This document shows positions 1-64,000 of a DNA stretch of 64,000 nt, in pieces; positions within the stretch are counted from its first letter, which is position 1; each line of letters begins with the position of its first letter. The notes under the pieces are model-generated. The model saw nothing but the letters and a program-made list of their open reading frames with translations, was not told the DNA's origin and did not search any database. The DNA lies in the NCBI GenBank assembly GCA_029339195.1, contig JAPTJF010000022.1, positions 186,001-250,000 on the forward strand. The letters run 5' to 3'. The position numbers and the translations under genes were made by a program. Source of the DNA: Micractinium sp. NFX-FRZ (Eukaryota > Chlorophyta > Trebouxiophyceae > Chlorellales > Chlorellaceae).

Positions 1-81
1 GTGCAGCAGCGTCACCGTGCGTGTGCAGGCACCTCCTCACCCCTACCTGCCTGCCTGCCTGGCCGCCACCCCTGCCTGCAG

Positions 82-1996
82 CGCTGCCGACGTGCGCCCC
101 CCCGAGGTGCTGGCTCAGGCGCTGGAGCTGGTGAAGCGGCGGTGGACGGAGGGGTGCGAGTACAAGTGAGGCGGGCGGGGGCGGAGTGGTGCAGGCGATG
201 GATAAGTTGCATTTCGGCGGTGTGGAGGAATCACATTGCGTGGCGGGAATGAACAGCTGGAGGCAGGCGGGCAGCTGCACGAGAGGCTGCTAAGCAGGTG
301 CCAGGAGGAGGGTCATGTTGTGCCGATGTCGAGCCCCTTCCCCCTCGCTGCGCTGCCCCCATCCCCTGCCCACCTGACCTGCCGCCTCCCTGCCTCTTGC
401 CACCCCCCCCCCGCCCCGCGCAGGTATGCGTGCGACCAGCTGAAATCGATCCGGCAGGACCTGACGGTGCAGCACATCCGCAACCGCTTCACTCTGCAGG
501 TGGGCGGGGGCGGGGCTAGGTGTGGGGGCGTTGCGCAGGCCTGCCTGGTGCTGTTTGGTACTGCAGGTGGGTGTGTGTGGGTCTGCCACTGAGAGACGGA
601 GCCCCGTCCCTGCATGCTCAGGTGTTGCCTGCACCTGCTCCCTAAGCCGCCTAAGCCCCTGCTGTGCAACAAGCCACGCCCACACCCACACGCTCACCCA
701 CCCCCTGCTCACCCGCCCCCACGCTGGTCGCCTGACAGGTGTATGAGACACACGGGCGCATTGCCATCGAGGTGAACGACTGGGCAGAGTACCGGCAGTG
801 CCACAGCGTGCTGCAGCAGCTGTATGCGGAGGGCTTGCAGGTGCGGGGGTTGGGGGGACAGGGTGGGGTGAGACGCGGTGTGCCTTGGTGGATGGGGCAG
901 TGGTCAGGAGGTGCAGAGGGCACACCCCTGCGCCGCTGATGCTGCTGCCCACCAACCCTGGGCGCGTGCGTGTGTCGCAGAAGCTGCTTGATGGTTCTCC
1001 TCCAGGCATGTACCCAAGCTGCCCGAGTGCCTGCTTGCCCGCACGCCCACCCATCATCATCCCTTCGTGGCCTGCCTGCAGGGCAAGCAGCGCATGTGTG
1101 CTGCCTGCGCCCTGCCTGGCTTGTTCGCTTGACCAACTGACTGGCTCCCTGTGCGCAACACTCTGCTCCGCCCGGCCTTCCTGCCTGCAGGGCGAGCAGA
1201 ACGAGTTTGCTGCCTACGGCCTGCTCTATGCTGCCGCCAGCGGGCGGGAGGTGCTAGCTCACGAGCTGGGGGATGTGCTGGGCAGCAGCGGCATGGCAGC
1301 AGCAGCAGCGACGGCTAGCAGCGGCAGCAGCGGCGGCAGCGGCGGCAGCAGCAGCACAGCAGCGGGGGCAGCGGGGGCAGCAGCGGGGGGCCCAGGCGCT
1401 GCCTCGGGGCATGCCTCGCTGGCGGGCGACCGGTTTGTGGGGCATGCGCTGGCATCGTGCCGCGCCTACATGGGCGGCGACTTTGTGCGCTTCCTGCGCC
1501 TGTACGCCGGCGCCCCCCGCATGGCCCCTTACCTCATGGACCTCCTGCTGGGCAAGCTGAGGGGCAGAGCATACAGTGAGCTTGCAGGGGGGGGCTGGGA
1601 AGAGTTTGGGGGCAGGGCATGCAGTTCAATGGGGTGGGGAGGGGTTTGCAGTGTGGGTCCGTCCCTGAGATTGCTCAGGAGGATCCCCGCACTTGGCCGT
1701 TTTCTGACTGGCCCGGCCTGCACCCCCCCTCCCCTCGACCCCTGCCCCCCATTTATTCCTCCACCCTTCGTTCAGGCACGGTGCTGGCCGCGTTCCAGCC
1801 CTCAGTGCCCCTGGCTGCCCTGTCCGGCTGGTTTGGCTTTGCCAAGAAGAAGGAGGCGTCGGCCTTCCTGCAGGAGCGAGGGGCGGTGGTGCTGGACGGC
1901 TGCCTAGACATCAAGCAGTCGCGAGCAGCGGCGGCGCGGCTGGCGGCGGCGGCGGCAGCGGAGCAGCAGCAGCAGGAGCAGCTGGCGCGGCGGTGA
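82..1996 (+). CDS. SAC3/GANP-domain protein (LENG8/THP3-like), 3' part
   Basis: This is the C-terminal part of a SAC3/GANP/THP3 family protein. Family members act with TREX-2-like or PCI complexes in mRNA export and splicing. Exons read as 82-165, 424-499, 739-840, 1191-1575 and 1776-1996, with bases 1-81 being the end of an intron. The joined frame contains the family hallmarks [25 protein letters not shown] and [20 protein letters not shown], which is the PCI-like helical core. The fourth exon carries a low-complexity Ala/Ser/Gly insert (1280-1390) absent from plant homologues as I know them. The tail is Ala/Gln-rich and ends at a TGA. The 5' part of the gene lies outside the window. The family call is confident; assignment to the LENG8/SAC3A branch is inferred from motif similarity. 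Confidence 0.87.
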
Positions 1997-2377
1997 TGTA
2001 TGGCGCCTGGGTGCAGCAGAGGTTTGCGTCTGGAGGGATTGCTCAATATTTCATTGCTGTTCCAGTACTTCTCCTGCATGTGGTACGCCAACGTTGTGTG
2101 CACACAAGCCAGAGGGCACAACTGCGGCGCACCAAAGGGCTTGCGTGGTGTTGCATTGTTGTCAGAAATGATGTCTTCCCCACAAAGCAGCTGGCACGCA
2201 CAAGTTACTATCCTGCCTGGCTCAAGCATGCCGGTGGCTGCGGCGATGCCGCCCGGCGGTCGGCCTCTCATGGCACCATCCTCCACCGCCCCGCTGTGCC
2301 ACATGCTGCGCTGCTGCGCCTGCGCCCCCATCTCACGCCGGGAGCCGCTGTGCCTCTCGACTTGGGTTTTGGCTGAC
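1997..2377. other. Intergenic 381 bp between SAC3 and F-box genes
   Basis: This is the 3' flank of the SAC3-like gene and the 5' flank of the F-box gene. I see no TGTAA signal and no supported gene. The F-box frame is open upstream to about 2000, so the F-box protein could begin earlier than the ATG chosen at 2378. Confidence 0.5.
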
Positions 2378-5300
2378 ATGAGGCGCCCGGCAGGAATGGC
2401 TCCCAAAAGCATCGGGCGCTCCAGCGCCATCGCCGCGTCCCCTCCTGTGACTGGCTTTGGTTCTCTCCCGGGTCACCTCCTCGAGCTCATAGTGGGTCTG
2501 TTGCCGGTTTCAAATAGGTAGGGAAGACGCTGGAGGCAGGGAAGGGTACATGGGGTGGGTGGAGGTCTCGGGGCAAGCCCAAGGCACAGGCCGCGGCGCT
2601 TTCGGCAGCGCAACTCTCCGTTTTCACCGCCGTCCCGTGACGGGTTGCAGCAGTTGGCAGGTCGTACGCAGATGCCAGGGGTAGCGCACCGGTGCGCCGC
2701 CGGCGCTCGGGCGGCCGGTTCCGACAGGGAGGCTCCTCCTTGCCTGGCTGCATTGCCATTGGCAGCTGCTGCGCCAGCAGGATTGCATGCCTAATACGGA
2801 CACACCCATAGCTTGTGGTCCCGATCTGGGTCCGCATATCTGTCCCCCTCCTCGCCTGGCTGCACCCTTCATGCCGTGTTGCGCCTCCCTCCCCCAGGGC
2901 CGAGCTGGCGGGCGTGAACCGGCACTGGCGGCAGGCGCTCGTGGGCAGCCTCTCCCTGTGGCACCACACCAAGCTGAACTTGTCGGGGGCGGATGAGGAG
3001 CGGGTGGGGCAGATGCTGGCGTTTGTCAGCTCCCGCGCAAAGGTGGGCTGCTGCCGCTGGGCCGACGTGTGTGTGGAGGGCGGGCACAGGGGCGACACGT
3101 GTCTGGAGGGTTGCTACACCCTGTGGGCTGCGGAGACAGGTGAGGATTGCACATGGCTGGACCCAGTCTTCCGGGTGATTGCATATGCGCCAAGCTTGTG
3201 ACTAAGTGCATCCCGTGTAGGGCAGTCCCTTAGACAGTGCAACCAAGGGCCAGCAGCCGGCCCCGTCGCGGGCTTCCTGCCACCTGGAACCTTGCCTGCC
3301 TGCCCCACCCAGGGGCACCCCGCACCCAGAACGATGCCTGCCTGCCCCTGAACACCCTGTCCTCACTGCAAGTCACTCTGGGCCATTCTACTTGTCCCTG
3401 CAGGGCATCCACGACTTGGAAGTCACAATCGAGGACGAGGAGCAGTGGCCCGACGTGGCCTTCCTGCTGGGCACGCTGCGCCCCGTGCTGCGCCGCTGCT
3501 ACATTGTGGGCACGGACCCCGCGTGCGAGCTGCCCGCCAGCGGGGGAGCCTTCTTCCAGGTGCGGCTTCGGTCAGGGCTGTTTAATGAATGAATGAATGA
3601 ATGGGCTTCGACCAGGGTTTGGGTGGATAGATGGGGCATGTGTGTGTGTGTGTCTCTCTCTCTCGGCGGCCGGATGTGGGAAGCTTTGGTTACAGGCAGG
3701 CAGCATGCTCCAATTATTGGCGCTCCACATGCCGCGTCGCTGTGTCCCGCCCTGCCTCACTCACCTACACCACACACATTTCACTGCCTGCACGACGGAG
3801 GCACTCCCTCAAACCCCCCATCTGCATGCAGAGACCGCAGTGGGCTGACCTCCCATCTGCTCGCCTGCTCCTTCCAACTCCTCACACCCCCCGCCTGCCT
3901 GCAGTGCCTGCGTGGCCTGACCTCCCTTGACCTGGACAACTGCGTGGCCTCCCTGGGGGCGGGGCTGGGGCAGCTGGGGGCGCTGCAGGAGCTGCTGGTG
4001 TCGAGGGACGAGCTGACCTACGAATTCGAGGTGGGAGGGATGTTGTGTCGTGGATTTGTTTGTGTGTGTTATTGGGGCTGTTGTTGTGCTCAGCTGCGGG
4101 CTCGGCAGGAGGTGCTGGTCTCTTGGGGCGAACCGAGGTATGCGGCGTGTGATGGATGCCCAAGGCACAGAGGGAATGGGACACGTGCTGGTTCAGCAGG
4201 GCAGGGTCGAAGACGTGCTGCGACTGTTCCGCGCTCTGTGGTAACAGCGGTTGGCGTCCAGTGTGCAGCGTTCTGCATTCAGCGACCATTGTTCGCCTCA
4301 CGCGCCGCCCGTGTGCAACGCCCCCTCCTCCCCCCTGCCTCAGGTGCCTGCGGCGCTGGGCCGGCTGACGGCGCTCACACGGCTGGAGCTTGTGAGGTGG
4401 GGGCTGGGGGGCGCCTTGGGCTGGGGTGGCGGGGAGGGGGTCGAATGGCGAGGCAGCGCTGGGCCAGGGGATGGCAGAGGGTCGCCGGGTGCACGCATGG
4501 GTGTTCGCACAATGGAGGCACACACGGGCACATGTGCAGATGGATTAGCATGCAGCTTGCAGCGCCCTCTGCCTGGAGACAACTCCCCGCCGGCAGCCGC
4601 CTGCCCCTCCTCCTCCTTTCCCTGCTGCATCCACGCCGGCGTGCTGTGCCGCTTCTCCACCTGCACGCTTGCTGAGATTAGGCAGGCGCCGCACGGGCAG
4701 CGTGACCACCCGTTCCTCTTTCCGCGCTCCATCCTGCTATGGACACTCCCACGCCGCTGCCCCGCTCCCCTGCCCGCCCGCAGGTGCTGCACGGGCAGCC
4801 TGCCTGTTGAGCTGCGCCAGCTCACCCGCCTGCGCCTGCTCAACCTGGAGGGGAGCGACCTGTACGAATCGGTCAGCAGCCTGAGGTGGGCTGGGCTGGT
4901 GGGGTTGGGTGGTGGTGTGTGGGTGTGGGGCTCGGGTGTTGCGGACATGAGATGGGCCAGCCTCTAAGGCGACCTGTACCACTCGGTCAGCAGCCTCAGG
5001 TGGTTTTATAATGAGGTGGTTTTATGATTAAGTGGTTTTATGATGAGGGGGGATGCGGGGTGGGGGTGTGAGGGGGGCACTGTACAGAGGAGGCGGGTGG
5101 GTGGGTGGGTGGATGGGTGGGAGAGATGGTGAAGCTGCCCTCAACAATGCCCCCACCAGCTCTGATTGCCCTTCTTCCTCCATACACACCACCCCCTGCT
5201 CTGCAGCGAGGTGCTGGGCCGCCTGCTGCTGCTGGAGGAGCTGGACCTGGGGGGTTGCAACCTGCCAGGTGGGGTGGGTGCGGGGATACAGCTCAGGGGT

Positions 5301-7887
5301 ACACACGGCAGCATGTGCAGCCTGGTGAGGGGATTGGCTCAGGGGCACACGGTAGCATGTGCAGCCTGGTGCGGGGAACAGCTGTGAAGCAGGCGGCAGC
5401 ATGTGCAGGCTGGGCACACGTCAGTGAGGGGCAATGCAGCCGTGACAGCAGCCTGCCTGCGACACCGGCGTCCCCCCCCCACCGACCCATCGCCCGCCTC
5501 CCCACTGCCTTGCCCCACCCCTCCCCGCAGACGTGCCCTCCTCCCTGTCCGCCCTCACCACCCTCACCACCCTGTCCCTGGACAACGCGTTTGCCTCCCA
5601 GTCGTGGGGGGCGGCCACGTGGGATGCCAAGCTGGCGTGCCTGGGGTGGGTGATGTGGCGTGCTGCTGACGTGGCAATGCCGTGCTCCCCGGCCAATGCT
5701 GCTCGGCAGGGCAGGCCATCTCAGCAGCAGCTGCTCCTGCCACCCCGTCGCCCCGCCCGCCACCTGTCCACAACTGCCTTCAAATACCAGACTTGGATTG
5801 GTCTGTTACTAAAAAATGTGTGTTACCTCCTCGCCACCTCCCTGGTGCCACAGCCCGCTGAAGCAGCTGCTGTACCTGGAGCTGGCAGAGAACGAGCTGT
5901 CAGCCATCCCTGCCTCGGTGGCGGGCCTGCGCTCTCTGGAGACGGTGAGGCGGCGGCAGGGCGGCGGGCAGGCTGGTAGCGGCAGGGGGGCGGGCAGGCT
6001 GGTGGCGGCAGGCTGGTTGTTGCAGGCCTGGCAGGGGAGCGGCATTGCAATAGCCTGGCATTTCAGATGGCGGGGAGGCGCAGCATGGGACGGCGCATGC
6101 GCACAAAGCATCATCATCCCATATTTGTGCTGAGCATGCTTGGCCCTGGGCATGCTTTACACGCTCAGCCTCCCTGGTCCATCTTCGTTGTTCCCCCCTC
6201 TGAGTGCAGCTCAAGCTGGGCCTGAACCCCCTGACCGAGGAGGGCATTGTGCAGGGGCCCTACCTCGAGTCGCTGCTGCACCTGGACCTGCGGGGGGCGA
6301 GCTGCACGACGCTGCCGCAGGTAGGGGCTTCTTTCTTCCTTGAACTTTTGTTTGTCGGGTGGATTGCCTGCTTGCGCTTCTGTGGGTTGTGCTTCCTGCC
6401 TGGATTCGTGGCGACGCTACCGCAAATACCCCGCTGCCACTGCCGGAGCAAGCCTGGCGTGGCGTGTGGGCTGAGGCGGACGCATTCGCGGCGTCAGCCG
6501 CTGTATCTTGCTTGGTGGGCCGGCCCTGGTAGCAGCATTCACGCGCGCCTGCCCACACTCCTGCTGCCCCCACTTCCGTGGCTCTCTTTCCCTGCAGCAC
6601 CTCACACGTGCGCAGAACCTGCAGTTCCTGGGCCTCTCCTGCTGCCACGAGCTGGCGCTGGACAGGTGGGTGGGGGCGGGGTTTACCGTTGTAAGGTTAC
6701 ACCATGCAGCGGGCCGGAAGCTTGGGTGTTGTTGGTGGGTGAGGACAGCACCGTTGCCCGGGGGGATGGGGCCTGTGCGCCTGCCTTTCAGTGGTATTTT
6801 GCCCCGCGGGGTGGTCTGGGCACAGCATGCCGAGCCCGGCTGGTCGGCTGTCTCGTCTCCGCGGGCCCTCTGGCCCATGCATGCACACGCCGCCCCTCCA
6901 CGCATGAGGTCCACAGCGCGCTCCGCCCACCACGCGTGACCATGCCCACGTGTGTATCGGCACCCACAAGGCATCCCGCCCCCCTGCCTGCGTGCGTGCC
7001 TCCCCGTCTCCCCCCTCCCCTGCAGGGCGCTGGCGGAGGGCGTGATTGGGCGGCTGGAGGATCTGACCACGCTCACGCTGTGCGGGCAGATGATGCAGAC
7101 GGTGGACAGCGCGCGCATGATGCTGACGCTGGGGCGCATGCTGCCCGCCCTGGAGATCATCAGCCACGGGGAGGAGGAGGATGAGGAGGATGACAGCTCT
7201 GATGAAGAGGAGGAAGAGGGTGAGCGTGAGGATGAGGGTGTGGGAGGGGCAGGATAGGAGGGTCGGAAGCAGGGGTGCCAAGGGGTGTGAGTGGGAGTGG
7301 GACTCGCTGGGCGACATATGTTTGTATCTGTGCTGAAGCAGGATATACAGCTGTTGCTTTTAGTTGCTCTTTTAGTGAGTGAGCGCGCCCGCCGCTCTCC
7401 TCCTGCTCTCACCTCCCCCCACACACCCGCCTGCCGTGCCCTCCAGCCAACCCACCGCGCCTGCCCCATCTCACCCCTGCCTCTCGCAGATGAGAGCGAG
7501 TATGAAACTGACGAGGAGGACGATGATGAGGAGGATGGGGAAGGGGAATGGGTGGAGGACAGCGGCGGCGAGGAGGGCGGGGCGGAGACGGCCAGCGAGG
7601 GCGGAGACAGCGACGCCAGCAGCCTGCACGACTGGCTGCCCGGCGGGGCGGGAGCCGGCCTCGGCAGCACCGCTGGCGGCGGCGGCGGCGGGGCATATGG
7701 AGGCCTGTACCACAACCACCCAGATATGTGGTTCCGTGGAGAGGATGGCGGGCTCTATGCCTTTGGAGGGGCAGGTGTTGGAGAGCACGACCCGCTTGCA
7801 GATGGAGGGCTGCTGCCGTACCCGCCGCAAAGCGGCAGCAGCGGCAGCGGCGGTGGCGCCTACGGATACCCTGGGTATTACGGGTGA
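2378..7887 (+). CDS. F-box/leucine-rich-repeat protein with acidic and Gly/Tyr-rich tail
   Basis: Predicted 586-residue substrate adaptor of an SCF-type E3 ligase. Exons: 2378-2517, 2898-3042, 3404-3559, 3905-4030, 4344-4396, 4784-4885, 5207-5268, 5531-5645, 5854-5944, 6210-6320, 6598-6665, 7026-7219 and 7490-7887; all phases agree. An F-box-like helix (LPGHLLELIVGLL) ends exon 1 and continues in exon 2 with VNRHWRQALVG, so an intron splits the F-box. Exons 4-12 hold about eight LRRs, for example LTSLDLDNC, LTRLELV, LLEELDLGGCNL, LLYLELAENELSAIP and LLHLDLRGAS. After them come a run of Glu/Asp (about residues 440-480) and a Gly/Tyr-rich tail. The ATG at 2378 was chosen for closeness to the F-box; 2396 is an alternative. 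No specific target can be read from the sequence. Confidence 0.82.
3640..3664. repeat. (GT)n(CT)n microsatellite in intron
   Basis: A short TG run followed by a TC run lies inside an intron of the F-box/LRR gene. It sits just after a (GAAT)n run near 3585-3602. Confidence 0.8.
4965..5050 (+). repeat. Intronic copy of an exon end plus a triple GTGGTTTTAT repeat
   Basis: Bases 4965-5000 closely repeat the last part of the preceding exon (about 4853-4887), including its AG|GT splice donor. Three copies of a roughly 16-bp GTGGTTTTAT unit follow. It looks like a small tandem duplication that carried an exon edge into the intron. Confidence 0.75.
5290..5425. repeat. Intronic ~50-bp tandem repeat, three copies
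   Basis: Three imperfect copies of a unit containing GGCAGCATGTGCAGCCTGG lie in an intron of the F-box/LRR gene. No coding role is apparent. Confidence 0.75.
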
Positions 7888-8266
7888 CGAGGCGCGCTGC
7901 AGCGTGCGGAGGTGCCAGCTGGACGGCACGTTGATGTACGCCGCACCCCGCCCGCTGCCACACCTCCTTGTCTTTTAGTTCCACACGATACTGTCCCCCC
8001 ATGTTCATCCACCCCGCTCTTGTTGTTCTCTTGTCCGCCGCCTATCCACCCCTCCATGACACACACCTGACATAATGCTGTTGCGCTTCCTGCCGCCCCC
8101 TCCATGACACATGCTCAGCACTGCCATGCCCGCCTGCCCTGCGGCTGAGGCCTGCTCACCCCCCTTCTTAGCTGCATCCTGCCGCTGATGACAGTCGTCC
8201 ATTTGTCTGCTCTGCACACGTTGACATGCATACCACAGCACAGCGCACTGCATAGAACCCTCACCA

Positions 8267-8271
8267 TGTAA
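8267..8271 (+). terminator. Putative polyadenylation signal TGTAA (F-box/LRR gene)
   Basis: TGTAA, the usual green-algal signal, lies about 380 bp after the stop codon of the F-box/LRR gene. Confidence 0.5.
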
Positions 8272-8517
8272 ACCGCATTCAGGCTGGAAAGCAATTAAAT
8301 ATAGGTGGGCATGCTTTTAGGGGTAGGAGCCGAGCTGCAGTGCCGCTGTGCTCAGCAGGACCCACGTGGGCGGCACGGCCGTTCCCTGCAGACCCTTTCC
8401 GTGCCTCTGTGCAGGCAGCAAAGTGCCAGTGCCGGCAGACACCGTTGCAGCACGAGTGCCAGGAGCATGCACGTCTGCACGTCCACACGTCTCCTGTGCC
8501 AGTCGCTGACGGGGTGT

Positions 8518-8522
8518 TTACA
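8518..8522 (-). terminator. Putative polyadenylation signal TGTAA (SirB1-like gene)
   Basis: TTACA on the plus strand reads TGTAA on the minus strand, about 360 bp after the stop of the SirB1-like gene. Confidence 0.4.
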
Positions 8523-8883
8523 GGCGGGCGGGACGCAGGGCGGACCCAGCAGTTGGGCCCGGCGTCCGAATGAAATTGCGTGGTGGGTTCAAAGGGCACA
8601 GCAGAGACTGTACAGCAGAGGTATCGTACATGCATACATACAGGGGAGCAGGGGCAGCGTACAACATGGGGGTCTGTACAACCATAAGCTTGGCTGGCTG
8701 GGTATGTGTCTAGTCTAGTCTGGTCAATGGGCTGGAAAACATGGCTGCCAATATGTGCACACGTCAATGGATCTGGATCAATGTCATAGCTGGAAGCTTC
8801 AATCATCCTTGGTTGGTGGCGTGAGGCCGCAGCAGCCCGGCGCTCCCGGGCAGGCGGCAGCATTGCCTGCACCTGCCTCCCAC

Positions 8884-11800
8884 TCAGCGCTGCCCCAGCT
8901 GCCGCAGCAGCGCCTGCACCTTTTGCACGTCCTCCGACCCCGGCGGGGCTCGCGCCACAAACTCGCTCAACACCTCCACACACTCTGTGGAGGGCGGGGT
9001 GGGGGATGGGTGGAGATGCAGGATCACGGGCGCGTGGCATGCCATATGGTGTGGCTTGTCATATGTGTGGCATGTTGCTTGTGTAGCCAGGAGGCAAGCA
9101 CACTAGCCGCCACCTCTGCCCTTCCCGGGCTGCATGCGACCACACCAACCCCGCAGCAAGGGCCACCCCCCCGCCCACCTGGTATGCGTTTGAGGTAGTA
9201 GAGGTAGACCCCCGAGTCGCGCAGCTCTTGCAGGTCGTCGGGGCGGGTGGCGCGCAGGTAGCAGGAGATGGCGTACGCCTGCCCATAGTCCTTGCGCAGG
9301 TTGTAGATCTGCGGGGTGGGTGCACGAAAGCCACAGGGTAGCTTTGGGGGGGAGTGCGTCTTTGCCACAGCGCAGGCAGCAGGCAGCAGGAGATGGCGCG
9401 CGCCTGCCTGGAGTCCCTCAGCAGGTTGTAGATTCTGCAGAACGTGTGTGACAAGCACAGGGCTAAGTGGCATAACGGGGCACCGTTTGTCCCGTAGCGC
9501 AGGTCGCAGGAGATGGCAGACACATGGCTGGTGCGCCTGGTCAGGTTGTCTGCAGTGGACTGCGCCAGGCATAGCGGGTGTGGCTCTTCCCCTAGCACAG
9601 GTCGCAGATCGTGGCACATGCCTGGCTTAGTCTCATGTCGCAGAGCACGGCACATGCCTGGCTGTAGTCCAGCCACCACACTCACAGGCCCCCAGCCTCA
9701 CCCAGGCACCTGCTTGAGGTTGTTGAGCATTCGCATGAGGAAGAGGCGGGGGGGCAGGGGGTGCTTGCCCGAGATGAATGCCGGGTCCAGCTGCATGGGG
9801 CGCTGGTAGATGCGGGTCAGCGTCTCCTCCGCGTCTTGCAGGAACGAAATGGAGCCGCCTGCACGGCAGAGAACAGAGGGAGCGGAGGGCGGGGGCGGGG
9901 CAGTGGGGAGGTGCATGCAGGTTGCAGTGGCCTGCCCCATCCCGCAGGGGAATGCAATGCGCGCAGCAGATCGGGGGGATGGGGAAGGAGATAGGTGGGA
10001 TAGGAGGGCTGCTGCAGGGGCAGGGGTATATTGATATGTGGTGTGTGGGTGGGGACCGTGACCCTCAACGGGCCGACGGAGCTCGCTTGCACCCCCACGG
10101 GAGCTCAGGCTTATTAACTGTGATAAACGAAGGCACCCTGCCCACCCACCCTCAAACGCGTCCACGAGAAACTCCATGTCCGGGGAGGCGGGCGCCACAA
10201 AGAAGTGGCCGGGGATGTTGACGCCCACCTGCTCAGGGCGAGGGCGGGAACAGAGGGCAGGCACGAGGGTGGGCAGGGGGGCAGGGGGGTCAGCGGGCAG
10301 CGGCGGGCAGCGGCAGCTGACTACACTACAAGTGTCTGTTGATTCCGTTGCGTACGTGTGGTGCCTCCACGACTCCCAGCTCTGCTTCAGTCCGCCCCAG
10401 CCGGCACAGAGTCTCTTGAGCAGGCAGACAGTGAGGCACTCACCATGAGCAGGCCTAGCCGCTCAGCCACCTGCAGGAAAGGTGAGAGGGGACCGGGTGG
10501 GCTAAACTTGTGGAATGGTCGAGAGACAACACTTGGGTGGGGCAGGCCGTGTGGGACGTGGGGACTTGGATACCCTACGTCGCCCCCTCCCCCGCTCCGC
10601 CCCACCGCCCAATCCCCTGCACATGACCACGAGCAAGGTAAACAGGCATGCCCAGGCGGCGTGCAGTGCAGCACAGGCCAGCTGCTCGACCAGCACAGAG
10701 CCCCACCCCCCACCCTCCTGCCCGCATCGACGCCTCCTGCCCCCTCGTCCTCCGCCTCACCCGACCAGCACGTGCCTGCACCAGGGCGCAGCCCACTGAC
10801 CAGTACGAGAGCCCGCCCCGCCATCATCATACATGCATAGACGCCCAACCCCCTGCCCCGCCTGCCCGCCCGCCCCATCTGCATGCACGCCCCGGTGCCC
10901 TGCCCTCCCCACCCCCCCCGGCCCGCCCCACCTGCATGTACACCAGCCCCAGGCTGATGGGTATCCCCAGGCGGTGCTGCAGCACGGCGTTGATGCAGGA
11001 GTTGTCGGGGTCGTAGTAATCCTGCGGCACACGGGGGGCGGGGCGGGGAAGCCGTCAGCAGTGAGAAGGTGAGGTACAACGGGTGGAGGTTGTCTGGGTC
11101 GTAGTAACCCTGCGGCACACGGGGGGCGGGAGTGGGAGTTGGCCAGCGCGGGCCAGGGGAAAGAACTTCAAGAACACAAAAGGACAAAGGAAACAATGAA
11201 CAGATGGCAACCGAGAGGATGCCTCTGCTGTGCCCCGCGACAGCTTAACAATGTGAGCAGCGCGGTGCTAGTGCGCCCAGGCAGCGCCTAGCGCCAGTAG
11301 CGACCGCACTCCCCTCCCTCCTGCCCACCCCCACCCACCCACCTCTGTGTTCCCCCGGAACCCCCGGTCCTGGTACAGGTGATGGCTGATGGTCTGCAGC
11401 ATTTTGAGGGGGTACGCCTGACCCGGCATGCGCCCCTCAACCTGCGGGGGCGGGGCGGGGCAGGGTGGAGTGGGCAGGACATTGGCAGGCAGGCCAGCAA
11501 AGCAAGCAGGGGTTGGCGGGCACAGCGGGGCAGCAGCCCCCGCCAAATGCAATGTCGAGCTTCGCTGCAGGTGCCCCCGCGCCCCCTAGCAAAGCTGCCA
11601 GCTTTTCCAGGGTCTGTGCCCCACCACTGCACCGCCAAGCCATCCTGGTGTCCCGCCACCTTGATGCTGCCCAGCCTAAGCTGCACCGACTTATCCCGCC
11701 CCCATGCTGCCCTGCCATCCGGCCCCCACGTGTGCAAATTGAGTACATGACGTCTCACGCCCCTGCAAGCCCAGAGGGTAAACCCTACTTATAAGGCACA

Positions 11801-12676
11801 CACCTGCACCGCCAGGTCATCCAGCTGCTCCGCCACCTCGTCGTGACTCAGCAGCGGGTGGCGGTGCCGCGCTATCAGCACTGCGCCCCGCAGCAGCAGC
11901 TGGCTGTCCGCCCCCGGCTCCTCGCTGACCTGGCGCCAGGGGGGCGCCGCCTCCATGAGCTGCCGGTACTCGTCCAGAGCCTGCCTGGCCCTGCAAGTGC
12001 GGGGAGGGCAGAGGACGCTGGTGGCGGCTATGGGGCACGCAGCAGGCCAGGACTCGACAGCGCCTCGATCGGCGCAGGACTTGAGGGAGGGAACTCTTGC
12101 AGCGCAACCCAAAAACGGTTGGGGGCCTTGCTTAAAGTTATGGGGAGGTCGAGGTGTGCCGCGCAAATTCAGCAGCAGCAGCAGCAGCGGCAAGAGGTGA
12201 GCAGTGGCGAGGATGGCGGGGGCGGGCGGGCGAGGCGCCGCATGTCATGCACCAGAACCCCAAAACATACCAGAGCACTTTGCATGAGTACATAAGCAGG
12301 AATGCAGGGATGATGGTGTGCAGGCCGCGCGGCACAGGCGTCACAGGCAGGCAGCGGGCGATGGGGCGGCTCACGCGGCGGCTCGAAGGAAGGACTGCTG
12401 CAGGTCGACGTCGTCTGCACCCGCCACATCCTCCTCTCCCCCTCCTTCCCCTCTGTCTCGGCTGCTGCCGCTGCCCCCTTGGCTGCTGCTTTCCGCTGCC
12501 CCTGCCACTAGTGCGCCGCCTCGCTGATGCACCCTTGCTGCCGCCAACCCTGCCGCCGCTGCCGCAGGCAGCAGGCGAGGGGGCGACGACCGTCGCGGCG
12601 CCGCCCGTGCTGCTCCTGGCGGTGCACGTGCTGCATCTGCCGCTGCACGTGATGCCACAGGACAGGGCTGAGACAT
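8884..12676 (-). CDS. SirB1/transglutaminase-like-core protein, probably plastid-targeted
   Basis: Predicted 387-residue protein of the SirB1 (Transglut_core2) family. Exons on the minus strand: 12676-12375, 11990-11804, 11441-11343, 11021-10932, 10470-10444, 10228-10150, 9858-9710, 9308-9179 and 8984-8884; all phases agree. Diagnostic strings are DPDNSCINAVLQHRLGIPIS, VAERLGLLM then VGVNIPGHFFV, and FLVDAFEGG. This is the family pattern of an RRGIP-like segment, a PGHF segment and a DPF/DAFEGG segment. The C-terminal half has the helical, TPR-like look usual in the family. The first about 45 residues are rich in Arg, Ala, Ser and Pro with almost no acidic residues, as in chloroplast transit peptides. 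The start is the first in-frame ATG; the frame remains open upstream without another ATG. Catalytic activity is unproven for this family. Confidence 0.82.
9371..9670 (-). repeat. Degenerate tandem copies of the adjacent exon in an intron
   Basis: Four decaying copies (about 9371-9440, 9497-9555, 9594-9640 and 9641-9670) resemble the first about 65 bases of the exon at 9308-9179. They keep GCAGGAGATGGC and GCAGGTTGTAGAT on the plus strand. On the minus strand the best copy still reads IYNLLRDSRQARAISC, against IYNLRKDYGQAYAISC in the real exon. They lie wholly within the intron upstream of that exon. Confidence 0.8.
11001..11133 (-). repeat. Direct duplication of an exon start and splice acceptor, 88 bp apart
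   Basis: About 45 bases spanning the acceptor and first codons of the exon at 11021-10932 (reading DYYDPDN) recur at about 11089-11133 (reading GYYDPDN), including the same flanking ACACGGGGGGCGG. The outer copy could act as a cryptic acceptor, but its frame does not continue as a good match to the family. Confidence 0.75.
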
Positions 12677-12939
12677 GAAGGGTTTCGCCGCTTCGATGAC
12701 CGCCTCTCCAGAGGCCCGGTGCAATTCCAACTTGTTTGTGATCGTCCAGAGGCGCAAGTGATCGCGTGAAACAGGCTGAAGCGGTCCGCCCCCCTGGCTT
12801 CACTGCTGTGGCTGCTGACAGGGTCATGGTCTATCTTGAGGGATGGGCACCTGCGCAGTGTCGAGACAACCATCGGCTGCACTCTTCCCCTCTGGTTCTC
12901 ACCTGCACCTCTTAGAGCCACCCAGCAACGCACATCGCC
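12677..12939. promoter_or_regulatory. Divergent promoter region
   Basis: Only about 263 bp separate the ATG of the minus-strand SirB1-like gene from the ATG of the plus-strand lumen-targeted gene. Both products look plastid-directed, so a shared bidirectional promoter is plausible. I see no clear TATA box. Confidence 0.45.
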
Positions 12940-13895
12940 ATGGCGTCCGCTCTCTGCTCTACCCGTGTGCTGGTGCGTGGGCCGCGGGCGACAGCGCCGC
13001 CCCCAGCCTGCACTGTAAATCGCATCCATCGCTGGTCATGGCATCGCCGCCCCGCACAGCGGCCTGCAGTCGCAGCCTGAGACGATGCTGCCCCGCCCCC
13101 ACTCCTTGCAGGCTGCTCCCGCCAAGCCCGTGACTGTGTCCCGGCGCCAGCAGGCGGTTGTGTGCTCCGCTGTGCCGCAGCAGGCGGAGGAGCAGCCCCG
13201 CCGTGCGGTGCTGGGTCTGATGGCAGCCGCAGGTAGGGCCTTCAGCGCCGCTGCCGCCGTTGCCTGCCCATCCGCTGCCAGCACCTCCGGCCCAGGCCCT
13301 TGCTGCGCACTGTCCCCGATCCTGCCTCGCACCAGCGTGCACAGCTGCCAGCCGCCACTGGCTGCCCACAGCGTCCAATGCCGTTCCCGCCGTCCCCCGC
13401 CTCCCGACGTTGTGCCTGCGCAGTGCTGAGCCTGGGCGCGGGGGCAGCCGAGGCAACCAATGTGGCCGCCAAGAACAGCTCCACCGCCAGCATGGAGGGC
13501 TACAACATGGTGAGTCGAGCTGCAACAGCGGCATGCATGCGCCGCATCCATGTGCGTGTGACGTTCCCCGGCTGAGGAGCGGCCAGAGCACGAGGGGCAG
13601 GCCGCCCCTGTTTTTACTTGCCGCTCGAGTGCTGGGCTGCAACATGCTGCGTGCCCGTGTGTCTTACTCTGACAAAGATCAAGAGGACAGCAGGGCGGCC
13701 AGGCAGCGCAGTGCTTCGCCCAAAGCGGCCGTTGTGCCGTGCCGTGCCATGGGGCCCTCACCCGCCGCCCTCCCCCCCCTCCCTCCCTCCCTCCCCCCGC
13801 CCCCGCAGGAGGGCACCAAGAAGCAGGGCATCAGCCCCAAGCGCCGGAAGGCCCTGCTGAAGAAGGTGCGGGAGAACGCTGCCAAGAAGCAGTGA
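12940..13895 (+). CDS. Small basic protein with Tat-type thylakoid-lumen signal
   Basis: Predicted 108-residue precursor from exons 12940-12972, 13112-13232, 13424-13509 and 13809-13895. The N-terminus (MASALCSTRVL, followed by Ser/Arg/Ala-rich sequence) looks like a stroma-targeting peptide. A twin-arginine segment RRAVLGLMAAAVLSLGAGAA follows and ends in an AEA-type processing site. This is the bipartite layout of proteins sent to the thylakoid lumen by the Tat route. The mature part would be only about 45 residues, uncharged at first and then strongly basic (SPKRRKALLKKVRENAAKKQ). I do not recognise the family. It could be a small photosystem-associated subunit, but no motif proves that. 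Signal and exon structure are well supported; function is unknown. Confidence 0.75.
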
Positions 13896-14572
13896 GCTCG
13901 CCGCCGCCACGTCAGCAGCGCTGAGCTGTCCCCCGAGCGAGCGAGCGCCGCGAGTTTGCTTCGAGCCGCCGCGAGCAAGCGGGCGGGCGATGCGCCGCCG
14001 GGCCAGCCATGTCCCTTTCGCCCCGTGAGCCTTGGCTCCTGGCCCGGGCGTGGCGCTGGCCGCATGCGTGGGTGCCAGCTGAGCTGGCACTTCGCACGCA
14101 ATTTTCCCCGGCCCTGTGAGCCCCCCACCCCGCGCCCCGCGGCTGTGTATCCGTGTATGTCTACCGCCACCCCCTCACACACACACCACAAAGCAGCACT
14201 GTCCCCCCCTGAGCAGAAAACTTCCCCGTTTTTTGACCGCACCTCCGTCTGTAATCCGTCTAAATTCGCTGGCAGGGCTCAGGGGAATGTCGGAAGCAGG
14301 ATGGGTTGCAGGGCAGGGGGATACAGGTTGAGAGTCAGGTGCACACACTCTCCGCTGATAACGTTGGCATCAATATCAGTGGCCGTGCATGTGCCACTGA
14401 ATATCTCCAAAAAAAACCTGGGACAGTGGCCACCGTTTGCCTTGTTGGCGAGCCATGTCATCACCGCCGCCTAGGCACTGCTGATGGCACTCTCTCTCAT
14501 AAAGGCGACCCAATGGCTTCTAGATCATGTGTGCCTGCACCCCGTGATTAATTGGCGGCAGCAAACCTCACC
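13896..14572. other. 3' flank and intergenic, no gene seen
   Basis: This 677-bp stretch contains a candidate TGTAA signal at 14250-14254 and no ORF supported by similarity or splice structure. Confidence 0.55.
14250..14254 (+). terminator. Putative polyadenylation signal TGTAA (lumen protein gene)
   Basis: TGTAA lies about 355 bp after the stop codon at 13893-13895. Confidence 0.45.
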
Positions 14573-17500
14573 ATGAAGGCAGAAGACCGACAGCCGCGCG
14601 ACTCCTTCCTGACGGACTCCACGACCTGCCGCGACATATTTGGGACAGTTCGTGGCCGCTGCACTTCGGTAGGAGAATTTCCATGAGCCCATGCTCTCGC
14701 CCGCCCGCCTGCTGCTGGGTTAAGGCAGCTGCCGCCGCCACCGCCCCTGCTGCCGCTCAGTCAACCCCATGTCGCCCTTGCTCGTGTGCCGCAGTGCGAC
14801 CGGTGCGGGAGGTATCTAAAAGTGACGTCGGAATACACAGTCAAGGCAGGAGAAACAGTGAGCTGGGCTGGGGACAGGGTTGCAGGCAGGACTTGCTGCA
14901 TGCCCCAGAGGATGGCAGCGCGTGGCAGCGGAAGCTGCTAGCTGCATGTCTGGTTGCGCCCACCACCACCACCAGCGACCCTGGGCCCGAACCCTGCTTG
15001 CCTCGTGCTTCTATGCCCCAACAAGGACCATCTATGCTTGTTTTGGCCTCTCACAAATCTGCCCCCCCTGCCTTCCTGCCTGGCCCAGAGGCGGCACCCC
15101 GACAACGACCCAGGCATCACCCGCTGCTCACGCTGCGGCTGCCCACCCGAGGCGCACGAGACAGTGCCGCACGAACAGGTCGGTGCCCCTGGTCGGTGCC
15201 GATTGATGCAGCAGCTGCCATTGGTGATGGTAAGGGGCGGGGGATGTCTGGGAGGCGCACTGGCAGCTCCCCCTCATGGTCTGTCCCCCCAACATGCCTG
15301 CATCCCCGGTCCCTTCACGTGCTTGCTCAGGCGCGTGAGGAGGGCAACGACGCGTTTGCACTGGGGCAGTACGATGCGGCTGTGGTGCACTACAGCCGTG
15401 CCATCGACTTGCTGAGCCCCGCTGGCGATGCCGTGCTGTGGAGCAACCGGGCGGCGGCGTACCTGGCAAAGGGCTGGTGAGTGGGTGGGTGAGCAGGGCA
15501 TGTGCTTGCATCGCGGATTGCTTGAAGGGCGCTGGTCGGACTGACGTACGCCGCACGGCCATGCGCAGTCGCAGGCTGATGCCGAAGCCGGCACTGCACA
15601 CGACATTCATAAATCATGCCTATAGTTCGACACTGCCAGCATGCTGCCTCCTCCTCTCCCGCTGCACCAGGCCACAGCAGGCACTGCATGATGCTGACCG
15701 GGCGCTGGCCCTGAGGCCTGATTGGAGCAAGGCTTGGGGGCGCAAGGCCACGGCACTGCTGCAGCTGGGGCATTATAGCGAGGCAGCTGAGGCTTACCAG
15801 CGAGGGCTGCAGCTGGGTGGTGCCAGCACACCGCTGCAAGAGGGGCTGGCGCAGGCGAGGGCGGCGCTGCGCAAGCAGCAGCGGCGGCAGCGGCAGGCGG
15901 GGCAGCCCCAAGCTCAGCCCCCACCGCAGCGGGAGCAGCCGCCGCCGCAGCAGCATCAGCATCAGCTTGAAAGCGAGCAGCAGCAGAGAACCGAGCGACA
16001 GCGGGAGCAGCCGCAGCAGCAGCAGCAGAGAACTGATAGGCAGCAACAGGAGCAACCGCAGCAGCAGCAGCAGCCGAGCACCGAGTCGCGGCAGCAGCAG
16101 GCTAAGCAGCACGAGCGGCAGCTGCCACCTGCGGCGCCGCCATCAGCTGCACTGCCAGTGCCAGCCCCGGTTGCAATTCCTCAACCCATCCCAACCCAGG
16201 CAGCAGTAAGCAGCTCTCCGGCTGCAGCTCAGCCAGCAGCCTGTGCCTCACACGTTCTGCCAGGCAGCCAGCCAGCCGCTGTGCATGCGGCGCCTGCGGC
16301 GCCTGCGCTGCTGCCCGCCTGGCAGCAGGTGCAGCAGCTGGCTGCAGCCGCGCAGGCAGCCACCACCGAACTGCAGCAGGCGGTGCAGCGGTTTGAAGCG
16401 CTGCTGCTGCAGGCAGGGGTGCTGCCAGCACAGCTGGAGCTGCCGGACAGGCAGGAGGTGGGGCAGGAGACGGGGAGGCATCCAGTGGAGGCAGAAGGCC
16501 AGCAACAGGGTCAGCCACAGCATGCGCTGGCACAGCCCTGGGGCGGTTTCTGGTCGGGGCCTGCCGCCAGGGTGACGGGCCCCGCAGCTTCAGCAGCAGT
16601 GGCCAAGACGAACGCAAGCCCAGATGGCCCCCAGCACGGCACGCCAGGTGGACAGCCAGCCACAGCCGCAGCCATTGGCAATGAGCCGGGAGGGTCAGAG
16701 GAGCTTGCCAGTGCTGCCGACCCTGTGCTCCCGCCTGCACCCAAGGCGGCACTACATGCAGCACACACTGCAGTAGAGGGCCATGTGAACGATGGTGCCA
16801 GTGATTCTGTGGCCAGCGCAGGTGGGCTTGACAGCGGCGCCAGTGCAAGCAGTGCGGGCAGCGGAGGTTGGGACGGCTACAGCAGTCGCCGCCGCAGCAG
16901 CAGCCGCAGCAGCAGCAGTGACGGCGATGTGGAGGAGGTGTATTCAGAGGTCCCAGGCGCGCCGCTGGCGCAGCCCAGCCCTGCACCTGCTGCCGCCGCC
17001 GGTCCAGCAGCCGGCAGGGCTTTTGGTGCGGGAGGCCGGGGCGGTGCCGCCAGCCGGGCAGCTGAGCAGCCGAGCCCCTTGGCCGGCATGCACAGCGCTA
17101 GCCCTGCAGTGAATCAGGCTGGCCGCTTCCGTCACAAAGGGCTTGCCTCACAGGCCGGCAGCAGCAGGACCAGCAGCAGCAGCGGAAGCAGCAGCGGCAG
17201 CGACAGCGAAGGCTCTGATGCCGAGCAGGATGGAGGTGGCAGTGGCGCCGAGTGGCTGCAGGCCGTGGCATCCGCCCGCCGGCAGCTGGCTGCTGCCGGG
17301 GGACGAGTGGCACCGCCCGGCAAGGACGGCAGGCGGCAGCCCAAGTCTGCACAAGCAGGCGCTGGGGCGGCTGGGGCAGCAGCAGGCGGCAGCGCTGGCA
17401 GCCTGGGGTTGGGCAGTCTGCAGCAGATGTGTGCTGCTGCAGAGGCGGCGGCACTGGCCAAAGATGCCGCTGGGGTGGCCCGAGCGGCCTGCAAGCGCTG

Positions 17501-18590
17501 CGGCCCATCTGCCTGCCCACGGTTCAGGCCCTCGGCACCTGGGGCCGTTGATGCGGCAACCGTGCAGGCGCTCCTGCATGCCCAGCAGTCTGGCCAGGCT
17601 GCCAATCTCAACGTGGGTGCACGGTGCTCTGCCTGTGGCTGCCCCAGCGATGAGCACGAGACCAGCAAAGACGCGGCGACCCGCGAGGCGCGCCAGCGGC
17701 GGCAGCACCTGCGCCAGCAGCGCCAGCAGCGGCATCCCAGCGTGGGCACCGCCAGCGCAGCGTCGGCGGCAGCCAGCAGCATGCAGGGAGGGGAGGCAGA
17801 GGAGGACAGGCAGCAGCGGGTGGCCGCAGCTGCCTGGCGGCGCCAGGAGGCGGAGGCAGCTGGGGAGGCGCTGCAGGAGACGGAGTGTGACACGCTGCTG
17901 CAGCAGCGGCGCACCACCTGCACCGGCTGCTCCGGCTGCCCAGGCTTTAATATCATCTTCAGGCAAGCAGCCCGCTAGCGGGCCGTGCGGCGGGCGCTGT
18001 GCCAATGCATCGGCAGCCGCCGACAGCTGTCGCTAGGTTGCATGCAGGCAGCTCTCAACAGCCGGGGGCACGCCCCCCCTTCCCCCCGACCCCTGACCGC
18101 CCTCCTCCCTGCCTGCCTCCCCACTCCTCCTTTTGTCTGCATCTGCAGAACAACCGACGCAAACGACCCCGAGGTCATGTTTTACTGCAGCCTGTGCGGC
18201 TGCCGGGCGGACCAGCACGCCGTGGACGCTGCCTGGCTGGCGGAGGAGGAGCGCAGAAAGGCCGCCCAGGCGGAAGCTGCGCAGCGCCGGCACTCGGCAA
18301 GCGCAGCAGCTGGCGCCGGCGCGGCGGCCCGGAGGGAGGAGGCGGAAGCGTATGCCACCCTGGGCCTTCCCCTGGGTGCAGACGCCAAGACGGTGGCGCG
18401 GGCTTACAAGCGGCTCGCCCTGCAGCTGCACCCTGACAAGCAGCAGCAGCAGCGGGCTGCGAGCGGAGGCGCAGCGGGAGGCGCGGCGGCAGCGGTGGGA
18501 GAGATGGAGGCCGCTAGCGCTGCCGCAGCGCATGAGCGGTTCATGCGGGTCGCTGCCGCGTACAAGCTGCTCACCGAGCGGCGTGCTTGA
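14573..18590 (+). CDS. TPR protein with three Cys-rich motifs and C-terminal J domain
   Basis: Predicted 1,042-residue cochaperone-like protein. Exons: 14573-14668, 14795-14857, 15089-15178, 15331-15476, 15671-17962 and 18149-18590. Residues 1-83 hold a Cys motif ending CSRCGCPPEAHE. Residues about 84-200 are TPR repeats (REEGNDAFALGQYDAAVVHY, WSNRAAAYLAKGW, AWGRKATALLQLGHYSEAAE). A long Gln/Ala/Ser-rich linker follows. A second Cys motif lies near 736-795 (CKRCGPSACPRF then CSACGCPSDEHE) and a third near 876-915 (CTGCSGCPGF then CSLCGCRADQH). The last about 80 residues form a J domain with YATLGLPLGAD and the HPD tripeptide in LQLHPDKQQ. The last intron uses a GC donor (AG|GCAAGC at 17963). 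TPR plus J domain suggests an Hsp70/Hsp90 cochaperone; the Cys motifs are probably zinc-binding. Confidence 0.85.
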
Positions 18591-18894
18591 GTTGGTGCGC
18601 TTATTACAGTAGTGCAAGACTGATGGAATTGAAAGTATTGAAAGCTGTAAACACGGTCTGCCCCAGGTGGCATGGCAGCTCACACTGTGGCCCACAGTGT
18701 GGTAGGCGGCAGCGCCGGCCGCTGCCGCCAGGCGGCGCCCGCCAGGTTGGCATGCGCATTGGTGAAAGATATTATGAAACCACTCGGGCTTCGTCAACTG
18801 TGATCTCAAACCCAACGCTGTGCCCGTCCCTGGGCCCGAAAATCCAGGCCCTGCACGTGTTTGGTGTTCGTCCCCCCCTGGACGTCGCGGGACG
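18591..18894. other. Short intergenic region
   Basis: These 304 bp hold a TGTAA at 18646-18650 and the start region of the next gene on the same strand. I see nothing else. Confidence 0.5.
18646..18650 (+). terminator. Putative polyadenylation signal TGTAA (TPR/J gene)
   Basis: TGTAA lies only about 56 bp after the stop codon of the TPR/J-domain gene. Confidence 0.5.
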
Positions 18895-21800
18895 ATGGCG
18901 GCCGCCCTCCATGTCTTCACACTGTTGTTTATGTTCGTCGGATGCGCAAAATGTGAGTTGGCGGATTTCACGGCGGGGCAGGCCCGCCGTATGTGCCCGG
19001 GCGTCCCCTAGTTCTCACAGAAATCGAACACCGTGCCTGTGTTCATGTAGGCAACCTGGTGAGAGATGCGAATCTCCCGCGGAGCGGAGGCGGCCGAGTG
19101 GGACGCCCACCTGGAATACCGCCGCCGCTGCCCTTGCAGCTGCCGGCCAGCTGCCTGCTGCTTTTATCGACCAGTGTGTTCCTCTTTAGCTGCCCTTTTC
19201 GCGTGAAAACCGTCTGTGCAAGCACATTACACATACGATTTCTCTCGCTACAGGACTGCACAACCATGTACCCAGATGGCAGCATTGAGTGCGCCCCAGG
19301 CTGCCTGCTGCTGCCGGGCGGCAAGGCGTGCGGGCGCTGCGCGGACCCGCTCTGCCTGCGCTGCGGCCCCACCCGCACCACCTGCCAGAAGTGCGCTGCC
19401 CGCCTGACACAGCTCGACATCTGGGCGGAGCCCGACTTTCCAGTGCATCGCATCGCATCTGGAGCGTGCGCCAAGGTGGGTGCTGCCAGCCGGAAGGGGG
19501 CCGCTGGTGGGGTGCCCCTGAGCACCTGGGGGCCTGTTTGCGATGGAACAAGGGGGGCAGCACGACAGAACACCTGCAGCATGGTGGCACAAGATCAGCA
19601 CACGCTTCCTTAACACCTCCGCACCTTCCCACACCCGGCCCACCTGCGGTGCAGTGCACGGCCCACCCAGTCAGCTCCGGCTGCATCGCGTGCGCTGCGG
19701 ATGGCAGCTGCTCCCAGTGCGCCAAGCGCTGGGTGCTGTCACATGGCAGCTGCAAACAGGTGTGAGGTGACTCACACACATCATTCACTGCATCCCTCCC
19801 CCCATGCCTCCAAGGAATGTACAGCAGCCGCCTCACTGCGCCTGCCCGTGTGTGCCACCGCCTCATCGTAACCTCCACCCCTCTTCCACCCCAGCGCTGC
19901 AGTGCAAGGGCGGCCCGGCCTGCCGCCAGTGCGGCCCCAGCCGCACCTGCACCGGCTGCGCAGACGGGTTTGGGCTGAACGCCACAAGGCACTGCGTTCC
20001 GGTGAGACGGCAGCGCCGGGAAGCCTGGCTGACTGCCCATATGCTGCGCCTGCGTGCTGAGCACCTTGCCACCTCACCTGGCTGCTTGTAAAAGCTGCTG
20101 CCCCACCCCCTCCCCCCACCCCTTGCCAGTGCCTGGACCCCAACTGCACCCGCTGCCATCCATCTTACGCGCGCTGCTCCGCCTGCAAGCCCGGCAGCGG
20201 GCCCCGCTTTGCTCTGGACCGAGCCAGCGGGCAGTGCCGGCGCTGCCCGGACCGCTGCCTTGCATGCAACGGCGCCACCGGCGCGTGCACCCGCTGCGAG
20301 CTGGGGTACGGCAGGACAGAAGCAGGCGCCTGTGAGCCGGTGAGTGCCCAGCTGGGGCGGTCTAGCAAAATGGCAGCTGCTCCCAGCACCGCGTGTAGTG
20401 TGCACTGATGTGCTTGTTGCCCGCCAGGCACCTCCCCGCATGCGCTGCATCGAGTGCCAGGTGCGGGCCCAAGGGGCGGCATCCTTTGGGTGGTACCGCT
20501 AGGTGGCCCCGCTAGGTGGTCCCTCTAGGGGGCTTAGCATGGGGGCTCAACCAGGGAACTAAAGGGGAGCTGACCTGCCCCACCCACATTGTCCCCGCCT
20601 CCTTGCCCCCCTCAGTGCCGCAACAAACGCTGCATCGCCTGCCCCGAGAGCCCCGCTCGGTGCACCAAGTGTGCCTTCGAAACCTTCAACACACCCGCCG
20701 GCGGTTGTGCTGACTGCAGCCCAGGCTGTGGCAGCTGCCGCAACGCAGCAGTGTGCGACGCTTGCACGTTCTTGTCACTGGTTCAGGGCCGCTGCCGGCG
20801 CTGCGCCGATCCCAGGTGCGCCTCAATGCCTGCCGGCGGTGTTAAGGAGAATGGCAGCGGGTGAGCTGTGGCGTGAAAGTGCAGGACCGTGCAGGCATGC
20901 GTGCAGCTAGCGGGCAGGCAGGCAGGCAGGCAGGCAGGCGGGCGGGCGCGAGCCGCCGCCACTGTTGCCCTTTTGCCGTGTTCGTGCAGGTGTGCCAGCT
21001 GCCCAGGCAACCAGAGCACATGCGAGCGCTGCCGCAGTATCGAACACAGCGTGAGCCAGCACACCGGGCGCTGTGTGCGAGCGCGTCCACACCTGGCGCA
21101 GGCTGCAGGCAGTGCGGCAGCAGGGCGGCTAGCAGTGGCACCCAGTGGGGCTGTGGGTGCAGCAGGCGGGGTGCAGGCTGCGAGCGGTGGGAGGATGGCG
21201 GTGCCCAAAGTTGTGAATGGGAGCGATGCCACGCCCAACAGGTGTGCTGCCGACCATGCTGCTGCTGTAGCTGCTGCCCCTACCAATTGCACCCACGCAT
21301 GCGCTGGCTTGCCTGGCAGTGCCGCCCGCCCACCCTCATCCAGCCCCACGCTGGTGCACCACATGCTCACCGCTCTCACTTCCTATCCAGAAAGATTACT
21401 GGGTCTGCACTCCACAGGTTCCCCTGGGTGGCATCCCTGCGCGAAACCAAGCGCTTCAGGCACTTTTGTGGCGGCACGCTTGTCCACCCACGCGTCGTGC
21501 TGACTGCTGCGCATGTGAGGGAGTCCAGGGGGCACCCTGGTCGGCTACCAGGGGCCAGGTCCAGGGGGCACCCTGTTAGCGGCTGCACGTGGCAGCTTGC
21601 ATTGGGGGCCGCAGCAGTATCAGCAATATCAGCTGCAGGCCCAGCAGAGGCTTACGGGCAGGCGCGGCAGTGCCTCCTGCCCACCCTCCCGAACCACCCA
21701 GTGCGCCCTGCCCTGCCCTGCCCTGCCCTCCATCCGCAGTGCTTCATTGAATATGTCACCGGCAACTGGTTTGAGCACGAGCCCCTGAACTTCCCTCAAG

Positions 21801-23724
21801 TGAGCACCGCTTGCTGGGCGTAATCCCAGGGAAGTGATCAGCGGCGGAGCAAGGGCGGCGGCAGCGCCCGCCGGCAGCAGGCAGGCCAGCTAGGGAGCTG
21901 CGCCTCTGCCAGCCGTGGGATCCCCACGCCATGAACACCGCCTTTCGTGGCAGCGCTCACTGTCACGCTGCTGCTTTCTGCTCTAGCCAGTTTTGCCTGC
22001 TGCATTCAGCCTGTCTTGAGGCCGCCCCCCCTAGCCATCCCTCCCGCACACCGCACAACGCCCATGCACCCTGCCCATCTCGTCAGGTCCGGCTGGGCGG
22101 CTACCAGATGGAGGGGGGAGACTACGAGGCACGCCACGTCATCTGGCCCCTCGTGCACGAAAAGTACATTGGCACCCCCACCCAGCAGCTTGACTATGAC
22201 CTGGCACTGCTGCTGCTGGACCGCCCGGCAAGCGGGCCAACCATCCTGCTGCCACCCAGTGAGTACTACCCTCTTCATGAGACGGGATTGCAGCATGGGG
22301 TGGGCGGTGGCGCCGGTGGCTGGACGGATCAGCGTGGGTGTGGCTGGGTCTGGTGAAAGACGCCGCAGGCCTGCCGACGTCCGGGCTGCTCATTGCCTCT
22401 TGGGACAGGCGCGATTGACAGCGCCCTGTACGCATGCGGGTCAGAATAGGTGTGTGGCGCCTCCAAACAGTAGCTTCCCCTCGTACCTGCGCTGCAGTGC
22501 CGCCTCAGAGGCAGCCCACCCCTCGGGAGGCAACAGCCGTTGGCTGGGGCTTTGTGGACAATGCTGAGACGCCACCCGCTGTGCTGCAAGAGGCAAGTGG
22601 CTGTGTGGCTGGATAGGCTGCAAGAGACAGGCTTCCCATCGCGTGGCCAGCGAAGTGTGGTTAATGCCTACAGCTGGAGTTTGGTCCGATATTGTGAAAG
22701 TGTTGAGCAAGTCAAACCGGGTGGATGACGTTCAAGCGTGCCCGCTCCTCTCCTGCCATGCAGGTGACACTGGGGCTGATGCCGCACGAAAAGTGCAGCG
22801 CGGTCTTCAAGTCTGCCCCCGGGGGTGGGCCAGAAGTGAACTGGGCAGCGAGCACCATGCTGTGCGCAGGTGAGTGGGGCCCCAGTGCACCACCCTGCAC
22901 CAGTGCACCAGGGTGGTCCAGGGTGGTGCAGGGTGGCTGGGACCGCAGGCCCAGGGCTGGGCCACACTGCTTGGGTTCCAGCCTCAGAGCAGTGCTTCTG
23001 CCAGCTGCATCATCCCAGCTCCTGCCAGGCTGCCACCCAAGCCACGCACGAGTTGCCCTGCAGGCTGGCCATCCGAGCGCCAAGGCACGTGCGCAGGCGA
23101 CAGCGGCAGCGGCTTGTTCATCAGAGGCCACAGCCCCAGCGCCGACGTGCAGGTCTGTGCAATGTGTGTGCACACAAGCAGTTACAAGCAGGGCTGGCCG
23201 CCCACACCCGCCCCCCACCCAACCCCCCAACCCTCCGGGGCCTTCTGTGCCATATGTGCTGAAACAAATCAGGGCAGAGGCAACCGCACACGATAGCCGC
23301 CATGTGGTTGCATGCCCACCCGTGCACCCACCCACCGCCCACCCCGCCCATGTTTGTTCGCAGATCGGCATCGTGAGCTGGGGCCTTGGCTGCGGCAAAG
23401 GCTACCCCGAGGTGTTCACTGACGTGCGGCTGCCAGAGATCCGCTCCTGGATCGACCGTGGCATTCAGGTGTGTGTGGGGCTCCTTAGCCAGTACATCCA
23501 GGCAGCCTTCCCTGTCCCTGCTGCAGCATGCAGGAGAGGGAGGGTGGACCAGTACTGCTACACCAAATTTGATCTCTGCTACCGCACAGTATTGCTACAT
23601 CAAATTTGCACTGGTTTACACAGTAGCCGCGTCCCGTCCTTCAAGCACACCCGAACTTCGCCCGAAAAACTCGCCCATTTCATCGAATCCTGCTAAAGGG
23701 CCCACAGCTGCAATACAAAGCTGA
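18895..23724 (+). CDS. Secreted Cys-rich repeat protein fused to trypsin-like (S1) serine protease
   Basis: About 650-730 residues. A signal-peptide exon (MAAALHVFTLLFMFVGC) is followed by exons 19254-19475, 19655-19759, 19903-20001, 20130-20339, 20428-20460, 20616-20815 and 20990-21241. These encode about 325 residues of CxxC repeats of furin-like/GCC type (CRQCGPSRTCTGCADGF, CTRCHPSYARCSACK, CPGNQSTCERC). Exons 21418-21514, 21740-21799, 22087-22258, 22498-22592, 22764-22869, 23064-23152 and 23364-23468 give an S1 protease: CGGTLVHPRVVLTAAHC (His), DYDLALLLLD (Asp), AVGWGFV, CAGDSGSGLF (Ser) and IVSWGLGCG. VVNGSDATPNRFPW marks the expected activation junction. One intron has a GC donor (GAG|GCAAGT, 22593). 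The join between signal exon and 19254 is uncertain, and the C-terminus ends at 23696 without, or 23724 with, a last splice. Confidence 0.8.
20914..20945. repeat. (GGCA)n microsatellite in intron
   Basis: A run of about seven GGCA units lies in an intron of the protease-fusion gene, next to the exon boundary within the Cys-rich region. Confidence 0.85.
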
Positions 23725-24267
23725 GCTGCACACTGCCACCTTGTCTCTTGGCCCCACCCACCCTTCCTCCCCTTCCTTGACCATACCTCCCCTGCTCATT
23801 CACACCGCCACCCTGACCCCACTAACCCATCCCATCCCATCCCATCCCGACCTCAACGCACCCACTCACCCGTCAACCCATGCTGAGACCCGATCATCCC
23901 ACCCCGTCTGACCACAACTCACCCACTCACTCTCTAACCCACGCCCTGACCTCTCCCTGTGCTCGATTGATTACAAGCAGTGGATCACACTGGGACAGAG
24001 CAGACCAGAGTGTATGTATGAGTATGCAACAATGCGCCGCTCTTCGTACATCGAATGGCGCATACATCTCTAGTGTACATCACTTATGTTACCGTTGTGG
24101 CATACAAGCAGGCCTGCCTCCGAGCCGGCAACAGCGGCCCTCACACTGCGCGCCCCCCTTCGAGGGGACCTTGCCAGCTGGGCTGCCGCTCATCGATTTG
24201 TTTTAGTACTAGCACCCCTTGCTGGACTCATGGCAGCGCTCCTCAAACCACCGCCTGCCGCGCCAGG
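23725..24267. other. Convergent 3' flanks with (CATCC)n run
   Basis: This is the region between two convergent stop codons. It holds a CATCC pentamer run at about 23827-23847 and a minus-strand TGTAA. No gene is seen. Confidence 0.6.
23971..23975 (-). terminator. Putative polyadenylation signal TGTAA (DCAF11-like gene)
   Basis: TTACA on the plus strand lies about 295 bp beyond the minus-strand stop at 24268. Confidence 0.5.
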
Positions 24268-25909
24268 TCACCAGGCATACTGGTCGCCCAGCGGCGTGGG
24301 CAGGTCGGCGCGCCGTGCGCTGCCAGGCTGCCGCGCGCTGCCAGCCTGCTGGCGTGCCGCTGCTACAGCTGCCGCCTCCTCTGCCGCTGCCTCTGAATCT
24401 CCAGCAACCTCGGGCTCCCACAGCGTGCAGGCGCCGTCAAAAGACACTGCAAACCACAGGGGAGGTGCGCGGGTGTTGTGTGTGTGGTGTGTATGGGGTG
24501 GGGGGCGGAGGTTGCACGGGGGTCAGAGGGTGCATGGGGGGTCAAAAGGGTGCGTGTGTGATGGTGGGGCGGGGGGAAGGAGTGAAGAAGGCACGTGCGG
24601 GTCGGATACTGCGCAGTGCCCAAAATCCTCATCTGTGCATCCTCCTGCTGCGCCTGCCCCTTGGGGAATAGCAAACACTTTGGCCAGCCACAGCAGAGAG
24701 GCCCTGTGCTTTGCCGGCCATGCCAGGTCAGCGGGGCGGGGCGCCTACCCGTGGCCAGCAGTGGCAGGTGCGGGTGCCAGCTGCAGTCGCGCACGCACTC
24801 GCGGTGGTAACCCCCCAGCCGTGCCACCGGCTGGGCGGTGATGGCATCTGCGACAGCGGGCGGTGCACAGGGCCGGGAGGGCGGCCAGACGTGAGCAAAG
24901 TGCGGCGCTGAGCGGGCATGCACCGCATTCTACCTTACATTCCACACGGAAACTGCTCTGCAGGGCGGCGGTGCTGTCAGCCAGGCTGAACAGCCAAGGC
25001 AGGGCTCGGCAGGGCGCCCCGCCTCCAGCCTCTCACCACGACCACACACACACACGCACACAAAGCGCACGCCGACCGGGGGGGGGGGCGCGGTCGGGCG
25101 CCCCGCGCTCGCTCGGGGCCGGGGCCGCCCCTCCCTTGCGGGGGGGGGTGCACCTGGGCGCACTCCCCCACGCGCTGGGGGGAGGGGGAGGGCTGGGGGG
25201 CGGCCTGGGGATGACGCCATCCCTCGGTACCACAGCGCACACACACACACACAACCACACAAGCACACATGCACACACCATAGACTAACACCCTGCCGTC
25301 AAAGGAGCCGGTGTAGATGAAGCGCTGCCCCGTGGTGGCGGCTGGGGACCAATAAGACCTGCATGGGACAGGAGGAGGTGGGGCAATGGGGGCCCGGGGG
25401 TGCGTCAGAGAGGGAATGGGAGGCGGGCTGGCATGTGGGGTGGGCAGGCGGCCGGGGCGGGGCATGCATGGATGTGCGACGGCAGGCAGGTGGGCAGCGC
25501 TGGGGCTCAATGCGCCACACATGCCAGGCATCGCGTGTTACTAAAAGGGGCATAGCACGTTGATCAAGGGGCATTGCAAGCAAGGGAGTGGGGCGGGCAC
25601 CTGATGAGGGTGGACAGCACGGCGTGGCCGCGGTACGTCTGCACCGCCTGGCAGTTGGGGTGCTGCACCACCCGCCCCTTGCCCGGGTACTCCATCCACC
25701 TCTGCACGGGGCGGGCGGGCATGAACGCGGGGCGGGTGGGAGGGCAGGTGTGGGAGCCTGCCTGGTCAACACAGAGCCGCGGCAGGCTGGGGCCGAGCCA
25801 GGCAGCATGGTGGGCACAGCATGCGGCTGGAGCGCACAGCAACACTGGCGTGCGCTGGCGCGGTCGCGACACAGAATGCAGGCAGCTCCAGCTGCGCCCC
25901 CCTCGCAGT

Positions 25910-25942
<33 letters not shown>

Positions 25943-28900
25943 CACCACCACCGCCAGCAGCAGCGGCAGCAGCGCTCCCAGTTGGAGCTCACATAGTCCC
26001 AGTGGAACGACGGCGCCCCGCGGTGCATCCCCGCCGCCTCCTTCTCACTGGCCATCATGCTGCGGGCAGGGCAGGGTGAGGAGGGGCAGGGCGGCAGTAA
26101 GTGAGCGAGGCAGGGAAGGATGGGGCTGTGTGGGGTGGGATTCGTGAGGTACAGGCAGAGTAGGGCGGTGGCGGGGCGGGACGGGCGGCTCTATATGAAG
26201 TTCCTGTGGCAGCCCAGACGCGCACACGCTTGTCCCACCTTGCTTTCTGAAAGCCTGAGGGCTGAAAGCCTGTCACCTGCAGGATCCACCTTGGCATTGA
26301 CCCCTCCCCTCCCCTTCCAGAGCGCGTGCACCTCCTTGCAACACAGCCCTAGCTCTCCGTGGCCTTGAGCACAACTGCAAGCGGCCACACCGGAAGCCCG
26401 TGCACCCCTCCCCTCCCCCGCCCGCCTCACCGTGTGTCCCACAGCTTGATGGTCTGGTCCTTGGCATTGGAGATGAGGTACCGCCCATCGCCCTGCAGTT
26501 TGGTGTGCATTTCAAAGCAAGGGGGTCGGTGACCCTGGGCACGCTGAGGCAGGGCAGGCGGGCAGGGGAGCCGTCGTGCAGGGAGGCAGCCGGCAAGCAG
26601 CAGCTGGGGCCGTGGCGCTTGCACAGCACTTCTGGTGGGTTCAAAGCAAGGTGGTCAGTGAAATCAGGGAGAGGTATACTGAGGCAGGGCATTCAGGCAG
26701 GGGAGCCATTGAGCAGGGGGGCAGTTGGCAAGCGGCGGCACGGGGCGGTGGCGTGTGCGCCATTCCGCGGCAGCGGGCCAAACTTTTGTTGCAGCACGGG
26801 GGCCGCGCCGTGGCAAGGCGCTTTGCTGCTGGGCAATACAACCTGCCCCCTCAAGGCAACACAAACAGCCTGTAGCATAAGAACACCCCCCTCCCGCAGG
26901 CGCCACCCACCTTTGAGTCGAGGTGCGTCACTCCCTCGGTGTGCCCCACAAACACGCCCGCCGGCCGCGAGCGCCGCCCGCCCGCGCCCATCGTGCGGCG
27001 GTCCCATACCTGCAGCCGCGCGGGTGGCCGCTCATTTCACCAGTCATGCAAGAGTGCAAGGGCGCAAGGCCACACATGCATGTCCTGCTGCTCCTTAGCC
27101 ACCTCGGTTTCGACCCCCCTCTCCTCCTGTCTCATGAGCCCTGCTGGCTCCGCTGGCTTGAAATGGTGTGATGCTGATGGTGATGCTGATGGGGGGTGAT
27201 GCGGAAAGCAAACCACCACCACCCCCCACACCTTGACCAGCGAGTCGTCGCTCCCCGAAAACATCATGTTGGGCGAGGCGGGCTCAGCGTAGGCCACAGC
27301 GTTCACGTCGTCGTCGTGCCCCTGCACCTGCGCAACCACCTTGGCCTGCGGTGGGGCCAGAGAGAGGGGGGGAGCAAGACAGATGTGGGACAGGGCACTG
27401 GTAATCTGCACTGGCATGGCTGCAGCGTTTCAGGTTGCCATCCTGTGCCTCTCAAGCTTCTCAAGCTTCTTGCATGCCGCACACCAGCTCGGCGCCTGTC
27501 CCGGCTGAGCTCAGCCCCCAAAACGCCAGCTCCACACCCCGCCCCTCTGCCAGCTCAGCTCCCCCCACCCCCTGCCAGCTCAGCACGCGCCTGCATCATG
27601 TCGTAGATTCGTAACCCCGGGTCGCTGGTCCCCGCCACCACCTCCCGGCTGTCGGCGCTCCACTGAATGCTCCAGATGCCCAGCCGCGTGTGCCGCCCGC
27701 CTGCGGGGAGGGGGCCAGCGGTGGCAGGCGGTCGGGGGGGGTGACCGGGTGGGGCGGGTGGGGCGTGCATCCGTTTGGAGAGCCGCACGCCGCTATTTAT
27801 ACTACCTAAAACTCGCGCCCCCAGGTCTAAGGCTTGGCGCGTGCCAACCCCAATGCTCCTCCCACCTGTCCATAAACACGCCCCCCTCGCCCCACCCTGC
27901 CCCACTCGCTCACCCCCCAGGTCCAGTGTCTCGTGAATGTCGGTCACATTGGCAACAGACTCCACCGCGCCGCTGCGCTCCACATTGACCTGCAGGCGCG
28001 GGGAGTGGGACACAGGAGGCGGTGCAGGGGTAAGGGGGAATAGGATGGTCGGGAAGGGGAGCTGGGAGGGCGGGGTTGTGCTCGAGCAGGCTGGCGGGGC
28101 GCAGCGGGGCGGGGAGCGCCTGCCTGCGCGGGCAGGCCGCCAGTACGGCACCAGGCCACCCAGAGCTGTGCGCGGCCGCCTGCCTGCCTGCCCGGCTGGC
28201 AAGCACCCACCAGGTGCACTTCTGGAGTGATGGAGGAGTAGAGGAGGAAGCGGTTGTCGCTGCTCAGTGCGGTGTCTGCAGGGGGGTGCGGGGGGTGGGG
28301 TGGGGATTACAGATGGGGGGGGGGGGGGACAGTGGGGAGGGGTGGGGTGCGGGAGGTGCACGAGGCGAGGCGGTGCCAGAGGGCGGCAGGCAGGCAAGGG
28401 AGAGGGGCGGCCCATTGTGCGCCCCGGATTCAGTACGCACCCCTGCCCTGTCGGCCACGTGCCGCAGGCTTGCCTGCCCCACATCGCCCACTGCTTCCGC
28501 CATTGCCTGCCTCGTCTCGCCCAGCGCCCGCACCCCGCCCCACCCCTCCGTGCCGCGCACCCGTCACGGTCCACTGCAGGCCACGCGCGTGCACATCCTT
28601 GACCAGGCGGAAGGCGTCGTGCACAGCGTACATGCGGATCTTGCGCTCGTGCTGAAAGGCGGCTGCAGGGCAGGAGCAGGGTGGGGATGCTGGGAATGTT
28701 GATGAGAGGAGGCAGCGGATTGCAGGAGGGCAGTACAGGATGGCTGTTAGGCACATGCTGGCAGGCGTGGAGCAGGGAGGGGTGCGGAGGGGAAGTGCAG
28801 GGGGCAGTGCGGACTGCCAGTAGCCCCACTTGCTCACCTCGCCAACCGCGACGCCCGCGCCCAGCGCTCGCCCCACCCACTCACCGCAGCCACTCTCATC

Positions 28901-30723
28901 TACACCCACATGCACCCAACCAATCCCCTGAACACCCCAAAGGAAGATATCCACGCCGGGTCGGAACTCCTCAATGCATCTGCTCTGCCACCACACTGCA
29001 AGCAGCTAGCACACCAGCAAGACGGGCTCCCAAGGCCCACCGATGAAGATCTCCCCGTCGGGCGTGAACTGCCCGATGTAGCCGCGGGAGGGGCGCTGGT
29101 CCACCACCTTTGTGGGCTTGCTGGGCAGGCGGTGGAAGGCGGCAAAGTGGGCGCACTGCAGGGAGGCGGGCGGGGGCGGGGGCGAGGAGGCAGTGATGGT
29201 GATGTGAGAGCATGGGTCGCCAAATGCGCTGCTGGGGTGGCACCTCGCGTACCAAGGCCAGAAGGCTCACGGCATCTTGCTCGGCCGAACACCTCCCCCT
29301 CAGAATGCCCGCCCCACCCCTCGGGGACACACACCTGCTCCGGCAGCAGCCGCCCGCCGCTGCTGCCCTGCCGCGACTCGCGCAGCAGCATGGCGTGCGC
29401 CGGGTTGAGCAGGCGCCGGTGGGGGGGCACGCTGGGCGTGCCTGGAGCCAGCGGCGGCGCCTCGACGCCCCGCTCCCCCGCCGCCGCCAGGTCCGCTGCC
29501 CCGCTGCCCCCGCTGCCTCGGCGGCTGCGGATGGCGCGGTGGCTCTCGTCGCTGCGCCGCCTGCTGACGCCCCCTTCGCTCATGTCTACGCTAGAGGGGC
29601 CTGCTGACGCGGTGGGCAGCAGCCCGCTGCATCTGCTGGCCAGAGGGTGGGATGCGCCCCGGGCGCCGCCAGCCGCTGTGCGCATGCTGCAGGGATGGGT
29701 TCCGGGCAGAAAGCAGTGTGAAACGCGTGCAGCAAGGCGCGCCCATGGGGGGTTGGATGAAACGTGCTTGCGTCTCGCCAGCCCGCCTGCCTTGCGCTTC
29801 TGCCCCCCGGCCCTGGCCGCCTGCCCCGCTCAACCCACGCCCGCTCCTGCCACCCTGCCCCGCCCACCTGAGCTCTGCTGCCAGCTCGTGATGCATCACA
29901 GGCGGCACCCAGTCCCTCAGGAGCGGGTACTGCTGCAGCTGCAGGGCGGCGGGCAGGGAGGTGAAGAGGCACAGCATATGATGGGGAATCCAATGGGGTG
30001 CAACGGTGTACTACCATCCAGCCGGCCCACAGCCTGCCTGGCACCCCCTCCTCCCCAGCAGCCCTTGGAGGGTCTCAGCCCGGCCTGCCTGCAGCCGCTG
30101 CATTCCCTGGGGTCACCCTCCAACCTCCACTGGATGCAGGCCCCCCGACCTGGCGGGAGAAGGCGCTGGATGCGGCACGGTTCAGTATGCGGTACACATC
30201 CTCCTCCCCATCGGACTCGTCCTCGCCGCCGCTCCACTCTTCGTCCTCCCCCCCCTCCTCTTCCTCTTGATCCTGCTCTTCCTGATCCTCCATCACCTCC
30301 CACTGCTCCTCGGCAGCCGGCCTGCCCTCGCCTTCCTCCTCCTCTGCACAGCACAGGCGGTGGGACGGGAAGCATGCAAGCTGAGATGCGGCACCACTAC
30401 AAGGCCTGACCGAGTCGGAGGGCACCAAGAGATTGGCAGCATGGGTGGTACCCACAGGGGTGCCACGCTCACCGCTGCTGCTGCTGCTGCTGCTGGTGCG
30501 GGCAGGCTCTTCAGCTGGCCCTGCGGGCTCCTCGGCCTGCACGTGGTGGGGGTTGGGGAAAGAGGGCGCCGAGCTGAGCACGCCGCGAGCCCCACGCAGC
30601 ACGCCGAGAAAGAGGTACCATGGCAGGGGCGGGGGCGGCGGCGCCTTCGCTGCGGCCACACCCGACCCAGCCAGAGAACCGGCCAGTGGCCAATTCGCGT
30701 TGCTACGGCGCTGCTGCTACCAT
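24268..30723 (-). CDS. DCAF11/LEC14B-type WD40 protein (CUL4-DDB1 adaptor)
   Basis: Predicted 632-residue WD40 protein, orthologous in layout to DCAF11, a substrate receptor of CUL4-DDB1 ubiquitin ligases. Exons (minus): 30536-30473, 30343-30150, 29938-29868, 29632-29335, 29155-29041, 28662-28561, 28275-28211, 27989-27914, 27700-27591, 27345-27232, 27009-26911, 26492-26431, 26059-25993, 25701-25601, 25358-25279, 24847-24749 and 24446-24268; all phases agree. Signatures are SRGYIGQFTPDGEIF, GHDDDVNAVAYAE, FSGSDDSLVKVWDRRTM, YLISNAKDQTIKLWDTR, TYRGHAVLSTLIR and CVRDCSWHP. VWDRRTM and IKLWDTR are WDxR motifs used for DDB1 docking. The N-terminus has a Ser run and a long Glu/Asp region. The start is inferred: an ATG at 30723-30721 followed at once by a GTAGCA donor would fit phase 0. 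The intron after 27591 appears to use a GC donor. Confidence 0.85.
25229..25280. repeat. (CA)n-rich microsatellite in intron
   Basis: CA dinucleotide runs border an unusually G-rich 25080-25200 stretch in an intron of the DCAF11-like gene. Confidence 0.8.
25913..25941. repeat. (CAG)n microsatellite in intron
   Basis: About nine uninterrupted CAG units lie between two exons of the DCAF11-like gene. They are in an intron, so they do not encode a polyQ tract. Confidence 0.85.
26511..26765. repeat. Diverged ~130-bp tandem duplication in intron
   Basis: Two diverged copies share TCAAAGCAAG, CTGAGGCAGGGC, GGCAGGGGAGCC and GGCAAGC in the same order. They lie in the intron between exons 27009-26911 and 26492-26431 of the DCAF11-like gene. 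Confidence 0.7.
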
Positions 30724-32414
30724 GGAACCACAGACAAGAGTGGCCCGTAACGAGGCGCACTCCGCGGCACCAGGGTTTTTTGCTGAACCCCTTCCCGAGC
30801 CACTGCCATCAGGCGACGCTCACGTGACCACTGCTGTCACCAGGCGGCCCGCTGCGAGCGGCTGCCGGCATTTCCACAGCAAGCGCGCAACCCGATGCCA
30901 CTCGAGTGCCGGCGGCCTGTCAAGTGCACACTTCAAGAAGCGCCAAGATGCAAGTGTTCACGGCATCGGGCTGCACGCCGAGCGCCTATGTCCCATGCCA
31001 GCCTGGCGGCGGTGCCTGCACCGCGTTGCTGGCGACGGTGCACAGCGCCTTCCTCGCCCGCGTAGCAGGGCACGGTGCATGCACTCGAGCTACATCATCA
31101 ACTGGTTGCAACAGACCCAGACCGCCTTACGACTGATGAGGTAAGCACTGCAACCCCAGCTGAGCTAGATGTGCGCAGCAGGCGGCAGGCACCCAGCCTG
31201 TGAAGGTGTGGTGAGTGCTTGTCCATGCCCCATAATTCCGATTCTGGGCATGCGAGCCCACTCTCAATGCTTGTCGGGTGACACCATTGATGCCCGCTGG
31301 CGTCCTGCAGGAGCGCACTCATCGGTGCCGAACCGGCGGGAGCTGGTTGCGGAAAAGGCCAGGCTGCGCCACTTGTGCTGCTTGCCAAGGCAAGCGCAGC
31401 GGCTTTCCTGAGGTCAGCTAACATGCCTCTACGGCCAACACCCGCGGGCAGTCGCTCTGGGTGAGCTGCACGCATGGCAGCCAGCTGGCACTTGAAGGCA
31501 CCGCATACTCCATGTGAGGAGCTGCGTGCAGCGTGGGCATTTTGGCATCAGGTCGTGGGCAGAGACAGAACCAGCATGGCGGAACGGCGTTGATCTGTTG
31601 TACCAGCATGCCTCACCTGCCACCCCCGCGCCGGTGCAGCTGCCGCCGCCAACGTGAACACGGCTGCGGCTTGAGCACCAGCCGGGCCAGGCAATGCTTC
31701 CGGCCCCCACTACTGGCACTTCTGCGCAATCAAGAACAGAGGAGTGGAGGTCAGGTGCTCAAGCAGTTGCTGCAAGAAGAGACTCCTGCCGGGCCGGGCC
31801 GGGCCGATGAGGCCGCCACCTTCAGGAGCTGGGTAGGCCGGCCTGCGGACGTCTGGCATTTGGCGCTGGGTGCAGAACGGCCCCCATCGCCCCAATTACC
31901 ACTTGCGCCGCTCATCGCAGCAAGTTCTTGACCGTCCTGGACCCACTCCGTCCCGGGCCCAGGTGCTGTGATTCCTTGTGGAAGGCTCAGCATGCACAGC
32001 ACGTCGCAAATTCGGACCCAAGATGCCGTCATTCACATTCGCCCACGTTCGCGGCTGCACGAGTCAGGCGGGAGGCATCGGCTGCGAGGGATTGGAGGGA
32101 CTTGCAGGTGCGGCACGGGTGTACATGGTTGCGGGTTTGGGGCTTTCAGTGGCATGTTTCCAGCCAGCCTGCTTCCATGGGGGATGTGAGATCTTCCGGG
32201 ACTGAATGAACGGTGCAGAGCTGTTAAATGCTCGCTGCCACTGGACGGGTGGCAGGCACCTGCAGGAGGCAGCGGCCGCCTCGCAAATTTTGCGGCCCGC
32301 CCCGGCTCTTCGGCATCCGGCCATTGTGTTTCCCCGATCGGAATGAGGCTGCGACGTGAGATCATAAGAAACTCCGGTGGAGCCCCACCTGTCCTGCAGA
32401 GCGGCGTCGTCATC
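30724..32414. other. Divergent intergenic region upstream of the giant phosphatase gene
   Basis: This 1.7-kb stretch separates two divergent genes and should hold both promoters. I found no gene supported by similarity or splicing. I scanned it for the PHR1/PSR1 binding motif GNATATNC and saw none; no ATAT string occurs in it. Confidence 0.55.
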
Positions 32415-35400
32415 ATGGCACCGCAGCGGCGCGTGGCGCTGCTGCTACTGGCAGTGCTGGCCGCTTGCAGCGCAGGCCAAGCAGCGGCGCAGAGCTACCT
32501 CAAGCTCTCCGACTTGCCGACCACCCCATCCAGCAACGCAGTTGGAGAGGTGATCAGCAAGTAAGTGGAGGATGCTGCACAAGCCCGCTGTGCCTCCAGG
32601 ACGGGGCCTGGATGCACTGCCTGCCACTGTGGTGCATCTACCAGCCGCACCCTCTTTGCATGCTGAGTGGATGCCAAATGGAGACACTCACACGCCATAT
32701 GCTCCTTTGCTGACCGCCCGTGCGCCTGCCTCCACCGCTGCCCTGCCCTGCCCTCTGTCCATCACCCCACCCCCGCAGGTTCCCCTCCACCCCCGCCTTC
32801 CACCTGGCAGACATCAACCCGCTGCTGGGCGCCACTCCCGGCGCCCTGGACGGCACACCCAATTGCACCGCCGACCCCGCCCGCAAGCTGTACAGCGTGT
32901 GCGCCGACCATGTGTCGCTGTTCAGCGGGCTGACGGTGTACAGCTCTGGTGCGGGCGAGGTGACCTTCTTGGGCGCCACCGACCGCGGGCCCAACCAGGT
33001 AGGTGCCAGCGGCCCTTGGGCATTCGAGGCAGCGCTGAGATCAGTTGCTGGCGCACGCTCAGCCGAAGGTGCTCTCGCCCCAAGACAGGTTCTGTGCTTT
33101 CACATGCCCTGCTCCTCTTCCCGCCATGCTCCCCTCCCTCTCTCCCTCCCTCCCTCCCGCAGGGGTGCAAGGACATCAAGGATGATGGCGGCCCCGTGGT
33201 GGCGGGCGGCAACTGCAAAGCCTCCAACACCACCGACTGCAACGACTGGGGGCGCGCCTACTACGGCCTGGATGAGTTCCGCGGCCAGAAGATGAACCAG
33301 ACCAGCACCTCCAACAACGGCCAGGGCTTCCCCGCGCCCCACTTTTCACCCGGCCTCATGGCGCTGCGACTGGACACTGCCAGCGGCATGCTGTCGGTTG
33401 GCCAGCACTGCTCGCTGTGGTACCTGGGGGCCGGCGGGGAGCGGGTGCCCGCCACGGGGCTGCCCAACTGGCAGGCGGGGCCCTATGTGCCGGGACAGGG
33501 CGACAACGTGCCATGTGAGTGTTCACGGGTCGCTGGGGCGTGCGTGTGTGTGTGCTGTAGGAATGCGCGGTGGCCACCTGAAAATGCATGCTGCTGGGCG
33601 GACGGGTGTGCAGGCACATGCTGGGCACTCTTGCCTGGCATGCAGCTTGCTGAACCCAGCTGCCCGCTCACATATTGTTTGAATTGGATGACACACACGT
33701 CGTGCGGGGCGGCATGTGATGTCGTGCAGACGGCGGCATGTGCACCAACCCCGTGGCCGCCGACTTCCCCGTGGCGGCGCCCTTCTACAACCCCGCCGGC
33801 ATCGATGTGGAGGTGGGGGATGAGCACAGGAAGCTGGGGTGTTGAATGTGCAGGGGTTGACTGCAGGTCAACCCCAGGTAGGGCAGGCAGCCAGAGCTGG
33901 CTGCAGTGGCAGCAAGGGCATGCCTTCCTCTTCCGCTTCACACCGTCCTCCCTGCCTGCCCCTCACCTGCCGCAGGACATCCAAGTCATCCCGGGCACCT
34001 CCAACCCACGCCTGTGCCTGCTGTCTGACGAGTACAGCCCCTCTGTGGCCGTCGTCAACTGCGATGTCGACCACGCCAGCTGCGGAGAGGTGGCCACCAT
34101 GGGGGGTGCTGCTTTATGTCGTTTGCTACAGCCGCCGCTGCTGCCACTGCTGCTGCTGCTGCTGCTGCTTAAGGCTGCTGCTTAAGCTGCTGCTTAAGGA
34201 ATTCCGTTGTTGTTGCCGCTGCTGCTGCTGCTGCTGTTGCCACTGCTGCTGCTGCTGCTGCGTATACCTTGCCTGCTGCGTATACCTCGCCTGCTGCACT
34301 CTTCCCCTTGACCAACTCCACTGCGTCCGCCTGCCCCTCTGTTTCCTCATCCCGCCACTCCCTTGCCGCAGATCAAGGTGCGCTACGTGCCGCAGTCCCT
34401 GGGCGCCGCCTCCTTCTTCGGCGGATTCACCGGCTATCCAGTCAGGGCTGTGCTGCCCAACTCCTTCCTGATGCGGCGCGTCAACAAGGGCCTGGAGAAC
34501 GCGGCTGTGTCGCCCGACGGCAAGAGCGCGTGGACCATGATGCAGTCTGGCATGGGAGACGACAGCGGCTCCTCACCCTACAAGGCCTCCTTCACACTCA
34601 CCGCCGCCAAGCTAGACTTTTCCGACCCGATGGACGCCAAGCTGGCGGGGGTGTACCTCTACGTCGGTGCGAGGGCGTGGGGAGGGTGGTGGGCGAGATG
34701 GAGCAGGTGGGGCTGATCAGGTGGAAAGCTCGTTTTGTGAGGCAGGCGGTGGCATGCCAACACTTGAGATGATTGAAACATACAATCACGAGCAAGCCGG
34801 CAGCCAAGGGGTGCGCATGCAACTGTGCCTGTTTGCATAGCTTGTAACATGCGATTGATGCCCCGGAGGCTCGCTGAGCGTGGCGGGGCAACCCTGCATG
34901 CCGCCCATCTGCTCCGCCCCTGCCCCCTCCCCGCCTACAGCCGACCACCCCGCCTCGTGGGGGCAGAACCCCTCCGCCAAGAGCATCTACTCCTCCTCCT
35001 TTGCCTGGGCTTCCCAGCACGTCACCTCCGCCTCCCTGCCTGCCGACTACCCTCTGCTGCTGGTCGGCGAGCGCGCCAAGGACCAGGTGGGCGGGTGGGA
35101 TGCAACAAGGGAGGGCCGGGTGCCTCCCCGCCTTCTCGGCTGGATCTGCTTCCCCCGCTCAGCCATCTTCCGTGCAACTGCACCGCCGGGCTGTCCGCTC
35201 CTTGGTGCTCCACCCCCCTGCGCCATCTCTGCTTCCGCTCCTGCTCGACACCTCCCCCGGGCCTTTTCCTCTCCCCTGCACACCCTCCCTTTCTTTCCAC
35301 ACCCGTTCAACAGGTCAAGGTCTACTTGGCAGACTTCAGCCAGGCCACCGATGTGACCGGGCTGTACCCCAACACCACCGGCACTCCCGACCTCCTCTAC

Positions 35401-38400
35401 TTCGACTCCACCACATTCAGTGAGCAGGGAGCTGGCTGGCAGGCTGGCCGGGGTGTGGGTGGGTGGGTGGGGTGGGTGGGTGGGGGGGCTGACGGTGGCA
35501 TGTGGGCACTTTGCTGGCACTGACGGCCGCACCTGTACATGACGTCAGGTCCCACCCAACCCAACCTCTGCTGCAGCCAACTCCACCACCACCACCGCCG
35601 GCGTGGTGGCTGCCCTGAATGCCCGGGGCATCAAGCCCGCACGCAAGATCAGGGCCTTTGACACCGGCGTGCTGGCGGGTGCCACCGCCGCCCCCCTCAT
35701 CCCCGGCTGGGTGGGGGCCACCGCCAAGCAGGAGGGCCTGGCTGCGCTGGGCGACTGCGTGGTTGCAATTGGTGACGACAATGACTTTGGGCTGGGGGGC
35801 AACCCACAGAGCCAGCTCAACATCGTGCGCCTGCCCACCTGCATCACCCAGCTCTACCAGGTGGGTGGGGGTGTGTGTGAGGGGTGCGGTGGGGCTGGGG
35901 GGCTGGGGGGAGATCACCCCCCATGATGCGTGGGGGGCGCAGGAGCCGTGTTAAGCGGGATGTGTATTGTGCGTGTGCCGGTGGGAGCATAACCGCCAGG
36001 CTGACTGACGTGGCTGGCATGCTGCTGCCTGCAGACGATGAGCCCGCCCGCCCCGGCCACCCTGGGTGTGCGAATCCTTCATGTCAACGACATCCACGCC
36101 AGGTGGGGGGGCATGCTTGACGCTGCAATGGCCGGCTGTTTGGCCGTCTAGCTTGCAACAGGCTCGCCGCGGCAGTCGCTTATGTTTGGCCTCCGCGCTG
36201 ATGTCCCGTGCCTCCTCCCCTCCCTGCCCCCATCGTCACAACAGGATCGAGCCCGCCGACTCCAGCTACAACCCTGTGACTGCAGCCCAGTACGGCACCG
36301 CCTATGGCGGCCTGGCACGGCTGGCTGGTTACGTTGCTGCGGCCCGCACCGAGGCTGCGGCTGCCGGCCAGGACATCCTGGTGCTGCACGCGGGTGAGGC
36401 CCTGGGAGCAGTGGGGCTGTTGGTGCTTGACAGGGACCGGCCTTGGTTGAAACCTGCTTGCGCCGCCACCACAACCGCATGAATTGACCCTTCACCTTCT
36501 GCCCGCCCCGCCTGCTCCTCCCCGCCCACCCACCCACCCGCCCGATCAGGCGACCAGTACACGGGCACCAGCTGGGATTCGTACTACACGCGGCAGGGCA
36601 ACTTCAGCGTGGCCGGCCTGCTCAACATGATCAACTTTGATGCCATGGCCGCCGGAAACCACGAGGTGCGTGGGGCCCAGGGGAAGGGTTGGCCCCGGAG
36701 TCGGTCGCCTGCTCCAGTGGCAGTGCCACATGCCTTCCGTGGGTGCCCGCTCGTCTCCTCACCCTCCCTGTTCCTGACCCGCTCTCCACCCCCTGCGCCT
36801 TCACCCCGTGTGTTCAGTTCGACTACGGCCCAGCCAACCTTGCCGGCTTCGCCAGCACCCTCGCCGCGCCCATCCTCAGCTGCAACGTGGATGTGAGCAA
36901 ATCAGAGCTGGCCGGAAAGGTGGCGCCCTTCACCATCAAGACGCTGCCCGTCAGCGGCAAGAAGGTTGCCATCATCGGCCTGTCCCCTCCCGACACCCAG
37001 ATCACCAGCTCGCCAGGCAAGGCAGAGGGCTGCATGCCGACTGGGAGCATGCGGGGTGGCATCGAATGGGGTGGGGAGGCTGCGTAGCTAGTGGTAGCGT
37101 AAGCTTGCTGGGATGGGATTGAGATGGGAGCAGTGGCAGGGCGGGATGAGCAGGCAGGGGGGGTGGGGCGCACCATGCTCCCCATTTAAGGCCTTACGAA
37201 AGCTCCGCCCCTTGCCCCATCCCACCCTACTGCAGGCCCCAACGTCACCATCCTGAACATCGAGGCCTCCCTGCCCGGATGCATTGCGGACGCCAAGGCG
37301 CAGGGCGCCGACATGATTGTTCTGCTGGCGCATGTGAGAGGGGCGCGGGCTGCCTGCCGTGGGGTGATAGCACTCGCCTTTGGCTGGCCGCGGCGCTCAT
37401 GCATGCTAGCGCTGTGGCGCTCTCAGCTTGGCCTACCCTGCCCGCTCATGCGTGCTTCATTGCCAGATGCTTCTCCAGTGTTGCCCGCTGCCTGACCGGC
37501 ATCGCGCCTTCCCCTCCACACGCCGCCCCGCAGATTGGATACGACCGCGATCTACAGGTGGCTGGCAGCGCCGCCTTCCAGGAAGTGGACATTATCATCG
37601 GAGGCCACTCCCACTCCTTTTTGTACGGCGCCCCCGCCCCCGGCGGCCAGCCCCAGCTGCCCGGCAGCCCCAACCCCAACCTCACCAGCAGCGCGCGTGA
37701 GGGGGCGGTGGCCTCCGGCCCCTACCCCACCAACGTGCTCAACGGCAACAAGACCATCCCCATTGCCACCGCACTGTGGGGCTCCAGGTCGGTCAGCAAC
37801 GGCCAAGCAGGATGAGGGCACTTTCTTCCTCCCTCCCTCGCCACCCTCAAGCTGCCCTCCCTCACACCCTCCCCGCTCGCCCGCCTCCTCACTAACCCTT
37901 CCCCCCGCCCCCCGCCTGCCTGTTTATGCAACTCGTGCAGGTATGTGGGCAGCCTGGCCACCGAGTGGGACCAGTCGGGCGCCCTGCTCAACTACTCCGG
38001 CTCCCCCGTGCTGCTGGGAGGCAGCGGGTCGGTGAACCCGGTGACAGAGGACGCAGCAGTGGCGGCACGCGTGGCGGAGCTGCGGGTGCCCCTGGAGGCG
38101 CTGGCCGCCCAGGTTGTGGGTGAGTGAGGGCCGCTCTGCCTCTCCTCTTCTGCCCCTGCGCCCGCCTTGGCTGCCTGCCCACCCTCTTCTGGCCACCAGT
38201 CAACAGGCTGGCCAGCACATCCACCCGCCGCGATTGGTGGACAGTGCAGCGAGCCTGGCAAGCGGCTGCAGACACCATAGGTGCCTCTGCAGACACCATA
38301 GGTGCCTGCCATTCTCCGGCCCCGCCCCACCTCAGATCTTGTGCACCCCCTTATGCACTAACCCGCCTGCGGCCCCACCTGTGCAGGCCAGCTGGCCACC

Positions 38401-41400
38401 CCGCTGGTGGGCCACGCCGACCGCACCATCGGCCGCAACCAGGAGACCAACACCGGCAACCTGGTGTGCCAGGCACTCAAGTTTGCAGCCACCACAGGCG
38501 TGGTGAGCGGGGCGGGGTGGGGGTGCACCATGAGCGGGTGGCGGTGGTCTGGCTCTGAGGGTGGGTGGCGCTCCCTCGGACGATGGTGATCATTGTGAGG
38601 AGGGTGTTAGGGTTTAGGGTTGGGGGTCACCCCTGCAACAAAGGGTGGTGCTCAGTCTGAGTGCCCATCACTGACGCTGGCGCCACCTGCCCTCTCCCCT
38701 GCTGCCTCCCCCCCCCCCCAGCCCGCCGCCGCCGCCGTGCTGGCCGCCAACCCGGGCCTGCCCGTGGTGTGCCTGGAGAATGCGGGCGGCCTGCGCGCCG
38801 ACATCCCCGCCGGCAACGTCACCATGGCGCAGATCAACAGCGTGCTGCCCTTTGGAAACACGTGCGTGGGGGCGGGGCCGCTGCCTGGGGGTGTGGGGGA
38901 ATTGCCTGGCAGTGCAACCGCAGCGTGCAGGCAGGCAGGCAGGGATGTCTGGCAGGCAGGGATGTCTGGGTTTGGCAGCCCAAAGCCGGCGCTTCTTGCA
39001 ATGTGTGCCATGCGTGGCTGCCCTCTCACACATGGCACCCCCGCCGCCCCGCCCCCCTGCAGCTTTGTGCTCATGCGCATCTCCCCCGCCACCCTCATCT
39101 CCACCCTCAACAACGCGCTCTCCGGCTGGACCGGCGACAGCACCGCCGCCGGCCGCTTCTCCCAGGTGCGCCGGCCAGCGCTCTTTACACATGCCCCACA
39201 GTGTTGGAGGCATGTTGTCTGAGGCACTACGCCGCTCTGCCGATGCAGCATGCATGCATCCCACCGCCCCTCCCATCTCATCCTTCCTCCCCACCACTCG
39301 CGGCCCCGCGCAGATCGGCGGCATGCGCCTGGCCTTTGACCCCCGCCTGCCCGACAAGTTTGGCCGGCTGGTGGGTGCCACCCTCACCGACGCGCCCGGC
39401 ACGCCCTCGCTGCTCACCTACACCGGCGACCTGATGCTGCTGACAACCAACTACATTGCCGCAGGAGGCGACAAGTGAGTGCGGGGGTGCGCCGGGAGAC
39501 GAGGGGGCACAGTGCAGCTGCCATGGCCTGCGCTGCCCTGTCGGCAGGTGCTGCTGGCTAAGCTGGGGGTTTTTGTATGTCCACTCTGACACCCGGTCCC
39601 GCTCACTAATTCTCTCGCTGACCCTCCCTATACGTCCGCCCCACGCCCCCCCTCTTCCCCCCCGCACCGCCCACCCGGCAGCTTCACCGCCCTGGCGGCC
39701 GTCAAGCCCCTGCTGGACACCAGCGTGGGTGACGCCCAGGTGCTGGCCGACTACATTGCCGCCAACTCACCCGTCTCCGCCGCCAAGGACGGACGCATCG
39801 CCAACTGCGCCGCCACCCCCAACGAGCTGTGCCCTTCGTTCCTGAAGCTCTCCGACCTGCCCACCACAGCCTCCAGCAACGCCGCGGGCGAGGTGGTCGG
39901 CAAGTGAGTGGGATGGGTCTGCTGCTGGCGTGGCTGGCAGTGTACTAGTGTGATGTCCGTGCGAGCCTAACGATTGTCTTTTGGCCCCAACTCCCGGGGG
40001 GCCCACCTCGCACATATCTTTAATTGGCCTTGATGCTCCACCCACACCCCAGTGGCAACTCTTGCCTTGCACGCACCCGCCTCCCAAGCACGCCCCACTC
40101 CCCGGCCCCCTGCGGCAGGTTCCCCTCCACCGCCGCCTTCACCCTGTCCCAGCTCAACCCCGCGCTGGCCTCCACGCCCGGCGCGCTGGACGGCGCCGCC
40201 AGCTGCGTCGCCGACCCCACGGGCCGCCGCAAGTACAGCGTGTGCGCCGACCACGTGTCCCTGTTCAGCGGGCTGACGCTGTACAGCTCCAGCGCCGCCA
40301 ATGGGCTGACCTTCCTGGGCACCACAGACCGCGGCCCCAACCAGGTAAGCTGTCTGGTGGCTGTAAGCGAGGTGCCAGCTCACAAACAGGATCCCGCCGC
40401 GCTCCCTCACCCCGCCCCACTCCCACGGGCGGCCCTCTGCATTGCTAGGCTAAATACATCATGCATCTCTGCTCCTGTTTTCTTGCCCGCCACCCAAGCA
40501 GGGGTGCAAGGACATCAAGGACGAGGTGGGGCCCGCCGCCGCCGGCGCCACCTGCTCCTCCACCAACGCCACCGGCTGCAACGACTGGGGCAACGCGTAT
40601 TACGGCGTGGACACCTACAAGGGCCTGAAGATGAACCAGACCAGCGCCTCAAACCTGGGCCAGGTGGGTGGGATGGGGGCGGTGTGGGCGTGGGTGGGCG
40701 AGTGAAGGAGCAGGTGCGTGTGTTTGTGTGACTGTGCTTGTGTGTGACTGACAGTGCTTGTGTGCATTGCAAGCGGGTGGATGGGGGGAGGGACGCCGGG
40801 CTGCACCACGCCTGCATGCCGCCCCGCCTGCCATGTGTGCAATACGACAGCCCCTACTGTGCGCTTGACGCCCCACCAACAACCGCCGCCTGCCACCCAC
40901 CCCACCCCACCCCACCCTCAGGGCTTCCCCGTGCCCCGCTTCTCCCCCGGCTTCATGGCACTGCGCCTGGACACCACCAGCGGCACGCTGTCGGTGGGCA
41001 AGCACTGCTCGCTGTGGTACCCAGGGGCCGGCGCGGAGCGGGTGCCCGCCACGGGCCTGCCCAACTGGCAGGCGGGGCCCTACCTGCCCAGCCAGGGCGA
41101 CAACGTGCCGTGTGAGTGTTCGAGAGGGGAGGGCTGGGCAGGGGGTGAGGTGGGGTTGGGAGGGCCGCTTGGCTTGCTGCTCGGGTGGCAAGTGGCCACA
41201 CACCAGTGCCTGTGGGGGGTGAGGCAGGGTGTTAGCCCAAGACTTAAATGCACGCCGTCGCCGCGCGCACTGTTCTGCTTTCTGCTGGCAGTCTCTTAGT
41301 ATGCCACGATCGCGCCCTGGGCATTGTGCAAGCCATGAGCACAGCAGTGTGCCAGCTGACTGTGCCCTGCTGCCCCCCCAATTGTCTTCTGCAGACGGCG

Positions 41401-44400
41401 CGATGTGCACCAACCCTCAGGCCGCCGACTTCCCGGTGGGAGACCCCTTCTACAACCCCGCCGGCATCGACGTGGAGGTGAGGCTGCCGGCTGCTGGCTG
41501 CTGGGCGGGGCCGATTAGGGAGCTCCCCACCAGGGCAGGACGGGTAAACGCAGCGCGCCTGCTGTGTGGCAACCACGCACGGCAGGCCCCCACTCCCTGC
41601 CTCTTCTGGCGGCGCCCCCACGCATGCTGGCCCCTCTCCCGCCCCACCCCTGCCCGCAGGACATCCAAGTCATCCCGGGCACCTCCAACCCACGCCTGTG
41701 CCTGCTGTCTGACGAGTACAGCCCCTCTGTGGCCGTCGTCAACTGCGATGTCGACCACGCCAGCTGCGGAGAGGTGCGCTGGAGGCCGGGGGTGGGGAGG
41801 TTGACAGGGTAGACTCGGTTCACAAAGCAATGGGGAGGTGAACGGACATACACAGTTCACAAAGAGATGGGAGGCCAGGCCTTGTTTTGTCTGCGGCCAG
41901 CCGCAGTGCGGTGCGACCTGCCCATCACCTTCAAACAAACAGTGCCATCACCAGCAGTGTCTGCCTCGCTGCGCCTCGTTCCACCATGCCGCTCCGGCGT
42001 TTTGGCTGACATCGACCATCACACCTGCCCCTGCGCCTGCCCCTGTGCCTGCCCGCCCCTCCCCCGCCCCCCTGCTGCAGATCAAGGTTCGCTACGTGCC
42101 GCAGTCCCTGGGCGCCTTCTTTGCCGGCTCCAGCTTCACTGGCTCTGGCTACCCCGTCAAGGCTGTGCTGCCCAACGCCTTCCTAAAGCGGCGCAACAAC
42201 AAGGGGCTGGAGAACGCGGCTGTGTCGCCCGACGGCAAGAGCGCGTGGACCATGATGCAGTCTGCCATGGGCGACGACGGCGGCTCCTCCCCACACAAGG
42301 CCTCCTTCACCCTCACCGCTGCCAAGCTGGACTTCTCTGACCCGATGGACGCCAAGCTGGCGGGGGTGTACCTTTACGTCGGTGCGTCGCTGGCTGGGGA
42401 GGGTGGTGGGCGAGGTCGAGTGGATGGGTTTGATCAGGCGCAGAGCTACCCAGTTGTTTTGCGAGGCAGGCAGCAGCGAGGCCACCGCACAAGTCGAGGA
42501 AGCAGGGCAGATAGACACGGACAGATAGACATGCAAGTGGCGGCCAGGCAGTGCACATGCAACTGTGGTTGTCATGCACATTGCGTGCAATGGGTGCCAG
42601 GCCTACTTGCTCAGCAAGCTCAGACATGCATGCATGCCGCTCATCTGCTCCGCCCCTGTCCCCTCCCGCCCACCCCGCAGCCGACCACCCCGCCTCGTGG
42701 GGCCAGAACCCCTCGGCCAAGAGCATCTACGCCTCCTCCTTCTCATGGGCCTCCGAGCACGTGGCCGGCGCCAACCTGTCTGCCACCTACCCGCTGCTGC
42801 TGGTGGGCGAGCGCGCCAAGGACCAGGTGGGTGGGCGGGCAGGGGGTTGGGTGGGGCAGGGTGCCTGCTCATCTCCTGGCTGCCTCTGCTGCACGCTCAT
42901 CACGGACTGATGCTCTGCCGCATACGCAGCAGCTGATTTCTCTTGGGCACAGCGGCTGCTCCCCACAGCAGGCCTCATCAGCAGGCGGGCTCTCCCCTCC
43001 GACCCATGCCCCGGTGCTGACAAGGCGGGAGGCAGGATGCCAGCCTCCCAAACCCTGCCTGTCCCCCACTCCCAACGCAAACCCACCCCAGTCACCCCAC
43101 CTTCCGCTCTGCATCCTCTCCACTTGCACGCTTGGCAGGTCAAAGCGCTCAGCTGACACCCCCTGCCCACACCCCTCAACCTCTCCCCATGCACCCTCCC
43201 CCTCCCCTCCCTGCCAACAGGTCAAGGTCTACCTGGCGGACTTCAGCCAGGCCACCGACGTGAGCGGGCTGTACCCCAACACCACCGGCACTCCTGACCT
43301 CCTGTACTTCGACTCCACCGCATTCAGTGAGTGTGCCTGCTGCTTGCCATGGCCGCGCTTGGTCCCTGGCGGACAATGGCTGCCGCCTGTCTGCCCGCCG
43401 TGTTTCCCTCTCTCCTTCCTTCCTTCCTGCTATGCTTGTGAGGCTGCACAGACTCGCGGCTGGTGATGGTCTCAATCCACTGGAAGCAAACAGTGGCGTG
43501 CGCGCAACTGACGCGATGCCGCCGTGCTGCTGCCCGCCATGCCTTCAACGCCAACCCGCCTCCCCTGCCCCACCCACGCCTCCTCCGCGCCGCCTCCTAC
43601 AGCCAACTCCAGCACCACCACCGCCGGCGTGGTGGCCGCCCTGAGCGCCCAGGGCATCAAGCCCGCCCGCAAGATCAGGGCCTTTGACACTGGCGTGCTT
43701 GCGGGTGCCACCGCCGCCCCCCTCATCCCCGGCTGGGTGGGGGCCACCGCCAAGCAGGAGGGTCTGGCCGTGCTGGGCGACTGCGTGGTGGCGATTGGTG
43801 AGCAGCCGTGCCGGTCAAGACACGTGCCTGCTGGCCTGCTGCCATCGGATGGCTGGCCCAACACGTCTGGCTGGCCCCCTCCGAAGCCATATCGACCACC
43901 TGCTCTTGACAGCTGGCGGCGTGGCCTCGGCGTGACGTTCACTCGCCATTGCGCATCCAACTGTTGCCACCGTGCTCTTCTGCCTTGCGCCCACAGGCGA
44001 CGACGACGACTTTGGGCTGGGGGGCAACCCGCAGAGCCAGCTGAACATCGTGCGCCTGCCCACCTGCATCACCCAGCTCTACCAGGTGGGTGCGTGTGTG
44101 TGGGCGGCGGTGGGTGGCATGGCGTGTGACGGGCTGGCCCTCTTCCCCTCTTCCCAGCGTGCCTGATGGTGCATGCTTGAATGTGCATGTCTGGCGCATG
44201 GCTGGTGCACCCACCCAGTGGCAGCCACCCGACAGCCGCTGCCTCCCTCTCCCCCCTGTGCAGACCCTGAACACGGATGCCCTGACCCTCAACGCCACCC
44301 AGCTCACCGGCAATGGCGAGCGGGTGACTGTGAGCTGGGACCTGCAGCTGAGCGGCGCCCACCCCAGTGACACCGTGGCACTCTACCTGGCCCCCGTCTC

Positions 44401-47400
44401 TTCCTCCTTTGCCTCCTCCTATGCCATCAAGTACAAGCTGGCGGGCGCCACCAGCGGCAGCGCCAGGTCAGCTGGACAATCTCCAAGTGCTGTGCTGCGC
44501 TGTGCAGTAGTTTGACTGTCAATCTTGCCAGCGTGCTGGCAGCAGCCAGCTTGCAAGCTTGCATGCACGCTGCTTGTGCCCCTGACCCGTCACACCCTCG
44601 TGCAATGCATCACTTGCCTGCTCGCCTTACCCACCCGCCCGGTCCTCCCCTCCCTCGCCCCTTCCCCTCGCCCGCCCGCAGCTTCCGCCTGCTCAACGTG
44701 CGGCAGGACTACCAGTTTGCGCTGGTCACCAACCGCACCGGCACCCCCACCGTGCTGGCCACCTCGCCCGTGCTCACCAACGCCGCACCCAACGAGCCGA
44801 CGCAGCTGCACCTGACGCCCGGCACGGCCGCGTCCGAGTGAGGGGGTAGTTAGTGCAAGGGCCTCTTTCGTTGCACACCCAAGGGAGGCACGTATGCTGC
44901 CTCTGAGAAAGTTGAAGACACATGAAAGAACAGCGGCTGGTGTTAGCTGACCTTGCTTGCAAGAGCGAGGCCGTGTGTGGCCGCCAGCACTTTTCTTTCT
45001 CTCAGCATGAACCTGCCAGCCAACTGAGCCTCCGAATCTTGCTGGCATGCCTGCAGGATGACGGTGCAGTGGGTGACCAAGAACGCAGCACAGCCGACCG
45101 TGGTGTGGGGTGAGTGCCCGGGTGCCCTTGGATGCAGTGACATCACCAGGGCAGGGCTGGCTGGCTTCTGCACTGTTGCCGGTGCTGCTGCCTGCACAAT
45201 GCCGCTAGCTGGTTGGTGCATCCAGTGTTGTATGCTTACACATTGCCGCTGCCACTGCTGGCCCAGCTGTCGACAATATCCACCCACCGCACCGGTGTGG
45301 CTGCAGGCTTGGCCCCCGGCAGCCTGGCCAGCAGCGCTGCTGCCGACTCGCGCACTTATTCGAAGCAGGACATCAAGGACGGCTGCGGGTGGGGCAATGC
45401 AACCCTGCCTGCCAACGCCAACCTTGTGTCGGGTGCGCTGGCCGCCAGCGTGGGGGAGGGAGGTGGGGTGGTGAGGGCGCCATGTGGGGCTTGGGGACGC
45501 CATGTGGGTGGTGAGGATGCCATGCGGGGCTTGGGGACGCCATGTGGGTGGTGAGGGCGCCATGTGGGTGGTGAGGATGCCATGTGGGTGGAGAGGGCAA
45601 CATGTGCGTGGTGAGGATGCCCAGCGGACTTCTCTCTACAGCTTGCTCGGCGCAGTGCTTGTGCCTCTTCACACGGGCATGTGCTCATCACATGTGTTCC
45701 TCACAATGCCTGACTGACTGCTCACCGATGCTGCAGTCGGCAAGGGCTGGCTGGCACCTGGCACGCTGCACCTTGCCAGGATGACGGGCCTGCAGCCCTC
45801 CACCACATACTACTACCAAGTGACGGACCAGGTGGGTGGGTGCAAGTGGGCGCGTGCATGGGCAGTGAGGTGCACCCCAGGCAGGGCCACTCTAGCTTCG
45901 GTAGGCAAGCAGTCCGCGGGAGCTGCAGCGTGCCGCCTGGAGCTGCAGCCGGTGCTAGGCTCATAAACCCTACCTTTGCCAGCCCCACCAGCCCCACCAG
46001 CCCCCACAACTCATGCGCATGGGGAGGCACCCTCTCACCGGCCGCTGGTGCATTTGTCGCCCCGCCCTGCAGGCCAGCGGCGCCGCTAGCCCCGTGCATT
46101 CCTTCACCACCGCCCCCGCCGCCGGCGACGACGCCACCCTCACCATGCTGCTGGCTGCCGACACCGGCACGGGAGAGAACAACGACAACGCGTTGCGCCC
46201 CACCGCTCACAAGACCGTGGGGGCCTACGCCGTCTTCAAGGTGGGGCGGTCCATCACTGCCTGCTGGCTGGAAATGCCACCCAGCCCGCCGCTCAGCCGG
46301 TAGCAGCACAGCTGGCCAAGCGCTGGTTATGAGCGCTCTATGCTAGCATACACCTGCCAGGTAGCTTCCCTGGGTGACCGACCCAGCCTCCCCCGGTCCT
46401 CCTCACCCCCACCGCCTGCCCCTCCCGTTGAACTCCCAGGCCATGAACGCCGCCGCCGCCGCCAGCCCCACCCCCGTCATGTCCTTTATCAACGGAGACA
46501 TCAGCTACGCAGGTGGGCAGGGCAGGGCAGGGCAGGGCAGGGCAGGTTCCAGCTGCTGCCGACGTTCGCATGTTGGGGCGGCGCCTGTGTGGCACTCTGC
46601 CTGGCAGTGTGGCAGCACCCCGCCCCGCTTGCAGTTGGTTCTCACTCCCCCCGCCCCCGCCCCTGCACCTGCCCCCGCTCCCCCCTGCAAGCAGATGGCG
46701 TGCTGTACGACTGGCAGCAGATGATGGACCACGCCGCACCCATGATGGCCTCCGTACCCATCCTCACCACCCCGGGCAACCACGAGGCACCTGGGCCTGC
46801 TTGCTTTGGCTTGGGTTTGGCGGGCAAGGCGGAGCGCAGTGCACCGCGCGGTCCGGGTGCATGAGTGGCGGCGATGTCTTGGCAACTGTGCCCTCCCTGC
46901 ATCGCTTTTTGTTGTACCCGCACGTGTATACGTGGTGCTGGTTGCAAGCCACGCGTGCATTGCGCCGCGCCACCTCAGCTTGCTGCCTCAAAGCTCAGAC
47001 ACAGCTAACAACTGCCAGCTTGCTAACCGCGCTCCCGCCCTTGCTCACTTCCCTGCAGCGCGACTATTACTACTCCTCTGGCGGCGTGGTGGTCGACTCG
47101 GGCGACGCCATCAAGGACAGCGGCACACCAAAGTGCGTGTGCCGACAGTCTCTGTGCTGCGGCTCGCTGCTTGTCGGGGTAACGCTGCCTTGGTGCTCTT
47201 GGGCCCGAGCCCCGTCCAGTCACCCCTCGGTGCCTTGACGCATCACCCCTTGGTTGCTGCCGCAGGTATGGCGGCGAGTGCGGCATTCCCTACGAGGCGC
47301 TGTTTGTCAACCCCAACACCACGCGGGCACAGCAGTGGCACAGCATTGACGTCGGACCCGTCCACTTCCTGCAGCTGTCCAGCGGTGAGCGAGGCTGGGG

Positions 47401-50400
47401 ATGGGCGGTGCAACGCCTGCACCAGTGCCCTGCAGCCTGGGCCTTTAACGAGGCGGGGACGTGGTGGTGGTGTGCGGCGGTACAACGGAATGCTCTAGCC
47501 GCTGCTCGCAAAAGGGCCCTCTTGAGGCCACGTGTGACCCCTCATCTCCCCGCTGTGCCCCGCCTGCAGAGCTGGACATGCGCCGCGGCTCCCCCCAGCA
47601 GCAGTTTGCCATCGCTGACCTGGCGGCTGTCAACCGCACCAAGACGCCCTTTGTCGTCGTCTCCTGGCACCGTCTCATGTACTCTGCCGCCGCCGACACC
47701 GATTCGGGTGAGCTCCGCACAGCGGGTAGGGGGCCATGCGGAGTGCCCTGCTGCTCCCCAGCCAGGAGCTCGCGCCCTCGCTCCTTGCTCCTTGCTCCCT
47801 TGCCTGCCACTCTCAGGCTGACGGACAGGCTGGCGGCACACGTGGCCTGAGGCTGGGCTGCCCTGCACCTGGCCCACCCTCGCCCCCGACCAACCCTGCC
47901 CTGCCTGGCACGACCCGCCCCTCGCTGCCCCCCCTTGCAGACTACATCTGGGGCGACGTGTTCATGATGCAGCAGGGGTGGGACGACGTGCTGTACTACG
48001 GCGGCGTGGATGCCGTGTTCAACGGCCACTTCCACGTGTACCACAGGTGCCGCGCTGCGTGCTGTGCTTGATTTGTGCTGTGCTGTGCTGCGTGCTGTGC
48101 TGTGCCATGGAGTGCATTGCGTGTGCTGCACTGGTTCCTGCAGGGCTGGCCGTCAAGTATTGGTTGCTCGCCCTGCCACCTGGCAGGCCTGCCGTCTTGA
48201 GTTCAAATACGCCGAGCCCAGCCGCACTGCGCCCCCACAACTCACCCCACTCACCCCACCCGCGCCCCACCCGACTGCGCAGGACCTGCCCCGTGTACAA
48301 CCGTGCTTGCGTGCCCGACCGTGCCGACGGCGTGCGGGGCGCCCCCGTGCACATCAACACCGGCTGGGGCGGCCCCTCCTCTGCCGACAAGCTGCCCCTC
48401 AACGCCAACGGCCAGTCGGTGCACCCGTACATCGAGGTGACCAGCGGCGCCACCCAGCGCTTTGGGTTTGTCAAGATGACGGTCAACCGCACCCACATGG
48501 TGCTGGACTCCATCCCAGTGGATTGGAACTACAACACAAGTGAGGGGGCGGGGGGCGGGGGCCAGGCAGGAGCTGCCGAGTGGTGGGCTGGGCAGGTGCC
48601 AGCCAAGACATTTGGGGTGGGTCTGGGTCTGGTTGTGTGCCGGTGGTCGGGCACAGCGCCTGCCCACACTTTCTGTCTGCCACCTGGCGTGCCCTGCCGC
48701 GCCTGCTTGTTCGCAGCGCAGCCGCCGCCCTGCCACTCCCTGCCCCACCCGTGCCCCCTGCCCTGTGCCCCGGCAGCCTCCAAGACGTACTACGGCAGCA
48801 TGGCTGCGCTTGCGCCGCTCGACTCCATCACCCTCAAGGCCGGCCGGGCAGCCCGCTCCAGCGTCAAGCTGGCCATTGTGCACGTCAATGACATTCATGC
48901 CAGGTAGAGGTGCCGGCACCTGGGTGCCAGCAAGGTGCATTCTGTACTGAGGCGGAGACTAATGCCATGCCCGCACGGGCGGCCCACAAAAAGGCTTCCA
49001 CGCAACTCGCTCCTTGACCCACCCCGCCGCCTGCCTCCCTGCCTCTCTCTCTCGCCCCCTGCCCCCCCTGCAGGATCGAGCCTGCCGACTCCAGCTTCAA
49101 CCCGGTGCCCGCGGCCAAGTACGGCACCGCCTATGGCGGCCTGGCACGCCTGGCTGGCTTCATCGCCGCCGCACGCTCCCAGGCGGCGGCCGCCGACCAG
49201 GACATTCTGGTGCTGCACGCGGGTGAGGCCCTGGGAGCAGTGGGGTTGCTGCAAAACGGCAACAGCGACCGGCCTTGCTCTGCAATCTGCTTGCGCCACC
49301 GGCTCCAGACTGCACCCACACCCGCATGCATTGCTTGCTCCTTCACCTCCTGCTGTGCCCATCTGCACCTCCCTCCCCGCCCGCCCACCCGAGCAGGCGA
49401 CCAGTACACGGGCACCAGCTGGGATTCGTACTACACGCGGCAGGGCAACTTCAGCGTGGCAGGACTGCTCAACATGATCGGCTTTGATGCCATGGCCGCC
49501 GGAAACCACGAGGTGCGGGCGAGAGGGTTGGCTGTGGTGGAACAGAGCAACCGGCGGCACTCGCTCGCCTTTTTTTTTTGTGGCAGTGGACCGTTGGTGC
49601 CCGCTCGTCTCCTCGCCCTCCCGGCTCTCAAGGCGCTCTGCAACCTCCGCTTCCACCCCTGGCCCGCAGTTTGACTACGGCCCAGGCAACCTTGCCGGCT
49701 TTGCCAGCACCCTGACTGCGCCCGTCCTCAGCTGCAACGTGGATGTGAGCAAATCCGAGCTGGCAGGCAAGGTGGCGCCCTTCATCGTCAAGACGCTGCC
49801 GCGCAGCGGCAAGAAGGTTGCCATCATCGGGCTGTCACCGCCCGACACCGCCGTCACCAGCTCGCCAGGCAAGGCTGGGGTCTGCATGCATATGCTGGTG
49901 GCAGTGCAGGATGAGCAGGCAGGGTGGGTGGGGCAGGGTGGGGCGCCCCATGCCCCCCGTCCAAGGCGCGACGGAAGCTCTGCCCCTTGCCCCATCCCCA
50001 CCGTACTGCAGGCCCCAACGTCACCATCCTGAGCATCGAGGCCTCCCTGCCCGGATGCATTGCGGACGCCAAGGCGCAGGGCGCCGACATGATCGTACTC
50101 CTGGCGCATGTGAGAGGGGCACGGGCTGCCTGCCGTGTGGTGTGGTGTGAACTTGCTGGCGGCAAGGGTGCCTTGCCTGGTGCTGTGCGCGCTCACTGAG
50201 CCATGCGTGCCGCCCCCCTGCACTGGTGCCGTTTGACAGTTTCCTCGCTGGGCGACCTGCCGCTCCCTCCCGCAACCCTGCCCCGCAGATTGGGTACGAC
50301 CGTGACCTGTCTGTGGCTGGCAGCGCCGCCTTCCAGGAAGTGGACATCATCATCGGAGGCCACTCCCACTCCCTTTTGTACGGCGCCCCCGCCCCCGGCG

Positions 50401-53400
50401 GCCAGCCCCAGCTGCCCGGCAGCCCCAACCCCAACCTCACCAGCAGCGCGCGTGAGGGGGCGGTGGCATCCGGCCCCTACCCCACCAACGTGCTCAACGG
50501 CAACAAGACCATCCCCACTGCCACCGCACTGTGGGGCTCCAGGTCTGTGGGGGGGGGGGGCGGCCGTGGAGCATTGCCAACTCCCCCCTCCCTCCGTGCC
50601 TCCCTTGCTGCCTCGAGCTGCCCTCCCTCCCACCCTCCCCGCTTGCCCGCCTCCTCACTTACCCTCCCCCCGCCGCCTGCCCTCCCCCTTGCTGTCATGC
50701 GCTGCAGGTATGTGGGCAGCCTGGCCACCGAGTGGGACCTGGCCGGCTCCCTCCTCACCTACTCCGGCGCCCCCGTGCTGCTGGGAGGCAGCGGGTCGGT
50801 GAACCCGGTGGCTGAGGACGCCTCAGTGGAGGCACGCGTGGCGGAGCTGCGGGTGCCCCTGGAGGCGCTGGCCGCCCAGGTCGTGGGTGAGTTGAGCCTC
50901 CTCTTGTCTTTTACAGCCTGACCACACGCCTGCCTGGCTATCCAAGTAAGCTGCAGTTTTTAGCCCGCCCTCCTACTAGCGCGCCCGCCCAACCGAACCA
51001 CCTGTGCGCCTGCCCTGCTCGGATGCCTTCCTGCCCGCCCGCCTGCCTGTCCCCCAACCCGCCACAACGGGCAATGCCCGGCCTCCACCACCACCGTGGC
51101 ATGCAGGCGAGCTGGCCACCCCTCTGGCTGGCCACGCCGACCGCACCATTGGCCGCAACCAGGAGACCAACACCGGCAACCTTATCTGTGCGGCGCTCAA
51201 GTATGCAGCTCAAAACACCGTGGTGAGTGGCGTTCATGTCTAGGGGTGTGTCTGTGTGTCTCTGCGGCCTGTGCAGGAGCACGTCCATCGTTTCAAGTTT
51301 GCATTTCAAAGAAAGCTTACCTTGCCACCCAGTCCAACAATCCCTGCTTGCTTGCCAGACGTGCACCCTTGACCTCCCTGCACACCTGGTGTGCCACCCG
51401 GCCGCCCTGCTGACCTGACCCAGGCACCGCCCCTGCTCTGACACACACTCTGTGACACCGGGGCCACCTGCGCTCTGCCCTGCTGTGCGATGCAGCCTGC
51501 CGCCGCCGCCGTGCTGGCCGCCAACCCAGGACTGCCCGTGGTGTGCCTGGAGAATGCGGGCGGCATCCGCTCCGACATCCCCGCCGGCAACGTCACCATG
51601 GCGCAGATCAACAGCGTGCTGCCCTTTGGAAACACGTGCGTGGGACAACGGTTGTGGGAGACAGCTCATGCTACTGCAAGCAGCAATGCTCAAGGCATTC
51701 GGTCGGCAGCAAGCGGAGCGCGCTGTCCATGCTCGAGCGCTGCTGCTTGAACGCCCAGCATGCATGCGGTTGACCACCTGCTCATGCGCACCCGCCCACC
51801 CCCCGTGCAGCTTTGTGCTCATGCGCGTCTCCCCCGCCACCATGCTCTCCTCCCTCAACAACGGCCTGTCTGGCTGGACTGGCGACAGCACCGCGGCGGG
51901 CCGCTTCCCTCAGGTGCGCGGGAGGGCCTGGCTGGGAGGGCAGGGGCAGAGACCGTCTCGCAGGGGCGGGGGAAATTTTGACACTGGGCGTTGTGTGGGG
52001 AGCGCCATTCACCGCACAATCGGCACGGCCGGGTGGAGTGTGCAAGGGGCGGTTCAGCATGTCAGCGGCCAGCACCGCCTCATTTGAACCTCCGTTGGCC
52101 GTGTTGCCTCGCAGATTGGCGGCATGCGCCTGGCCTTTGACCCCCGCCTGCCCGACAAGTTTGGCCGGCTGGTGGACGCCACCCTCACCGATGCCCCCGG
52201 CACGCCGTCGCTGCTCACCTACACCGGCGACCTGCTGCTGCTCACCACCAACTTTGTGGCCGCGGGCGGGGACAAGTGAGCGGGCGGGGGGTGTGCCAGG
52301 AGACGAGGGGGCACTGTGCAGCTGCCGTGCCCTGCGCTGGCCTGTTGTCGGATGGCTGGGGGGCAAGCTGGGGGGTCTGTGGCATGGAACCCCCATCCAT
52401 GACATGAGGCCCCACCCCGCTCACCAATCCTTTCAACACCCGCCCTTTGCAACTGCACCCCCCACCGCCCCCCCGGCAGCTTCACCGCCCTGGCGGCCGT
52501 CAAGCCGCTGCTGGACACCAGCGTGGGTGATGCCCAGGTGATGGCCGACTACATTGCCGCCAACTCACCCGTCTCCGCCGCCAAGGACGGACGCATCGCC
52601 AACTGCGCCGCCACGCCCAACGAGCTGTGCCCTGTGATCGAGTCGCCGCCCCCGCCTCCAGCACCGTCTCCCCCCTCCCCTCCGCCGCCCAGCCCCCAGC
52701 CTCCCAACCCGTCCCCTCCGCCGCCCAGCCCTCAGCCTCCCAGCCCCTCACCTCCTCCCCCCAGCCCCAAGCCTCCCAGCCCCTCACCTCCTCCCCCCAG
52801 CCCCAAGCCTCCCAGCCCCTCACCTCCGCCTCCCAGCCCCAAGCCTCCCAGCCCCAAGCCTCCGCCTCCCAGCCCCAAGCCTCCCAGCCCCCGCCCGCCC
52901 TCTCCGCCGCCCCCCAAGAAGTCACCTCCTCCCCCCAAGCCCTCTCCCCGCCCGCCGCCCACTCCTGTGGCCTTCACCGTCGTCAACGTGAAGACAGCCA
53001 CGGCCTCCGCATCTTCAGTTGGCAGCCGCATTGTTGCACGCAGGACGGTGCGCTACCCGGCCGCTCAAGCCATCGACAGCAAGGCCTCCACTTTCTTCAT
53101 GAGCGCGGCTCAGGCAAGCGAGGAGAGGAGGGGAGGGTGGAAAAGAGTTGGGTGGCGCCAGCCTGCAGTGAGCCTCAACAAGAGGGTACCACCCGCGGAT
53201 GCAAGCGGCGCCTGCGACCTCCCCCGCACATAACAACAAGGGGTGGGTGGCCTACAGGCCAGCTCAGCGCTCCACACCTGCCAGCTCAGTGCACCATCCC
53301 CTGCTTCTGTCCCCTCACCTCACAGGCGTCCCCCTGGCTCAGCATCGACCTGGGCAGGCGGTACGAGGTGCAGCGGGTGGTCATCACTGCAGCTGCCGCC

Positions 53401-54161
53401 AACCTGGGCGCCCCCACCTACACCTCCGCCCACACCTTCACTGTGCGAGTGGGGGATGTCAAGAACGCCCCCAGCACCGCCAAGCCAGACACCGGGCTGG
53501 ACCGCAGGTGGGGCCACGGGCGGCGCAGCACAGCAGGGAGGCAGCTCGGTGAAGGGCAGGGCATGCGTTGTGGGTGCCGTGTGTGCTGCGCTGCGCTGCG
53601 CTGCACACTGCTGCCGTGGCTGCAGTCTCAGCTGCCCCTCACTCTCCCAATCCCTCCCCCCCCCGCCCGGGCTGCCATGCCTGCTGCTGCAGCGCTGGCG
53701 CGCTGTGCTCCACCGCCGCCGGACCCCTGAGGCCGTCCACCAGCGTGACCTGCGGGCGCACGGCTGGCGGCCGCTTCACCGCCACCCCCAAGGCGGGGCG
53801 CTACGTGTCGGTTGAGCTCAAGTCCAGCGTGGCGCGGGCCTTTAGCCAGCTGGCGGTGGCAGAGGTGGCCATCTACGCCCGAGGTGCGTGCAGGGAGGGG
53901 GGGCAGCCGTGGGCACGCATCAGCAGCAGTGTTTGTGCAGTGCAGGTGGGGCGTGCGGACGGTTTGAGGAGGTGGTGAGGAGCCTGTGCAGCGCTGTGTT
54001 GGCTTCCACAACACCACGCCCTGCGAGACGGAACCTTTTCCTGCTTCCCGGCTGTGCCCGGCACAGTGGCGGGGGCCCAGCCACTCCTTGCTGCCTCTGC
54101 CTCTGCCCCTGACCCCCCGCCCCCTACCCCCTTGCACCCCGATGCTGCAGCCTTGAAGTAA
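32415..54161 (+). CDS. Giant secreted multidomain phosphohydrolase (phytase-like/5'-nucleotidase/phytase-like/PAP/5'-nucleotidase/Pro-rich/F5-8C)
   Basis: One gene of about 59 exons encodes a predicted 3,160-residue extracellular protein. The first exon (32415-32560) gives a signal peptide MAPQRRVALLLLAVLAACSA; an ATG at 32343 is in frame but would bury it. Exon phases agree along the whole length and no stop separates the two halves. Near 39835-39903 the first half runs straight into SFLKLSDLPTTASSNAAGE, a copy of the mature N-terminus SYLKLSDLPTTPSSNAVGE. The order of domains is phytase-like (49-582), 5'-nucleotidase (583-1160), phytase-like (1161-1721), purple acid phosphatase with Fn3-like part (1722-2295), 5'-nucleotidase (2300-2872), Pro-rich linker (2873-2985) and F5/8C (2985-3157). 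Each is described separately. The likely role is release of phosphate from phytate, nucleotides and other esters at the cell surface; that is inference from families. GC-AG donors occur at 37017, 46787, 49869 and 53114. Confidence 0.85.
32779..35860 (+). other. Domain: phytase-like (esterase-like activity of phytase) copy A
   Basis: Exons 32779-32998, 33163-33514, 33730-33812, 33976-34089, 34372-34666, 34941-35086, 35314-35419 and 35577-35860. Family marks of the Phytase-like fold (PF13449 type) are SLFSGLTVYSS, GATDRGPNQ, NPAGIDVEDI, LCLLSDEYSPSVAVV, VYLADFSQATDV, RKIRAFDTG and the late DDNDFGLG, matching the family's DRGP, DPEG, DEYGP, DLSGATD and DNDFG pattern. This beta-propeller-like family was named from bacterial phytase/esterase studies. 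Activity on phytate here is not proven. Confidence 0.75.
34130..34295. repeat. (CTG)n and CGTATACC repeats in intron
   Basis: CTG runs, three TTAAG-linked CTGCTG blocks and two copies of TGCGTATACC(T/C)GCCTGC lie in the intron after exon 33976-34089. Confidence 0.8.
36035..39834 (+). other. Domain: 5'-nucleotidase (UshA-type) copy A
   Basis: Exons 36035-36102, 36245-36393, 36550-36665, 36818-37016, 37236-37333, 37534-37787, 37941-38119, 38387-38502, 38722-38861, 39063-39165, 39314-39474 and 39682-39903. All metallophosphoesterase ligands are visible: HVNDIHAR (DxH), LHAGDQYTGT (GD), AGNHEFDYG (GNHE), LLAHIGYD (H) and IGGHSHSFLYG (GHxH). The C-terminal nucleotide-binding half has NQETNTGNLVCQAL, LENAGGLRADIPAGN and VLPFGNTF. 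The domain should hydrolyse nucleoside monophosphates or related esters. The intron at 37017 begins GC. Confidence 0.87.
39838..44085 (+). other. Domain: phytase-like copy B
   Basis: It starts in exon 39682-39903 with the repeated leader SFLKLSDLPTTASS and continues in 40119-40344, 40502-40663, 40922-41111, 41395-41477, 41660-41773, 42081-42381, 42681-42826, 43221-43326, 43603-43797 and 43997-44085. It carries the same signature strings as copy A. It has two introns that copy A lacks: 40664-40921, splitting GQ|GFPVP, and 43798-43996, splitting VAIG|DDDDFG. Its exon 41660-41773 is identical to 33976-34089 of copy A at every base I compared. Confidence 0.75.
44264..48776 (+). other. Domain: purple acid phosphatase module (Fn3-like N-part plus metallophosphatase)
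   Basis: Exons 44264-44466, 44682-44837, 45057-45109, 45307-45432, 45737-45831, 46073-46240, 46440-46512, 46695-46786, 47059-47132, 47266-47384, 47570-47707, 47941-48046 and 48283-48539. The N-part has the PAP beta-sandwich look (NEPTQLHLTPG, MTVQWVTKN, PSTTYYYQVTD). The catalytic part shows the five PAP motif blocks: LLAADTG, NGDISYADG, PGNHE, VVVSWHRLMYS and NGHFHVYHR. The usual GHxHxYER reads GHFHVYHR. The intron after GNHE has a weak GC donor (GAG|GCACCT at 46787). This module is absent from the first half. Confidence 0.83.
45475..45622. repeat. Minisatellite of ~20-bp GTGAGG..GCCATGTGG units in intron
   Basis: Seven or so imperfect units of (G)GTGAGGxxGCCATGTGGG, some reading CTTGGGGACGCC, follow the exon ending at 45432. 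Each unit carries a GTGAGG donor-like string. Confidence 0.85.
48777..52633 (+). other. Domain: 5'-nucleotidase copy B
   Basis: Exons 48777-48903, 49074-49222, 49397-49512, 49670-49868, 50012-50109, 50289-50542, 50708-50886, 51107-51222, 51496-51635, 51811-51913, 52115-52275 and the start of 52480-53113. All ligand motifs are kept (HVNDIHAR, GDQYTGT, GNHEFDYG, LLAHIGYD, GGHSHSLLYG, LENAGGIRSDIPAGN). Every internal exon has the same length and phase as in copy A, and several introns still align at their ends, for example the GTGAGGCCCTGGGAGCAGTG start. The GC donor is also shared (49869). It is a recent duplicate of copy A. Confidence 0.87.
52634..52970 (+). other. Pro-rich SPPPP/PSPKPPSP linker
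   Basis: About 112 residues of SPPPPSPQPPNPSP- and SPPPPSPKPPSP-type repeats encoded within exon 52480-53113. These match the hydroxyproline-rich linkers of volvocine and trebouxiophyte cell-wall glycoproteins and are expected to be hydroxylated and glycosylated into an extended rod. The DNA is a pyrimidine-rich tandem repeat. Confidence 0.9.
52971..54161 (+). other. Domain: C-terminal F5/8C (discoidin/fucolectin-like)
   Basis: Exons (end of) 52480-53113, 53326-53507, 53693-53883 and 54151-54161. Features are KTATASASS, AAQAIDSKAST, SPWLSIDLGRRYEVQRVVI, FTVRVGDV, a pair of Cys in LCSTAAG and VTCGR, AGRYVSVEL and LAVAEVAIYAR. That is the F5/8C fold pattern with fucolectin-like Cys spacing. 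It probably binds wall or extracellular glycans. The last exon is only 11 bases and encodes the final few residues and stop. The intron at 53114 begins GC (CAG|GCAAGC). Confidence 0.75.
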
Positions 54162-55338
54162 GGCGAACCTTGAGTGGGGCAGGCATCCGTGCGTGAACCC
54201 CCTCAAGAATCGGCGTGCCCGGCGCCATGCCTCACAGCCGACCCTCACACAATTGGGACCACCTCCCACCCTCTCAAGATTTCTCGCAAGAATTGACCCA
54301 AGCTTCTCCATAAAGTCGCCCCACTTGACCCTACGGCACCCCCCACACAGTGCGGGGTCCCCCACCCACCCATGGCATCGAGCGTCTGCGATTTGCAGCC
54401 CTCCCAGCCTCTCTCGCCTGCTCGGCCCTACAGCTTCCCATGCACTCACTATCTCCCTGCAATTTCCTGGCGTGTTACTGACATCGAAAACCCCTTTTGA
54501 ATATGAGGTTGCAAACACATCTTGGTGCATTGTAACTCTTGGCAATGCCAGCGCAGTGCACTGCGAACCAGTAACTGATCAAAAGAAAGGAAGAAGGACA
54601 CGGTGAGGGCATGTGTATGAAGAAGGGGGGCGACACGGGGCTGGAGGAGGGAAGCCACGTGTGAGGACAGGGAAGTCACCACGATGAGCTGACCCTGCGT
54701 TATTGTGCGCAGGGGGCAGGTGGATACCCTGGGAAACAACAGGGACCAGGCGCATGGCAGGACGATCTGGCATAGGCGAGCAGGAAGGTAGGGCTAGCAG
54801 TCTCTAAAGTGGGGGTAGCATGGGCCGGGAGGGGACGGTGGCGATCAAAGGAGGGTTGCAAGCCGCGGCCGGGCATGAGGGGGTCGAAGCACACGCAGGC
54901 TTCGTGGCGACAAACGGAGGAACGACATACAGTCGCCCGGTGTTGTGGTAGTGGTGCGATGTATTGTGGCAGCTGGGAGAGTGAGTGCCTCTAGCCGTGG
55001 GGCAAGATAATCAGGCGAGGCAGATGGGATGGGTGTGTCTCATTGATTGATTGGTTGATTGATTGATTCAAGGCCCCCTGATGAAGATGATGCGCTGCGG
55101 CGTGTGCCTGGGGATCTTGCGGGTAGGGAACGAGAAATGGGTAGGGGGACGGCTTGGGAGCTGAGAGGAGGATTGAGAGGGGCGGCATGAATGCCATACC
55201 ACGGGTGGATGGATAGCGGAGCTGCTGGTACTCTTGGCGCATGCTGTTGCCGTTCGTTCTTTGTCACACATTAAAGGGGTTGCCTTGCCACGGGGCCGAA
55301 GAATTGTGGCTCCGGGTGGCGGATCTGGCGCAGGGGCC
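54162..55338. other. Convergent 3' flanks, no gene seen
   Basis: This 1.2-kb region lies between the stops of the giant phosphatase gene and the PSR1-like gene. It contains a TGTAA at 54531-54535 and a short (GATT)n run near 55044-55068. No supported gene. Confidence 0.6.
54531..54535 (+). terminator. Putative polyadenylation signal TGTAA (giant phosphatase gene)
   Basis: TGTAA lies about 370 bp after the TAA stop at 54159-54161. Confidence 0.5.
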
Positions 55339-56299
55339 TCAAGTGCACGCGTTTGCAGTGCAGCGCCCAGCGCGGTTGCGCAACTGTGCATGCGTCGGCA
55401 CTGCGGCACCCAGAACAGGCGCTGCTGAGTGAGCTGCTGCCTGCCGCGCGCTCTGGCCGCCAAAGGCTGCTATCGGACTGCAGGCATCACAAGGGCAGAG
55501 CAGCGCGCTGTCAGGACGATGCATGGTGTGTCTGTGCATGCCCGCCCGAACCAAGTGCTGGACCACAGCATGCACAGCAGGGCATGGCAGGGGCCCGCTT
55601 TCGAATGTGCGTGCTGCATGTCCAGGGCAGGTCGTCATGCATGGCTCCAGGGTGCCGCAGCAAAGTGCACCCAAGCTGAGCGTGCGGCCCAGCTGGTGCC
55701 GAGGGTAGATCCCCCCTCCCCTCCCAATGTAGTCACCTCCGGAGCTTGGGAGGAGTGAGTCGCAATGGGCGGAGCTGTACTGGGTGCCACATGTGGCCGC
55801 AGGGGCTGCGCATGCTGCGGCGACGGCAGCCCCTGCGCTGCGGCTGCTGGTCTGGCTGCTGTGGCTGAGGGTGCGCAGGCTGGGCAGGCTGCTGGTGGGA
55901 GGCGGCAGGCTGGGCAGGCTGCCGCAGTGCGTGGTGGCAGCGCTGGCATGGTGAGTGGGGGGCTGTGGGCACGGGGCCTGCGTGGTGGGCTGGCAGGCAT
56001 GCTGCGTGCGGGGGCCTCCTTCCGACCTCAGCAGGCTCTCCAGGTAGGAGCTGTGCGCCTCCAACTGCAGCTGCAGCCGGCGCTGGGCCTGCAGGCCATG
56101 GAGGGGCGGGTGCAAACAGCAGGGCTGTTGGGTGCATGGGACAGGCCGGCCGGCAGACCGGCTGCGAGGCGGCGCAGGCAGGCAGAGGGGCAGGCAGGCG
56201 TGGGATGATCCAGTGCCACTGCAGGCAAGCTGGCAGGCAGGCAGGTGCAGACAGGCACGGGCGGGCGCAGGCAGTTGGGCAGGCAGGCATGGGCAACCG

Positions 56300-56331
<32 letters not shown>

Positions 56332-58443
56332 CACAGCATGCCACACCTCCATTGTGGCCGCCAGCTGGCTCTGCATCTGAAGCTGCATCTGGAGCGCCTG
56401 CCGCAGCAGCCCGTGCGTGCTCTGCTGCGGCTGTGCCCCCTGCTGCTGCTCCTGGGCCGGCTGCAGAGGCTGCAGCGGCTGCTCATGTGCTGCTGGCTGG
56501 ACCGGCTGCTGCTGCACCTGCTGCTCCTGCATGGCTGGATACAGGGGCTGCTGCTGCGTGGCTGGCTGCAGTGGCTGCTGTGGCTCCACGGGCGGCTGCT
56601 GCCACCGCCGCTGGTCACAATGCGGCTGTGGCCACTGCTGCTGCTGAGCCTGCTGCTGCTGTTGAGCCTGCTGCCACTGCTGCTGCTGAGCCTGCTGCCA
56701 CTGCTGCTGCTGAGCCTGCTGCCACTGCTGCTGCATGTGCGGGTCCTGCACAAGCTCCTGACACTGCTCTGTGCCTGCCTCTGGTACCAAGGCTGCACAC
56801 AGTGCAGACGCCAGGGGCCCATCAGCCGCTCCAGCTGCCTGCACCTCTGCCCCTGCAGCAGCCCCGGCTCCGCTGCTCAGCGGTGCACGGATGCTGGGCG
56901 CATCGCCGCAGGCCGCTAACACCCCAAGGTCCCAGCTCCAGCCGAGGCCCGTCAGGCAAAGCAGGCTCTCCTCCTCGTCATCACCGCCTGCGCTCAGCAG
57001 CGCTGCCACCTCCATGCTAGGGACGCTCTCCAGATCACACGCCAGGCTGCCGCTGGGCAGCGCCTGACTGCCGCCGCGTGGGGAGCCGCTGCCACTGCCA
57101 CAGCAGCCTTCCGTGGCGCCTGCAGCTGGCTCCACCTCCGCCTCCGCCTCAAACATCTCGCTCATCCAGTCATTGCTGCACCCGTCAAAGCCGCCGCTGC
57201 TGCCCGCCTGCACGCCGCTGGGGCCAGAGGGCACGGCGGAGCGCCTGCCGCCGTGCCGCTTGCGCTTGCGCTTGCCGCCGGTGCCGGCGCAGCCGCCGGG
57301 CAGCACGGTGCGGTATTTTTGCAGGTGGGACTTTATGTGGAACAGGGTCAGCTCTGCAGGAGGCGGGGGTGCGGGGAGGGGGGGGCGGGACAGGCTATCG
57401 GCTGGGGTGTGTGGCAGGTGTGGCTTTGAGGGCCGGATGAGGCAGGCGGAGCAGGGCCGACCCTGGCCGGGGCTGGCCGACCCCCCGGCAGCTGCCCACC
57501 CGCACAGGAGGCTGCAGAGCTTTTGAGCCCTGCAGGCTGCCTTGGCCACACATGGGCATGGCTTGACAGGCCAGCTCGCCTCCACTGAGCTGCCCCACCC
57601 TGCCCACGCTTCTGCCTTGTGCGCATGCTGACCTGGCATGCCCATCACCTCCAGGATGCGCTTGGGGGTGGCCGTGAAGGCGCCACCTGCATGCAGGGGG
57701 CGACACGAGGGGGCAATCAGCCACTGAGCGCCACTGAGCGCAAGGTCGGTGCCAGCTGCAAGGCTGCACACAGCGCAGCGCGGCGCTGCACTGCGGCTCT
57801 CCCGCTGCCACAGGCGCTGGCCCCTTGCAAGCGGGGGCAGCAGCTTGGCGCAGCACACATCCCCGGTGGCACAGCATGCATGGCGGCACAGCGGTCTAGG
57901 CATGCAAAGCATGCGCAGCACGCACCCAGCTGTTCCACGGCCTCCACAAACTGCTGGTGCAGTCGGGGCGTCCACCGCAGGCGCCCGCGCTTCCAGGGCA
58001 TGTCTGCAGGCAGGCAGGCAGGCAGTTGGCCGGGCCGCCAGGGCGTGGGTACTTGCTGCGCGGGTGGCGCACAGAAGGTTTGAGGGGCGAAGACGGCAGG
58101 GAAGTCTGCGGCGAGGCAGGTGCACGATCAGTGGCGGACGCAATGCTGCTGGTTGCCCCGGCAGCAGCTCATGCAGGCCAGTTGGGTGGACCCACGACGC
58201 CACCCTTGCAGGGAGTAGAGTGGCCAACCGGCTCTGGCGGACCTGCTGCAGTTGCTGCCCATTTTTACCTGGGTGGGGAGCCGGCGCTAGTTGAGGCTGG
58301 GGGTGGGGCACGTCTGGCAGCAGACTGACAGTCTCGGCAGAGGGCCGCCAGGCGGCAAGGGGCACAACAGGGCCGGCGGGGACCAAGCCAGCCTCAGGTG
58401 AGTGCATCAGCGGGGGAGGGAGGGCCTGCGCTGGGAGGGGCAT
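55339..58443 (-). CDS. PHR1/PSR1-type GARP MYB-CC transcription factor
   Basis: Predicted 721-residue DNA-binding regulator. Exons (minus): 58443-58269, 58105-57926, 57686-57633, 57353-56347 and 56088-55339; all phases agree. The GARP/MYB domain runs from about residue 95 to 150: KRGRLRWTPRLHQQFVEAVE, then ATPKRILEVMGMPG, then LTLFHIKSHLQKYR. KSHLQKYR is the hallmark of PHR1-class factors. A basic KRKRKRHGGRR follows. The MYB-CC coiled-coil segment is split by the last intron, TME|AQRRLQLQLEAHSSYLESLL near residues 470-495. Between them is a Gln-rich activation-like region with WQQAQQQQ repeats. The family (PHR1 in plants, PSR1 in Chlamydomonas) controls phosphate-starvation genes. The Ser/Cys-rich C-terminal about 200 residues after the coiled coil match nothing I know; an unseen intron there is possible. 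It lies tail to tail with the giant phosphatase gene. Confidence 0.85.
56300..56332. repeat. (CAGG)n microsatellite in intron
   Basis: Eight CAGG units lie in the last intron of the PSR1-like gene, beside degenerate GGCAGGCAGG runs from 56220 on. Confidence 0.85.
56634..56740 (-). repeat. Coding 24-27-bp repeat encoding WQQAQQQQ units
   Basis: Four tandem units of CTGCTGCTGAGCCTGCTGCCA on the plus strand encode repeated WQQAQQQQ on the minus strand within the PSR1-like Gln-rich region. The repeat number is probably variable between strains. Confidence 0.85.
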
Positions 58444-61400
58444 TTGTTGCTCTGTTTATATGCCGCCTGGGCAGCCTTACAACTACTGAAGGATTTGTAA
58501 CCTGCTCAAAGGGGAATGCAGCTTCGTAGCGGTGCGGTACCTGGGCATCCCAGTTCCCGGCACCGGGATGCGCCGGCACCGCAGTGCGGGACCCGGGCTA
58601 AAACAGATGCGGCCGTCTCTTGTGCAATGTCAAGGGCGTATGGTGGGCAGGCTCACCGTGAGGCATGCGGGAACTTGGAGAAGCGGCCCCCGGGCCGGGC
58701 AGGGTTCCTGCATGGCAAGATAGTCTGCAGCAGCCTGCTGCAGTCGCGTCTGGTGTGCCTGAGCCTCCTGAAGTGCGGACGCGGGAAGTGCGGGACAGAC
58801 GGAGCCCGCCGTGGGGACCTCCGGGTTACGCAACACGAGTTTAGGACGTCGCCCCGTGGGTCGCTGACGCTTGCATGTGATGCGAGAAACAGAAGGGGAG
58901 TCGATGGCCGGCCATGCCGGTGTGCATTAAACTCTTCGCCAGCGTGGTGCCAGCAGGTCAATCACGGCAATCGCGCTAGTGTGCTCTATTTCAGAGGTGC
59001 TTCACAGGTGAATGCGCTATACTGTACATCATCCGTCATGAAGCTCCATAGCGAGAACCGGCGGTCAACAGTGCAGAGCAGCCTCCAAACACAGGTATTG
59101 TGCAACGGCCGCTGCCTGCCGCTCTCGGAAGCGGATTGGGACTAAAGAAGAGTGCCAGTGCACGGTGTGCGGTCGCACTGGGCGAGGTCCGACCGGGCAG
59201 CGTGGTAGGCACCGTACGCCCCGGTTGGCTTAACTGGCCGACTTGCTGCGCCGCTTGTTGCGTGAGCAGGCGTTGCCGGCTGAGCGCCAAAGAGGGGAGA
59301 CGCAGCGCCGTACGGCGCCGGCTCGCCGCGCCCAAGGACCGAAGAGCCGCGGTACCATCGTGCTGCTAGCACGGCGGGCGCTGCTGCCGCCGCTCCGTTC
59401 CGCAGGCCAGGTAGCTCCATGCACCTGCATTCAAGCAGTGCAGCAGGGCGCACAGGCCGGGGTCTAAGCAGAGTGGGCCTACACGGTGCCAGGGCGGTGC
59501 AGAGTGCGCACAAGCAGGCGCGCCATGCTGCTGCGCCTCTGCGTGTCGCCGCACACATGCAGCATCCGCGTGGCGCCTGCCAGCGCAGGTGGGTTCATCA
59601 TGCGCGTCATGCTTGCGGATGGCGGGACCACCGGCATGCCTATGGCAACTGTCACAGGGCAGGCGGGCGGGCAAGTTTGCCTGTGCTGCAGGCTTGGTGC
59701 CAGGTGATCACCTCATGAGGGCAATTCCTTATGTGGAGTGTGCACCGACATGGAAGGGTGCGCCAGACCTGCACAGCAGCGCCGAGTGTGGCACAGCTGG
59801 CCGAGGTCAGCGGGTGCAGGGCGGGCTGCCCATGTAGGTGCGGCAGCGCATGGTGTGCCAAACTCTGCCAAACGTGCTGAGCAGTGCGCCGCCCAGCTTT
59901 TGCATTGGCGCCACGTCACGTGTGTCACCCGCACATGCTGGCAGGTCACGCTGGCACAGCGCCTGAGCTAAACTTGGGCCAGCAGGCAGCGCGGTATCAT
60001 TCACTGCCCCAGGCCGGCCGCACTGCGCATGCACAGGGACGCCGCCGGATAGAGGGAGAGCAGCAGCACAATTGCCGGCGCACATGCCTGCACCACCCTC
60101 ACACCCATCGTGCTGACCAAAGCCCAAACACTGCAGCTGCCTGCTGTGGCGGCTGCTCGCATGCGGGCTGTGCGGCGCTCAACCGAAGCCGCTGCGGCAG
60201 CGCCTCCCACCTGCGGATGGTGCGCGTAAAGACACATTCCGCCCCTGTCTCTCTCAGTCAGGTAGGCATGGAGGCACGGGCTGCAAGGGCCGGCGGCACG
60301 CGGGCTCACTCAGCTCAGCTGGCGGTGCCGACAGGTGGGGCGGGACCGGCCCGGCCCGCCTGCAGCGCAGCCCTCTGGCTGCCTCTGGCTGCTCATTGCC
60401 ATCGCTGCCCAGCTGCCCTACGCCCCTTGCGAGTCATTGGACCTGCCAGGCGGGCTCGTGCAGGCTCCCAGGCCAACAGCACTCAAAAGGACCAGCTGGA
60501 GCTCAGCCTTGTGTGAGCCACAACTGGCAGAGTGGGCGGGCTGCTGCACGCCGGGCAACCACAGCTGTGCTTGTGATGAAGTCCACCGTTTGGGGCGAAA
60601 CGTTTGGGACCGAAGCCGCACAAACACGTCAGCCGAAGAATGATCGGGGGTATATGCCTGGATGCCCTGCCAGGTCGTGCAGACCTGGCAGCCTGGGCAA
60701 CCACATCGTCGATGAATCGTCGTCTAAGGGCTAATATTGTGCTAAGACCAACGCATGCCCTTACCATGTAAACAAACAACAAGACCAAGCACCTTGCAGC
60801 AAGCTTCCCTGACGTGGCCCCAGTGGCGCGCTGGTGCAGGCTGCACCGACGGCGACCGCAGCACGCCCCGGACAGCCAGGCAGGGCACGAGCAAGCCAGT
60901 GCAGGCACTGCTGACGAGTGACATTCCCTGTTGCCATGAATGATATGTCCCCTCAGTGCACGCATGTCACACAGTCAAACACCCACTCTGGCCAGGCTCC
61001 TCTCCGCCTGCCCGCCGCTGTGGGACTGCTTCAGTCGCCGCCAGCCCCCAAACACGCTTGCTCTCAGCGGCCAATGCATGTGCCCAGCATCGCAGGCCGC
61101 TTATATCAGTGCACGTGCGTGAGTGGTGTTGTGCTGGGCGGTGTTACGGCAGTCAGGGGCGGCGGCATAGTGGATGGGCAAATGGGCCTTGGGAGTGCAT
61201 GGTGAGGCGTGGGCAGACGCACGCACAGGGATGCTGTTTCGGTTGCTTGTTTGCGAAAGAGTAGAGTTGGGGGGAGGTGGAGAATAGATACCCAGCCAGG
61301 GGAGATTTATCGCATACATGAGATGCTGCAGCCATAATGGGGAAGGTTGCTTAGCATACACCGTGCCGGTTCTACAGATACTGGTCGAAATACAGGGGGT

Positions 61401-61491
61401 GCTTTGGGGGGTGCAGGGCTGGCACCACTTCCGCCACATCAATGACACAGCGCCCGGGCCTCAAAGGAGGAGGGAGGGGCACCTGCAGGCC
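58444..61491. other. 3-kb intergenic region, no supported gene
   Basis: This is the 5' flank of the PSR1-like gene and the 3' flank of the CNOT11-like gene. Long open frames exist (58516-59145 and 59884-60516, plus strand) but show no domain, no splice support and Cys/Arg/His-rich composition typical of chance frames in GC-rich DNA. GC is somewhat lower than in the genes. I recognised no transposon, terminal repeat or RNA gene. Confidence 0.5.
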
Positions 61492-64000
61492 TCACCCAGC
61501 CGCAGCCTCCAAGTCTCTCAGCTGGCGGTACAGGTCGGCCGCCGGCTTGTGCCGCGATTGCTGCAGGGGGCAGGCACGTGGGGCATGGGGCAGGCAGGGA
61601 CACAGGGTGAGGGTGAGTGCTGGGCTTCAACGGCAGCCTACCCAATCCGGGCACCCACACAGCACGCACAGAGGCAGCAGGGCTCGGCAGCCCCAGCCCC
61701 AGGCGGAGCAGCATTGCACTGGCACGGGCGCTGCACGCCAGCTCAGCCCTGCCCTCCCTCTGACCGCTGCTCGCACATGTGCCGCTTGCATGCCCCTGCC
61801 CTGCCTGCCCCGCCCCCGCACAACACCAGCGCTGCCCTGCCCCGCCCCACCTGTATGCAAAAGGACAGCAGCTCAGGCAGGCTCTCAGCCAGGGCCATCG
61901 GCTGCCGCTGCAGCACCAGCCCCACGCACGCGCACAACAGCTTGACGTGCCGGCTCTGCCGCCCGGCATCCATGCAGGCGGCGGTGTCTTGCATGCAGTT
62001 GGCCAGGAAAGTGGCCAGCACCCAGCCAGGCAGCTCGCCGCCGCCTGCCACCTGCAAGCGCAGAGGGACGGGGAGGCCAGGGAGGGATGGCAGGGGTGAC
62101 AAGGGATGGGGGTCGCAAGCAGCAGCGCCTGCTGCTCACACTGTAGAAGGCAGGCCGCCAGGTGTCAGCCAAGGCAGGCCAGGAGGAGAGCACGTGGCAG
62201 GCAACGGTTTGCGCAGGCGGGATGGTGCGCAGCCGGAACGGCCAAGGCAGCAGCGGGCCAAGGCAGCAGCAAGCCAGGCACCCAACCGAGGCTGCAACGG
62301 CACGGCTCTGCCCACGCACCACGGCAGACAGGCACTCCACGCTCTGTGCTGACATGGGCAGCTGCGCCACGGCGGCGCAGTACATGGCCGCCGCGTTGGG
62401 GTGGTGAGCCAGCAGCGCCAGCAGCAGCTGCGGCAGTGGGTGAAGGGCGTGTCAGGGCGTTGACAGGTGGGGAGCAGCGCCGGAGGGCAGGGGCTGGGCA
62501 GCGGGTAGGGGAGCAAGGGCATCATGCCGGGGACGGCGGCAGCGTGCTGGTGCCGGTCTGAGGCCCCCCACAACCAATGGAGGGCCATGCCTCCGCCCAC
62601 CCGCCACCCACCTCGGCCGCCACGCTGCAGTTCTGCTCCACCAGGCCCCTCATGTGGTGCGGCTGCAGGACGGCGCCGCCGTTGCTGCTGCTGCCGCCGC
62701 CGCCGCTGCCGTTGACTGCCGCAGCCAGGGGCATCGTGAGCGTTACAGCCAGCGGGCTGCGCAGCGCCTGCGACAGCTGCTGCTGCACGGCGGGCACCAG
62801 GGGCGCGCATGTGGCCTGCTGCAGCAGCGACCGCAGGCTGCCGAGCTCCTGTTCCCTGGCTTGATGGGCCATCTGCATGTGGTGCTGCCGCGCCACCTCT
62901 GCTGCTTGCCAGGCCTCGTTCGTGTATGGCGGCGGCGCGGGCTGCATCGGGGGCGGCAGCATGCGCGGCGACATGGGCTGCTGCTGCTGCTGCTGCTGCT
63001 GCTGTGGCGACAGGGTTCGCTGCAGAGGGGAGATGGGCTGGTGGAGGGGCGACATCGGCTGCAGCTGCGGCGACATCGGCTGCAGCTGCGGCGAGTGCGG
63101 GTGCTGCTGCGGCGAGAAGGGGTGCTGCTGCTGTGGCGAGAAGGGGTGCTGCTGCTGCAGCCACGGCGGCAGCGCCATTGATGCCCCCGGGCTGCTGCTG
63201 GGGCCGCCGTCCAAGGACAGCGGCGCTGCAGCTGAGCCCTGCCAGGGCAGCGGCGGTGGTGGCTGGCCCAGCGGCAGGCGGCAGAAGGCGATGTGGCTGT
63301 CCAGCGGGGCAGCTGCCTCTGCCAGGACCTGGCGCGGCGTGCGCTGGTGCATCAGCGCTGCAGATGCCAGAGCGGCGCCCTGAGACTGCTGCTGTGCATG
63401 CCAGCTGGGAGACGACGCGGGGCTGCTTCCCAGACTTCCAAGGCTGCCGCTGTTGCCATTGCTGCTGTCCAGGCCTGCAGGCGGCGCCAGCAGGGCGCCA
63501 GCCCAGGCGCGCACAGCGGGCGGCTCGCCGGCGTCTGGCAGGGCCAAGCGGACAAGCGCCTCGCGCGCGCCTGCCGCCCCCGGGGCCGCAAATCGCAGCA
63601 GGTACGCGGCGTTCAGCTTCTCAGCTTCGGTGTAGAGCAGGCCATCCTGCACGGTGGGTGGAAGGGCGGTGAGTGTCGTCAATGGGCCATGGGCGGCGGC
63701 GGCATGCACAACGCCAGCACACACGCACTCCGCTTAGCCAACACGTGAAGGCAAGCACAGGAAGGTAATCTGCTACAAGCACTCTGCCCACGACCAGTCT
63801 CCCTTCCCCACCCACCCGCAGCAGCGTGACGAGTGTGCGCTGCAGCCAGGCCTGGCCGTCGGTGCCGCCGCCAAAGCGCGTCGCCACCGCCTCCGCCACC
63901 GCCGCAAAAGGGTGGCTGTCGGCCGCTAGCAGGCGTAGGAGGTCGCTGGTGGTGTAGAGCGGGTCGGGCGGGGCGCCGGGGGGCGCCAGTTGGTGCTGCA
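61492..64000 (-). CDS. CNOT11-like CCR4-NOT complex subunit, 5' end outside window
   Basis: Exons (minus): 64000-63816 (partial), 63646-62612, 62427-62320, 62051-61851 and 61560-61492. The N-terminal part has SHPFAAVAEAV, LQRTLVTLLRDGLLYTEAEK and LNAAYLLRF, like the N-terminus of CNOT11. The C-terminal part matches the conserved CNOT11 domain: SAQSVECLSAV, WVLATFLANCMQDTAAC, RHVKLLCACVGLVLQ, LLSFCIQ and ADLYRQLRDLE. In animals CNOT11 joins CNOT10 and docks on the NOT1 N-terminus in the mRNA deadenylase. Between them, one exon of about 1 kb encodes a disordered region with a polyQ run and repeated SPQ/SPL units (63000-63170 on the plus strand). The stop is TGA at 61494-61492. Confidence 0.82.
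62979..63170 (-). repeat. Coding polyQ and SP-repeat tract in CNOT11-like gene
   Basis: CTG-rich plus-strand DNA encodes nine Gln in a row and, upstream in the protein, seven or more units of FSPQQQHP, SPQLQPM or SPLHQPI type spaced 7-8 residues apart. Confidence 0.85.

Follow-up and report, generated by a model that had tools for sequence, protein, structure and literature searches.

The window analysed here is a 64,000-nt stretch of a contig from Micractinium sp. NFX-FRZ, part of a 66-Mb genome assembly of 838 contigs. It holds a predicted plus-strand gene for one very long multidomain protein and, convergent with it, a gene for a transcription factor. The features are as follows.

32415..32492, plus strand: start codon and signal-peptide-like segment, aa 1–26 (curated model; hydrophobic windows at aa 6–8).
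32493..35860, plus strand: PhyL-1, a Phytase-like domain (PF13449), aa 27–582, exons 1–9 (Pfam; 84% identity to PhyL-2, whose invariant-residue motifs are also present).
36035..39835, plus strand: 5NT-1, a 5'-nucleotidase (Metallophos + 5_nucleotid_C), aa 583–1161, exons 10–21 (Pfam; ligand motifs).
39682..39903, plus strand: exon 21, the junction exon, from the 5NT-1 C-terminus to the PhyL-2 N-terminus (...NELCP/SFLKLSDLP...), one open exon.
39836..44085, plus strand: PhyL-2, the second Phytase-like domain, aa 1162–1721, exons 21–31 (best Pfam stretch 1392–1697).
44264..48850, plus strand: PAP, an fn3-like part and a purple acid phosphatase of PPD1 type, aa 1722–2299, exons 32–45 (Pfam; PDB match 3zk4; ligand motifs).
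48851..52627, plus strand: 5NT-2, the second 5'-nucleotidase, aa 2300–2871, exons 45–56 (Pfam; PDB search; 90% identity to 5NT-1).
52634..52966, plus strand: proline-rich linker, aa 2874–2984 (open frame; 65% Pro; eight SPPPP; 36-nt tandem repeat).
52967..53883, plus strand: F5/8C-like (NedA-like galactose-binding) domain, exons 56–58 (PF22633, E 5e-7).
54151..54161, plus strand: last exon, with stop TAA (curated model).
55733..58001, minus strand: convergent gene for a MYB-CC factor of the PHR1/PSR1 kind, 296 aa, six predicted exons (Pfam and PDB matches).

Genes were called in the region 31001–54800 with a finder written for this analysis and run with generic GC-rich parameters. It returned one 59-exon gene spanning 32415–54296 (3104 codons including the stop); with GC donors allowed it placed 60 exons in the gene region, and a run over the whole window gave the same plus-strand gene. 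We built a curated model from splice strength, the duplicate copy and paralogs. This model has 59 exons on the plus strand (32415–54161) and a CDS of 9,483 nt with one terminal stop, encoding 3,160 aa with a predicted mass of 326.8 kDa; its exon number, coordinates and length equal those of the single-frame model of about 59 exons proposed in the sequence-only reading that we followed up. GC3 is 0.88 versus an intron GC of 0.66, all 58 acceptors are AG, and the donors comprise 54 GT and 4 GC. Its exons are identical to the automatic call with GC donors in 55 of 59 cases. The differences concern exons 35 and 48, both longer in the finder's call; exon 56, which the finder cuts in two by removing 306 nt of the proline-rich linker (52634–52939) as an intron; and the last exon, for which it preferred 54238–54296 over 54151–54161. 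The real sequence scored 553, its reverse complement 0, and block-shuffled sequences 0 in three of three cases. Over five rounds of self-training a single gene ran through the junction every time, with 62 exons in four rounds as upstream exons were added; the exon details of the self-trained finder were discarded, having drifted and retained introns in the final-round model. Three parts of the curated model are soft: the coding status of the linker, the final exon of only 11 nt, and intron 39 within the PAP module.

A Pfam search of the joined protein returned, above cut-off, Phytase-like twice, Metallophos three times, 5_nucleotid_C twice, Pur_ac_phosph_N and F5_F8_type_C_2. Overlapping matches to PGA_cap and NadN_nucleosid_C were also above cut-off; fn3_PAP, Metallophos_C, F5_F8_type_C, PhoD_N, CbiD and LlgE were below it. 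Pfam and the sequence together bear out the families and the order that had been claimed: phytase-like, 5'-nucleotidase, phytase-like, PAP, 5'-nucleotidase, probably the SPPPP linker, and F5/8C. The "five phosphoester-cleaving domains" of that reading are present as domains; they fall into only three kinds, two of which occur twice, so the chain would have fewer distinct activities than "five" implies.

The metal-ligand motifs said to be intact in the three metallophosphoesterase domains were all found. In 5NT-1 and 5NT-2 they are NDIH (600/2312), AGDQY (654/2366), GNHE (690/2402), LLAH (789/2501) and GGHSH (815/2527), so both copies contain the Metallophos set DxH, GD, GNHE, H and GHxH, confirmed for 5NT-2 in the alignment from the PDB search. 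The C-terminal substrate-binding domain is present in both (PF02872, twice), as are GRNQETN, NAGG(I/L)R, LPFGNTF and GGDNF, which we take to be the substrate-contact motifs of 5'-nucleotidases. In a PDB search with 5NT-2, CD73 and 2z1a matched at full length over both domains (E 7e-72 and about 5e-56, respectively), and the structure of YfkN matched the 5NT part (E 5e-13).

Purple acid phosphatases hold their metals through seven ligands in five motifs. All seven are found when the PAP module is aligned to 3zk4 (diphosphonucleotide phosphatase 1), its top match in the PDB with E 1e-48 compared with 2e-22 for the runner-up, and the motifs are LAADTG 1959, NGDISY 2006, GNHE 2040, VVVSWH 2136 and GHFH 2182. 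The alignment begins at query residue 40 of 565; in the N-terminal part Pur_ac_phosph_N is over its cut-off and fn3_PAP, at 29.1 bits, below its cut-off of 33. The conserved GNHERD motif depends on intron 39 and is broken if this intron is left unspliced. Splicing requires a weak GC donor (GAG/GCACCT), which the finder also picks once GC donors are allowed; we accepted the GC–AG intron because a PAP encoded on another contig (C53) has a contiguous GNHERD. By best PDB match the predicted module is closest to PPD1, a diphosphonucleotide phosphatase/phosphodiesterase. PPD1 splits diphosphonucleotides at the pyrophosphate bond and also cleaves phosphodiesters and DNA (PMC4062093), and a soybean PAP of the PPD clade is described as wall-located, induced by phosphorus starvation and aiding growth on dNTP (PMC5853315). 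The "general ester" substrate previously assigned to this module should, since it is PPD1-like, read diphosphonucleotide/phosphodiester instead.

The PhyL+5NT unit is tandemly duplicated within the gene. Each of the 20 introns in unit 1 is matched in unit 2 at the same codon and with the same phase; unit 2 carries two extra introns (23 and 30). Between the copies dS is 0.27 for PhyL and 0.21 for 5NT, with dN/dS of 0.34 and 0.28; that both copies are under constraint speaks for the use of both halves. Divergence is patchy, exons 5 and 26 being identical over 114 nt and dS falling to 0.02 over 5NT aa 828–887, which suggests gene conversion. Allelic misassembly was considered and is unlikely, because the copies differ by dS 0.21–0.27 and the PAP module follows only one of them. 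Alignment of 16 intron pairs gave a mixed signal: in several of them the reversed control came close to the true score or exceeded it, so we placed no weight on intron similarity between the copies.

Elsewhere in the genome, a separate 5NT on contig C420 has 46% identity, a GPI-like tail and four shared intron sites with equal phase; the finder fuses it with an unrelated upstream gene. Exon-wise searches gave additional matches to 5NT on C37 and C60 and to PAP on C140 and C279. No further PhyL copy was found in the genome by an exon-wise search that is weak, and an exon-wise search for PhoX, considered as an alternative, found none.

The signal peptide and the F5/8C tail that had been proposed have counterparts in the model, and the SPPPP linker is probable. 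The N-terminus is signal-peptide-like; beyond it, 19-residue hydropathy exceeds 1.6 only in windows 975 and 2687, and since both lie within 5NT domains no C-terminal anchor is seen. The predicted protein has 30 N-glycosylation sequons. The linker, 111 aa in open frame, is probably present in the protein, with the caveat that the finder splices most of it out. PF22633 matched the tail with 30.7 bits against a cut-off of 27.8, PF00754 with 26.9 bits against 28.2, and the matches run over the exon 56/57 boundary. We infer that the SPPPP rod and the F5/8C domain would hold the protein in or on the wall.

Both PhyL modules belong to a family whose name may mislead. Pfam placed two stretches in Phytase-like (78.8 bits, cut-off 27.6), and alignment of 32 sequences revealed invariant acidic residues at D93, D241, E243, E262, E325, E518, D533 and D535 of PhyL-2; PhyL-1 shows the same motifs, and bacterial and other eukaryotic PF13449 proteins have these D/E residues in common with the algal modules. 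Such residues would suit metal binding. Neither Pfam nor PDB searches matched PhyL to beta-propeller phytase, no relative was found in the PDB even with a family profile, and the accession PF13449 is absent from the open-licence PMC literature searched. Identity to bacterial proteins is about 22–36%. In a set of 5.8 billion proteins, EukProt among its sources, PhyL alone gave five matches among 7999 scored candidates; relatives outside the alga include a EukProt protein (P0005) and a Logan protein (P0004). PhyL matches occur in 120 bacterial plasmid records. Four of these loci were looked at closely, and two have phosphate or nucleotide genes near PhyL: surE and an ExeM/NucH nuclease in T. thermophilus HB8, and Ppx/GppA, histidine phosphatase and CHAD genes in strain SNM7-6. 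No phosphate genes were seen at the other two. Neither 5NT nor PAP lay beside PhyL at any of 74 bacterial loci, searched in the same ORF and in flanking ORFs of at least 120 codons within flanks of up to 4 kb; that ORF search missed PhyL itself at 5 of the 74. Three long bacterial PhyL ORFs carry, by Pfam, choice-of-anchor I instead of 5NT or PAP. The idea that the atypical cyanobacterial PhoA belongs to PF13449 was unsupported, as PF13449 had no match in the S. elongatus control genome. In Phaeodactylum, a diatom, one secreted "phytase-like" protein is reported to be phosphate-regulated, in passages that do not state PF13449 membership (PMC7283521).

The convergent neighbour, which is the next gene downstream, has both MYB-CC Pfam domains over cut-off (MYB and the LHEQLE coiled coil), and in the PDB it matches PHR2 and PHR1 best. 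Responses to phosphate deficiency in Chlamydomonas are described as mainly under the control of the MYB factor PSR1 (PMC10281605). The genome has a close relative of the neighbour's MYB domain on C497, and C294 carries a MYB-CC motif (in a search that overlooked the window's own copy), so MYB-CC genes are few in this genome and not unique. The P1BS element (GNATATNC) was absent between the upstream neighbour and the gene start, and window-wide it occurs 4 times versus 2.7 expected by chance. Because the adjacency was spotted after the fact and no upstream P1BS was found, the MYB-CC neighbour is suggestive only.

Five joints connect the modules, and in the curated model three of them fall within one exon each: exon 21 for 5NT-1/PhyL-2, exon 45 for PAP/5NT-2 and exon 56 for 5NT-2/linker/F5/8C. 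The PhyL/5NT and PhyL/PAP joints cross phase-0 introns (9 and 31) that occupy the equivalent position, after ITQLYQ, in the two copies. That there is no stop or new start between the halves, as had been claimed, holds: exon 21 is open, has no ATG in any frame, and one frame runs throughout. It is highly improbable, in our judgement, that two or three adjacent genes with transcripts of their own, PhyL-5NT and then PhyL-PAP-5NT-linker-F5/8C, have been wrongly joined. The frame does reach a TGA at 39905–39907, from the second base of intron 21, and the best split near 39.9 kb, at that TGA, scored 520 versus 553 unsplit; a split near 44.9 kb scored 530. Since 23 units of each loss are fixed gene-start and stop penalties that we set, net support against splitting is about 10 units at the former site and near zero at the latter. 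A sense-strand scan of 31,000–55,700 for TGTAA, the usual green-algal poly(A) signal, found it in introns 6 and 22 and at position 54531. The intron 22 copy (40362) lies 455 nt past the first gene's would-be stop and the last copy 370 nt past the stop of the whole gene, distances so alike that this signal favours neither reading. However, a first gene ending at the TGA would be left carrying 23 purposeless residues of a PhyL N-terminus, and the exon 21 donor is the counterpart of that of exon 1, with the same AAG/TRA sequence, codon and phase. Reading unspliced into exon 22, the sole ATG in frame would give MLHPHPSGNSCLARTRLPS, which is not signal-peptide-like. Splitting at 44.9 kb would break up the PAP N-domain, where Pfam and 3zk4 matches cross exons 33/34, so homology decides there, and the PAP/5NT and 5NT/linker joints are embedded in exons 45 and 56. 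We thus read the locus as one gene that would encode a single polypeptide. Such a chain might instead be a polyprotein, translated whole and later cut into separate secreted enzymes. Its large size and repeated units would fit, and nothing in the sequence forbids it, but no clear processing sign was seen there and we consider this unlikely.

As to function, it is reasonably probable that the product is secreted, associates with the wall and scavenges phosphate from nucleotides and nucleic acids, all on one multidomain chain of about 327 kDa. The phytate substrate put forward in the sequence-only reading is not supported by the comparisons above: PF13449 is not the beta-propeller phytase family, and the claim comes from the Pfam name. 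A machine whose PhyL modules dephosphorylate inositol phosphates would have that name, "Esterase-like activity of phytase", and the product name carried in bacterial plasmid annotation in its favour. We nevertheless judge it very unlikely, as a family name differs from a tested activity, no beta-propeller phytase match or PDB relative was found, and the PPD-type PAPs are placed in a clade other than that of the PAP phytases (PMC5853315). Extracellular nucleotide metabolism could alternatively serve signalling, through control of eATP and eADP, or nucleoside salvage rather than phosphate supply. The match of 5NT to CD73, its apparently retained substrate-contact motifs and the action of PPD1 on diphosphonucleotides (PMC4062093) speak for this; the phosphate genes around the kin of PhyL at two of four loci and the adjoining PHR1/PSR1-like gene speak against it, and we regard it as quite unlikely.

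The phosphate-scavenging reading implies the following course of events. The gene would have been assembled from PhyL, 5NT and PPD1-type PAP modules, with PhyL+5NT tandemly duplicated. The signal peptide would send the chain out of the cell, where the SPPPP rod and F5/8C domain would anchor it within the wall or at its surface. When phosphate is limiting, the PAP module would cut diphosphonucleotides and phosphodiesters, and both 5NT modules would free Pi from the resulting nucleoside monophosphates; nucleotides would thus be turned into phosphate simply by pairing a PPD1-type PAP with 5NT. The PhyL modules might work on a further phosphoester class or aid substrate binding, the least certain step. 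Several enzymes tethered at the surface would keep the freed Pi close to the cell's transporters, and substrates might, as the sequence-only reading proposed, pass along the chain. Least secure are the expression of the gene as one protein, the splicing of intron 39 and of the linker, the chemistry of PhyL and any gain from proximity. Wall tethering partly depends on a linker that the finder mostly splices out. The pH optima of PAP and 5NT may differ.

The architecture was sought elsewhere. With words from residues 1–2870, the full-length protein had no match among 2718 scored candidates of the protein set. The PhyL+5NT unit had three among 8000, all 5NT-bearing and none PF13449 by annotation. 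The search scores only candidates that share most words, and Ala/Pro-rich words may hide true relatives, so absence from this set is weak evidence. On viral contigs 86 stretches fit a pattern and none was a relative. The domain order was not found in the open-licence PMC literature, in searches partly aimed elsewhere. As far as these limited searches reach, the earlier suggestion of an undescribed architecture agrees with our results, and as far as seen the domains are known and the architecture is new.

Several known systems come close. YfkN and YhcR of Bacillus subtilis likewise display nucleotide phosphoesterases on a single surface chain, as predicted here from sequence; they differ in bacterial sortase anchoring and in size (about 140 kDa), and to our knowledge they have no PhyL, PAP or Pro-rich rod. 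The PPD1 of lupin and GmPAP1-like share with the algal PAP the fn3-like N-terminal part, the PAP fold and the ligand motifs, but plant PPD1-type PAPs are free-standing, whereas the algal one is embedded between PhyL and 5NT. The ecto-5'-nucleotidases CD73 and 2z1a share both domains with 5NT-2 but are single-unit enzymes. In Volvox, Hallmann reportedly described in 1999 a modular, Ca-dependent and inducible extracellular phosphatase; that enzyme is also algal, extracellular and modular but, unlike the protein here, a putative PhoX. Psip1 of cyanobacteria is in some cases fused to a phytase-like domain, and repeated Psip1 domains occur in one green-algal ORF; unlike the modules here, Psip1 is a separate phosphatase family, and the passages describing it mention neither 5NT nor PAP (PMC11098088).

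A bolder version of the scavenger reading is possible and remains doubtful to us: a wall-tethered line running from nucleotide to phosphate on one chain under phosphate-starvation control, in which the PPD1-type PAP makes NMPs, the 5NTs finish and PhyL adds an ester class. If true, we would know of no larger enzyme chain for phosphate scavenging, and Bacillus YfkN/YhcR would have a counterpart among eukaryotes. The growth of algae is often limited by phosphate, and phosphorus bound in organic esters has to be cut free outside the cell before it can be used. With phosphodiester/pyrophosphate and nucleotidase modules naturally fused to a wall rod, one could test directly what enzyme proximity does for the capture of extracellular phosphorus, and phosphorus recovery might gain a scaffold. 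The two PhyL modules may provide a way into the real role of the widespread "Phytase-like" family, and the architecture hints at a way for an alga to free phosphate from nucleotides on the cell surface.

The giant gene (plus strand) has a PHR1/PSR1-like MYB-CC gene as its tail-to-tail neighbour, 1.6 kb away, and two further predicted genes lie nearby:

window 55733-58001, minus strand: PHR1/PSR1-like MYB-CC gene
window 8884-12293 and 25564-30293, both on the minus strand: a transglutaminase-like protein and a WD40 protein

Outside this contig, the genome carries paralogs of both the 5'-nucleotidase and the purple acid phosphatase (PAP) domains, with additional 5'-nucleotidase matches on contigs C37 and C60 and additional PAP matches on C140 and C279:

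C420, about 50.3-54.9 kb (loci L030/L031): 5'-nucleotidase paralog with a GPI-like hydrophobic tail
C53, 166737-171800 (locus L040): PAP of the PPD1-like kind that carries an additional segment at its C-terminus

In bacteria, the Phytase-like genes of Thermus (L041, L044) have as neighbours either SurE and ExeM/NucH genes or Ppx/GppA, histidine phosphatase and CHAD genes, and a choice-of-anchor I domain is fused to the Phytase-like domain at three bacterial loci (L070, L076, L103).

Within the giant gene model, GC donors are required by 4 of the 58 introns (13, 39, 48 and 56); introns 13 and 48 are a duplicate pair, and the donor of intron 39 is weak. Intron 35 contains a minisatellite of 20-nt units (window 45466-45621). 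The gene finder calls window 52634-52939 an intron, but these 306 nt are proline-rich and in frame without a stop, and may encode an optional linker.

Introns 23 (40664-40921) and 30 (43798-43996) are present only in the second duplicated unit, the same sites in the first being intron-free; an intron has been gained or lost at each site, the duplicates having a dS of about 0.27. Exon 5 (33976-34089) and exon 26 (41660-41773) are identical across 114 nt, while the remaining exon pairs of the duplicated units are 83-97% identical, which makes gene conversion likely.
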